A DNA stretch of 64,000 nt from Notolepis coatsorum. Taxonomy: Eukaryota > Chordata > Actinopteri > Aulopiformes > Paralepididae. Position 1 is the stretch's first letter. The number at the start of each line of letters is the position of its first letter. A program made the position numbers and the translations under genes. The notes beneath the pieces were generated by a model. It was not told where the DNA came from. It did not search any database and saw nothing but the letters and a program-made list of their open reading frames with translations. The stretch spans positions 23,856,471 to 23,920,470 of the forward strand of contig OZ020601.1 of NCBI GenBank assembly GCA_963971535.1, read 5' to 3'. Shown here piece by piece: positions 1-64,000 of this stretch.

Positions 1-1081
1 GCCCGGTCCGGGGTGATGCCCGTTGACCTGTAGGCCCGGGATAGCCCTGTTGGGAACCGGAACGCGGGCTGCGGCGGTGCCGCAGGTGCGTTTCGGGGTT
101 TTTTCCTGAGGGGTTATAGGACCAACCATTACGTGGGGTAATGCCTGGGTGGTTGGTTCTCTGGTGTGTTGCTGCAGTGTCAACTCCCGGTTCTCCGGTT
201 GAGGGTGCCCCTGCACGTTCATGACGTCTGCCGATCGTATGGGCTTTTCTGTGGGCAGCTGTCAGGGGCCGTGTGGTCTACGGATCCCGCTTCTGACGTG
301 CTGTTGAAAGCTTGGTTATGCGACAACGCCAGCATACGCCCCTTCCTCCGGGGCGGCTGTTTCGGCTGTCCTTTCTGGCGCCTGCCTCGTCCGCAGTTTT
401 TTCCAGGCTTGGGTTGACGACCTGTTGCCTGGTCTTCCCCGGTGCACTGCCTGTTTCCGTTGGTTAACTCTTGTATGTTATGACCATGCTGTCTGCCTGT
501 TGCAGGGCTTGTGTTCCAGGCGGTGTGCTGTTGGGGGGGACAGGGCCTGCTCGGCTGAGGGGCCTTTGTCCAAATACGCTGGCGATGTGAGGGGCGGGGT
601 CACTAGGTGCCCCCCTGGTGGGGTCTTGATGCTGGCATCATGGACTTCTCCGGGCCCCCATTCCAGGGAGTCCAGTCCTTTTGGTGGGTCTGGGTCTTCC
701 TTCGCGCTCCGCTGCTACGGCCTTGCCACGGGGTTGGGTTTGCCCTTGACCCCGTGATTCTGGGGGCAGTAACGAGGTTGTTCCTCCGTTCGTTCCCGGG
801 TGGCATGCGGGTTGTGCGTGTGTGTAGTCGTGGGGTCAAGCCACGGTCTGCTCACCCTGTGCGTTAAGTTGCTTGAGTGCCTCTTCGCACGGTCGGGTCC
901 GTCGCCTTCCCGTGAAGCCTCTAATAGGGGGGATACCCTCCATTAGGGGGGGTCGGGGGGGCTCGGCCCTCCCTGTTCTGATGGTTTTGGGGGGCTGTCA
1001 GCGGGGTGTATTTGTCAGCCAGTGGCTCCGCTTGGCCTCCCTTGTGCAGTAGGTGATGCCAAGCTAAGCCACTAACGATAC

Positions 1082-1140
1082 AGAACGTTAGGTTATGACT
1101 ATAACCAAGTTCTGTTAGTTAGGGGCGATGCTTGGCATCA
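1082..1140 (+). repeat. Left arm of 59-bp perfect inverted repeat
   Basis: Exact reverse complement of 1323-1381 over all 59 bases. It contains AGGTTATGACTATAACC, itself a near palindrome. A direct repeat of about 21 bp (GTGCAGTAGGTGATGCCAAGC-type) begins at 1044 and again at 1314, just outside or overlapping the arms. Confidence 0.95.
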
Positions 1141-1322
1141 GACGGCCGCTGCAGCCCTTGACCTCACCTTGTGGTGAAAGCTTGGGAAGGAGGAGAGCAG
1201 GTGACCACACACCTGCTTATGAAGGTAAGCTGATGAGGGGTGTGGTCAGACTAATACTGGTATTAGAGGTACATTTGTGGTTTATTCAGTACGCGTGCAC
1301 GTACGCGAGATAGTGCAGTAGG

Positions 1323-1381
1323 TGATGCCAAGCATCGCCCCTAACTAACAGAACTTGGTTATAGTCATAACCTAACGTTCT
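1323..1381 (-). repeat. Right arm of 59-bp perfect inverted repeat
   Basis: Exact reverse complement of 1082-1140. The perfect identity of the arms suggests recent replication or ongoing gene conversion between them. Beyond 1381 the sequence changes abruptly to the hAT fragment. Confidence 0.95.
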
Positions 1382-1389
1382 ATGTTGTG

Positions 1390-1938
1390 AGCTGTGTTCT
1401 GGTCATGTGACACTACACATATTTAATTGAGACCCTTTATTATTTCAATTTAGCTGGAAATACATTGATACATCATTCAGTAACATTTTCAGAGCCTTAT
1501 AACAAAAACATTATTACGGTCACCATTGTGACCAGTGGGATTAATCAACAAATTGTATTCTTTATTTTTCTATTTTATTTTAACATTGCACATGTTAAAA
1601 GGGAGAGGGCAACGCCATTTCTTTTTACTCAAAATGTGAGTATTACCAAGTCAACTTGTGTTCTTAAAATAATGACAATAAACATAGTTTTATTAGGTTG
1701 AAATAATGTGGTTGTGTACTTATTTTTCTGTTAACTTATTATGGATTGAAAACTGAAAACTGTAATGCACAGTAACTGAACTCAATCTTTTTAAGTTCTG
1801 GTAACTTATTGTTTTTTTTTTTACAGTGTAGTCTTGCGATCAATCGAAACTTCTTTACACGTTATACCTCACATTCACCCATTCATTCACACATTATGGT
1901 GTTCTCCATTAGGCCTGTAGGTGGAGCTACGACACAGC

Positions 1939-2008
<70 letters not shown>

Positions 2009-2466
2009 AACTTTATTAACAGATTGCAGAATGGGTACAGTACACTACAGCTCAATACATACAATTGTTAAGGGGATGCAGACCAGAGAAAGACTTTCGT
2101 CTTGTTTAACGTACAGTACAGCACACGTACAGTACACACACCGATGGTGGAGGCAGCCCACGTGGCATTTTGGATGTGTCCAAAAATGAATGGGCAAATG
2201 TGAGTGAAATGGTCGCACTGTATGCAGCTGTTTGTCTGCATTGCATTCCCTCCCCCCCAACTCAGATTTAGGGTTGATACAACCATCATAATAATATTGT
2301 TAATAATAACAATAACAATAATGATGTAATAATGTAAAAATTATCATAAAAAATACCTGATTATGAGACAAAACATTTACGATGTATGGACTATTGTTGA
2401 TATGGCACACTAGTTACAACTATATTTCAAACTGGCACTTCATGTCAAAAAGGTTGCTGACCCCTG
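1390..2466 (-). mobile_element. Truncated hAT-type non-autonomous element
   Basis: Reverse-complement relative of the complete element at 59754-60785, matching through most of its length (for example the stretch around 1470-1545 against 60470-60550, and 2120-2460 against 59760-60080). Its outer end, reading GGTTGCTGACCCCTG, lies at 2452-2466 and corresponds to the CAGGGGTCAGCAACC terminus of the complete copy. The opposite end is missing where it abuts the DIRS-like arm. It is split by a LINE-tail insertion at about 1942-2113. No transposase is present. Confidence 0.75.
1941..2113 (-). mobile_element. LINE/SINE 3'-tail insertion with (CAAT)n tail
   Basis: On the minus strand this ends in AATAAAGTTTTC followed by (CAAT)n, which appears as TTGA repeats on the plus strand at about 1941-2006. 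The same tail family occurs at 9186-9534, 13884-14035 and 37106-37500, and seeds the tandem array at 19849-20852. Comparison with the uninterrupted sister at 60060-60100 shows that it interrupts the hAT fragment. The parent autonomous element is not identified. Confidence 0.7.
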
Positions 2467-3255
2467 TGTTAGAGGAAGGAGATGAGGTTAGAGGAAAGAG
2501 AGGAGGTGTTAGAGGAGTGAGAGGAGGTGTTAGAGAAAGGAGAGGAGGTGTTAGAGAAAGGAGAGGAGGTGTGAGGAAGGAGAGGAGGTGTTAGAGGAAG
2601 GAGATGAGGTGTTAGAGGAAGGAGAGGAGGTGTGAGGAAGGAGAGGCGGGGTTAGAGGAAGGAGAGGAGGTGTTAGAGGAAGGAGATGAGGTTAGAGGAA
2701 GGAGAGGAGGTGTTAGAGGAAGGAGAGGAGGTGTGAGGAAGGAGAGGAGGTGTTAGAGGAAGGAGAGGAGGTGTTAGAGGAAGGAGAGGAGGTGAGAGGA
2801 AGGAGAGAGGGGTAGAGAAAGGAGAGGAGGTGTGAGGAAGGAGAGGAGGGGTTAGAGGAGTGAGAGGAGGTGTTAGAGAAAGGAGAGGAGGTGTTAGAGG
2901 AAGGAGAGGAGGTGTTAGAGCAGTGAGATGAGGTGTTCGAGGAAGGAGATGAGGTGTTAGAGGAAGGAGAGGAGGTGTTAGAGGAAGGAGAGGAGGTGTT
3001 AGAGGAGTGAGAGGAGGTGTTAGAGGAAGGAGAGGAGGTGTTAAAGGAGTGAGAGGAGGTGTTAGAGGAGTGAGAGGAGGTGTTAGAGGAAGGAGGAGAG
3101 GTGTGATGAAGGAGAGGAGGTGTTAGAGGAAGGAGAGGGGGTGTTAGAGGAAGGAGAGGAGGTGTTAGAGGAAGCAGGAGAGGTGTTAGAGGAAGGAGAG
3201 GAGGTGTTAGAGGAAGGAGAGGAGGTGTGAGGAATGAGAGGAGGTGTTAGAAGGA
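2467..3255. repeat. Purine-rich minisatellite, GTTAGAGGAAGGAGAGGAGGT units
   Basis: About 0.8 kb of degenerate tandem units of roughly 13 to 21 bp, almost entirely purine on the plus strand. Such homopurine tracts can form triplex structures. It starts directly at the hAT terminus. Short open frames within it are repeat artefacts. Confidence 0.9.
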
Positions 3256-3399
3256 AGGGCAGGTGTGTGAGTAGAGGAGATGGTAATCAATGGAGGAACG
3301 TATGGCATGTTGACAGACTGTGAGAAGATTGTAATTATCCAGACACAGCTGACTACCAGACGTTGATCTCTATCTCACTCCTCTGTCTGTCCTATAGCT

Positions 3400-3596
<197 letters not shown>

Positions 3597-3637
3597 CACA
3601 AATACGTGCTGACACAAACAGACACATACTGTACGCA

Positions 3638-3763
3638 GTGACACACACACACACATACACATTCACATACACATTCACATACACATACACATTCACATAC
3701 ACATACACATACATATACACATACTGTACACTACACATACACATACACATACACATACTTCAA
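3638..3763. repeat. Cryptic ACATAC/ACATTC repeat
   Basis: Degenerate six-base units of the ACATAC and ACATTC type following the AC tract. From 3764 to 4082 I see no recognisable feature. Confidence 0.85.
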
Positions 3764-4082
3764 TCATACATGCAGACAGCAAGACTGTGTGTGAGCGTTA
3801 TTTCTCTTTTACAACCATTATGTTTCGGGGTCCAAACGTCCCTGCAAGAGTAGAGAACTCGGAGAGGAAGAAACCACAATACAGACCCAGACCACACACA
3901 ACATCCTGTACCACCCACATGCAAGCCCAGCATTTATCCATCCTAAACACACAGCACTCCTCAAGCCAACCTGGACATTATGCAGCAGCAATATATGCAG
4001 TGACCCTTAGGCACCGAAATGACTTCACATAGTCTGCAGAGAGCTGTCTGGAGAGAAGCAACGTTCCGCATCTGTTTTCAAT

Positions 4083-5407
4083 ACAGCCAGGACACAGAGG
4101 GTCAGAGATGCAGCCAGGACACAGAGGGTCAGAGATGCAGCCAGGACACAGAGGGTCAGAGATACAGCCAGGACACAGAGGGTCAGAGATACAGCCAGGA
4201 CACAGAGGGCCAGAGATACAGCCAGGACACAGAGGGTCAGAGATACAGCCAGGACACAGAGGGTCAGAGATACAGCCAGGACACAGAGGGTCAGAGATAC
4301 AGCCAGGACACAGAGGGTCAGAGATACAGCCAGGACACAGAGGGTCAGAGATACAGCCAGGACACAGAGGGTCAGAGATACAGCCAGGACACAGAGGGTC
4401 GGAGATACAGCCAGGACACAGAGGGTCAGAGATACAGCCAGGACACAGAGGGTCGGAGATACAGCCAGGACACAGAGGGTCAGAGATACAGCCAGGACAC
4501 AGAGGGTCAGAGATACAGCCAGGACACAGAGGGTCAGAGATACAGCCAGGACACAGAGGGTCAGAGATACAGCCAGGACACAGAGGATCAGAGATACAGC
4601 CAGGGCACAGAGGGTCAGAGATACAGCCAGGACACAGAGGGTCAGAGATACAGCCAGGACACAGAGGATCGGAGATACAGCCAGGACACAGAGGATCAGA
4701 GATACAGCCAGGACACAGAGGATCAGAGATACAGCCAGGACACAGAGGGTCAGAGATACAGCCAGGACACAGAGGATCGGAGATACAGCCAGGACACAGA
4801 GGATCAGAGATACAGCCAGGACACAGAGGGTCAGAGATACAGCCAGGACACAGAGGATCGGAGATACAGCCAGGACACAGAGGATCAGAGATACAGCCAG
4901 GACACAGAGGGTCGGAGATACAGCCAGGACACAGAGGGTCAGAGATACAGCCAGGACACAGAGGATCGGAGATACAGCCAGGACACAGAGGGTCAGAGAT
5001 ACAGCCAGGACACAGAGGATCGGAGATACAGCCAGGACACAGAGGGTCAGAGATACAGCCAGGACACAGAGGGTCAGAGATACAGCCAGGACACAGAGGG
5101 TCAGAGATACAGCCAGGGCACAGAGGGTCAGAGATACAGCCAGGACACAGAGGGTCAGAGATACAGCCAGGACACAGAGGATCAGAGATACAGCCAGGAC
5201 ACAGAGGGTCGGAGATACAGCCAGGACACAGAGGGTCAGAGATGCAGCCAGGACACAGAGGGTCAGAGATACAGCCAGGACACAGAGGGCCAGAGATACA
5301 GCCAGGACACAGAGGGTCAGAGATACAGCCAGGGCACAGAGGGTCAGAGATACAGCCAGGGCACAGAGGGTCAGAGATACAGCCAGGGCACAGAGGGTCA
5401 GAGATAC
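4083..5407. repeat. 27-bp minisatellite, about 49 copies, open in several frames
   Basis: Unit of 27 bp (ACAGCCAGGACACAGAGGGT plus 7 bases), present about 49 times with few substitutions, mainly GGT/GAT, CAG/CGG and GAC/GGC changes. Because 27 is a multiple of three and the unit has no stop in at least two frames, it gives artefactual open frames of over 450 codons with nonapeptide repeats such as SQDTEGQRY. There is no start context, splice signal or non-repetitive domain to support a gene. Confidence 0.95.
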
Positions 5408-5452
5408 AAAGGCCTCATCGTGACATTAAAGGTTCTGTTCTGATTTCTGGAC

Positions 5453-5865
5453 CCAGTCCTATTTCTCACTTAACCCTAGTCCTATTTCTCACTTAACCCT
5501 AGTCTTATTTCTCACTTAACCCTAGTCCTATTTCTCACTTAACCCTAGTCTTATTTCTCACTTAACCCTAGTCTTATTTCTCACTTAACCCTAGTCTTAT
5601 TTCTCACTTAACCCTAGTCCTATTTCTCACTTAACCCTAGTCTTATTTCTCACTTAACCCTAGTCCTATTTCTCACTTAACCCTAGTCCTATTTCTCACT
5701 TAACCCTAGTCCTATTTCTCACTTAACCCTAGTCCTATTTCTCACTTAACCCTAGTCCTATTTCTCACTTAACCCTAGTCCTATTTCTCACTTAACCCAG
5801 TCTTATTTCTCACTTAACCCTAGTCCTATTTCTCACTTAACCCTAGTCCTATTTCTCACTTAACC
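5453..5865. repeat. 23-bp minisatellite containing TTAACCCTAG
   Basis: About 18 copies of a 23-bp unit, TCCTATTTCTCACTTAACCC plus TAG, with C/T variation at one position. It includes a TTAACCCTAG core that resembles, but is not, the vertebrate telomere hexamer. The C-to-T variant alternates between units, suggesting homogenisation by unequal exchange. Confidence 0.95.
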
Positions 5866-5884
5866 AATAACACTGTTGATGTCG

Positions 5885-6495
5885 ATGACGGTTGAATGTT
5901 GATGTCTGACATCTGGATCAGCCAGATGTGCTGGCTCATAGGTCTGAAAGGTCAATATATACTATACTATTCTATTCTATTCTATTCTATTCTATTCTAT
6001 TCTATTCTATTCTATTCTATCTTGATCAGACAGTAGATTTGATACATCAGTCTATTCTATTCTATTCTATTCTATTCTATTCTATTCTATTCTATTCTAT
6101 TCTATTCTATTCTATTCTATCTGGCCCAGACAGTGGATTTGAAAGGTCACTCAGTATATTCAATTATACACAATGTTGTTCCAAAGAGGCATTGTGATTG
6201 GACCAGACATTGTGATTGGACCAGACATTCCACAAGTGTTTATAATGGCTCATAATTGCCTGACAACCAGAGTGGTATTTAAGCTAATTCACAACACTTG
6301 CACTTGCTAGCTACACATACAGTACCCTGGTGCTACGGGGAAACAAACAACGTTACCGGCAGCGGACAACATGTGGATCTGCGTGTGGATTTTGACATAT
6401 TTATTCCTGATATGACAATGAAGGATGGATACATCTAAGAGAGGAGGATGTGCTAAAGGCAGAGGATGACTGGACACGCAATGGTGTCTGTCTTG
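5885..6495. repeat. (TTCTA)n-associated dispersed repeat, copy 1
   Basis: Contains two (TTCTA)n tracts (about 5965-6020 and 6051-6120) separated by a module reading GATCAGACAGTAG..., followed by about 330 bp that closely match 29185-29440 (around the phrase GGCATTGTGATTGGACCAGA, duplicated here). The matching copy lies outside the 13-kb hAT at 15804-29059, so this is a dispersed family or a local duplication. Confidence 0.85.
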
Positions 6496-6599
6496 GAGTC
6501 GGATCGAGATTCAAGATTCAAGATTCAATACACGAGAACTGGTCCAGGACCAGTTTAATCTAGAATTGCTCATCTTACACACTTGTGTGGGTGGATAAC

Positions 6600-6880
6600 T
6601 AATTGAAATTGAAACACATTCACACACCGACGGCAGAGGCAACCATGCAAGGTGCCGCCCTGCTCATTGGGTCATGTGTCTTGCTCAAGGACACTTCGAC
6701 GCGCTGACGGGAAAAACTGAACCAGGAACCTTCCGATTACCAGACAATTCCATGTTTCCCTGTGGTTCTATGTTTCTCTGTTTCTTTGTTTTTTTGCCTA
6801 TTGTCAGCGACTTTGGGTCCTTGAAAAGCGCTATACAAAATAAATGAATTATTATTAATTATTATTATTAATACCTCGGA
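6600..6880 (+). mobile_element. LINE 3' UTR fragment
   Basis: Sequence around 6610-6710 matches a common fish LINE-derived stretch (CACATTCACACACCGACGGC...), and 6800-6880 ends with GACTTTGGGTCCTTGAAAAG then an AT-rich (ATT)n-like tail. The end resembles that of the LINE at 51500-52930. It is 5'-truncated with no coding sequence. Confidence 0.6.
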
Positions 6881-8677
6881 ACGGAACTGGCTGGCTCTTG
6901 AACGGATCATACACAACATATTTTTCACATTCATACACCATTTTAAACAAGCAATATGTTTGTAATTTAGGTTTGTGACAGATTTCCTTGACACATTTCA
7001 TTGTATACTTCATCATGGCAAGGTCCCTGAACCTCCCCACATCCACCGTCTGTCTGTGGATGTGTTCCGTATGCATTCCATTCCTTAAGTTCACCACATT
7101 TGTCCTCCAGCTGACCTCACACGGTTCCCACCCCATACCACCATTGATAGAAGTTATTGGAGCATATTTGTGGACTCCTAGAAAGCATCTAATTGCCCTT
7201 AGGAACACTTAGACTTGTATGGAGATGTATAAAGACCCACACCCCAGAAGAGTAGCCTAGAACAAGACAAACACAAGATTGGTTTAACCTTCTAAGCCCT
7301 ATTTTCTGAAAATTCGCCTAAAAATACATACCTAAGTAATTGGATGATTGCTCCACTTCTACAAGTCAATTTGCATGTCCTTGGTATCTAGGATCTATGG
7401 ATCTAGATACGCGGATCATCTATGGATCTCAGGGAATGTAATCACAGTGTCAGAAATACTGTCTGTTACTAGGCTTGAGTCAATTGTAATGAACCAAAGG
7501 AGAATATAATGAATTTTTTCATCTTTGACGGTGAATAACACCATGCTAAAATTGATCAGACTTGAAAAATTCTGAATGAGCCACTGCTCATTCAGCACCT
7601 TCTTGAGATCACGTGTACAAAAACTCAAAGATAAAGGGCAGATGATTTACAGGAGGTTTTGTAGATACAGTACTGAATTCTGCCATCTGGACACATGCAA
7701 TTTGAAATATGATTATAGAATATAGAATATCAGGCCTATAAATGACCTTATTATGGCCAAGTCACACTTCTATGGATCGGGTCAAATCTCCCCTTTCCAA
7801 TGGCAGAGTTCAATCTGGATTTAGTACCACCAGGTGCCCCTGACAGGGCAGAAAAAACCGTGAATGAAATCTACTGTAACTACAGTTACTTTTTTATAAT
7901 GTAAATTGCTCTGCCATTTTTCATCAGATTGCAAAGTTTTTTGCTAGACGTTCACAGAAAGGTGAACTATAGGAGGAGAAACTAACTGCGTTCTATTTTA
8001 TGGCAATAACATTCAGGTTTGTTCCACCCATGAGATATGATCACGAAAAATAACGAAAAAGGAAAAAGCTTCACCTAGAAGTCAGATGATTGACAGGGGC
8101 TGGCGTGAGCTGGGAAGTGTAGTTTCTTTTGAAATTCTAAAGCCCATCGAAAGCCCTGGGTTTCTTCTCTCAAAAGACTACAATCAAGTTAGGTTGCGCC
8201 AAGTCCCCGCTCAATATGCGCCTTTTTATGACTCGATGCGCTGAGATTTCTATAAACTCATATTTCACTAATAACACTTAAAATCATTGGTAAACAAACG
8301 TAGTGCTGAAAATATACACTTTGACTGCTGTTTTGACACGGTTAGGGTCTTTACTCTTGGCCACATTTGAAAAAGAAACGCAACATTAATTAATACGTTC
8401 TGTATTGATGGATTTATGGCGTGATATCAATCTCGTACCGGTACCGGATTGCTCAGGCTTAACTGGGTATATAGCCAATGTTTCTCAGTATTTTGGTTTA
8501 CCCTATAATACCTCCCAGAGCTCTACTTGCAAACACTGATGTACCATAGAAAACATATATGTGTTCATCAAGGAACAGGTATTTAATTTATACATAATTT
8601 GTAAACTCGTGTTTTTTACTGTACTTCTTTTCTTTCTGGCTTTCTGAACTCCATAACCTCTAATTGATAGAAAGATG
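6881..8677. other. No recognisable gene or element
   Basis: AT-rich sequence with only short open frames on either strand. Stretches such as 7290-8450 could belong to a decayed DNA transposon, but I find no terminal repeats or target duplication by eye. Confidence 0.5.
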
Positions 8678-9136
8678 GCGTCTCTTACACCATTCATCAG
8701 AACATCGTCTCTTACACAATTCATCAGAACATCGTCTCTTACACCATTCATCAGAACATCGTCTCTTACACCATTCATCAGCACATCGTCTCTTACACCA
8801 TTCATCAGAACATCGTCTCTCACACCATTCATCAGCACATCGTCTCTTACACCATTCATCAGCACATCGTCTCTTACACCATTCATCAGAACATCGTCTC
8901 TCACACCATTCATCAGAACATCGTCTCTCACACCATTCATCAGCACATCGTCTCTCACACCATTCATCAGCACATCGTCTCTCACACCATTCATCAGCAC
9001 ATCGTCTCTTACACCATTCATCAGCACATCGTCTCTTACACCATTCATCAGAACATCGTCTCTTACACCATTCATCAGAACATCGTCTCTCACACCATTC
9101 ATCAGAACATTGTCTCTTACACCATTCATCAGCACA
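8678..9136. repeat. Second 27-bp minisatellite, exactly 17 copies
   Basis: 459 bp equals 17 units of 27 bp (CGTCTCTTACACCATTCATC plus 7 bases), with two-state variation at TT/TC and AGAAC/AGCAC. It is unrelated in sequence to the 27-bp array at 4083. As before, the period being a multiple of three leaves frames open on both strands (nonapeptide MNGVRDDVL on the minus strand), which I regard as artefacts. Confidence 0.95.
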
Positions 9137-9185
9137 TGTTAACATTGTCTGTAGGTCTTTTTCATTTGCCATCAACATTACAGTA

Positions 9186-9534
9186 TATCATCTGCATAGA
9201 GCACCCACCCCACCTCCTCCAATGTACAGTTTCTTCGTCAAATGTATATACTCTCTTTTTTAGACTCTTTTTGTATCACAAACAGTACTGTATTTGTAAA
9301 TCTGGTATGTCATAAATATATAGATGTAACCGTACTGTCTATCTGTATGTCATGTATGTGTATGTATATGTTATGATGAATTGAAAATGGGGGACCCTGA
9401 TGTAAACAAGACAAAAGTCTTTCTCTGGTCTGCATCCCCTTAACAATTGTCTGTATTGAGCTGTACTGTATTGTACCCATTCTGCAATCTGTTAATAAAA
9501 TGTTCAATCAATCAATCAAGCAGAGTACTCAGCT
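9186..9534 (+). mobile_element. LINE/SINE tail element, plus strand, (CAAT)n 3' end
   Basis: Longest plus-oriented copy of the tail family. It runs through the conserved core GGGGGACCCTGATGTAAACA and ends with AATAAAATGTTC then CAATCAATCAATC. The part at about 9310-9460 is the source sequence of the 158-bp tandem unit at 19849. No protein is encoded. Confidence 0.75.
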
Positions 9535-9834
9535 TTACTTCTCTGCATATTACCCACTCCCATTTCCTTGCCAGATCATTAATAAAGGTAGCAAATGGGG
9601 TTAGGGATAGCGCATTGTCTTGTTTCACCCCTGAGGGTGTAGGAAACCACTCATTATTATATTAATTTAGCTTACCACAGGTGCCTTATAGCTGGACTGT
9701 ATGGCATGGTACGATTTGCTCCTTCAAATCTCCTGTTTGAAGGAGCTTAAATGCAAGGAGGTCTCTATTAATAAAATCAAACACCTCTTGGAAATGAATA
9801 AAACGGGCAAACGTTTCCTGCTTTCCTCTTTTGA
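9535..9834. other. No recognisable feature
   Basis: Short unique-looking stretch between a LINE tail and an L2 fragment. Nothing supportable is visible. Confidence 0.4.
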
Positions 9835-10215
9835 GGTGGTTGGTCATCATCCAGGTGGAAATGACAGGCAGGCCAATATCTGTTCAGAGACTTGGGTATC
9901 TGAGGGAGGGAAGGAGAAGAATAGTTGAGTGTCATCGGCATAGCAGTGACATGACAAGGCATGAGACGTGATAATGTTACCCAGAGGTTTGGTGTAGAGA
10001 GAGAAGAGGAGGTGTCCAAGGACTGAGCGCTGGGGGATATCTGTCTGTAGGGGGCGGGGGGCCGACACCTCTCCATGATACTTGGTAGGAGCAAGTCCAG
10101 CTGGCATGTAGTGGGATGGTTCGACCATGGTCACCAGTGTCAACGCTTCAGCGTCTGTAATGGGAGACAAAGATGACAGAGTGAAAGATGAGGCTCTTGT
10201 TCAGCACTGAGTCGG
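9835..10215 (-). pseudogene. L2-type LINE reverse transcriptase fragment
   Basis: Minus-strand translation contains RSVLGHLLFSLYTKPLGNII and then YADDTQLFFSFPPSD, the finger and catalytic motifs of the same L2 family as at 40822-45602. Relative to those copies it lacks the segment between the SHYMPAGLAP region and the PLQTDIPQRS region, so it carries a large internal deletion and is 5' and 3' truncated. Not functional. Confidence 0.85.
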
Positions 10216-10384
10216 GGTTGGGAGCAGCAGATGTCCCGTGGGGCTACGAAAACCATTTTGCTAATCTTCTAATCTTAGATTGTCTTCCAAGAATGCCATT
10301 ACTTTACTGTGCTAAGTAAACAAATGCCTCTGTAGTTTAATGGCACCCGTATATCATCCGTTGTAGACATTGGGATGGTAATTG

Positions 10385-10467
10385 AGTTTGACATCCCTGT
10401 TCTATTCTATTTGGATCAACCAGATGATTGATCCAACATGTCAACTCAAATGTGCTGGCTCAAACAG
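10385..10467. repeat. (TTCTA)-family repeat, copy 2, first part
   Basis: Reads TTCTATTCTATTTGGATCAA... up to CAAACAGTA. Joined to 15755-15803 and then 29060 onward, it restores the repeat's consensus order (GGCTCAGACAGTA then GGTCTGAAAGG). The three pieces are therefore one locus split by two insertions. Confidence 0.8.
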
Positions 10468-10689
10468 TAAGGGGCGAATTCACAAAGAATTGATCGCGTG
10501 GTATCTGCTCCGTCTTTGCGAGCCATTCACTATTGCGATATTGTGCGGATGAGATACTAATGCAAATGTAGACACCTGAATATGTCTAACAATAATTCAA
10601 TGTGTCTAACTCTAATTCCTTGTACTCTACTGTGTTCATGATAACGTTGTGTAACTCGCTGACCCGTCTTGATTCTCCATATCCTAATA

Positions 10690-13250
10690 TTGACATTTAG
10701 TAGTGGGACATGGCGCTGGACTGTCGCCAGGGGGAGCTGGTGCGACGTTGGGCTGGTGACAACAGGTGAGGAAGAGGCTGGCTGAAGGAGGAGCTCATAC
10801 AGCGAGATGACCTCTTCGTCGTTTTTCCCTTGAAGCAAGCAGACGTGTGGACCAAGAGCTCCTGATAATAAAGACACGTGAAAGACGAGTCCTGCCACGG
10901 GGTGGGATAGTAATGTCGTCTGTGAAAGCTTAGCTTCCCAGTATAGTGCTTAGGGTACGTTTGAACCAAGAAGAAGGCGCTCGACTGCCGGACTGTGCTG
11001 TGGATATTCCACGCGCTGCGTTTAGGAATGTATAGGCGAAAGTCTAGGGGGTCGCACTGACCAAAGCTTAGCTTCAAGTATAGGCCTGTTAGCCCAGTTA
11101 GCTCACGCATCGCTCCACCGTCTCCCAGCCCCGCAGCGGGCCCCGCAGCGGACACCGCAGCAGACGTCGCTGGACCGCACCCGCCTCCAGCATTCTCCTA
11201 GCCAGTCCAACTATTCGCCTGCCTAACGTCAGCCCAGCCAGCCCCCTTGCTATCACAGGTGATAACCACGGGACCGTTCGACGGCCATCTCGCGTCACAG
11301 ACATTCGTTGCGGGAGCAGGCCAGCACTCGGTTGGTACACTCAAACCAGGTACTGTTAGCGCTCCAAGCGCTCTGGAACATTATCGGCGAACATTCTCCT
11401 TTTCGAGAGCATGCCCTCTAAGGGCGAAGAGAATAAATACATTGAGCTGGCACGTGCACCAGTGACTAGGGGTGCCCCAACGTTTGTTGTTTTGGGTAAT
11501 GCCGGCTTAGATAGGCTTTTTGTTTCAACTGTGGGCCCACTTAATTTTCTGGTTACATGTGTTGTGTGATTAAGTTGTGCAGACAGCACGAATGTATATT
11601 GATAATCTTTCCCATTGAATAGCTCGCGGAGCTCGCCATTACTCTCTCTCTCCCTACGGGTGAATGAAAATAATATTAACCCTTACGGGGACCTGTTTCA
11701 TTACCGTGGAGTGTAAGATCCAAGTGCCATGCATTGTGCCGTGTATTGAATGCATGCCTACTTTATATAAAAGGAGAGGCGTAGAAATGGGATCACTGAG
11801 TGCGTGTCAATTACTGTGAATGTGTATTACTGCTTAACCCTTTCCTATCCGGCCAATGTATAATTGGGGCAGGTGTTCTGGACAGGTCTCCGCTCGTCAA
11901 CAAGGAAAGGTACTGCTTTGGGGAGAAATTATAGCATCTATCACTACTGTCACCGGTTGTGAGAGGGTGTGGGACGTATTAGGGGAAGTGTGGGTGTTTG
12001 GGGAATTACTGCAGTCGCCCTGGAGGGCAAGAAGGACCAGTGTAGAACCCCTAGGTTGGTAAATCCTAGGCCCCATCCGCTCCCTCTGCTAAATCCCAAT
12101 TCTAGTACCCCTACACTACAGTCGGGGACTCAGCCGGACCCAGATCTGCTGTGCTCCCACTACCTGGTGACAGTTCTTATCCACTCTCATAAAGTAGGGA
12201 TAATCCACCTTTCTACACAAACAACACGCCCATAGGTTGCAATTTGCTCCTGATTTGCTCCAGCGCAGTTTACTCGCGGAGCAGTCTGCACCTGACAGCG
12301 CTGTTGGCAAATATCAGGAAGGGGAAAAATAAACCCGAAATGAGGGAGAAGGAAGCTCTTAAATCCAATGCACAAGGTGGGCTATTTTTGCCAGGCGACC
12401 GAAAGAATGTTATCGCTTCCATTGTTATTGTAAGCTATTTAATGTGTTCTATGTTATTATTGATGCTGATGTTATTAGGTGGAGTTGCGCGCCCTCTTGG
12501 GGTTTTGTTTTGGGGAAGAGTTGGGGTGCGCGTCTGTCACAGGTCCGTTGTTGTGTTATTGGAATGGTTGTGTTCTTGGAGTGGAAAAGGGAAGGAGGGG
12601 AATAAAGGAAAAAACGTTATGTTGATGATCAGATATCAAGTCTCCCGTGATTTTATTTTACTATAGTGTAAAAGTATAGGCAGACTATTCCTCAGGTTAC
12701 TATATGAATGAGAACCCACACAGCAGGAGATTTTCGAGCGACAATCGCGCAGCAAGTTCACAATGAGGAAATAACATGACTTCTACTGGTGTATCATTTG
12801 GAATATAAATTAATTTATCAATACATTCATTGCAGTGGCGACCGGCCGATAGTGGACGCTAGAGCGCCGCCCTCCCTGGTTAAAAGAAGAAGAAGAAAGA
12901 ATTATTTGCGAGGAGGAAGCAGCCTATTCATCCCCCAGCCGGGCCGGCGCCTAGCCCCCTCCACTCCGTTTTCATGGGCGCTCATTTCTGCTCCGCCGTA
13001 ATTGTGCATCTCACAGGGCAAAATGCAAATACGTATAAATAAATACGTACGTACAACATAGCGCTGTCAAATACGATACCAGAGGGCGCTTGCTCGAGTG
13101 CCCGATGTAGTCACTATTGGCTGAGAGTGGCACGTGACATTGCGTCCCCAGACGTTGGGCTCTGGGCTCTGGCTCTGCAGATATTATGCTATTTGAGGGG
13201 CTACTAGGAAATAGTAGTTGTCGGAAATTGATAATAATCACAAGATACTG
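10690..13250. other. CpG-rich interior without recognisable coding
   Basis: Moderately CpG-rich sequence. It includes a TATA-like CTTTATATAAAAGG at about 11760 and an AATAAAGG at about 12601; a TGGCGACCGG stretch at about 12836 could be a primer-binding-like site at an LTR edge. No LTR pair, gag or pol could be found, so an LTR origin is only a possibility. Confidence 0.3.
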
Positions 13251-13427
13251 TACATTCAGACAGTGTTGGATCTAACTAAATAGATTTATATGGACACTTT
13301 TATGGAACGTTCAAGCCTGGAGTCTGGACCACAAAGCTTCTCGAAGGGTAGGCTATACTCTGTCTTAGCTGGTTCGACAACAAACAACAACACGCTATAA
13401 TGGCTAGCTGGATGCAGTCAGGACAGT

Positions 13428-13497
13428 GGACATATACATCAACAGTCTGGGACAGTGGATATATACATCAACAGTCTGGGACAGTGGATATACACTT
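13428..13497. repeat. 29-bp tandem repeat, about 2.4 copies
   Basis: Units built on GGACAGTGGATATATACATC with AACAGTCTG; the copies differ by one or two bases. Confidence 0.85.
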
Positions 13498-13544
13498 TAT
13501 CAAGCCCTCCTGGACCGCGTTTTTCAACTAAACAAAGTGAGTTG

Positions 13545-13547
<3 letters not shown>

Positions 13548-13614
<67 letters not shown>

Positions 13615-13677
13615 CTCTCTCTCGCTCTCTCTCGCTCTCTCTCGCTCTCTCTCTCGCTCTCTCTCTCTCGCTCTCTC
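13548..13677. repeat. (CT)n microsatellite
   Basis: About 65 CT units with regular CG interruptions toward the right end. A strong homopyrimidine tract. Confidence 0.97.
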
Positions 13678-13883
13678 ATCACAGCGATGCTGTGTTGTTG
13701 TTGAACTATAACTAATTAATTTCGCCGTGGGTGATGCATAATCAACCGGACAATGAATGGTAACTTGTTTAAAATGACAAGATATACATATGTGTTCATT
13801 ATTGGATTGATCAGAGAGAGAGTGGAGTTTCTTTTGGATTTAAAAGAAGTGGATTATGGCTTGTTCAATATCTCGCCCAGTCT

Positions 13884-14035
13884 ATGTTTGAATGAATGAA
13901 AACTTTATTTAACAGATTGCAGAATGGGTACAATACAGTATGGCTCAATACATACAATTGTTAAGGGGATGCAGACCAGAGAAAGACGTTTGTCTTGTTT
14001 ACATCAGGGTCCCCCATTTTCAATTCATATCGATA
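13884..14035 (-). mobile_element. LINE/SINE tail element, minus strand
   Basis: Same tail family as at 1941-2113 and 37106-37500: GAATGAATG repeats, AAAACTTTATTTAACAGATT, then the conserved core ending in CCCCCATTTTCAATTCAT. It is oriented with its 3' end to the left. Confidence 0.75.
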
Positions 14036-14360
14036 GTTTAATAGCTAGCCTTGGCTCGTTTAACAATATGCAAAATATGTGTACAGCCCTGTACTCATAC
14101 TGAAGTTATTCTTGGTATATACTACACATACTACTAGGTCTGATTGTGTAACGAATCGATTCCACGTCGCGCTGTGTGTGAGTGAGAGAGAGAGAGAGAA
14201 AGAGAGAGAAGGAGAGATAGAGGGGGATACTAATTAATTCCGCCCCCCCCGAGGAGGAATTCACCAGCCCCCACTGATTCATTGATCAATAACCTAAATA
14301 TTATTACCATGCTATTTATGTTAGTTATTAATGAATTAATTAACAATCATGATGTTGCAT

Positions 14361-14839
14361 GTGGGCGGCTACGTGGCGTAGTGGGCAAGGCGCTCGCCAT
14401 GAATGCGGAGATGCTGGGATCGCCTGTTCGATCCCCGCGCTCCACATTGCTTTCAGTTTAGCTGGTCGTTCATACTAATACACATTGGCCGTATTTGGGG
14501 TGGGAAACTGATGGGTGGGGATCGGGCGTTGTGGACAGCGACTCCTACAGGTCGGTTGGTGCGCCTGCGCAGTAGAATCAGGAAGTGTCGGGGGCAGCGT
14601 GAGCCTCCCACGCGTTACTCCTCGCCACTGAGAGATCGAGCTGCGCAGGTGAAAAGATGCGACTGCTGTTACCTCAAGTACCGGAGGGGACTTGTGCTAT
14701 GTATGACTTAGTCCACATTGCAGCCGGCTTGTGGGAGGCAAGAAACAGCGTTCGTGACAGGGGAGGGTTGAATTGGATGATACGAAATTGGGATGGGAGA
14801 AAATATAGAAAAATGGGAGAAAAAGTGGATCAAAAAAAA
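14361..14839 (+). mobile_element. tRNA-headed SINE, full-length copy
   Basis: Flanked by a perfect 16-bp target duplication, AATCATGATGTTGCAT, at 14345-14360 and 14840-14855. The head has tRNA-like promoter boxes: TGGCGTAGTGG (A box) near 14373 and GTTCGATCCC (B box) near 14428. The body has GACAGCGACTCCTACAGGTC and ends with GGGATGGGAGAAAATATAG and an A-rich tail. Two relatives lie at 46624 and 47226. It is too degenerate to be a functional tRNA. Confidence 0.9.
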
Positions 14840-14855
14840 AATCATGATGTTGCAT

Positions 14856-15537
14856 TACTGCTGATCAGCACGCCTTTCAGGTTAACTGGTGGGGAAAAAA
14901 GTTTAATTGGTAACGCTATAATCTCCAGACATGTTTTGGCCATTCAAGACCTTTTTCAAATGTCCAATCTAACGAATTATGTTTACTGCTGGACAAATAA
15001 TTATGTTCCATGATTTTATTACCGTAAAACACAATCGGCCTATAAATGGTTATCGAGCTGCGAGCCCATACGCAGCGCGAAGCAGATCGAGTCAATTTTA
15101 TCACATTGCATATTACAATAAAGCAGGTTGAATTTATTTATATCTTTTTTTTGTAGCCCATACAGATCTATTCATCTTACATAACAGTATTTTTCACCAT
15201 TTGTATTTCGTTTATTTCATATTGTATTTAGTTTATCTCGTAATGTATAGAGCTTTCTTAATTTGTATTTTCATGACACATTGCATCCTTTGTTTTTGTC
15301 ACTATCTTTGTCATTGCATCACGTTCGGTCTCGCCTAAATCAAAAACGTATATTCTCATTCGAAATATTCTTTCACGAGCAGGCCTGGCATTACATGCCT
15401 TCGTCTGGCAACGATTACTGCTGCCATGATCACCCGAGACGCTGGCAATGACACCCCTTTATAAATGCCTTAGTTACCACCAAATCTCTCAAGACGTAAA
15501 GAGCGTTGCTTTAACTGCACGGTGCAATTAGCGCCGG
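14856..15537. other. Interior of the TIR element, no recognisable gene
   Basis: AT-rich sequence with no long open frame. Nothing assignable beyond being inside the element at 10470-15752. Confidence 0.4.
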
Positions 15538-15815
15538 CCTTTGTGAATTGGGAGTGTTTTTTGACAAGGCCCATATTACCTCATTTAAATACCCGCTAAT
15601 AACACAGACGCACTCAGATGCAATGCTGATGGAACGCAGTCACCTCATTTCACCCGTTGCGCTTCCTTTGTGAATAGCAAACTGTGTTACAGAGCTATTT
15701 GCGCCGGCATAGCGTCAGAAAAAGACGCGCAATCCCTTTGTGAATTCGCCCCTAGGTCTGAAAGGTTGGTATATTTTATTCTGTTCTATTGAGTTGAGAG
15801 TAGCACTGGCGGACT

Positions 15816-15816
<1 letters not shown>

Positions 15817-15844
<28 letters not shown>
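15817..15844. repeat. poly(G) run
   Basis: About 28 consecutive G, close to the left hAT terminus. Such a run is prone to length error in assemblies. Confidence 0.9.
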
Positions 15845-15845
<1 letters not shown>

Positions 15846-15846
<1 letters not shown>

Positions 15847-16195
15847 TGCCCCCACGGTCGAGAAAACGCGTGCTTAAGTGCCCTTTTGAGTGAAAGAAAT
15901 TAGAGGATGTGCCCTATTGGTGCCCCCACGGTTGAAAAACGCGCGCTAAAGTGCCCTTTTGAGTGAAAGAAATTAGAGGATGTGCCCTATTGGTGCCCCC
16001 ACGGTTGAAAAACGCGTGCTAAAGTGCCCTTTTGAGTGGCGAAAAATTAGAAGGTGTGCCCTATTGGTGCTCTTCCAATGGTCTAAACTTGACCATGTGC
16101 CCCACGGTTAAATAATATCACGCAAAAGTGCCCTTTTGAGTGAAAGAAATGAGAGGACGTGCCCTATTGGTGCCCCCACGGTTGAAAAACACGCG
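15846..16195. repeat. 73-bp subterminal tandem repeats of the hAT
   Basis: Copies of GTGCCCCCACGGTTGAAAAA... begin at 15846, 15920, 15993, 16097 (with an extra 30 bp before it) and 16170. Subterminal arrays of this sort are common transposase-binding regions in hAT elements; that role is inferred. Confidence 0.85.
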
Positions 16196-16491
16196 CAAGC
16201 TGCTTGTCTCACAGAGCGATAGTTTGGATTATAACTGAGATTCTGGTGCTAACATGGTCAATAATGCTTATTTTGGACAGACAAATGTGTCTTAAACATT
16301 TAAATTGACCAACCATAGACCGTTTTTATTCCAATCAAGGCAAGAAGGCTAGTGGTAGTGCTATATGACATATTATTTTATAATACAATTATAACATTGT
16401 AGGCTACAGTACAAATATTATATACAGTACAATTATATTACTATTATAAAACTAATATTATTTGCTCCACCTTAGATAAAGACAGTACAGA

Positions 16492-18165
16492 CAATGAAGA
16501 TGGAGATATTCACAAGGGAAATGGTGAAGAAGTGGAGGAAGGAGAAAATGCAGATGATTGTATGGAGAGAAACGATGAAGAAGTGGAGGAAAGAGAGAAT
16601 GCAGATAATGCTATGGAGAGAGATGGTGAAGAAGTGGAGGAAGGAGAAAATGCAGATGATTGTATGGCGAGAAACGATGAAGAAGTGGAGGAAAGAGAGA
16701 ATGCAGATAATGCTACTGTATGGAGAGAGATGGTGAAGAAGTGGAGGAAGGAGAAAATGCAGATGATTGTATGGAGAGAAACGATGAAGAAGTTGAGGAA
16801 AGAGAGAATGCAGATAATGCTATGGAAAGAAATGATGGTGACACAACAACAAATAACTTGAATGCTCTCCTGTTGCCATTAAAATATCCCACTGATCCAG
16901 CCCATGTTCAGAAGCACAGCATAGACCACCACTCTGATAGATTTGTTGAGTTTTGTTGCTCTATTGGACCTTGACAACCAGTTCTAACTTATCCAAAGAC
17001 AGAGGGGCGTTCATTCCACAGGGAGTGGTATCAAGATAATCACTGGCTAGAATATTCTATGGAAAGTGATTCTATGTTTTGTTTTGGTTGCCGACTTTTC
17101 TTGAAAGAGAGGAAATATGATAATAAAGCAGCTTGGAGAACAGGGGGAGTTAACAATTGGAGAAAAGGCACAGAGAAAATTAAGGAGCATAAACAAACAG
17201 AAGCACATATGGTAAGCATGGTAAGATGGAGCAACTTCAAACAGAGACCACTGAAAGAGGCTTTCAGGAGGGCAGACGTAGAAGGCCAAGCCAAAAGAGA
17301 ACAGGAACGACAAAGAAACAGGGAGCTAATGACAAGACTGGTAGACATCACATTGTATCTTGCTGCCATTGTATCTTGGGGCGTTCAGGGGTCATGATGA
17401 AAGTGGTACAAAGGGAATTTCCTTGAACTTGTACAGCTACTTGCAAAATATGACTCCACCATCAAAATGCACCTTGATAAAATCAACCACATCCAGCCCC
17501 AAAAAAAAACCACAGACATCACTGTTGTCCTACAAGACACAGAATGACATAATCAGTGCCCATGCCACCTATGTCAGAGGAGTAATTCTCAAAGAAATGG
17601 AAGATTCCAAAATATTCTCCATTCTCTTGGATGAGACAACTGTTTCTCATGTCGAACAAGTGTCCTTTGTTGTTCGCTTTGTCCATCAGATGGAAATCAA
17701 GGAGAGATTTTTACAAGTTTGTGATGTCAGTGGAACAACGGCAAAAGAATTGGAGAATGTTGTGATGACATTCCTTGAGGAGAATGGATTAAAAGTGGAA
17801 GACATCAGGGGCCAAGGCTACGATGGAGCCGCAAATATGAGCGGAAGCTACAACGGTCTGCAGTCGCGAATTCAGAGCCACAATGAGAAAGCTTTATACG
17901 TGCACTGCCATGCCCACTGTCTCAACCTGGTCTTGGTGGAGAGTGCCAAATCAAGCCAGCATTTTGTTCGGTTTTTCAATTTAGTTGAAAATCTGTACAC
18001 TTTCATATCCAGATCTCCAAAACGCCACGCTGCGTTTGTGAAAATGCAACAGACCATGTACCCTGGCCAAAGACTCTGTGAACTGAAAAGGCTGTCTGAC
18101 ACACGGTGGGCGTGTAGAGAAGATGCTCTGAGATCCCTCTCTAAACTGGTTGGCGCGGCTAAACC
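16492..18165 (+). pseudogene. hAT transposase, 5' two-thirds (ZMYM1/TTF-type), broken
   Basis: The N-terminus is an acidic repeat made of alternating modules (EEVEEGENADDC, EEVEERENADNA) at 16500-16830. It is followed by a TTF-type zinc-finger region with FCFGC (about 17080), then typical hAT motifs: ILLDETT, RGQGYDGAANMSG, HCHAHCLNLVLV and SDTRWACREDALRS. Damage: an in-frame TGA at 16972-16974 and a frameshift near 17390, where FRGHDES begins in another frame. The coding continues at 28141 after the LINE insertion. These motifs belong to the DUF4371-type hAT group. Not functional as it stands. Confidence 0.9.
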
Positions 18166-19281
18166 TTCAACCTGTCTGTTTGACCCTCTCCCAGCAACTC
18201 TCATCAAAAAACTCTTCCCAACTCTAGGCCCTGCCCTACTCAATATCTTCAACACCTCTTTGTCTACTGGCATGGTGCCCCTGGCCTTTAAATCAGCTGT
18301 CATTAAACCACTACTTAAAAAACCGAACCTCGACCCTCTAATCTTGAAAAATTACAGACCTATCTCCAATCTCCCATTCCTATCCTAAAGTGTTAGAACG
18401 GATCGTCGCAACGCAACTTACTGACCATTTATCAAACAATAATCTTAATGAATCATTTCAATCTGGCTTTAGAGCCTTACACTCCACCGAAACGGCGGTT
18501 ACCAAAGTCACAAATGACTTACTGCTCTCTCTTGACTCAAACCTCACCTCTGTGCTCTTATTGCTTGATCTCAGTGCAGCCTTTGACACTATCGATCACT
18601 CGATTCTTCTAGGTCGGCTTGAGAACCATGTTGGCATTCGGGGTCTCGCACTAGCTTGGTTTAAATCCTATTTAACTGATAGAACACACTGCGTGGTCTA
18701 TAATGATTTAACATCTGAGACCCTCCCAGTGCAATGTGGTGTCCCACAAGGCTCTGTCCTGGGCCCTTTGCTATTTTCGATTTACATGCTACCCCTCGGC
18801 GATATCATACGCAAATTTGGCATAAACTTTCATTTTTACGCTGATGACACCCAATTATATATACCTATTAAGCCAAATGATTCCTCCCAACTACAAAACC
18901 TTGAGGCCTGCTTGCTTGCCGTCAAAAAATGGATGTCGCAAAACTTTCTACTCCTTAAAGGTGTCATGCAGTGCTATTCCTAGCACTATTTGGGCAACTT
19001 TACACACTTCCTGTGAGTCTATGTAACACATGTGTAATTTTTATTCCAAAAATAATCATTGTTTTATATTTCTAATCTTGTACTCAAAACCAGCATTTTT
19101 CAGCCTCATGAAATCAGGCTATTATTGGCTTGGCTCCACCCACACTTTGAGTGACAGCCACCCACCAAATAGCTCCGCCCATCTCCCCGTCATTCCATCC
19201 AGGTAGAGGTCTGAGGTCTTAGGTTTCAGGTTTTTATTTCGACACGCAAAAACATATACCGATTTTACTAACTAATACAAC

Positions 19282-21583
19282 ATGGCTGTACATTATGTTT
19301 GGGATCCAGAGAGCGACCCACAGTTTGATCCCGAAGAAGAAGAAGAAGGCGATTTGCTACAGCGAGGCTTACATTACATCGTTTCCGATTGGTAAGTTGA
19401 TTAATTGCACTATTAGTTACTTACTGTTATATAATAGTTGTGTACTTCTGTCGCGCGCGGCCCGTCGAAAACACACACTCACTAACGTTAGATTGTACTG
19501 ACACTAACCCCCAAACAACAGCGATCGAGGCTTACGTTACATCGTTTCCGATTGGTAAGTTGATTAATTGCACTATTAGTTACTTACTGTTATATAATAG
19601 TTGTGTACTTCTGTCGCGCGCGGCCCGTCGAAAACACACACTCACTAACGTTAGATTGTACTGACACTAACCCCCAAACAACAGCGATCGAGGCTTACGT
19701 TACATCGTTTCCGATTGGTAAGTTGATTAATTGCACTATTAGTTACTTACTGTTATATAATAGTTGTGTACTTCTGTCGCGCGCGGCCCGTCGAAAACAC
19801 ACACTCACTAACGTTAGATTGTACTGACTGACACTAACTGTACTTGACGATTGAAATTGGGGGACCCTGATGTAAACAAGACGAAAGTCTTTCTCTGGCC
19901 TCCATCATAACAGTTGTTGGTATTGAGCAATACTGTAGCAATAGAAATATAGTATGTCATAAATATAGAGATGTAGCAGTACTGTCTATCTATATGTTAC
20001 CATGACGATTGAAATTGGGGGACCCTGATGTAAACAAGACGAAAGTCTTTCTCTGGCCTCCATCATAACAGTTGTTGGTATTGAGCAATACTGTAGCAAT
20101 AGAAATATAGTATGTCATAAATATAGAGATGTAGCAGTACTGTCTATCTATATGTTACCATGACGATTGAAATTGGGGGACCCTGATGTAAACAAGACGA
20201 AAGTCTTTCTCTGGCCTCCATCATAACAGTTGTTGGTATTGAGCAATACTGTAGCAATAGAAATATAGTATGTCATAAATATAGAGATGTAGCAGTACTG
20301 TCTATCTATATGTTACCATGACGATTGAAATTGGGGGACCCTGATGTAAACAAGACGAAAGTCTTTCTCTGGCCTCCATCATAACAGTTGTTGGTATTGA
20401 GCAATACTGTAGCAATAGAAATATAGTATGTCATAAATATAGAGATGTAGCAGTACTGTCTATCTATATGTTACCATGACGATTGAAATTGGGGGACCCT
20501 GATGTAAACAAGACGAAAGTCTTTCTCTGGCCTCCATCATAACAGTTGTTGGTATTGAGCAATACTGTAGCAATAGAAATATAGTATGTCATAAATATAG
20601 AGATGTAGCAGTACTGTCTATCTATATGTTACCATGACGATTGAAATTGGGGGACCCTGATGTAAACAAGACGAAAGTCTTTCTCTGGCCTCCATCATAA
20701 CAGTTGTTGGTATTGAGCAATACTGTAGCAATAGAAATATAGTATGTCATAAATATAGAGATGTAGCAGTACTGTCTATCTATATGTTACCATGACGATT
20801 GAAATTGGGGGACCCTGATGTAAACAAGACGAAAGTCTTTCTCTGGCCTCCATTGATTGATAATTTCATTCACCCTCAAATCTACTAGGTGCACGTGCGG
20901 AAATTGTGAACGGATGCCAACAGAGACTGAGAATGTATGCTGCATGGAAGTTCCACAGGTAAAGTAGTAACACAAACTTGCATCTTGGTAGCACTGAAAA
21001 CCATGCATATGGCTAACGATTTAATTTTCTATATATATAGGTCAGACGTCGAATTAACCAGGAACCAACTGGACTACTGTGCATGGTTGATCATCCGGGA
21101 TTGGATCCAGTGTGCTTCAACCCCTATACCATCCAAATGGCAACTAATATCTACAAGGCAGATTTTGGCCGGATACCAGAAAGCGGAATCAATAAGTAAA
21201 TAATATTTATTACAGATTTATATATTTTTTTACAGGTGTTTCTCCATCTTGCATCTCTCAGACTATACTAATCTTTCTTGCAAACACAATCTAATCCTTA
21301 TTGCACATCACATATAATCAATGCTTGCTACTGTCCAATGACATGACATGACAAATGGTTATTTCCCAGCTTTTTTTTTTATTTTATTTGTGCATAAATA
21401 TAATACTTGATTTTCTTCAGCCGTTTCAGATATATCGCGTACAGATGCTTTGTCGCGTGGTGCTTCGGCTACTTAGGCCGCAGAGTGAGAGTAGTAATCC
21501 CATCCTGTGTCGTGGTTCGAATCCGCACAGAATTTCCGGATGTTGATGGTGTCTATACTGGCTTCAGACCGGTACAGGATTGA
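19282..21583 (+). CDS. P2X7 ballast-domain-like protein of the Kolobok (4 exons)
   Basis: Exons 19282-19391, 20889-20958, 21041-21195 and 21421-21583 give 165 residues. All introns are GT-AG and all junction phases agree (the W37 and N112 codons are split). The N-terminus is acidic (DPEEEEEGD, residues 16-24). Then come W37-CTCGNC (38-43), a CC pair (54-55), C74 and C85. The C-terminal block reads RYIAYRCFVAW (115-125), followed by IPSC (138-141) and RIRTEFP (145-151). This cysteine pattern and the AYRC-x3-W, PSC, RIR-x-EFP series match the zinc-binding cytosolic ballast domain of vertebrate P2X7 receptors. No membrane segment is present, so it is not a channel. Its last exon overlaps the transposase coding end. 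An AATAAA lies at 21863. Role in transposition unknown. Confidence 0.85.
19359..19830. repeat. 163-bp tandem array containing exon 1 end and splice donor
   Basis: About 2.9 copies, period 163. Each unit repeats the 3' part of exon 1 (GGCTTACGTTACATCGTTTC), its donor GGTAAGT and following intron sequence. The second and third units are each preceded by CCCCCAAACAACAG, a fair 3' splice site. They thereby create potential 33-nt exons at 19522-19554 and 19685-19717. Confidence 0.9.
19849..20852. repeat. 158-bp tandem array derived from a LINE tail
   Basis: Units start at 19849, 20007, 20165, 20323, 20481, 20639 and 20797: six complete copies and a partial, nearly identical. The unit holds GGGGGACCCTGATGTAAACA and TATGTCATAAATATAGAGAT, both found in order in the dispersed tail element at 9310-9440. 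It sits in intron 1 of the P2X7-like gene. Confidence 0.95.
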
Positions 21584-24500
21584 ATCGTGACACATAGCCG
21601 GCAACCGCTTCTTCCATGGAAGGCCTGTCGAACTGTGCGCACAAAGGTTCTGGGATGGCAATCGCCTCTACCACCTGGATATATTGTTGGGGGTCACGAA
21701 GGACGAAGTCAAAGAGTAGCGCCATCAGCTGGTTGACATAGTCTGTAAATGAGAAATTGTTATTTGTTTTGTCATGTTAAAAAGGTTATTATTTATTCAA
21801 TTTATTGTATTCCACTGTAAGTGGAAATATTTTTCTATTTATATAGGTCATGTGTGTGCAATAATAAATGTTGATATTTTTACTTACTGAATGTCGCTGG
21901 GATTTTCCTTGGTTTTATTGTGTGTCCACCTTTTTTGGCCTTTGGAAAACTCATCTTGTACGCCGGCTCTCCAGAAGCGTTTATGGCTTGCTGGCGATTT
22001 GAGTTTTCATTGAAATGCATGGCAGCTAGGTATAGTCTGAAAGGAAAATTTCAATAAGCACAAGCAATATATTTGTAGTTGATCTGAGGTTATCTAATGC
22101 AACATAATGAGTTATTTGACAAATCAGGAGTCCATAATTAGTCATTTGTACACAATATAAAATACCTGCAAAGCATTCCTATGTACGAAAAAACCACGTT
22201 TTTTGGGGCAAAACGTAAAATCACACTGTGATAGGACTCCAATGAAGACGTTTGATGGTGTGGACTCAATTTGGCGACATCTTTGATGATCCTTGTGTTT
22301 AGCAAAACCTTCTCGAGCTGGTGGGCCGGTTTTGAGTCTAAAGTAAAAAAGAAATTGCATTCAGATATTTCATTAGAGTATATTACAGTAGATTAGAATT
22401 ATTCAAGCAAGTATACATTTGTAAATCACACCAATCTAGAATGAGGACATAAATAAATATTTTGAGTATATATTCATGATGAAAGACAGACAGACATACC
22501 AGGTTTAACCCACTTGCTACTATCTCTTGATACACGGTCAGCATGAAGACAACGCGGATAGAGTGGTTCTTCGTCGTGTTCATGTACATTCATCATGTGA
22601 TTGAGACATGACTTCCACCTAGCAACCCTCTCATCGGCAGACTTCGACGTGGCAGCTGTCCAGTAGAGGTGGTTTGAAATGTGCAGGCGCCACTTTTTTA
22701 TGACCTTGCAGTCTTTCGCCTGTGCAATTTTGTCAAGCTTCTTAGACAGACCTTGAATTACATAACATAACATAACATTACATAACAGTCGTATGACATA
22801 CATGACATACAGATAGACAGTACTGCTACATCTACATTTTTTGACATACCAGATTTGCAATTACAGTACTGGTTGGGTGGGGGGGGGGGGGGGGGGGGGG
22901 TTGGTAGGAGGGGTGGAATTGAATGTGGGATGCCTTTCGACATACCTTTGGCCACGTGCCACACATCGTAGAAGTGTTTGATGTCGTGATCTCTCAGGTA
23001 CTTTTGGATCTGCGGGTGACGGTCTGTGACAATACAGTCCAAGGTCACGGATTTGGCGTCCAGAAGAGCGAGGCTTCTCCTCAAGCCCTCCAGTTCCATA
23101 TGGTAGCTGCCTCCCACCTCATTGCTCTGGAACAAGGAAGGGAAGATCAATGAAATAGCCTTTTCAAAATTCCACAATTAACATTTCCTAACCCCCGCTC
23201 ACACACACAGCCAGCCAGACCACTTCACACCCCGCTCACACACACAGCCAGCCAGACCACTTCACACCTACAGCGATTCAAGATTCAAGACCGAGAGCTT
23301 TGTGTTCGTTTGAGCACAATGAAGGGTGCAGTGTCTCTTCAGACTTGTTAATTACCTGAATTAGTTGGTCGTCTATGACATGATTGGTGGCGAGTTCCAT
23401 CACAGAGTAACTTCCGTACTTAGCACTGTGGCCTGTTGAAAATAATAATAACAATTTCAATCAATGTAGTGCAATATTAAAAATGTATTCATAAAGTAGG
23501 AATTTGTCATTGGGGAGCTTTTTCTAACCTGGACTATCGGCTCGCATGTCACCGCCGATTATCACGCTTTCTTTCTCGCTTAATCTGGCGAGGGTAACGT
23601 CTTGGTCCTTGGTCCACAAACTTAGAACAGCAGGTTCCAAGAACTTCTTGGCGTGTTCCCGAAACGCTCTGTACTTTATTGTGGAGACGTGTAACGCATT
23701 TAGGACCTAAAAGAATAAATGAATAACGCTTTGTTAATATGCACGTGTGAATCACAAACAAAAACATAATGTATATCTGACTTGTCAATCAAATCAATCA
23801 AATCAAATACCTTCTCCATTTGGGTGAAAGATGAGCCAGTGAAAAATACTGCTGCAGAAAGCTGAATATTTCCAGCTGGTGTGATGCCGATGAGAGGCTG
23901 ACTCGCCCATTTACGGCTGTATTTACAACCGGGGCAAACTTGGGAGACAGCCAAGAAGGTCCCTCGCGTAGTTTTGGTGATATGACATTGAGCATTGCAC
24001 ACCGGACACTGTTGAAATAATTCCAGTAGACTGTCTTCGTAAACGATGTATTTCTGGACCTCATAGATTGGTTTTGACGGTTCCCTGCTCGAGAAAAACA
24101 CAAATAAATAACACGGCACAACTATATAGCTTTTGTATTTTTACGGGCCATGGAGATGTTTGTAACAACTAACTTACGCTAGAATCGAGGGCTCGCTAAT
24201 CAAAGAGTCAATGTTGAAAGTGGAATCCTGCGGCGGCTCTGGAACATCGATCGAGCTGTCGGTCACTCCATCGTCATCGTCATCAGACTCCAGTCGTGGT
24301 CTTTTACTGGGTCTAAACCCCTTCACAGGTGTTGACGTGGATGGTCCCTGTTGATTAGACCAGTATCCAGTATTTTGTGTCCCCACCGAGACCGACACGA
24401 CTTTCGCCTGAACACCTATTTACAAAACATAGTTTAGTCAAACAAGGGATTTATTGATAACTTTGCTCACTCACTCACTCACTCACTCACACACTCACAC

Positions 24501-25509
24501 ATTGTGACCTGCTCTGGCGTAACAGCAACATGGTCACCACACTAGAGCTAGCATTGTGACCTGTGTAACGCCAACATGGGTCACCACACTAGAGCTAAAT
24601 TTGATTTGCAAATACAGTACTGTTTGTGATACTGAAGGAGTCAAGAAAAGGGAGTATATACATTTGACTGTATATACTGTATATATACTGTATATTGACA
24701 ACCATACTGGGTAATTTACATTGGAGGTGGGGGGGGGGGGGGGGACACTATACAAACAATCCACATTCCTTTACAGCTTTGGGTGAAAGCGGTGGGTGAA
24801 GGGGGCCAATCTAAACAATTCTGGGTCACATTATTACACATTATTACATTACATCACACTGAGTTACAAACCTACCTTGACTCTTGACATGCGAACGAAG
24901 TGTTTTCATAGAAAGCTGTGTACCAACAGAACGAATCTTTGGGTTGTCTGTCTGGCAACTGAAGTCCCTTGAAGCAGGAGAAAGGCGTACATTGCCGCTG
25001 GAACTTGTGGTGGCCTAAGAGTTACCAAATCGTAAATCAATTACAATATAATACAAGCCACTAAATATAACGTTACCTTGTTTACCTCTCACTAGTTGTG
25101 TTCTTTTATTTAGAAGTTATGACTAGCTTGCTTCAATAGTTTTCTATAACGTTACTTTATAAAGAGCAGCAGTTACTATAACGTTAGATGGTATTTATGA
25201 TAACATATCTCACACGACATATCTACTTACTATTTCTTGTGTCGGGTCGCGTATTGAAGGCACAGCTCTTTTGGTTAGCACCAACATGGAGACCACTCCA
25301 GCATCAAAAATACCTTGATTGGTGACGTCGTCGGCGGAGAAATGTGCAGTACAAACCCGAGTATTAGATGTTGCAACGGAACTTGGAGGGTCACCAAAAA
25401 GGAACTTGTTCCATTGTTGGCGAAGTTCGGCATCAACGGGGAAACTGTGCAAAGACTTCTCGGTAGCTCTACAACCAGGAACATTACATCTGCAGGGTTT
25501 GCTGCTCAT
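21564..25509 (-). CDS. Kolobok transposase, THAP plus DDE (11 exons)
   Basis: Exons, in minus-strand order: 25509-25231, 25014-24876, 24415-24178, 24084-23811, 23706-23529, 23432-23356, 23126-22946, 22751-22500, 22337-22166, 22036-21888, 21742-21564. They total 2,118 nt, 705 residues, with every intron GT-AG and every phase matching. The THAP finger has C8, C13, C53 and H56 with P24, W33 and F57. A second Cys cluster follows (CPVCNAQC, CPGC). Likely catalytic residues are D363 in GGDMRADSPG, D430 in TDRH and E573 in SSLESYH; FYDVWHVAKG is a family signature. The start at 25509 is chosen because it places THAP at the N-terminus; a further in-frame ATG lies upstream. The exon-4 acceptor has an in-frame alternative 3 nt away. 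No stop or frameshift is seen. Confidence 0.92.
22756..22915 (-). mobile_element. LINE-tail fragment in a transposase intron
   Basis: Contains GACATACAGATAGACAGTAC and GACATACCAGATTTGCAATT, matching in reverse the tail element near 9290-9350, and ends in a poly(G) run at 22876-22900. Confidence 0.6.
24590..24770 (-). mobile_element. Second LINE-tail fragment in a transposase intron
   Basis: Reverse-complement match to 9205-9305 (TTTGCAAATACAGTACTGTT, GGGAGTATATACATTTGACT), with a local TATACTGTA expansion and a G run at about 24727-24744. A (CACT)n tract at 24464-24500 precedes it. Confidence 0.6.
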
Positions 25510-26589
25510 CGTGAAATTGAGGCGAGTGACGGCAATTTCTGTTTCCAGGTTGTATCGGCTCCAGGTACCAAGAATGGAGGCGGGCATTAGGTAAAACCAC
25601 ACAGCCAATCACATCACCTTGCGCTATAAACAGCGCCCTGTGACGTTGCCCAGCTCGTCAAATCAACATGACCTGATTTACTAGAGGCAAACAGGGGATG
25701 GGCTGTAGCTGAGGAATTCGTCAATATAGTATTTAGGCCCAAAAACACATTGATACGAACTCCTATTACTATAATACAATGCTAGAGACTGAAAAATGAC
25801 ATTTATAACGCATAGCCCCTTTAATGCAGATAAAACTGAGATGTTAATTGTTGGCCCCCCAAACCACAGAGGCCTGTTTCAGGACATCTCCCTCAACTTT
25901 GATACCTGTCATGTATCCCAGAGCTCCACCATAAAAAACCTCGGAGTCATTTTTTATTACTCCCTCTCATTTAATGCACATATAAAAAATGTCACCAAAA
26001 TTGCATTCTTCCATCTTCGTAATATCGCAAAAATACGCCCCATTTTAACTCTGGCTGATGCTGAAACCCTGATTCATGCTTTTGTCTCATCACGTCTGGA
26101 CTACTGTAATGCACTTTTTTCAGGCCTACCTAATTCAAGCATCAAAAATCTTCAACTCGTGCAAAATGCGGCTGCACGGATACTAACTAGAACTAGAAAA
26201 TTTGATCACATCACACCAGTTTTGTCCGCCCTACATTGGCTTCCTATCCAAGCCCGCTCTGACTTTAAAGTGCTACTCCTCACCTACAAAATTTTAAATG
26301 GGCTTGCACCGCTCTATCTATCCGATCTCATCTCCCGATACTCGCCCGCTCGTGCTCTGCGCTCACAAAATGCGGGGCTTCTATCGACCCCTAGGGTTAA
26401 AAAGAAATCCGCCGGCCACAGAGCCTTTGTCTACCGCGCTCCCTACCTGTGGAACAAATTACCTGCCGTCATCAGGGGCGCCTGCTCTGTCGAAGCTTTT
26501 AAATCCTTGCTTAAGACTCATCTTTTCTCTCTCTCCTTCAACCTACCTTGATCTCACCTGGTCGGGGACTGACCTTTAGATTAATCTGT

Positions 26590-26930
26590 GTAGTTTAGTT
26601 ATGGTACAGGGTACTACATGGTACCACTGGGTAGTTTACTATAGGGTAGTTTAGTTAGGGTACAGGGTACTACATGGTACCACAGAGTACTACATGGTAC
26701 TGCATGGCATTACAGGGTACTACATGGCTTACATAGCTCTACATGGCACTACATGGAACTACATGGCACTACGGGGTACTACATGGTACCACAAGGCACC
26801 ACAGGGTACTACGTGGCTCTACAGGGTACTACAGGATACTACGGGGTACTACATGGCACTATGGGGTACTATAGGGTACTACATGGCACTACGGGGTACT
26901 ACATGGCACTACAGGGTACTACATGTCTGC
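26590..26930. repeat. GGTACTACATGGCACTACA-type minisatellite in the L2 3' region
   Basis: About 330 bp of degenerate units built from GGGTACTACATGG and CACTACA modules. Open frames through it (GTTWYYMAL-type) are artefacts. Confidence 0.9.
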
Positions 26931-26967
26931 TCCTTTGCAGCACCACAAACATGGGAACTCTCTAACT

Positions 26968-27025
26968 CTTCCCCCCCCCCCCTCTCCCCCCATCCCCCCC
27001 CCCCCCCCCCCCCTCCCCTCCCCCT
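26968..27025. repeat. C-rich homopolymer tract
   Basis: Long C runs broken by single T; liable to assembly length error. Confidence 0.85.
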
Positions 27026-28140
27026 TCTCTCTGAGTACCCGTCTCCTGGCGCTGACCAAGGTGATGGATGCCTCGGGGTCTTGGCCAAGCTTGTAGTGAC
27101 TGCTCTACATGCACCTCCGAGGCCTTGAATCAGCTATTCACCGCCGTCTGTCCGTGGTCCTGTCAACTGATTAACAGACTGTTAACAGATTAACAGTCAA
27201 CGCGGTTTCATTGCTGGGTTAAGTACTTCTATTCTATTCACATAATACGCTTACTTCATATATCTACTCCATTCACATATATGCCTACCACTTGTATCTA
27301 TTGCTATGTCCGCCTACTACAATCTCATGAGCTGTCTAACGCCTGTCCCGTCTCCCTGTCTTCCTATGACTTGCTGTCCTGGAGTATTGACCGGAGTGTT
27401 GGACGTCCCGTGACGAAGGCCGGGAGATTGCGACCCCCTCTGCGTGCCCCCCTGTCTCCGGAGGTCTCGTAGTGGTGACCGGAGTGCCGGATGTCCCGCG
27501 ATGATGTCGAGGAGTCCGCGACCCTCTCTGCGCCACCCCCTATCTCCCTGTCTCCGGCTGTCCCTGAGCAACGACCGGAGTGTTGAATGTCCCGTGACTA
27601 AGACGGGGAGGACGTGACCCTCTTTGCGCCGCCCCTGTGCCTCAAATAGATCCGCTATCAACTCTATCTTTAATCTTTCAAAATGTTCAGTTGCTATCGC
27701 TATTTGCTCTATCTTTAATTTTTCAAAATGTACAGTTGCTATTGCATGCACTCATCTGTGTTTCACCACACACATGAGTGCATGCTTACCAACTGTCCGT
27801 CTGCAACACTACTATCACCAACATCTAAGAAGGGAGATCCCCCCTTGAATGGCCCTTCTAAGGTTTCTCTCCTCCACACCGCCTGTGGAGCTTTTTTCCC
27901 TATTGTTAGGTTTTAGTGAGTTTTTCCTTACCTTCGCGTGGGGTATGTCTGGGAGTGCTTGCATTCTTTCATTTATTTGCATTCATCTAAAAAATGTTTG
28001 GACCCTATTGTGTTCTTGTTCTGTTCTTGACTTATTGTTATGTTGTCTTCTTGACTTGTTTAAAGAAGACCTGTACGGCCCATGGGGACATTAACGTGTG
28101 TTGTCGGGCCCTATAAATAAATTTGATTTGATTTGATTTG
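27026..28140 (+). mobile_element. 3' untranslated region of the L2-type LINE
   Basis: Non-coding region between the minisatellite and the tail. It contains a duplicated module around GACCGGAGTGTTGGACGTCC (27390, 27480, 27570) and the fish L2/CR1-like 3' block at 27820-28100, ending in (TTTGA)n. Confidence 0.7.
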
Positions 28141-28672
28141 ATCTGAAGAAGGTCCTTTCTGCTGTGGTGAAGCTGCTTCAGAACATGGCTGATAGTGATC
28201 CACCAGACTCTGCAGCAGGTGATGCCCGGATGCTCTTGCGTAGCATAGATTTTGACTTTATGCTATGCATGGAGATTGCCACACCTGTCTTCAATGAGAC
28301 TGCCATCGCATCTGCTTCACTTCAGAGAAAAGATCTTGACTTGTCAGCATCATACACCATTGTGGAGGGAGTCATACAAATAGTGAAAGCAATGAGGAAG
28401 GATGAGGAGTTCAAGGTCCTTTTCTCAAAAGCAAAAGGGCATTCAGAGGCAGCAGGCATTGAGGTGCCAGAAGAAATACCTGGACAAACAAGACGCAGGA
28501 AGGTACCTCAAAGGTACAGGTATAGCTCTCAATCTGCTACAGAGGACTACCAGCACTACCGGGGAAAGGTGTTCTTTACCTTTATTGTTTATTACTGCCT
28601 GCGACCAGTGACTCAGCTGCAAAAGGAACTCCAGTTGGGGCAACGGCTGACTGGGACAAGATGGAGGGTGTA
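28141..28672 (+). pseudogene. hAT transposase, 3' part
   Basis: Continues the transposase interrupted at 18165. It reads SAVVKLLQNMADSDPPDSAA, RMLLRSIDFDFML, ATPVFNETAIASASLQRKDL and RRRKVPQRYRYSS. The usual C-terminal dimerisation block of hAT is not visible downstream, so the 3' end appears truncated or lies in an unrecognised exon. Confidence 0.85.
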
Positions 28673-28685
28673 GATGTGGAAGAGT

Positions 28686-28828
28686 TGTGTTGAACCTAGC
28701 AATTACATTGTTGCTCCAAACGCCGTGAACATTATCATTGACACACCTACTGTATGCCTTGGCTGTGTTGAACCTAGCAATTATATTATTGCTCCAAACG
28801 CTGTGAACATTATCATTGACACACCTAT
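28686..28828. repeat. 74-bp tandem duplication in the hAT
   Basis: TTGAACCTAGCAATTACATT and the next about 54 bases occur twice in a row with three or four substitutions. Confidence 0.85.
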
Positions 28829-28829
28829 G

Positions 28830-28951
28830 CAGGGTTTGACGTTAACTTTTTGGCTCACTAGCCACTGTGGCTAGTGGTTTTCCAAAGTCACTAGCCACTC
28901 AGCATTTTCACTAGCCCTGGGCAGGTGGGCAGGTGTCAACGTCAAGCCCTG
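28830..28951. mobile_element. 122-bp MITE, CAGGGTTTGACGTTAAC termini
   Basis: Starts CAGGGTTTGACGTTAAC and ends GTGTCAACGTCAAGCCCTG, an inverted repeat of about 17 bp with two mismatches. Its interior has the hairpin CACTAGCCACTGTGGCTAGT. The CAG...CTG ends suggest hAT; I could not find a clear 8-bp duplication. Confidence 0.7.
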
Positions 28952-29059
28952 TACATGACGCATCATAGCTTTTTGCTTACTGATGGGGTCCCATGTTGTG
29001 CAGTAGGTGCCCTTTTTTATTTTCGCCCCTGCCCTTCAAACAGCCTGAGTCCGCCACTG

Positions 29060-30215
29060 GAGAGTAGATATGGTTGAATACTGATATCTGATATATGGAT
29101 CAGCAGGGTCTGAGTGGTCAGTATATTGTATTATATTATATTCTATCTGGTCCAGACAGTGGATCTGAAAAGTCAGTATATTCTATTATACACCATTTCG
29201 TTCCAAAGAGGCATTGTGATTGGACCAGACATTCCATGAGTGTTTATAATGGCTCATAATTGCCTGACAACTAGCGTGGTATTTAATTAAGCTAATTCAC
29301 AACACTTGCGCTGGCTAGCTACACATACCCTGGTGCTGTGGGGAAACAAGCAATGTTACCAGCTGCGGACAACACGTGGACGGATGGATACATCTAAGAG
29401 AGCAGGATGAGCTAGAGGCAGAGGAAGATTAGACACGCAATGGTCCAAATCTATCAATGTATCAAAATGAAGCCAAAGCTTATGTCTTTAAACAATGATG
29501 TAAAGATGTGTGTATGAAAGCAATAACATACAAGAGTGAGTGCTATAACTGGTTACTGATGCTGGTTGTGCTCATCTACTCTGTCAGCAGTGTTACTGCT
29601 TAATTCTATTCTGTCTGGATCAACCAGATGTTGTGCTGGCTCAGACAGTAGGTCTGAAAGGTCAGTCTATTCTATTCTATTCTATTCTATTCTATTCTAT
29701 TCTATTCTATTCTATTCTATTCTATTCTATTCTATTGAGAGTAGATACGGTTGAATATTGATGTCTGATATCTGGATCAGCAAGGTCTGAAAGGTCAGTA
29801 TATTTTATTAAATTCTATTCTATTCTATCTGGGTCAAATGTTGTGCTGGCTCAGACAATATGTCTGAAAGGTCAGTATATTCTATTCTATCCTATTATAT
29901 GATATTGAGAGTAGATAAGGTTGAATATTGAAGTCTGATATCTGGATCAGCAAGGTCTGAATGGTCCGTATATTCTATTCTATTCTATTCTATCTCGATC
30001 AACAATATGTTTTACTGGCTCAGACAGTACATCTGAAAGGTCAGTATATTCTATTCTATTCTATTCTATTCTATCTGGATCAACAACATGTTTTACTGCC
30101 TCAGACAGTAGATCTGAATGGCCAGTATATTCCATTTTATTCCATTTTATTCCAGTTTATATCTGGATCAACAAGATGTTGTGCTCAGAAAGTATGTCTG
30201 AAAGGTCAGTACCAT
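29060..30215. repeat. (TTCTA)-family repeat, copy 2, main part
   Basis: Several modules GATATCTGGATCAGCAAGGT...GAAAGGTCAGTATATTCTAT, each with a (TTCTA)n tract, the longest at about 29668-29735. The part at 29185-29440 matches 6155-6490. It begins at the right target duplication of the hAT and continues the piece at 15755-15803. Confidence 0.85.
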
Positions 30216-30744
30216 CAGACTTTCACTCAAATAACATCACACTGTGAGAGTGTTGGTGTTTGTTTACTATTATTGAATATCAAGATCAAAAACAGCGTTT
30301 TATCTCAGAGGGATGGAGAAACCTGCTTGTTTTGCGTCACACAAACTTATCTATGAAGGAGCAGAGTGAGGGGGGAGGGTGAGGGGGGGCTGACAGATGA
30401 AGACAAGATGAAAAGCTATTAAGTACTGTAGCTCACAGTATGAAAACCATGTAAAAGCATTCAGAATGAAAGCAGCAGTAAATCAACACGAAGGGAAGAT
30501 GACACTTTTTTTTTTATATACCTTTTAACCTTTATTTAGCCAGATAAAACATTAAGAACAGGTTTCTTATTTACAATGTCGATCTGGGCATAAGATGATA
30601 AATAACAGGATGTTCTCATGTGATCCTCTTGATACAAGCAGGACTGGAAATGTGACGCAAGTTTCTGCATAAGCTGATCACCAATACACAGACAATAGAA
30701 AAAGGGAAAATATTAATGCAAATCTGATCCGATGTATTGATCTA
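30216..30744 (-). other. Mostly unassigned; LINE-tail fragment at about 30515-30620
   Basis: The segment with CCTTTTAACCTTTATTTAGC at about 30521 is a reverse-oriented LINE end like that at 53757. The rest shows nothing supportable. Confidence 0.4.
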
Positions 30745-30866
30745 TCTTGGGAATCACCCAAGTTTCAACACTGTTTGATGAACATTGTTACTCAGCTGAA
30801 AGAGTTGTACCCTTCCTCCTGACTTGTTGTACAGAACTTGTAAGTCACTTTGGATCAACGTTTAAA
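30745..30866 (+). mobile_element. L2-type LINE 3' tail fragment
   Basis: Matches the 3' end of the L2 at 45480-45600 (GATGAACATTGTTACTCAGC, then AACTTGTAAGTCACTTTGGA), without coding sequence. Confidence 0.75.
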
Positions 30867-31757
30867 TATGTTCTACTACCACGTCGCAAAAGTTTATGTT
30901 GTTTTCAAGAGCAAAGAATATTAACTTTGATGATGTGAGGATATCTACTGTCAGTGGCTCTTGTATAGAGAGAGTCACTGAGTATAAATATCTTGGCCTG
31001 TGGCTTGACGAGAAATTTACATTTAAGTTCCATGTGGACAATCTTGCCTCTAAACTGCGACAGAAAATTGGTTTCCTGTACAGAAACAGATACAATTTTC
31101 CTCTATTTAGTAGAAAAAGAATAGTTGAATCAGTCTTCTTATCAGTTTTGGACTATGGTGATGTAATTTATAGGCATGCTGCGGCATCAACTCTTAAACC
31201 TCTGGATTCTGCATATCACTCAGCTATCAGATTTATAACTGGTGACAGATATGATACTCACCATTGTGTCCTGTATGATAGGGTGGGTTGGCCTTCTCTT
31301 GCAGAAAGGCGCAACAAACACTGGTATTTATTTATTTTTAAAGCCCTTATTGGTAAACAACCTGTTTATATCTCTTCACTGTTAGATTGGAATATTGGAA
31401 CCTATTCAACTCGATCGAATGACTGGATGGTTCTTAGGGTTCCTCAAATTTGTTCTGAGCTAGGGAAGTCAGCCTTTTCCTTTGATGCCTCATGGAATGT
31501 CCTTCAACTCTCTCTGAAATTGGAGGTTCTCCCTTCCCTTGGAATGTTTAAACGTATGATTTCAGACCATTGTGTGACTACCTGTAACTGTTTTAGTTGA
31601 TCTTTTTAAATTATTTTGAAACGTTTTTAATTTTTTACTCTGGTGTTTAAATGTCTGTGAATATTGTTTTTATTATGTACTGTTTACATTTTGTACAATC
31701 GTTGTTCCTGTAAATGAGGGAAACCTCAGATGCTTACGATTTTAAATAAAGGTTGAA
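30867..31757 (+). pseudogene. Jockey-like LINE reverse transcriptase, C-terminal part
   Basis: An open frame to 31600 carries YKYLGLWLDEKFTF, LASKLRQKIGFLYRNR, SVFLSVLDYGDVIYRHAA, SAIRFITGDRYDTHHC and a C-terminal CSELGKSAF block. These are the thumb-downstream motifs of a non-LTR reverse transcriptase distinct from the L2 family here. The catalytic core is missing, so it is 5'-truncated. The 3' UTR ends near 31757 with TTTAAATAAAGGTTGAAATG. Relatives of this end occur on the minus strand at 34325 and 53757. Confidence 0.8.
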
Positions 31758-31833
31758 ATGAAAAATGTAAACATGCACCAGCACAAAATTCCACGAGATC
31801 AAGCATTTCTTGTGGCTTTGCAGCCAGAGAACT

Positions 31834-34297
31834 CACCTGTCGTCCTCACCTGTCGTCCTCACCTGTCGTCATCACCTATTGTCCTCACCTATTGTTCTCA
31901 CCTGTCATCCTCACCTGTCGTCCTCACCTGTCTTCCTCACCTGTCTTCCTCACCTGTCGTCCTCACCTGTCGTCCTCGCCTGTCGTCCTCACCTGTCTTC
32001 CTCACCTGTCGTCCTCGCCTGTCTTCCTCACCTGTCGTCATCACCTGTCTTCCTCACCTGTCACCTATCGTCTTCACCTGTCGTCCTCACCTGTCGTCCT
32101 CACCTGTCTTCCTCGCCTGTCGTCCTCGCCTGTCTTCCTCACCTGTCGTCCTCACCTGTCACCTGTCGTCCTCACCTGTCACCTGTCGTCCTCACCTGTC
32201 TTCCTCGCCTGTCGTCCTCACCTGTCGTCCTCACCTGTCGTCCTCACCTGTCGTCATCACCTGTCGTCCTCGCCTGTCGTCCTCACCTGTCGTCATCACC
32301 TGTCGTCCTCACCTGTCGTCCTCACCTGTCTTCCTCACCTGTCGTCCTCACCTGTCGTCCTCACCTGTCGTCATCACCTGTCGTCCTCGCCTGTCGTCCT
32401 CACCTGTCGTCATCACCTGTCGTCCTCGCCTGTCGTCCTCACCTGTCTTCCTCACCTGTCGTCATCACCTGTCGTCCTCGCCTGTCGTCCTCACCTGTCT
32501 TCCTCACCTGTCGTCCTCGCCTGTCTTCCTCACCTGTCGTCATCACCTGTCGTCCTCGCCTGTCTTCCTCACCTGTCTTCCTCACCTGTCGTCATCACCT
32601 GTCGTCCTCGCCTGTCGTCCTCGCCTGTCGTCCTCGCCTGTCGTCCTCACCTGTCTTCCTCACCTGTCGTCCTCACCTGTCGTCCTCACCTGTCGTCATC
32701 ACCTGTCGTCCTCGCCTGTCGTCCTCACCTGTCTTCCTCACCTGTCGTCCTCGCCTGTCTTCCTCACCTGTCGTCCTCACCTGTCGTCCTCACCTGTCTT
32801 CCTCACCTGTCTTCCTCACCTGTCGTCCTCACCTGTCACCTGTCGTCCTCACCTGTCTTCCTCGCCTGTCTTCCTCACCTGTCGTCCTCACCTGTCGTCC
32901 TCACCTGTCGTCCTCACCTGTCGTCCTCACCTGTCTTCCTCGCCTGCGTCCTCGCCTGTCGTCCTCACCTGTCTTCCTCACCTGTCGTCCTCACCTGTCG
33001 CCCTCACCTGTCGTCCTCACCTGTCGTCCTCACCTGTCTTCCTCACCTGTCGTCCTCACCTGTCGCCCTCACCTGTCGTCCTCACCTGTCGTCCTCACCT
33101 GTCGTCCTCACCTGTCGTCCTCACCTGTCGCCCTCACCTGTCGTCCTCACCTGTCGTCCTCACCTGTCGTCCTCACCTGTCGTCCTCACCTGTCGTCCTC
33201 ACCTGTCGTCCTCACCTGTCTTCCTCACCTGTCTTCCTCACCTGTCGTCCTCACCTGTCACCTGTCGCCCTCACCTGTCGTCCTCACCTGTTGTCCTCAC
33301 CTGTCACCTGTCGTCCTCGCCTGTCGTCCTCGCATGTCGTCCTCACCTGTCGTCCTCACCTGTCACCTGTCATCCTCACCTGTCACCTGTCGTCCTCACC
33401 TGTCATCCTCACCTGTCACCTGTCGTCCTCACCTGTCGTCCTCACCTGTCGTCCTCACCTGTCGTCCTCACCTGTCGTCCTCACCTGTCACCTGTCATCC
33501 TCACCTGTCGCCTCGCCTGTCGTCCTCACCTGTCGTCCTCACCTGTCGTCCTCACCTGTCGTCCTCACCTGTCACCTGTCATCCTCACCTGTCGTCCTCA
33601 CCTGTCACCTGTCATCCTCACCTGTCGTCCTCACCTGTCGTCCTCACCTGTCACCTGTCGTCCTCACCTGTCGTCCTCACCTGTCGTCCTCACCTGTCGT
33701 CCTCACCTGTCACCTGTCGTCCTCACCTGTCGCCTCGCCTGTCGTCCTCACCTGTCGTCCTCACCTGTCGTCCTCACCTGTCGTCCTCGCCTGTCGTCCT
33801 CACCTGTCGTCCTCACCTGTCGTCCTCACCTGTCATCCTCACCTGTCACCTGTCGTCCTCGCCTGTCGTCCTCACCTGTCGTCCTCACCTGTCGTCCTCA
33901 CCTGTCGTCCTCACCTGTCACCTGTCGTCCTCACCTGTCATCCTCACCTGTCACCTGTCGTCCTCGCCTGTCGTCCTCGCCTGTCGTCCTCACCTGTCGT
34001 CCTCACCTGTCGTCCTCACCTGTCGTCCTCACCTGTCACCTGTCGTCCTCGCCTGTCGTCCTCGCCTGTCGTCCTCACCTGTCGTCCTCACCTGTCGTCC
34101 TCACCTGTCGTCCTCACCTGTCGTCCTCACCTGTCACCTGTCGTCCTCACCTGTCATCCTCACCTGTCACCTGTCGTCCTCACCTGTCATCCTCACCTGT
34201 CACCTGTCGTCCTCACCTGTCGTCCTCGCCTGTCGTCCTCACCTGTCATCCTCACCTGTCACCTGTCGTCCTCGCCTGTCGTCCTCACCTGTCGTCC
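31834..34297. repeat. 13-bp minisatellite, about 190 copies, open in three frames
   Basis: Unit ACCTGTCGTCCTC with GTC/TTC/ATC and CAC/CGC variants and frequent 8-bp short units (ACCTGTC). Period 13 is not a multiple of 3, so all three plus frames read the same 13-residue cycle and none contains a stop for about 2.5 kb. Pyrimidine-rich on the plus strand. No gene evidence. Confidence 0.95.
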
Positions 34298-34324
34298 TCT
34301 TTTTCATTGAAGATCGATGACACA

Positions 34325-34690
34325 CAATATTTTGAGTATATGGGTACATTTTCTGTTTCAGAACTGAGAACTTTGTGTAGAATAAACCTCATTTCAACTC
34401 GTGAGACACTGAGCTTACCCTCATTTACAGTGACGACGAGCTTACAAAATAAAGATGCAGTTATCAGTAGATTCATATATATAGGCACAACAAATAAGAA
34501 TAAACAATAAACAATCAGCTAATACAGTTACAAGTATATGTTAAAAATGTTATGCAACAAACGAAGGAAGAACCTTCAGCTTCAGAGTCAGTTGGAGGGC
34601 ATTCCAGGTGTTGGAACAATCAAAGGATGTTTTTCCTAATTCAGAGCAAACTGGAGGAAGCCTAAGAACCAAGAGGACATTATATGGTGG
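34325..34690 (-). pseudogene. Jockey-like LINE 3' end, minus strand
   Basis: The minus-strand frame near 34680-34560 reads LRLPPVCSELGKTSFD and WNALQLTLKLKVLPSFV, the same C-terminal block as at 31430-31560, followed by a 3' UTR. 5'-truncated relic. Confidence 0.7.
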
Positions 34691-35217
34691 ATGACGACCT
34701 CACTGTGTCAGCCCGCCACAGCAGAGGACATAATGGGAAAAGTGCAACAGACATATCAGTTAATCTCCATGACATTAGAATACAGAGTGAATACATGAAA
34801 CCCAAGTGACGCACAGCCCTGCCGTGTCGTGTTGTTGCTATAAATGTCCCTGTTCCTCTCTGACTCACAGCGTCTCGCCGCCACGCGCTCATCATGCTGA
34901 TGGCATCGGTAAACACTATCACCGCACAGCGACAGCTTGTACGTCATCGCAGGGTCAGGGGTCAGGAGCACCCAGCAGCGTGTCATCCCCGGGGGCTGTG
35001 TACCGCCAGGCTCAGCGGCGTCTGTTATGACGCGTTTGGCGGAATTAATCACAGTTGGTGGAACGTCGCATGGGGGGGGGGGTTCATAATTGACATTTGG
35101 AGTACCAGAAGGGCTGAACAACCTCTCATGTCAACCCAGTATGCATGGTATATGCTTGATCTGTTCATGCTGATGGACAGAGTCTTACATGCTTATCAAC
35201 GTACAAAGGAACTTCCC
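34691..35217. other. No recognisable feature
   Basis: Unique-looking sequence with short open frames only, between a LINE relic and a minisatellite. Confidence 0.4.
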
Positions 35218-36173
35218 ACCACAGTCAGGACAGCTGAAACCATCACAGTCAGGACAGCTGAAACCATCACAGTCAGGACAGCTGAAACCATCACAGTCAG
35301 TACAGCTGAAACCACCACAGTCAGGACAGCAGAAACCATCACAGTCAGGAAAGATGAAACCATCACAGTCAGTACAGCTGAAACCATCACAGTCAGGACA
35401 GCTGAAACCATCACAGTCAGTACAGCTGAAACCATCACAGTCAGGACAGCTGAAACCATCACAGTCAGGACAGCTGAAACCACCACAGTCAGTACAGCTG
35501 AAACCACCACAGTCAGGACAGCAGAAACCATCACAGTCAGGAAAGATGAAACCATCACAGTCAGTACAGCTGAAACCATCACAGTCAGGAAAGATGAAAC
35601 CACCACAGTCAGGACAGCTGAAACCATCACAATCAGGACAGCTGAAACCATCACAGTCAGGACAGCTGAAACCATCACAGTCAGGACAGCTGAAACCACC
35701 ACAGTCAGTACAGCTGAAACCATCACAGTCAGTACAGCTGAAACCACCACAGTCAGTACAGCTGAAACCACCACAGTCAGGACAGCAGAAACCATCACAG
35801 TCAGGAAAGATGAAACCATCACAGTCAGTACAGCTGAAACCATCACAGTCAGTACAGCTGAAACCACCACAGTCAGGACAGCTGAAACCATCACAGTCAG
35901 TACAGCTGAAACCACCACAGTCAGGACAGCAGAAACCATCACAGTCAGGAAAGATGAAACCATCACAGTCAGTACAGCTGAAACCATCACAGTCAGGAAA
36001 GATGAAACCACCACAGTCAGGACAGATGAAACCATTACAGTCAGGACAGCTGAAACCATCACAGTCAGTACAGCTGAAACCACCACAGTCAGGACAGCTG
36101 AAACCATCACAGTCAGGACAGCTGAAACCATCACAGTCAGGAAAGATGAAACCACCACAGTCAGGACAGCTGA
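35218..36173. repeat. 24-bp minisatellite, about 40 copies
   Basis: Unit ACAGCTGAAACCATCACAGT plus CAGG, with AAGATG, GTACAG and CACCAC variants arranged in a higher-order pattern. Period 24 keeps frames open on both strands: hydrophilic TAETITVR on plus and hydrophobic VLTVMVSA on minus. Both are judged artefacts. Confidence 0.95.
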
Positions 36174-36222
36174 AACGAAGGTTATTCTATAACCCTAGTT
36201 ATATGAGTATAGCGAGCGCTCT
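36174..36222 (+). repeat. Arm of 49-bp perfect inverted repeat
   Basis: Exact reverse complement of 37790-37838, and includes AACCCTAGTTATATGAGTAT. It directly abuts the 24-bp minisatellite. Confidence 0.95.
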
Positions 36223-36323
36223 GCTCTATTGGAACTATCCCTTTAATCATACTAAAAATGAAAAAACGTTCTCCACATGTACACACCTACTCACCTCTGC
36301 CTGGCCACACCCATATCCGTTAC

Positions 36324-36330
36324 TATATAA
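36324..36330 (+). promoter_or_regulatory. TATA-like box in the DIRS-like spacer
   Basis: TATATAA followed by GCAGGGTCG, inside the spacer between the arms, where a promoter would be expected for a retroelement. Inferred from sequence only. Confidence 0.3.
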
Positions 36331-36403
36331 GCAGGGTCGTGGCAACACAATCAGCTCCTTCCCCAGTCTTTCACCGCCAAAGGAAAGACTGTGGGGTCCT
36401 CAG

Positions 36404-37770
36404 CAGTGTTGGGACTAACGCGTTACAAAGTAACGCGTTACAGAAACGAAGTTACTTTTTGCCGCAACTAGTACTCTAACGCATTACTTTTGAAATTCAG
36501 TAACGCTACTTACGTTACTGAATGGTTTGTTAGTTCGTTACTGCGTTCTTTTTATGTAGATTCATAGCGAGCGTCCTTATTTCGCCTGCGTTTGTTTTGT
36601 TTACTGTAGACTGAAAGGCGCTATATAAAACGAAGTATTATTATTATTATTATTATTATTTCTTTCCGTAGCCTCATTCTGGTTTTCGCACTTCTGATTG
36701 GCCACTGACGTTCTGAAAGAAATAGACGCTCTCTACAGTAAACAACAAGAGGACGCTCGCTATGAATCTACATAATAAGAACGCAGTAATAATAACGAAC
36801 TAACAAACCATTTAGCAACTACTTGGAGAGATAATTAATATACAACATGGAAACGAGATAAAGAACATGTTTGAAGGGCTGCTGGAGTCAACTGGACTAA
36901 CGTTACATCTCGACCACCGCAGACTGGTGACGGTGAGTGCAATGTGTTCACTGAAACTCAAGATCAACGGATTTTGACTGTACGAAATCTGCCAGGGAAT
37001 CTCATAATACTAATCAAACAATATAAATATAGTCCTTTCATGCACAATTGATATCCTAACTATTCTAACGTTGCAATGCTTTGATTGATATCTTAAACAA
37101 CGCTGCAAGATGGTTATGAATGAATTAATGAATGGATGAATGAATGAATGAATGAAAACTTTATTTAACAGATTGCAGAATGGGTACAATACAGTACGGC
37201 TCAATACATACAATTGTTAAGGGGATGCAGACCTGAGAAAGACGTTTGTCTTGTTTCCATCAGGGTCCCCCATTTTCAATTCATATAGACATTTATGACA
37301 TACACAACATACATGACATTTATGGCATAGGGACATATAGGTATTTAGTACTGATACATTTGTGACATAAGCGGTATTCAAATATACAGTACTGTTACCC
37401 CTAGATCCTGACAGAGTATATACATATGATGGGGAGGGGACTGTACATTAGGAGGGGGTGGGTGGGTGGGAGAGAAATATACATACAGCGGGGAGGGAAT
37501 ATATAATGAAACGCTCTAGACCACATTGCTTAGCAGAGTTCGGTGATGTGAATGGAAACTGTCAAGTTGATCAACCGATTTTGAGTATATGGGGCATGGG
37601 ACTTGAGCAATTTTAATTTTTAATTTTTTTTTAAATAACTAAATAGTTACTTTTCACAGTAACTCATTACTTTTGGGTGTAAGTAACTAGTACAGTAACG
37701 AAGTTACTTTGAAATGAAGTAACTAGTAAAGTAACTGAGTTACTATTTTTCAGTAACTAGCACAACACTG
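36404..37770 (+). mobile_element. hAT non-autonomous element, copy 1
   Basis: Starts CAGTGTTGGGACTAACGCG and ends CTAGCACAACACTG, with a perfect 8-bp target duplication GTCCTCAG at 36396-36403 and 37771-37778. The subterminal AACGCGTTAC/GTAACTAGT motifs are repeated many times. An internal inverted repeat lies at about 36528-36613 against 36727-36810. It contains a LINE-tail insertion at about 37106-37500. It has an unoccupied TTAA at 37093-37096, where copy 2 carries a MITE. No transposase. Confidence 0.92.
37106..37500 (-). mobile_element. LINE/SINE tail element inside hAT copy 1
   Basis: GAATGAATG repeats, then AAAACTTTATTTAACAGATT and the conserved core, in minus orientation; one of the longer copies of the family (about 395 bp). 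hAT copy 2 lacks it at the matching place. Confidence 0.8.
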
Positions 37771-37789
37771 GTCCTCAGTGAGTCAGAGG

Positions 37790-37838
37790 AGAGCGCTCGC
37801 TATACTCATATAACTAGGGTTATAGAATAACCTTCGTT
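37790..37838 (-). repeat. Arm of 49-bp perfect inverted repeat
   Basis: Exact reverse complement of 36174-36222; followed immediately by the target duplication of hAT copy 2. Confidence 0.95.
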
Positions 37839-37847
37839 ATAAATCAT

Positions 37848-39425
37848 CAGTGTTGTGCTAGTTACTGAAAAATAGGAACTCAGTTACTTTACTAGTTACT
37901 TCATTTAAAAAGTAACTCAGTTACTTTACTAGTTACTTACACCCAAAAGTAATGTGTTACTGTGAAAAGTAACTATTTAGTTACTAAAAATAAAATAAAA
38001 AGATTGCTCTCATTAATGCCCTTACAGATACTCAAAATCTGTTGATCAACTTGACAGTTTCCATTCACATCACTGAACTCTGCTAAGCAATGTGGTCTAG
38101 ATACAAACACAAATGTTGTCCCGACATAATAAGAAATGCGCTGTGCCTAATTGTATCGCCGCTTAGGTTGAAGGAACAGCCTTGATGTCTGTCGCCAGAG
38201 CATTTCATTATAACCGTCTTGCAACGTTGTTTAAAGGGGAACTATTTTACTATTTCTTTCACTATTTGGGCACTTTTACACAATTCCTGTGAGTCTATGG
38301 AACACCTCTGTAATATATATATTTTTTTTATTCATTGTTTTGTATTTCTAATCAAGTCCTCAAAAACAGCATTTTTCTACCTCAAGATCTTAAGCCGTTT
38401 TGAGCTGATGTGGCCTGGGGTGCAGCCACAATGGTAATGGTTCTGGTTCGCCTGAACATTATCATGCAGCGGTGTCTTTCTGACATCACATATCGCGCAC
38501 ATTTTCAAATGACTCAGTTCAGTGAGGGTGAATATTGTGAGAGGAGAATTGGAAGAATGCGCCAATATGAGAATTTTGAGACATAGATCATATTAATATA
38601 AGTTCACATAGCTAGGAAACAATGCTAAACACTCAAAAAGGCCATTTATAAGATAGTTCCCCTTTAAGATATCAATCGTGCATTGCAACGTTAGAATAGT
38701 TAGGATATCAATTGTGCATGAAAGGACTATATTTATATTGTTTGATTAGTATTGATGAGATTCCCTTCCAGATTCTTACAGTCAAAATCTGTTGATCAAC
38801 TTTGCATTCACATCACTGAACTCACCAAAGTCTGCGGTGGTTGAGATGTAACGTTAGTCCAGCCCCTCAAACATTTTCTTTAGCTCATTTCCATTTTGTA
38901 TATTCTCTCTCCAAGTAGTTGGAAAACGTGAAGTGTTCCGTCCCATTTGCCGTGTGCCGCCTGGTGATGCTAACTAGATCCCCGAAAGCGAGTGGCTTAC
39001 TGGCTTCGGATGAGTCCTGTTAACGTTAGACTCAGCTACTAGCTTCGTTGAAGCATGGGCAGTAGATAGTATCTTTGAGCCAAAACACAAATGACATTTA
39101 ACTAAAACATTATTTTATTTGTGCTCGATAAAAGAGAAATAGTGATAATATCCATGTGTACAAACGCGAGTAGTGGGCGCTGCCATGACAGTCAAGTCTA
39201 TAGTAAACAAAACACGCCCACAGCACAGCGTGTCCCGCAGGTGAGGTGACACACAGACAGGAGTCAGGAGGACTGCGCTGGATCACTATCGCTCGCTACC
39301 AATCTACATAAAAAGAATGCAGTAACGAACCATTCAGTAATGGTAACGGCGTTACTGAATTTAAAAAGTAATGCGTTAGAGTACTAGTTACCGCCTAAAG
39401 TAACGGCGTTACTGTCCCAACACTG
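37848..39425 (-). mobile_element. hAT non-autonomous element, copy 2
   Basis: Starts CAGTGTTGTGCTAGTTAC and ends TACTGTCCCAACACTG, the same family as copy 1 but reversed. Target duplication is TAAATCAT at 37840-37847 against TAAATCGT at 39426-39433 (one mismatch, so older or mutated). It contains the Kolobok-type MITE at 38235-38663. Confidence 0.9.
38235..38663 (+). mobile_element. Kolobok-type MITE, 429 bp
   Basis: Flanked by TTAA at 38231-38234 and 38664-38667; termini AGGGGAACTATTTT and AAGATAGTTCCCCT. Its left 170 bp match the left end of the Kolobok at 18959 (ACTATTTGGGCACTTTTACA, CCTGTGAGTCTATGGAACAC), and its right end matches the Kolobok right end (CAATGCTAAACACTCAAAAA, CCATTTATAA). 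hAT copy 1 has the empty site TATCTTAAACAAC. Confidence 0.93.
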
Positions 39426-40720
39426 TAAATCGTATAGCTTTACGCTCTGCTCTATTGGAACACAGGAGCTGAGCAGAGCGAAAAGCTCGACAGATGTACC
39501 CGCTGAGGCCCCCTACAACCATCAGAATACCGGAGAGGATCCGAGCCCCCCGGCCCCCCTTAGCGGGGGACGGGAGGGAGATCGGACCCGACTGTGCGAA
39601 GAGGGTTTAGCACCTCAAACGCACAGGGTGAGCAGACCGTGGGACTTACCTTTATTTAGAAGGGCCCGCGACCACTCGAGCGCACATCCCACATGCCACC
39701 AGGGAACGGACGTGAAGCAAAAAAGAAAAAAAAACCTGTTACAGCCCCCAACATCACAGGGTCGGGGTTAAAAAGAAACCAAACCCTGTGGCAAGGCCGT
39801 AGCAGCGGAGCGAGGAGGAGGTCCCAGCCCTAGGACAACCCGAGGACTAGGACCCCCTGAAAAAGGGGCCTGGTTGAGGCCAATGAGGCTGCGGCATCGA
39901 GACCCCACCAGACGGTCACTGGTGACACCACCCCCCACATCGCCAGCGTATCGGACAGGGCCTAAATCAAGTGACGGCCCTTCCCCCCTTGGCACGCCAC
40001 TCTGAAGCACTCTTTTTCAAAGAGGTTACCCCCCCACAATACTGTGGGGCCAGTCGGCGTGCCGGGGAGACAACCCTCCAAGGAGGTTGATCCCTCAATC
40101 CAGGCAACAGGTCCCAAGAGCAGAACTCGACCTGTGCCTGGAGCACTGTGGACTAGACAGGCGCCTAAGGGGTCTACTATAAAAACAGTACCCGGAAGGG
40201 GTGTTCGGTATGCTGTGCACCATGTCACAATCTCCACGAAACCCGACCCCGCCAATTTATTAATACAGCGGGGTCGAGGTTCAGAGAAGAGGCTGACACA
40301 ATTGGCAAACTTCATGAAAGATGCGGGGGCATACTCTTGGGCAGACGGGGTCAGGCCCGGCCTCAACTCGAGAGTCGACTCTGCTACCAATGTTTAGTTT
40401 AACAGGAGGCGGTTGCTCCCTTAACCCACTAAGAAAACTCAGAAACATAACTGCGCGTATACACAGGCTATACAAGCAGTTCAAGCGTTTCAGGTTTCAA
40501 AAGGGTTAACCCAGGCCAACAGGTTATCGAGGACGAGGCCCGACCTGGGCCAGGCGGACCGGGACCTACACAGGGATGCATAGAGGAGTTGACAGGCAAC
40601 CTCCCCGACAGCCACCTCCCATCCCCGGCTTAGCAGGGAGGGAGGGGTGAAACAAATGGAGAAGGACCGAGCCCCCTAACATTTTGCTGCAGGTGTCACT
40701 CATCAGTAATTAGTAATAGT

Positions 40721-40821
40721 GATTTAAAGGCTTGCTGCCTTAGCATCAGCGAAGCGTCGAGAAACGAAGAGGGACAAAGAGAGGAGTTTTCCTGGAGTTC
40801 TCCGCAGAGGGATCCATACAT
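40721..40821. other. Junction between DIRS-like element and L2
   Basis: Short stretch with no recognisable feature. Confidence 0.4.
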
Positions 40822-42134
40822 TTACATTTACATTTAGTCATTTAGCTGACGCTTTTATCCAAAGCGACTTACAAGTTCTGTACGACAAGCCATCAGGAAG
40901 GGCACAACTCTATCAGCTGAGCAACAATGTTCATCAAAGTGTTGAGTGCTACAGTGTAGGTTAGTTTATTAGGACAAGTGCATGACAGTACGGTTAGTTA
41001 GGGTTCGATTTTTTTTTTTATTGTTTTTTTTTTTTTTTTCAGATAATGGTTGAAGAAGTGCGTCTTTAGTCGACGGCGAAAGATTGGACGTGATTCGGCT
41101 GTCCTAACTGGGGTGGGTAGTTCATTCCACCATTGTGGGGCAAGGACTGAGAATAGGCGACTTCTCTTTGATGACCCTCCCGGAGCTTGGATAGGAGTAG
41201 GTCTGAGGCGGCCAGAAGATGCAGAGCGTAGGGGTCTTGAGGGTGTGTAGTTAGAGACCATTGACCGGAGGTAGGCGGGAGCGGTTCCCTTTGCCGCACG
41301 GTATGCTAGGTCAAGGGCCTTGAAGCGGATTCGTGCAGCAATGGGGAGCCAGTGCAGGTCCCTAAGAAGTGGGGTGACATGGGCCGACTTCGGTAGGTTT
41401 GAGATCAGGCGGGCCGCTGCGTTCTGAATGAGTTGAAGAGGCTTAGTGGCAGTGGCCGGGAGGCCAGCGAGCAGTGCATTGCAGTAGTCGAGGCGGGAGA
41501 TGACTGTTGATTGGACGAGGAGTTGGGTGGCTTCTTTTGTCAGGAAGGGGCGGATCCTTCTGACGTTGCTCAGGAGGAATCGGCAGGTTCTGGTCGTCGC
41601 TGCGATGTGAGCAGAGAAGTTCAACTGGTCGTCGAGGACAACACCAAGGTTCTTGGCGGTCGGGGACGCAGTCACAGCTGCATTCTCGACTGTGATTGAA
41701 AGGTCGGTTAGGGGGGAGGATTTGGCCGGCAGGTGGAGCAATTCTGTTTTGCTTAGGTTCAGTTTGAGGTGGTTGGACGTCATCCAGGCTGAGATGTCGG
41801 ACAGACAGGCCGAGATCCGCTCAGAGACGTGGATATCTGAGGGAGGGAAGGAGAGGAAGAGTTGAGTATCGTCGGCATAACAATGGTAGGAGAAGCCATG
41901 AGACGTGATAATGTTACCCAGTGATTTAGTGTAGAGGGAGAAGAGAAGGGGTCCTAAAACCGAGCCCTGGGGGACACCCGTCCGCAGGGGGCGGGTGGCC
42001 GACAGGGTCCCTCTCCATGACACTTGGTAGGAGCGGTCATTGAGGTATGATGACAGCCATGTCAGCGCAGAGCCAGCCACTCCCATTCCTGCGAGGGCCG
42101 CAAGGAGGATCTGGTGGTTGACTGTGTCGAAGGC
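40822..42134 (-). pseudogene. L2-type LINE, 3' part with reverse transcriptase
   Basis: The minus-strand frame of about 385 codons begins in the FDTVNHQILLAAL block. It goes through GVPQGSVLGPLLFSLYTKSL, FSYHCYADDTQLFLSF (catalytic box), NLGVVLDDQL, SRLDYCNALLAGLP, LIQNAAARLIS and LHWLPIAARIRF, ending after HFFNHYLK. The 3' end at about 40822-40990 is the fish L2 tail with ATTTAGCTGACGCTTTTATC. The frame is intact for the part that remains, but endonuclease and N-terminal reverse transcriptase are missing. Head-to-head with the next copy. Confidence 0.9.
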
Positions 42135-42159
42135 TAGGTGGATCCAGGGATCCACCTAG
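42134..42159. repeat. 26-bp near-perfect palindrome at the L2/L2 junction
   Basis: CTAGGTGGATCC, a 2-bp AG, then GGATCCACCTAG: twelve-base arms, exact. It lies exactly where the two opposite L2 copies meet. Confidence 0.95.
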
Positions 42160-42879
42160 TGCTAAGTACACCATAATCCTATCTTTCACTCCACTCTGCT
42201 ACTTCTCTGCTATCCCGCTTCCCCCCTTCTCGCTTAAACTTTCTAGCTGCCACTCTTGACACCAGAATGTGTCTCATACTTATATCCACAATCTGCTCCT
42301 CCAGAACAGATTCAACCCATCCACGGCAGTTTGCTAGCAACCCGGCTAATCTCTCCTACCCTCCTACAGCCACTAATACACCTGTCACAGTACAGGGAGG
42401 CTTATGGAAGGCTCAAGAAAGCTGACTTCATTACTGCCTACGCCCATAGTCAAAATCTGCAGCTCCTGGCTCTAACTGAGACCTGGATAACCCCCAATAA
42501 CTCATCAACACCTGCAGCATGGTCTACAAACTATAACTTCACTCACACACCTCGACCTTCCAGGCGGGGTGGAGGCACATGCCTCATGATATCTCTTTCA
42601 TGGGCTACAAACTTAACACCACTCCTAGAACTGTCACTCTCCTCTCTCGAATATTATGCAGTATCTGTCTCTAATCCTTTCAATCTCACCATTGTTACAC
42701 TCTATCGCCCTCCAGGTCCCCTCGATCACTTCACAGATGAGCTGGACATGCTTCTAAGCTCCTTACCGGAAGATGGTACCCCTCTCCTTCTATTGGGCGA
42801 CTTCAACCTGCCTGACTCATCTCAGTCGGTCCCAGTGGTCTCCCTCCTACAACAATTTGATCTGACTCCCACTGCCATG

Positions 42880-43240
42880 TGTGGGATATTTGTGGATATC
42901 CTGATGAAGAATGTTCTCAGTCAACCGAGGCTTGGATAATAACAAGGTTTATTAACCAAACGGATAGATTACATAGTGAGAATGGCTGAGGGCTTCCCCC
43001 AGGTGATCAGCTGAAATTACCCAGGTAAGAAGACCCCTGATAGATCTCGGGAGGATATCTATATAGGTAACAGGAGGGGGGGTGTGGTCCCATTTGATAG
43101 GTCAGATGGGGGGGGGGGGTACAGGTAATGGGGACACAGGGGAGGGGAGTGTCTTATTCCACAGAGAGGGGGGGGGGCACAGGTAAAGGGGACACAGGGG
43201 AGGGGAGTATATTTACATGAGGACAATATATTATACCACA
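42880..43240. mobile_element. Unidentified insertion in the L2, possibly a solo LTR
   Basis: About 360 bp with no L2 homology, beginning TGTGGGATATT and ending TTATACCACA, so TGTGG...CCACA ends as in LTRs. It contains G runs and a repeated GGGGACACAGGGGAGGGGAG (43130, 43190). I find no clean target duplication. Confidence 0.4.
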
Positions 43241-44828
43241 CTGCTGACATCGACACATATCACAACCTCTTGTTAACATTCTCCAAAACCATTACTAATG
43301 CCAAAGCTTCTTTCTTTCACCATAGGATCGAGGCCTCTGCCAAGAATCTTTGCAAACTGCATGCTACCATGTCCTCCCTCCTCACTCCCCCCCCCACCCC
43401 CTCCTCCCTCATCTTTCTCTGCCGAAGACTTTGCAATCTTCTTTGAGGAAAAAGTGGAGAACATCCGCAGCTCCTTCTCCCAACCCCCACCCATTCCAAA
43501 CGCTGAATCGAGAACCTCATCCTTCACTCTGTCATCTTTCTCTCCCATTACAGAAGCCGAGACCCTGACACTGGTAACGTCGAACCGTCCGACTACATGC
43601 CAGCTGGACCAGCTACCCTCCCCACTCCTCCAGACCATAGCACCGGACATCCTCCCATTCCTAACTGCAACCATCAACTCCTCACTCAACTCTGGGGTGG
43701 TCCCCACCTCCGTAAAACAAGCCAGAGTCACGCCCCTGAACCCCACCGTCATAGGCAACTATCGTCCTGTCTCTCTTCTCTCCTTCCTTTCTAAAATACT
43801 TGAACGTGCTGTATCCAACCAACTTACTGCTTATCTCTTACAGAATGATCTCCTAGACCCTAATCAGTCTGGCTTCCGGACTGACCACTCCACAGAAACG
43901 GCCCTCATTGCGGTCACAGAGGCACTTCACTTAGCAAAAGCGAAAGGCCTCTCCTCTGTCCTGATTCTCCTAGATCTATCTGCAGCCTTCGACACAGTCA
44001 ACCATCAGATCCTCCTTGCGGCCCTCGCAGGAATGGGAGTGGCTGGATCTGCGCTGACATGGCTGACATCATACCTCAATGACCGCTCCTACCAAGTGTC
44101 ATGGAGAGGGACCCTGTCGGCCACCCGCCCCCTGCGGACGGGTGTCCCCCAGGGCTCGGTCCTAGGACCCCTTCTCTTCTCCCTCTACACTAAATCACTG
44201 GGTAACATTATCACGTCTCATGGCTTCTCCTATCATTGTTATGCCGATTATACTCAACTCTTCCTCTCCTTCCCTCCCTCAGTTATCCACATCTCTGAGC
44301 GGATCTCGGCCTGTCTGTCCGACATCTCCGCCTGGATGACGACCAACCACCTCAAACTGAACCTAAGCAAAACAGAATTGCTCCACCTGCCGGCCAAATC
44401 CTCCCCCCTGACCGACCTTTCCATCACAGTCGAGAATGCAGCTGTGACCGCGTCCCCGACCGCCAAGAACCTTGGTGTTGTCCTCGACGACCAGTTGAAC
44501 TTCTCTGCTCACATCGCAGCGACAACCAGAACCTGCAGATTCCTCCTGCCACTGCCACCAAGCCTCTTCAACTCATTCAAAACGCAGTGGCTCGCCTGAT
44601 CTCAAACCTACCGAAGTCGGCCCATGTCACCCCACTTCTTAGGAACCTGCACTGGCTCCCCAATTCTGCACGTATCAGCTTCAAGGCCCTCAACCTAGCA
44701 TACCGTGCGGCAAAGGGAACCGCTCCCGCCTACCTCCGGTCAATGGTCTCTAACTACACACCCTCAAGACCCCTACGCTCTGCATCTTCTGGCAACCTCA
44801 GACCTACTCCTATCCAAGCTCCGGGAGG

Positions 44829-45246
44829 CGTCTATACTTTTACCAACGGATTTCCAGTTCCGCGTTCGCGTTCTGCGATTTGATTGGCCATTGACGTTTC
44901 TGGTCATGTGACATGTGCGCCAATCGCGTGACGCCTGTTTCTGCGCCTATTTCCGCATCGAACAGCCTGCAAACTACCTAACGCCTAGTTTATCACTGGT
45001 TAAGCTTAGGCGACTCTTTCGAGTTGGTTAAGGTTAGAGTTTGGAATCAGGGCTGGTGTTCTATCGCCCTGCTCTAAGACAAACTCTAATCTTAACCAAC
45101 TTTGAAAGAGTGCCTAAGCTTAACCAGTGATAGAAACAGGCGTCACGTGATTGGCGCACATGTCACATGACCAGAAACGTCAGTGGCCAATCAGATCGCA
45201 GAACGCGAATGCGGAACTGGAAATCCGTTGGTAAAAGTAATGTCGC
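44829..45246. mobile_element. 418-bp foldback element with long inverted repeats
   Basis: Almost the whole element is two arms of about 200 bp (left from 44829, right to 45246), ending ACTTTTACCAACGGATTTCC and its complement. A 10-bp target duplication CTCCGGGAGG lies at 44819-44828 and 45247-45256; the empty site is present in the L2 at 41175-41190. Long terminal inverted repeats and a 9-10 bp duplication suggest a MULE-type MITE. Confidence 0.85.
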
Positions 45247-45602
45247 CTCCGGGAGGGTCATCAAAGAGAAGCCGCCTATTCTCAGTCCTTGCCCCACAAT
45301 GGTGGAATGAACTACCCACCCCAGTTAGGACAGCCGAATCCCATCCAATCTTTCGCCGTTGACTAAAGACGCACTTCTTCAACCATTATCTGAAATAATG
45401 GGAAAAAAATTTAATCTAACCCCAACTAACCTTACTGTCATGCACTTGTCCTAATAAACTAACCTACACTGTAACACGCAACACTTTGATGAACATTGTT
45501 ACTCAGCTGATAGAGTTGTACCCTTCCTGATGACTTGTCGTACAGAACTTGTAAGTCGCTTTGGATAAAAGCGTCAGCTAAATGACTAAATGTAAATGTA
45601 AT

Positions 45603-46620
45603 GTATAGTGCAAGGTACAACACAGTAAGGACCAAGCACGTCACTGTTAAGGGCAACTCGTGGTGGCATCCATATGACACACACATTCATGACATCAATC
45701 CCCGCGACGTCTGGCCCGACCCGGCATTTCCCCCCCGGAAAAGCACAAAGTCCTTTGGGGTACCAGAACTGCAGATCTGCGCCTCGGCGGACAACGGGTT
45801 AACTGATCCGGTCTGGCGCGACCAGAACCAGTCCTGTCGCCTAGTCACGCCGCCATCCCCAGTCCTAAGAGGGGGGTAGGTACGCGTGTCGATCCAAAAC
45901 ATCACAGAGGGCGCCACCAAGACGGTCAGTACGCGAACGCACTGCTCCTGGTGGCCCACCTAATGGCCGTGAGACCCCTCCGCCATGTTTTGATCTACTC
46001 CATCTACCCCCCGGAGATGTACGTGAGCCGTCGGGTCTAACCTAGTGCACTGGCGCTCGGTAGAGACAAGTCTCCCTCCCAGCCAACCGCATAAAAAACG
46101 CTGTTTTTATGATGTTTGGTCAACCAAGGTGCGCCGACCATACGCTGATTTTATAAACAGCGTATATGCTCGCAAAGAACCTGAGAACAGTGGCGGCGAA
46201 TTTCTAACAAGAAAGAGCCTCACAACGTTTCCCCTTGCTGTCTGGGACGCGCAGCAGGGAGCCGGTCTACAAAAGACACAGACACGAGTCCTCACATGAC
46301 GAGCCTGGGAATAACAACCGTGTCAATTCTGCTCCTTATGTAAGAGGGGAAGACAGCGGTCTACCCAGAGAGACCTCAGCGTGAGTAAACAATTGAAAAA
46401 GGTTCATGTAACACATGAACGACTCTCTGAGGAGGAGGCTCTGAAAAACTCTGAGGAGGCTCTCACACTGAGAGGGAAGTTCTGAACTCCCTGAGGAGGA
46501 GACTCTGAAACTCCCTGAGGAGGAGGCTCTGACCCAATATACACTACTGGTAGGGAGCAGAGTAGAAGATAAATAGTCTCTACTGCATTGCATCACCTAT
46601 CCTTTACAATGACAGCGATC
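45603..46620. other. CpG-rich stretch, unassigned
   Basis: 45690-46100 is rich in CpG; 46420-46545 has short tandem CTCTGAGGAGGAG-type repeats. Open frames are under 95 codons and unlike anything I recognise. Confidence 0.4.
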
Positions 46621-46623
46621 TGG

Positions 46624-47075
46624 GGGCGGTCAGGTGGCGTAGCGGAGATTGCGTTCGTCACCAACGCCGGAGACGCTGGATTCGCCTGTTCGAATCCAGC
46701 TCCCGGCGTGTCACCAGCTTGGCTGGCCGTTCACACTAATACAATTGGCAGTATTAGAGGGTAGGAAAGCTGGCGGGGTGGGTCCGGGTCGTTGTAAACA
46801 GCGACTCCTACAGTTCGGTCAGGGCGCCTGCTCAGCGCGGATAGGATCTAAGACATGTTACACCCTCTCAGTGAGAGTCCGCGCTGCCAGGTGAAAAGAA
46901 GCGGTTGATTGGCTACACATGTGTCGGAGGAAGCATGTGATAGCCTCCACTCTCCCAGACCGACTGTAGGGGGTAGGTGCGCAGCGACCAGGAAGGGGAT
47001 TGGGAATTGGCATAACGACTAACATTGGGATGGGAGAAAAACGGAGGAAAAAGGAGGGGGAAAAAGATAAAAAAA
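46624..47075 (+). mobile_element. tRNA-headed SINE, second copy
   Basis: A-box-like TGGCGTAGCGG near 46634 and B-box-like GTTCGAATCC near 46689, then the shared body (CAGCGACTCCTACAGTTCGG) and 3' part with GGGATGGGAGAAAAACGG. No target duplication found by eye. Confidence 0.8.
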
Positions 47076-47225
47076 TAAACATAGTTTGTTTGAGTGAAAC
47101 TTGTGAAACACAGTTCGTCCAAGTGCAACTTGAAAAAAGACACTATGCATAACAATCTATGCGAAGTTCAGTGCAGAGTTCAATGGTCAGACAATAAATA
47201 GGCAAATGCGTTAAAAAGCACAGGT

Positions 47226-47613
47226 CGTGGGCGGCTGGGTGGCGTAGCGGCTCATTTGGCAGAGTCAGCTGGTGGAAGTCGATGGGTGGGGATTGGACGT
47301 TGTGGACAGCGACCCCTACAGGTCGGTTGGGAGACGCCTGCACAGCAGAGACAGGAAGTGGCGAGGGTAGTGTGAGCCTCCCATGCGTTACACCTCGCCA
47401 ATGAGAGTCCGCGCTGGCAGGCGAAAAGATGTGACAGGCTGCCTCCTCGTGTGCCGGAGGGAACACGTGATGCAAGGCTTCTATCCTCTCTACAACCGAC
47501 CAGTGGGGGGCATAGTTGAGCAACGTTCAAGACAGGGGAGGGGAGAATTGGATACACAATAAATTGGGATGGGAGAAAAATTTAAAATAAGGAGAAAAAG
47601 TGGATAAAAAAAT
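47226..47613 (+). mobile_element. tRNA-headed SINE, third copy, head deleted
   Basis: 13-bp target duplication AAAAAGCACAGGT at 47213-47225 and 47614-47626. Starts CGTGGGCGGCTGGGTGGCGTAG, then jumps to the body, so the B-box part of the head is missing. The 3' part matches the copy at 14361. Confidence 0.9.
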
Positions 47614-47839
47614 AAAAAGCACAGGTTGTCTGAATTATACTTGAAAATAGTCAGTATGCATACCCATTGCTGGAATAATACAGCGTAGATAAACCTTGAA
47701 TGTTACCGTTCTGTTGGTCCGAAAAGCTGCGGTAGGCGAGTGGTAGCGATGGTGTTAGCTTGGATAGCCGGAAAATAAGCACGGCTCGTACTTAGCATAC
47801 CAATGCTCCGAGGCCTGTTATTCCCCGATGCCCGTTGCC

Positions 47840-48630
47840 TACTCCACCGGGGCCGGCTCGCCACCCTCGGCCGGGGGGGCCACCGTGCCGCATCGAAGGA
47901 AACTCTCCGCCTCGGATGGCGACGTGAACAGGCGGTTGCAGGAAACAACTCCGCGGCCCATCTTGACTTTCAAAGTTGCAGGGTATAGTAGGTAAACCTC
48001 GATGCCCTTCTCATGAGCGACTCCCATAGCCTTGGAGAAGGCTCTGCGACGCTTGGCGGTGTAATCGCTGAAATCCGTGGCGATTCTAAGGGTATGATTA
48101 CCAACGGTTGGAGGGTGTTTCCTGGCCTCTTGGAGAATAGTCTGGCGTATAGTGAACCGCAGGCAGCAGAATATAAAGGCGCGTGGACGTTCGCCGGGGG
48201 ACCGTTCCTGTAGATTCTATGCGCCCGCTCAATCTCTGGTAGAATGACGGTCGGAAACCATTGGGGTATCATCCTTTCAAGGTACCGAATCAGCGCGTCG
48301 TCCTCGATGTTTTCGGGCAAGCCGTATATCTTGACGTTGCACCTCCTATTCCGGTCCTCTAGGTCAGCCATCTTATTCATAAACAAGCAACTTGTCTTCT
48401 ATCGCCGAGATTTCGGTGGAGTTGGTCTCAGCGATAGCCGTCACCGTGGTCATCTCCTCTTCCACTCCAGTGAGCCGCGTGGTCGCGCTAGCTACTTCCT
48501 CCTGGAGCGAATCCAGTCTACTAGTTAGCTTCAGCATGCTAGCTTCAAGTTCAGCACGGAACAGAGTCCTAATAAATTCTCCGTCAACCTCATTTAGCGT
48601 TCCAATCTTGTTCGGTATTTGTTTAGTCAT
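47840..48630 (-). pseudogene. L1/Tx1-type LINE ORF1 relic
   Basis: From an ATG at 48630: a heptad-rich stretch (LTSRLDSLQEEVASATTRL) that looks coiled-coil, then LEDRNRRCNVKIYGLPE, the RRM-like start of L1-type ORF1, then ERAHRI and, in other frames, HEKGIEVYLLYPATLKV. A frame change occurs near 48385 and another near 48020. A 5' UTR-like end with CCGGAAGCC lies near 48755. ORF1 proteins bind RNA and accompany the LINE transcript. No ORF2 remains here. Confidence 0.75.
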
Positions 48631-48755
48631 AACTATGATGTACAATGTAAGCGTATGGCGTAAAATTAACGTTGTTATCAATATTAATGTGAAGTGGTCA
48701 CGTAGCCTGAAAAAATCAAGCAGCCATCTAATCCTGAGCGGAACCGGAAGCCAAA

Positions 48756-50667
48756 TATATATATTTATTATAACAAAAAGATATTTATAAGAATCTAATA
48801 ACATGCTAAATTACAATACTACAATAATACAAAAATACAATACACAACCCTATGGCGCCAACTAACTAAATAAACCAATAAATCTTAATATAATCAAGGT
48901 TACAAAATGTACAATACAGCAGTGTGCAAATAAGCGTGGTGCAAAACCAGCAGTCTAGCATGGGTGAACTGTGTGTGTGTATGAAAGATGCTGTCTGTTT
49001 CCAAGCCGGAGAGCGCTGGACGTCCGGCCCCCTCAGACCTGCAATTACAAAACGAAGGCAGTCTTCCCGTTCGAACAGCCTATGCAGCAACAGGTGTTGG
49101 TAATAATGGACAGTACGCCATTCTTGTAATACTTACACCGGTTTAACCCGGTTGCTGCGTAGATCAGGAGTACGACGCAGTGTATCTGCCAACACCCTCC
49201 GGTCGAATCGTCTGTGCGGGAAGCCTTTCTCACATTCCTCTCCGTTCACCAGCACTTTCCAGCCGAAGCGCCTCTATCCCGACCAATGGCATGGACCCAT
49301 ACCTTTCCTTATTCCGACTCATAAAAACACCCCGCACACACAGTCCCCGCAGTAGCACCCCTGCCATCTCTTCCTGCACGCCCTGTCGTCTCCTTGCCGC
49401 ACGCCCTAATGGCATTTGCCTTATATGGTGCAGTGTCCAATTAGTGGCGGAAGTCAGTAGGCAATGTCCGGGGAAAACAAAGTTATCGCGCACAAAAGAA
49501 TAACCAAAATTAGAGAAATATGAATGACAAAGAGAAATAATACTACATTGTTAGGTAAATAAAAAAATAAAGAGTTCTAGGCAAAACAACAACAAAAAAG
49601 AACAATTCTGACACCTGTCACAACCACAGTCTGACACTGTTGACCACTAGGAGCTGCCCAGCAATTACTGTCATGTTTACTTCACTTTCACATAAAATTA
49701 CAAACATTATTATTATTATTAGTATTATATATTATCCTAGTAGATTATTTAACACATAGACATTACTTTGAGTACAATAGAAAATGCTTTAGGAATTATA
49801 TTCCCAGTTTTATATAATCAGGATGGGATCAGGATGCCTGGAATTGGTTAAATGATAGGGTGTAGTTCTCTCTGCAGGGAGGGAAGAAGACCATGAAAAA
49901 CTATCTCATGAAGCTCCGATTCATCTGGCTTCACGTCCAACTCCAGCCAATCACGTCCAACTCCAGCCAATCACGTCCAACTCCAGCCCATGACCGGTGA
50001 CAGATTTATTACTCGCTACATCCCTCAGAGGTGGAAATACGGGACTCCGAGGGGCCGTAGAGAAAGACGGCATCTCGACCTCTGCGGACCACATCTGCTG
50101 AGCCACACATCCTGGCCTCCGCCTAGCACTCCCCAGCAAAAGAGCAATTCTGTCATTTGTCACACAGTGATTATGTCTGGCTTGAGTAAATATTTTACAA
50201 GGCAAACGGGAGAAATTGAATAGAGGAACAGGAGGAGGACAGAACCCTAGGAGGGATCTGTAATTAAATCAGCGCTGTGCCCTTTGAGAGCTGCACGGCC
50301 GGGCGCTGCTTCAAAGGGCATGCGAGGTGAGTCTGTATTTCTGGAGGGGGTAGCGAGAGGTCACATAAAGACATGCCGTCCACAGATAGACCCACATGAA
50401 CTGTACCGTCAGAGGGACCGTCCGTGTGGTATTCCATTACGTCACCGTCGCAGACGTCTTAGTAGGCAGGGAGAAGGTGATTGGAATAAAAAAACAGGTG
50501 ACACTTATTTGACAACCATGACAACCGTGGCCAATGGAGAGGTGTTTATGGCACTGAGCGTCAGGAAGGCAGGACACGTTATGAGGATGAGACGATAAGA
50601 GGACAAGGAGGACACAATGGCAGGGGGACAAGGAGGACACAATGGCAGGGGGACAAGGAGGACACAA
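48756..50667. other. Unassigned region with small tandem repeats
   Basis: No supportable gene. Contains three copies of CAATCACGTCCAACTCCAGC at 49931-49988 and about 2.5 copies of a 25-bp AATGGCAGGGGGACAAGGAG-type unit at 50609-50668. The CpG-rich 49100-49450 could be part of an old LTR element, without proof. Confidence 0.4.
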
Positions 50668-51190
50668 TAATAATAATAATAAAACTTTATTTGTATAGCA
50701 CTTTAAAAAAAAATCACAGAGAATGCACGGAGCACAGAGAAGAAAAGGGTATGTTGGTATCTGCTTGTCTAACTCCAGTGTATATGGCAAATGAGCTAAA
50801 AGTTGGCGTGTTCCTTTAAGTGATATTGTTCATGAAAAAGTGTCGAGCTTGAGTACTACACTCTTGAGTGCATAATAGTATAGACATATTAGCATAGTAG
50901 GTACTAGTATAGGCATAGTACATTACTTAGTAGTAGTGCATAATAGTAAAAGAGAGTATGAAGATTAGTACAATATGTACAATATTATTATTTTTACATT
51001 TTCAGATATTGATTGAAGAAGTATGTTTCTAGTTGACGGCGGAATATTGGGCGGGTTACATCTGTCCTGACTGGTGGGAAGTTCATTCCACCCTTGTGGA
51101 GCGAGGAGGGAGCCGGCTTCTCTTTGATGACCCCCAGGACCCTGAATAGGAGTGGGTCTGAGGCGGACTGAGGATGCAGAGGTTCAACAG
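50668..51190 (-). pseudogene. L2-type LINE 3' end, minus strand
   Basis: The minus-strand frame near 51100-50994 reads VRTDVTRPIFRRQLETYFFN, the last residues of an L2-like reverse transcriptase (compare RPIFRRRLKTHFFNHYLK at 41050). Its 3' UTR runs to (ATT)n at 50668-50685 with AATAAAGTTTTATT. Heavily truncated. Confidence 0.75.
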
Positions 51191-51236
51191 TGCTCACATA
51201 GTATGCAGCTGTCCTCTATGTTACCAGGAAACAAAG

Positions 51237-51312
51237 ATTGGTTGATTGATTGATTGATTGTTGGTTGATTGGTTGATGTATTGATTGATTGATTGATTGA
51301 TTGATTTATTGG

Positions 51313-51380
<68 letters not shown>

Positions 51381-51381
51381 G
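51237..51381. repeat. (TTGA)n microsatellite
   Basis: About 30 TTGA/TTGG units with a few interruptions, probably a LINE-tail expansion. Confidence 0.95.
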
Positions 51382-51499
51382 CTGATTATGGTGAATCAGC
51401 CTATGAGCCTAGAGTGGCAGGAATAAGGAAGGAAGGTATGAGCCTAGTGGTGCTGGTGTGAGACAAACACATCAAGGGTTAGATAGTAATGGATTACAT

Positions 51500-52930
<1,431 letters not shown>

Positions 52931-53756
52931 TTTTTTTTTTTTTAAACATACACATAAACATAAACATGACAACATAAAATTAGATATACAAGCATTAATT
53001 AACAGTACACCTCCAATTTAAATCACCATTTGAATAAATGTATTATACAAGAAATATACCTAATACTTGCTATCTAATACCCTACATACAAATGCTCTCG
53101 CTCGCTCCCCCCCCACGGACCCCCACTTGGATAATCTATCTATTATCATTCGCTCTTTCCAGGCACTACAATTCATATGCTAGCTTTTATTCTCTCCACC
53201 ACTTCTAACCACATTGCAATTTTGGATTCACTGACACCTAGAATCCTTGCTGTAGATATTTCTAGATAAATCACATCAAGATATGTAAGAATCCAAACCT
53301 TCCTACAAATTTTTTCCGGTTGAAACCATCGTGATGCTATCAGCTTTTTAGCCGCTGTGATACCTGATAAAACTAATCTCTTTAGCTGTATAGGGACTGC
53401 AAACTCAAAGACATCATTCAACAGCAATACAGAGGGGTGTACAGGTATATCCAGAATTAAAAAATTTGATAATTGCTGGGACACTTCTTTCCAGAATATC
53501 TTAACTGGTGGGCAGTCCCAGTACATGTGCATAAATGTACCCTCATCCCCATTTGTACACAAGGTGCATCTGGAGTTTTGTTTAAGTCCCATTCTGTTCA
53601 ATCTTATAGGAGTCAGGTATGTCCTATGAATAAAGTTAAGATTTATTTGTTGATGGTCCGGGTTACGTGACGCAAGTCGAACGTTTGCCCAGGCATCTTG
53701 CCAATCAAAATGTATTTGTATATCCCTCCTCCAGACTGAGTCTAGGGGGAGGGTTT

Positions 53757-54200
53757 CATTTTTTATTTTTTTTTATTTAACCTTTATTTAACCAGGAAGT
53801 CCCATTGAGATACAAGATCTCTTTTGCAAGGGAGACCTGGCCAAGATGACAGCAATAACACCCGCAAACATCAGACAGCAATAAAATGTGCGGTACATCA
53901 CACAAGAACATAATAAAAGTGCATGTACACAATACACAATACATCACACGTAAACATAAAAACACAAAACAGAACAGTCTACATAACAGTAAAAGTGTAC
54001 GACAGTAAAATACAGGGCAATACAGTAATTCTGCAGTTTTGCAGCTGGGACCCGACTAGAGAAAGCAGCGACACTCTTCCTGTAGGAAGTTATGTAATAC
54101 AGACCTAAACTCGCAGAGGGAGACCAGGGTATCTAAGTGGATATGGTCCTGTAGCCCATTCCATGCCCAAGGTGCGAAGCTTGAAACATACCAATAACTG
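53757..54200 (-). mobile_element. LINE 3' end inserted in L1 ORF2
   Basis: The minus strand carries the C-terminal APWAWNGLQDHIHLDTL and VLHNFLQEECRCF with a stop, then a 3' UTR with CCAGGTCTCCCTTGCAAAAG and an end AACCTTTATTTAACC (plus strand). A 5'-truncated jockey-like LINE. L1 coding is YYFYAQL on one side and LPLDSVWRRD on the other. Confidence 0.8.
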
Positions 54201-56813
54201 TGCGTAAAAATAATATGTGGATCTGGTGAGATACATTTTTTTATGTATTTCTTCATATCTACAGAAGCCCCATTTGTTGAAAACATCTCCTAATGTGTGT
54301 ATGCCCTGCTTTTCCCATTTAGGGTATCTTATAGGTCGTTTTCCAATCATAAGTGCATTGTTATTGAATATGGGAGTATGACTATGCCATTTATGTGGGT
54401 TAGAATATTTTTTGTGTGTTTCACGCCATATCCGGATCACATGAGTAATAATGGGGCCAAATTTCAATTCGCATTGCTTAATTGATAATTTGGTGTATAC
54501 TAAAATAGTGGTAAAAATCTGGAAATGCCATACCTCCATCGGCTTTGTTTCTCTGTGCGGTGGATCTTTTTATACGTGGTGGTTTGTTATTCCAAATAAA
54601 TTTGTATGCGGTAGAGTGTAGTTTTTTCCAGTAACCATCTGGAGGGGGTAACGGTAGCATTGAGCTAATGAAGTTGATTCTAGGTAGGACATCCATCTTA
54701 ACTATTGATACCCGTGCCTGAACTGAGTTTTTAAGTTTTGACCACCTTTCAAAGTCGTATTTGATCTTATTTTGGATTTTTATGTAATTGTACTTCACCG
54801 TTTGGCTTATAGTAGGGAATATTTCAACTCCCAAACATCTAAAGTGTTTAACCATTGGTATTTCTTCTGGAAGGAGTATCTTTTTTGCAGGTGCATTAAG
54901 TGGAAGGAAAGCCGACTTTGGCCAATTTATCCTAAATCCCGATAGACTGCCAAATTCATCAATCAACTTGAGAAGATGAGGCATTGCGGTGTTAGGGTTT
55001 TGCATGAACAGTATTACGTCGTCCGCATATAAACTAATTTTATGTTGTGTGCCCTTGATTGCGATTAGTTCTATGAATTGGGATTGTCTTATGTATTGTG
55101 CTAAAGGCTCTAAAGATAAATCGAATAGTCCGGGACTAAGAGGGCAACCCTGTCTAGAAGAGCGTGATACCGGAAAGATTCCGGAGGTGATTATACCTGT
55201 TGTAATCATGGCCGATGGGTCTTTGTATAATACTTTAATCATATCAATGAATCCTTTTCCTAACCCCATCCTTTCTAATACTGCCCATAGATAAGACCAT
55301 TCCAACCTATCAAAAGCTTTCATCGCATCCAGGGACAGGTGTGGTGTCATCCTTGCTGGCATCTAGTACGTGTAGTAATTGTCTTATATTATCCGTGATC
55401 AAGCGGCCTCTTATGAAGCCAGTCTGGTCCGGATGAACTAAAGACGTCATATGCTTTTGGAGTCTGATGGCTAATACCTTAGAATACAGCTTGATATCGG
55501 TTCCGAGGAGGCTTAAGGGTCTGTAACTACCGCAATCGGTGGGGTCCTTCTCTTTTTTAAGGAGGACTGTTATGAGTGCAATATTGTCGTTCTTATGGAA
55601 GTTCCCCTCCTTGATTGAATATAAAATCATATTAAGTAATAGGGGTCCAATTACGTCCCAACATGAGAGGTACATTTCTGGTGGAATACCGTCTCTTCCA
55701 GGAGCCCTACCACTTTGCATTTCAGATATGGTCTCCCTAAGTTCATCTAGTGTGATGGGTGTCTCTAACTGTTTAGCGTCATCCTCTGATAGTTTGGGGA
55801 GGTTAATTTGATTAAGATATGTGTCCATTTTGTTTTGATCGAAGGTCGTTTCTGATTTATACAAGTTGGAGTAGAACTCTTTGAATGTCTCGTTGATTTT
55901 TTTAGGGTCTGTAACAAGTCCTTGTTGTGCTTTAATGGAATTTATATCTGCAAATTTTGCGTTGACTCTTAATCGCATAGCTAGTAGGTGACTTGGTTTA
56001 GAACCCTGAGAGTAGTGCTGTTGTCTTGTGCTACGTATTTGTACTTCTGATTGTTGTTTATAAATGGCGTTAATCTCTTTTTTTAGCACATTAATTTGAG
56101 TTTCCAGTCGATCCGAGTAGTTGTATTGTAAGGAGGAAAATAACGTAGAGTAAAGCGTTTCCAGCTCTGCCAGTTTTGAGCAACGATTCTTGCGTATTTT
56201 GGAGGAAAAGCACCCGGTAAACTCCTTGATCAATCCCTTTACCGACATCCATAATATTCTGGGGTCCTGCACTGATTCCGCATTCTCCAGTAGGAATACA
56301 GAAAGAGCTTCTTTGAGTTGTGTAATGAATTCCTTGTTATTCAGCAGTCTCGAGTTAAATCGCTACCTTGGGGCTCGGGATGACAGTATACCAATGATCC
56401 TTTTAGGAGTAAATAACAGTGATCTGATAGTGCATTGGGTACCATTTCCACGTCATAGTTATCAAATAGTCTCGGGGATGCAAAAACATAATCTATTCTG
56501 GAAAGTGTGTTATGTCTTGCAGATCGACAGGAGTACTTCCGAGTCATGGGGTTGAGTGATCGCCATAGATCATTTACACCTGTATTCTTCGACCAATCCT
56601 TTAACGCATTAGATTAATTTTTCTGTTCGTTGGAAAAGGTGGGATAAGATTTATCCATCCCAGGATCCCAAATGGCATAAAAATCTGCACCAATTATAAA
56701 TGAGTATTCAGGAAGGTCTAACATTGTTCTGGTAAGTGTAGTGTAGAAATTAGCTTCGTACAAATTTGGGGCATATACCGCTACCAACGCTATTTTCCTA
56801 TTACTGTGTACAA

Positions 56814-59123
56814 CAGTGGCGTCGTTAGTCCTGGGCTTCCGGGGCTTTAGCCCCGGATGTTTTTCTCCTAGCCCCGGACCTAAAAAAAAAATAAAATAAA
56901 AAAAATAAAAATAAAAAAATATATTTACTTTTTTTTTTTTTTTTTTTTTTTATGTCAGCATCCCCATTGTCTGTGCTGAATGTTTGTTAGTGTTTGCTAT
57001 TTTTTGTTGGTTTTTAGTACTTTTAATCCATTTTTAGTAAGTAGTTTTCATTTGATCCTATCATTCTTTCATTCACCGATTTGTGGACTTGAAGATGTGC
57101 ACTTTAACACAGCAGCACCTGGAGCCATCCATACCCATGTCCAGTGTCCACTGACAAAGACATGCTCATGATACTGTGATAAACTATAATAAGCTTTAAT
57201 CGAACCCTGGTTCATTTCCTCGGATAGTCCGGTTGGTTTGGGGTGGTGTGAAAGCTCATTCACTCTTGCAAGTGAACCCTGCTACGGTTCATTTGAGATG
57301 TGAATGCAAAGCGGACCAAAGGCAGGAAAAGACCCAAAAATCTAATATTTTTTTTATGAGAAGACTGACACATAATTATAATGAAACACACAATAGTTTT
57401 TTTTCGATTGCTTAAGCATGATTTTGAAAACGGGGCCCGGTGTTTCAAAACACACAATTAGCACAACCACACACACAATTATCAGAACACCTCAGATCCT
57501 TTGCTAAATTAAACACTTGTCAAAACCATACACTAATTTATAAAAACTACATTTTGTTACCATATGAAACACACATTTCATATGACTCAATTCAGTTTGA
57601 ACCAGTTACACACACTGCTGTGCTTAACCTAAAACACATTTAGCAATTCTACTTCTCAGTGATTAGAGTACTGTAAGTGAAGTACACAGAGAATGTGCAA
57701 ATATACAATAAATTCCAAACACTACACAAGACCAATGCTGTAGAGTAGACTGATGAAAATATAATTTATTTATCTACATATACCCAAATCAATGATGCAG
57801 ACTGCTAAAAAAACTTTTTCTCTCCATATACCCAAATCAATGATGCAGACTGATGAAAATATAAATGTTCTCTCCATATAACCAAATCAGTCAACATTTC
57901 AACATGGAGAATCACAACAAAACATGTCCCAGTTTTCATGCTACTATGTGCATAACACTGTAAGCTCAGCAAATATCAGACAAACATAAAATACTGTATC
58001 CAGTACAGGTTAAAATTACAGTAAAACAAAAACTATTTTGAAAAAATGTAAATAGAGTACAGAAAATACTAGACATTATCTCTTTGCCTATGGATCTGGC
58101 AAGATAATTTTTTGTTGTGATTCTCCATGTTGACATGTTGACTGATTTGGGAAAATGGGAGAAAATGTATATTTTCATCAGTCTGCATCATTGGTTGTCT
58201 TGTGTAGTGTTTGGTGAATGTATTGTATATTTTCACGTTCTCTGTGTACAGTACTTCACTCTCTTTCCATTTTGGTTGAAGACAGGTGAACTCACCTGCT
58301 GCATTTTTATAGTGCTTAAACCTGATTGGTGTATCTACAATTAAGCAATGGTGTGTTTGTGCATCTGATGGCTGTGTTTAACCAATTGGCTCATATGTGT
58401 GGTAATTTGACATTCTGTGTCTAATGTAATGGAAGTGTGTTTAGTATTTTGCAAATCACTGTGTGTATTGTTTTGCAAAAAGTGTGAGGCTGACATTGTG
58501 CTTATAGGGGTGCAAATCTGGGCCTACGTTTTGCTCCTTGAGTGTAAGGTTTTGATAATTGTGTAATACTTTTGATTTGAGTGTTTATGCAATTGAAGAA
58601 AACTGTAAAGACTAGAGATGAACTGTTTATTTCTTTTGTACATAGGCTGTGCATAATGTTTGTTTGTTTGTTTATTTGCTTATGTGTATGATTCTTAACT
58701 GTTTTTATTTTGTTATTGGTGTATATGTGTGTATGTATGTACAGTATATGTATATATATTATATATATATGTATATATATGTGTATATATGTATATTTGT
58801 ACTCCTGTTGGGGCCTCTTGGACCAGATCAATGTTTTATCTGGCAAAATAAAGGTTAAATAAATAAATAAATAAATAAGAAACTGATGATTTGGTCCTGT
58901 TAACTTTGAATTTTCTATGGGAACTGCCCAGATCCCTCTCATGGACATGGACCTCACTTTGAGAACCTCTAATGATTCGAGTTCTTCAGTATTCATCTCT
59001 AATTACTCTAAAATTGCGTATTTCTGTGTTTAAAAAAAAATACGAAAAAAAAGGGGGGGGGAGCCCCCCTCCACCCCCCCGGGCTGAAGCCCCCAATGTT
59101 TTCTAACCCTAAAAACGCCCCTG
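56814..59123 (+). mobile_element. hAT non-autonomous element in L1 endonuclease
   Basis: Starts CAGTGGCGTCGTTAGTCC and ends AAAAACGCCCCTG, with a perfect 8-bp target duplication GTGTACAA at 56806-56813 and 59124-59131. Inside is a large foldback structure (57670-57920 against 58112-58262) that may be another nested MITE, and an AT-rich region with (TA)n at 58747-58800 and (AAAT)n at 58855-58880. No transposase. Confidence 0.92.
57670..58265. repeat. Foldback structure with triplicated motif
   Basis: The left arm includes GTACACAGAGAATGTGCAAA and CCAAACACTACACAAGACCA, whose complements occur at 58165-58250. CCAAATCAATGATGCAGACT occurs two or three times in the left arm only, indicating a local tandem expansion. 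Possibly a mariner-like MITE. Confidence 0.75.
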
Positions 59124-59753
59124 GTGTACAATCTTAGCTATGGTTATCCGACCATCTGCATCAGACCATAATGGATGGTCTGATGGTCTTCAATTCAATA
59201 TTCAACTTCCGTTTCACGACTATAGCAACTCCACAGGTTCTCGTTCCAAATGAAGAGTGACTAATGTTATGGTATATGTTGTCCGCTAACGTGGCTTTGT
59301 CTTCCTCTAAAATGTGCGTTTCGCTTAGCAGGGCCACGTCAACCTGTTTGTTTTTCATCAGTGTGAGCACGCTTCTGCGTTTATGTTGATTATTTATTCC
59401 CCCAGTATTCCATATCATTATATTCAAACTAGCCATAATCTATACATGTTGTTGTGTAGTTGTTAGTAATGCTTCTGGAGTGCGAATCTACAATGGATAT
59501 ACATCCAACTATTGAGGTCCCGTTGAGAGCCGAGCTTAAAAACATACATATATACAAATAATCCCCTAAATCCCCCTCCCTCAGAGAATCGTACAGGACT
59601 GTGTTCCATAGACACAACCTTCGCGTATAACTCCCTCCCTTAAACCACCGGATTGCCCAAAATGAGCCTTTTAACCTTAACTTTCCTATGCTAATTGCCA
59701 TAGGATATAAAACTTTCATTCTAATTTAATAGAATGTCACTCATGGTCTAGCG

Positions 59754-60677
59754 CAGGGGTCAGCAACCTTTTTGACATGGAGTGCCTGTTTGAAATATAG
59801 TTGTAACTAGTGTGCCTCAACAATATTCCATGCATCGTAATTTTCTTTTCTCATCAGGTCTTTTTAATGATCATTTTTACATTATTACATCATTATTGTT
59901 ATTGTTATTATTAACAATATTATTATGATGGTTGTATCAACCCTAAATCTGAGTGGGAGGGGGGGAATGCAATGCAGACAAACAGCTGCATACAGTGCGA
60001 CCATTTCACTCACATTTGCCCATTCATTTTTGGACACATCACACACCATCGGTGTGTGTACTGTACGCGTGTGTGCTGTCATAGCTCCACCTACAGGCCT
60101 AATGGAGAACACCAGGAGAACACCAGGATGTGAATGGAGGGTGAATGTGAGGTATATCGTGTAAATAAGTTTTGATTGATCGCAAGACTACACTGTAAAA
60201 AAATTAATAATAATAAGTGACCAGAACTTAAAAATAATGAGTTCAGTTACTGTGCATTAAGGTTTTCAGTTTTCAATCCATAATAAGTTAACAGAAAAAT
60301 AAGTACACAACCACATTATTTCAACCTAATAAAACTATGTTTATTGTCATTGTTTTAAGAACACAAGTTGACTTGGTAATACTCACATTTTGAGTAAAAA
60401 AAATTGCTTTTAACATGTGCAATATTCAATTAAATAGAAAAATAAATAATACAATTAGTTGATTAATCCCACTGGTCACAATGGTGACCGTAATAATGTT
60501 TTTGTTATAAGGCTCTGCAAATGTTACTGAATGATGTAGCAATGTATTTCCAGCTAAATTGAAATAATAAACAAATATAGGGTCTCAATTAAATATGTGG
60601 TAGTAAAAAGAACCTGTGGGAGGATTTCAACAAGATAAATGCGACAACAGTGCAAAATATTTCACTATAATATTAAA

Positions 60678-60733
<56 letters not shown>

Positions 60734-60785
60734 TGCTGCCCCTTGTGCCTATGAAAATGCCCCCGCGTGCCTATGCCTACCCCTG
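59754..60785 (+). mobile_element. hAT non-autonomous element between L1 ORFs
   Basis: Starts CAGGGGTCAGCAACC and ends GCCTATGCCTACCCCTG, with a perfect 8-bp target duplication GTCTAGCG at 59746-59753 and 60786-60793. 1,032 bp, no transposase. A (TA)n tract lies at 60677-60723. A truncated reverse-oriented sister is at 1390-2466. Confidence 0.92.
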
Positions 60786-61675
60786 GTCTAGCGCCTTCCC
60801 ATTAATGTAATAAAAATAGTGTGAGAAATGAAGAATATACCTCCATTGGTATATTTATTTGAACCTTCTACTAACATGTATATGTTGGAACCTTCAGAAA
60901 AAAGTGAAAAAGAAAAGTGAGAGAAAAAAAAGATAAAATAAAAAATTAAAATCAACAACAAAAGAAAGAGAAAAAAAAATTAGAGATTTTTTTGAACTAA
61001 ATTATGCAAATCCCTAAAGCGGTGGAGCAATTGCTTAAAATATTATAATAACTTTGTCAGACTTATACCTTTAGATGAGGATGAGGTTTTTAAACCTTGT
61101 ATGCAGTTCGTCCCCCGACATGTGTGGGCGTTAAACCGTTATAAGGGTTTATTGAACTTCCATATCTGGTTCATTTGCATTATACATACCGGATGTTATT
61201 GTTCACAGGCCTTCATTGTAGGAGTGCAGTGTATTCTAGAAAGTTGTAGAATACCCTTGTATATTTGTAAACACTGATGTTATGTTCTAGAATATACTTC
61301 CTGTCCAAGCGTTATGTCCTTCTAGTGTTTTCCAGTATATTCCAGTTTGACCCTGAATGGTCGGAAGTAGAATCCCGAATGTTCCAGAGTGTTCCCAATG
61401 TCAGCGTTAGATTATTGCCTGCACTAATACCGGAAATCTATAAATATAGTGCCTATCGTTCCGTATTAAACTCGTTGTATCTGAATGTTGCTTACAGGCT
61501 TATTTGCTGTCGCTTTTGTAGTTGAGCCATGGCAAAGTCATTCTAATAAAGATAATAATAATAAATAAGAAGAGGAGATGAATAGGCTTGTCTTCTGAGA
61601 CGGGCCTATGGTGCGTCCGGCCCCTGGGGACCGGTCTCATGTTGCTTCATGTATTCTTCTGCGTCTTTAGGTCGA
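60786..61675 (-). other. L1 inter-ORF region, non-coding
   Basis: A-rich region then AT-rich sequence separating ORF1 and ORF2 of the L1. It is longer than usual, so a further old insertion is possible, but I cannot define its ends. Confidence 0.45.
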
Positions 61676-62762
61676 GCGTAACCCGAATCTTTTTCCATCT
61701 TCCCCCACGATGGAGAGGGACGCTGGGTAGCGAAGGCTGGGTTTGAATTTCATCCTGAAGAGCTTATAGCGCCCTGCATAAATCCTTGTAGAATGACACT
61801 GGTTTGTCATTATATTTCAGTCTCCCCCATCGACTGCGTGCCTCTCGTGTCTCTTATTTCAGTTTTTTGCAGAATTGCAATGATAACCCTCGTCTTATTG
61901 CCGTTGGGGTCCCGTGTACCGATTCTATTACAATGGTCAACTAACGGCACTGAGGGGAGGATATCTTTACCTAGAATATCAGCTAACACTGCTGGAAATG
62001 TGTCGTCTGTGCATTTGACTGATTCATCCAATCCCACAATACGGATATTATATCTGCGGTAGTGACGTTCGGTCTCGAGCAGCCTCTCCATTGCTATCAC
62101 TTCGTTGTCTTGTATTTTCTTCGAAAGCTCTTTGTTCACCCGTTGTATCTCCTCCGTTAGCTCCATGAATCCATCGTGAAATTCCTTCTTGTTCTCCTCG
62201 ACTTTCACTGTGATTTCGATTATCGTGTTTTCCACTGCAGTAATACGCTTGGTTTGATTTGCGGCCGCTGTTATAACCTCTTCGAGTTTAGCATCGATGT
62301 GTAATTTGAAGGCGTCGATGTGTAATTTGAAAGCATCAGCCTTGGCAAGCGTCTTGACAAAATTAGCGTCCGCTTCATCCATCCGATCCTTTATCAGGTT
62401 AGTCAGAGACTTGAAATCGGGTGGTACTGTATATTCTCCATGCCTGTGTCAGTTGAGGTTGTAGGAGCATTGGGAGCCGCGGCGATATTGTCGGATATTT
62501 TCTTTTCAATTTCCACTGCTTTCCCTTTCACGAAACTCGTCCCCGCCGGTGCCGTTATATTGTTGTCTGCTATCTCCCCACCGGGGCAAGCCGTCGTCGG
62601 GGCTGTTATGTTATCAGCTGCTGTCTCCCCAACGGGGCAAGTCAACACCGGTGCCGTTGTATTGGTCGCTGCTATATCCCTCGCTGAGCGTAGCACAGCC
62701 GGGTCCGTTGTACTGTCTGCTCCGTGTCTCTTTCCAGTCTCTTTCTTTTCCTTTGGTCCCAT
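61676..62762 (-). pseudogene. L1 ORF1, RNA-binding protein, broken
   Basis: From an ATG at 62762: MGPKEKKETGKRHG, then three imperfect TAPTTACPGGEIADNNI-type repeats. After a frame change near 62405 comes a coiled-coil-like stretch (KLEEVITAAANQTKRITAVE), the RRM start RYNIRIVGLDE, and RVIIAIL. After another frame change near 61810 the C-terminus reads RYKLFRMKFKPSLRYPASLS. The order repeat, coiled coil, RRM and C-terminal domain is that of L1 ORF1. A 33-bp in-frame duplication (DAFKLHI twice) lies near 62300-62340. Confidence 0.85.
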
Positions 62763-62917
62763 ATTGAATCTTTCTTTCTGTTGATATAGTTAGTAGAAGG
62801 TCTTATTTAATATATACGATGAGGTTTAAACACATTAGTATTGTGCAAATTAGGTTTTGAAGCGAAATTGACTTAACGGGAGCGGAGCGCTGACCAAACG
62901 TGTCCGCTACAAACCGG

Positions 62918-63596
<679 letters not shown>

Positions 63597-64000
63597 TATA
63601 GAATAGAATAGAATAGAATAGAAATGTATTATCCTGAGGGAAATTTGACACTGCAAATCACTCAACATTAAACATTTAGACAGAACAAGTCACGAATAAG
63701 AATAACAAAACAAATGGCCTAAGAATAGAATAAAATGAAATAGAATAAAAATAAAATAAAAGATACAGTAAATAAATGAAGTAAAAATATACTGAAGTCT
63801 ACAGTAGGTGTAATATTGCACAGTGCTGTTTCAAAAGTAATAGTCCAGGAAGATGGTAACTGTCACTCTGTGCTCAGTGATGCAGTGAGGCACAGTGATG
63901 CATTGTATAGTCTGATGGCTGTCGGAATGAATGACTTCCTGTGCCGTTCAGTGCTGCATTTAGGTAGTGTGAGCCTATAACATGCTCCTCCTGTCAGCCA
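63597..64000 (-). mobile_element. Rex1-like LINE 3' end (window-truncated)
   Basis: On the minus strand the sequence ends TGTCAAATTTCCCTCAGGAT, AATA, then (TTCTA)n, the plus-strand copy being GAATAGAATAG at 63599-63620. Upstream a frame reads LNAALNGTGSHSFRQPSDYT, a reverse transcriptase C-terminal end of the Rex1/Babar sort. The rest lies beyond the window. Confidence 0.6.

Follow-up and report, generated by a model that had tools for sequence, protein, structure and literature searches.

Does a small gene related to the ballast of the P2X7 receptor belong to the working equipment of the DNA transposon that carries it? The question is raised by a locus of Notolepis coatsorum lying in a stretch of 64,000 nucleotides (the window; contig OZ020601.1, positions 23,856,471 to 23,920,470). 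An earlier note, made from the sequence alone, had described there an apparently intact, TTAA-flanked Kolobok element with two genes, one for a THAP-DDE transposase (11 exons, 705 codons) and one for a P2X7 ballast-like protein (4 exons, 165 codons), and had proposed the latter as an accessory factor of the transposon. It had also suggested that P2X7 receptors may have obtained their ballast from a mobile source of this sort, or the reverse.

A TTAA-flanked element with two convergent genes

The element is 6,862 bp long, is flanked by TTAA and sits inside the reading frame of a LINE (Table 1). In an empty-site reconstruction with the element removed, this frame runs from ...SQNFLLL directly into NADKTEMLIV... 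with no internal stop. Gene models were rebuilt for the transposase gene, KolT, on the minus strand (25509 to 21564; 11 exons, 705 codons and a single terminal stop), and for the small gene, KolX, which is convergent with it on the plus strand (19282 to 21583; 4 exons, 165 codons). All introns of both genes are GT-AG with compatible phases. The two-gene structure and the TTAA duplication were thus recovered as first described. An automatic splice model using other junctions around KolT exons 7-8 ran into a homopolymer and was replaced by the rebuilt model.

Table 1. Features of the element and its two genes, in window positions.
Feature	Position	Strand	Basis
Kolobok (Kol0-type) element	18959..25820		LINE frame continuous without element; 19 near-full copies
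Left TTAA target duplication	18955..18958		
Right TTAA target duplication	25821..25824		
Left terminus, imperfect TIR, starts AG (5'-RR)	18959..18971	+	
Right terminus, imperfect TIR, finishes CT (YY-3')	25808..25820	-	
KolX exon 1: acidic N-terminus, end inside codon W37	19282..19391	+	
163-bp tandem array, 2.9 units; every unit contains KolX exon 1 end and splice donor	19363..19828		
Hypothetical 33-nt in-frame cassette exon, copy 1 (AG, 33 nt, GTAAGT)	19522..19554	+	
Hypothetical 33-nt in-frame cassette exon, copy 2	19685..19717	+	
158-bp tandem array, 6.4 units, within KolX intron 1	19845..20853		
KolX exon 2: CTCGNC...CC zinc cysteines	20889..20958	+	gene model, Pfam
KolX exon 3	21041..21195	+	gene model
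KolX exon 4: AYRC...PSC...RIRTEFP	21421..21583	+	gene model, Pfam, PDB matches
20-bp overlap, coding regions tail-to-tail	21564..21583		
KolT exon 11 and stop	21564..21742	-	gene model
KolT exon 10	21888..22036	-	gene model
KolT exon 9, LESYHS (putative catalytic E)	22166..22337	-	gene model, motif location
KolT exon 8, C-H...C-H cluster	22500..22751	-	gene model, motif location
KolT exon 7, VTDRH (putative second D) and DVWH (C/DxxH signature)	22946..23126	-	gene model, motif location
KolT exon 6	23356..23432	-	gene model
KolT exon 5, GGDMRADSPG (putative first catalytic D)	23529..23706	-	gene model, motif location
KolT exon 4, CPVC...CPGC	23811..24084	-	gene model, motif location
KolT exon 3	24178..24415	-	gene model
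KolT exon 2	24876..25014	-	gene model
KolT exon 1, THAP domain	25231..25509	-	gene model, Pfam

Three features went unmentioned in the earlier note: the 20-bp overlap of the coding regions, the two internal minisatellites, and a 429-bp, TTAA-flanked relative at 38235-38663 of the window. An Rfam scan of the window at gathering thresholds gave no match, and scanning viral contigs with both proteins confirmed no relative.

Identity of the two proteins

The identification of both proteins was borne out by profile searches. KolT matched the Pfam families THAP (5.6e-11) and Mutator-like transposase (5.9e-8, residues 243-390, above its cut-off). Its motifs follow in the order GGDMRADSPG (361), VTDRH (428), DVWH (449), C504-H507...C523-H525 and LESYHS (572), giving the DDD/E residues, the C/DxxH signature and the zinc finger between this signature and the last E that define Kolobok, with the catalytic residues assigned by motif rather than via alignment to a Kolobok profile.

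For KolX, P2RX7_C was the only Pfam match (3.3e-18), and four P2X7 sequences in the PDB were matched at 9.8e-12 to 6.8e-10. Seven zinc cysteines (C38, C40, C43, C54, C55, C74 and C141) are invariant in an alignment of four sequences, and are shared with the P2X7 ballast (PDB 6u9v, 9e3q), from which KolX differs in being free-standing. Of the five guanine-nucleotide contacts listed for the ballast in PMC7016195, KolX retains two, the equivalents of R546 and R578, while H547 is replaced by Y, R574 by V and K583 by D. Similar partial losses are reported for nanor, which, like other ZCD proteins (Rump et al. 2020, PMC7016195), is a short free-standing ballast protein; these are host genes according to that paper, unlike the element-borne KolX. 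According to Kojima and Bao 2022 (PMC9587614), KolX is related to P2X7 residues 476-595 and nanor is considered a likely domesticated KolX. By this published similarity, the small protein fits KolX.

Placement among known elements

The 4-bp TTAA target duplication and the AG...CT termini, corresponding to the 5'-RR and YY-3' definition in PMC9587614, place the element in the Kolobok superfamily, and a KolX gene next to the transposase gene fits the Kol0 lineage. Compared by description, it resembles Kol0 / Kolobok-1_XT (same source) in its DDE transposase, KolX, TTAA targets and ends; it differs in being its own genome's family, with two internal minisatellites and an inferred number of at least 226 KolX copies. 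KolobokP, as that source describes it, likewise has a second gene on the opposite strand, but one encoding a His-Me nuclease in place of KolX, and has long terminal direct repeats. This assignment was rejected: the second gene here matches only P2RX7_C in Pfam, with no His-Me finger nuclease, and comparing the first and last 1,000 bp on the same strand revealed no direct repeat longer than 15 bp. The element is best read as a young new member of the Kol0-type Koloboks with KolX.

P elements are not known to use TTAA as a target. Their transposase and that of THAP9, as described in PMC7776569, resemble KolT in having an N-terminal THAP domain and an RNase H-type transposase; the P element enzyme differs in carrying a GTP-binding insertion domain within the transposase itself.

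KolX travels with the element

To determine whether the two genes belong together, as the earlier note had suggested could be done, other copies were sought in the same source genome (3.42 Gb). Near-full copies are 98-100% identical piece by piece. KolX exons 2-4 are present in all 19 near-complete copies, the window copy included, and exon lengths and splice sites are conserved in most of them. Both reading frames are whole in nine of the 19, or eight if a copy that has lost a KolX splice donor (L025) is excluded. TTAA stands on both sides in 14/14 copies with both ends resolved.

Among 100 listed transposase places, KolX exon 4 lies within 1.5 kb of 96 and within 3.4 kb of 97; the exceptions are two without a listed KolX and one with KolX 10.2 kb off. 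KolX is present at 51 of 100 listed 5' ends and both genes at 43, whereas the transposase without KolX occurs at none. In 77 end-paired elements, the KolX exon-3 pattern was found in every long one (33/33) and in no short one (0/44), and the short, gene-less derivatives share the element's ends. KolX exon-4 matches were free of stops in 149/149 cases among the best-scored 150 of 614 candidates. The small protein thus travels with the element across many copies; the plus-strand gene is not consistently missing from them. KolX is retained in two diverged copies that lack exons 3-7 of the transposase gene, a finding that fits a role in trans and also fits KolX serving something else.

Substitutions in KolX

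In 48 copies, KolX changes common to several copies comprise 10 synonymous and 2 nonsynonymous, as against 1 and 7 among singletons. The diverged copy L039 has 9 synonymous and 2 nonsynonymous changes in KolX (p 5e-5 against neutrality). Most of the signal derives from the 19 loci with the top HMM scores, and the sample is partly biased because such scoring favours conserved proteins; 29 copies picked by DNA alone (N5 S3, p 0.26) are indistinguishable from neutrality. Most synonymous changes fall on a single subfamily branch and only in exon 4, and KolX is not significantly more constrained than transposase exons 8-11 (p 0.08). With this partly biased sample, the pattern suggests that selection maintains KolX between rounds of transposition.

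In diverged copies, exon differences are about 5-fold above intron differences, also with long homopolymers excluded. The D40 copy, to which L040 had been joined the wrong way round, contributes only its L059-derived part, namely KolT exons 1-2 with the introns belonging to them and the 3' end; its values for the array and for the exon 7-8 intron are disregarded.

Role of KolX

We consider it likely that this is a young, recently multiplied Kol0-lineage Kolobok working with two proteins, in which KolX is an accessory factor for efficient spread. KolT, with its THAP and DDE domains, would bind the ends, cut the element out and paste it into TTAA. KolX, presumably zinc-stabilised and with a predicted ballast-like fold, would most likely act in trans alongside KolT rather than on the host. 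The proposal of an accessory factor draws support from the close linkage and, with the sampling caveat, from the substitution pattern, and KolX is probably a working one.

The same linkage and substitutions would be compatible with any beneficial role, including one outside transposition proper, such as repression of the transposase or protection from host silencing. KolX is encoded by a gene of its own, convergent with that of the transposase, and the two coding ends overlap; antisense regulation is therefore possible, and we regard such a role as rather unlikely, though the most serious competitor. A further, improbable reading makes KolX a guanine-nucleotide-responsive subunit, the in trans equivalent of the GTP-binding domain built into the P element transposase; the ballast fold would then have evolved first as the nucleotide switch of a THAP-DDE transpososome and served P2X7 later.

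It is likewise improbable that KolX is a functionless passenger, acquired by the family from a P2X7 or nanor-like ballast gene of the host. A P2X7 gene of the host genome (L028) does have this domain, and neutrality was not rejected in the copies chosen by DNA alone. However, identity between KolX and the host ballast is only 32%, the host ballast is a single uninterrupted exon whereas three introns fall within the ballast of KolX or at its margin, and the changes shared among copies are predominantly synonymous. The passenger reading is further strained by the wide distribution of the KolX-encoding Kol0 lineage, which PMC9587614 places in vertebrates, annelids, cnidarians and sponges. The possibility that open exons had lined up by chance to give the two gene models was refuted by the Pfam and PDB matches and by conservation of exon lengths and splice sites, with KolX exons 2-4 in every near-complete copy and both frames whole in nine.

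The headline is already known, because the ballast fold of KolX and its probable donation of the ballast to P2X7 were published in 2022 (Kojima and Bao, PMC9587614). New here are the inferred copy number, the linkage, the substitution pattern and the contrast between a one-exon host ballast and a three-intron KolX. Given that contrast, capture from such an element would need an intronless intermediate or intron loss. A single genome allows KolX to be compared with the host P2X7 ballast that supposedly descends from it. This young family has both genes in whole reading frames, is divided into several subfamilies and includes many short derivatives, which makes it a good test system for the role of KolX in the transposon, and testing that role would also inform the original purpose of the ballast.

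Structure of the element and its insertion site

The window contains an intact-looking and real Kolobok element of a type already known, of which it is a new member. Its termini read AG...CT and are inverted repeats of each other, imperfectly, over roughly twelve bases. The transposase gene occupies the minus strand (705 codons in 11 exons) and KolX the plus strand (165 codons in 4 exons); every intron is GT-AG with compatible phases, and the two genes converge so that their coding ends share 20 bp. Both gene models and the TTAA flanks reproduce exactly the exons, codons, introns, phases and target duplication given in the earlier note, which had proposed a two-gene Kolobok encoding a THAP-DDE transposase and a P2X7-like protein.

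The insertion site is a LINE, whose frame 5' of the element matches reverse transcriptase (Pfam RVT_1, 1.4e-28). With the element removed, the LINE frame is continuous without an internal stop; no Pfam match was found in this frame past the element. Within a single open frame, the LINE sequence follows on from a DUF4371 match, probably a hAT/ZMYM-like gene.

Positions of the element and of neighbouring features in the window
Feature	Position	Remarks
Kolobok element	18959-25820	6,862 bp
TTAA flank, left	18955-18958	
TTAA flank, right	25821-25824	
Nested insertions	16975-26551	Kolobok within LINE (RVT_1); DUF4371 match
163-bp tandem array	19363-19828	Units repeat the end of KolX exon 1 and its donor
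KolX intron 1 minisatellite	19845-20853	158-bp unit
Dispersed repeats related to the 158-bp unit	9298-9470, 13934-14024, 37190-37280, 2041-2108	
Long minisatellites	31746-34510, 3978-5496, 34864-36418	Several frames open
Non-autonomous relative	38235-38663	429 bp, TTAA-flanked; ends match the element's ends at 80% and 70%

The two encoded proteins

Pfam gave 5.6e-11 for THAP and 5.9e-8 for a Mutator-like transposase in the large protein, and motifs for the DDE triad and the DVWH signature were found in its sequence. Sequence comparison with the PDB returned THAP matches only, both weak (0.031 and 0.071). KolX matched the P2X7 intracellular domain, or ballast (Pfam, 3.3e-18), and four solved P2X7 sequences in the PDB (9.8e-12 to 6.8e-10). 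KolX shares seven invariant cysteines, at positions equivalent to the zinc ligands, with host P2X7 and with two P2X7 sequences of the PDB. Alignment to PDB P2X7 at the five guanine-nucleotide contacts given by Rump et al. (PMC7016195) showed that KolX keeps two of five (R546 and R578), with H547 replaced by Y, R574 by V and K583 by D.

Kojima and Bao (2022, PMC9587614) describe a Kol0 lineage that codes for a transposase together with KolX, report the resemblance of KolX to P2X7 residues 476-595 (the ballast), and conclude that P2X7 originated when a P2X4-like gene fused with KolX. Literature searches on the subject turned up this paper and one review. Because the relation of KolX to P2X7 is already described by Kojima and Bao, the main idea is not new. 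Their abstract and the part of their main text covered here hold no copy-level selection analysis, which may still be in print.

KolX accompanies the transposase across the genome

A DNA search of the genome (3.42 Gb, 4,787 contigs) gave 4,166 first-look candidates, of which 19 near-full copies were scored, the window copy included, and all 19 were used. KolX exons 2-4 were present in every copy, and TTAA lay on both sides of all 14 copies with both ends resolved. Whole frames were found for KolX in 16/19, the transposase in 11/19 and both in 9/19; this count leaves unjudged the transposase frames of L023 and L027, whose extracted stretches end inside the element. One KolX splice donor is lost in L025, the transposase start codon in L011, and the transposases of L005, L009 and L017 carry stops or a frameshift. 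The 163-bp array was seen in the window and in L001, L005 and L009-L027; extra units may supply an in-frame 33-nt cassette exon (between AG and GTAAGT), with 0 to 3 exact cassettes per copy (n = 19).

Genome-wide patterns, allowing at most 2 mismatches, matched KolX exon 3 at 213 places, KolX exon 4 at 133, its diverged form at 184, transposase exon 8 at 251, the 5' end with TTAA at 341 and the 3' end with TTAA at 947; each reversed pattern gave 0. Forty-two places match the first exon-4 pattern exactly; these differ from the diverged one by 3 mismatches and fall outside its 184 matches, so we infer at least 226 KolX exon-4 copies. In a Pfam search of the genome, all 149 KolX exon-4 matches among the best 150 of 614 candidates were free of stops. 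On contig C7 (102167816-102187566), four KolX copies and as many element 5' ends form a tandem series at a spacing of 3.2-4.2 kb, accompanied by a single transposase pattern and a single 3' end among the matches listed; this looks like a multimer.

For the first 100 transposase exon 8 places among the matches listed, KolX exon 4 lay 700-1500 bp upstream in 80. The diverged exon 4 was found for most of the other 20, at 1066-1076 bp in 16, 3304 bp in one and 10215 bp in one, leaving two with no KolX exon 4 among the matches listed. The first 100 listed 5' ends were followed by KolX in 51 cases (43 with the exact transposase pattern, 8 alone), by the transposase alone in none and by neither gene in 49. 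A listed 3' end could be paired with 77 of them, giving 44 short elements of 1.1-3.2 kb, of which 26 measure 2088-2098 bp, as well as 33 long ones of 4.9-9.1 kb. The exact KolX exon-3 pattern followed the 5' end in 33/33 long, 0/44 short and 18/23 unpaired cases. The short class, defined by end and gene patterns alone, must be mobilised in trans if it moves.

Substitution pattern of KolX and divergence among copies

Over KolX exons 2-4 of 48 copies, changes common to at least two copies (10 synonymous, 2 nonsynonymous) departed from the neutral expectation (p = 1.3e-5), whereas singletons (1 synonymous, 7 nonsynonymous) showed no such departure (p = 0.69); shared and singleton changes also differed from each other (p = 0.0045). 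This contrast is what one would see if KolX were maintained from one round of transposition to the next and drifted once inserted. Speaking against this, 19 of the 48 loci had been picked as top HMM scorers, the 29 selected by DNA gave 5 nonsynonymous and 3 synonymous changes (p = 0.26), and the tests are rough, as the copies are related and the subfamilies mosaic. In the diverged copy L039, 9 synonymous changes stand against 2 nonsynonymous ones in KolX. The corresponding numbers for transposase exons 8-11 are 15 and 16 (p = 8.6e-4), so that constraint is weaker there than on KolX, although the gene-to-gene difference is non-significant (p = 0.08).

In six diverged copies (L029, L030, L037-L040), exon divergence from window 20880-22921 is about 5-fold intron divergence. 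With long homopolymers excluded, exon and intron differences were 41/1120 and 7/877 in L039, 51/1120 and 8/877 in L029, and 45/1120 and 9/877 in L040; twelve fully covered intermediate loci gave 13-18/1120 and 2-4/~870. Intermediate and diverged loci share changes and are therefore not independent. Over a longer stretch, L039 gave 61/1538 and 12/1424 (p = 1.6e-8 assuming independent sites, which they are not). Close copies lacked the excess (L018, p = 0.76; L022, 2 exon and 5 intron changes). Both diverged copies read further (L039 with L058, L040 with L059) have lost transposase exons 3-7 and kept KolX exons 2-4; L029 and L030 continue into transposase exon 7.

The changes are patchy (about 21410-21721, 21881-22021 and 22634-22720): they avoid KolX exons 2-3 and transposase exon 9, and divergence extends to the non-coding 3' end (5.7%). 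Most KolX exon-4 changes in these copies are synonymous. Mosaic conversion of the ordinary kind could, by chance, have produced the exon excess; a bolder reading, which we do not claim, would have spliced transcripts serve as templates for the exchange.

The probable host P2X7 gene

The best ballast match in the genome, far above KolX, was L028 (4.8e-60 in the Pfam genome search, 1.9e-63 on second scoring), a single open exon of 179 codons. About 0.8 kb upstream lies a P2X-receptor match (0.0085) below the Pfam cut-off. We take L028 to be the P2X7 gene of the host. No intron divides its ballast, whereas KolX is interrupted inside codon W37, following Q60 and inside codon N112. If the P2X7 ballast came from such a KolX, these introns were absent or have been lost.

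Proposed role of KolX

Transposons of this kind generally bind their ends through the THAP domain and move by cut-and-paste. The THAP domain of the transposase would bind the element ends, and the enzyme would cut the element and paste it into TTAA. The likeliest role for KolX is that of a helper acting in trans. Hints at a guanine-nucleotide role come solely from the P2X7 relatives of KolX and from the P element transposase, which has a GTP cofactor (PMC7776569); KolX keeps two of the five contact residues. The element family is a useful system.
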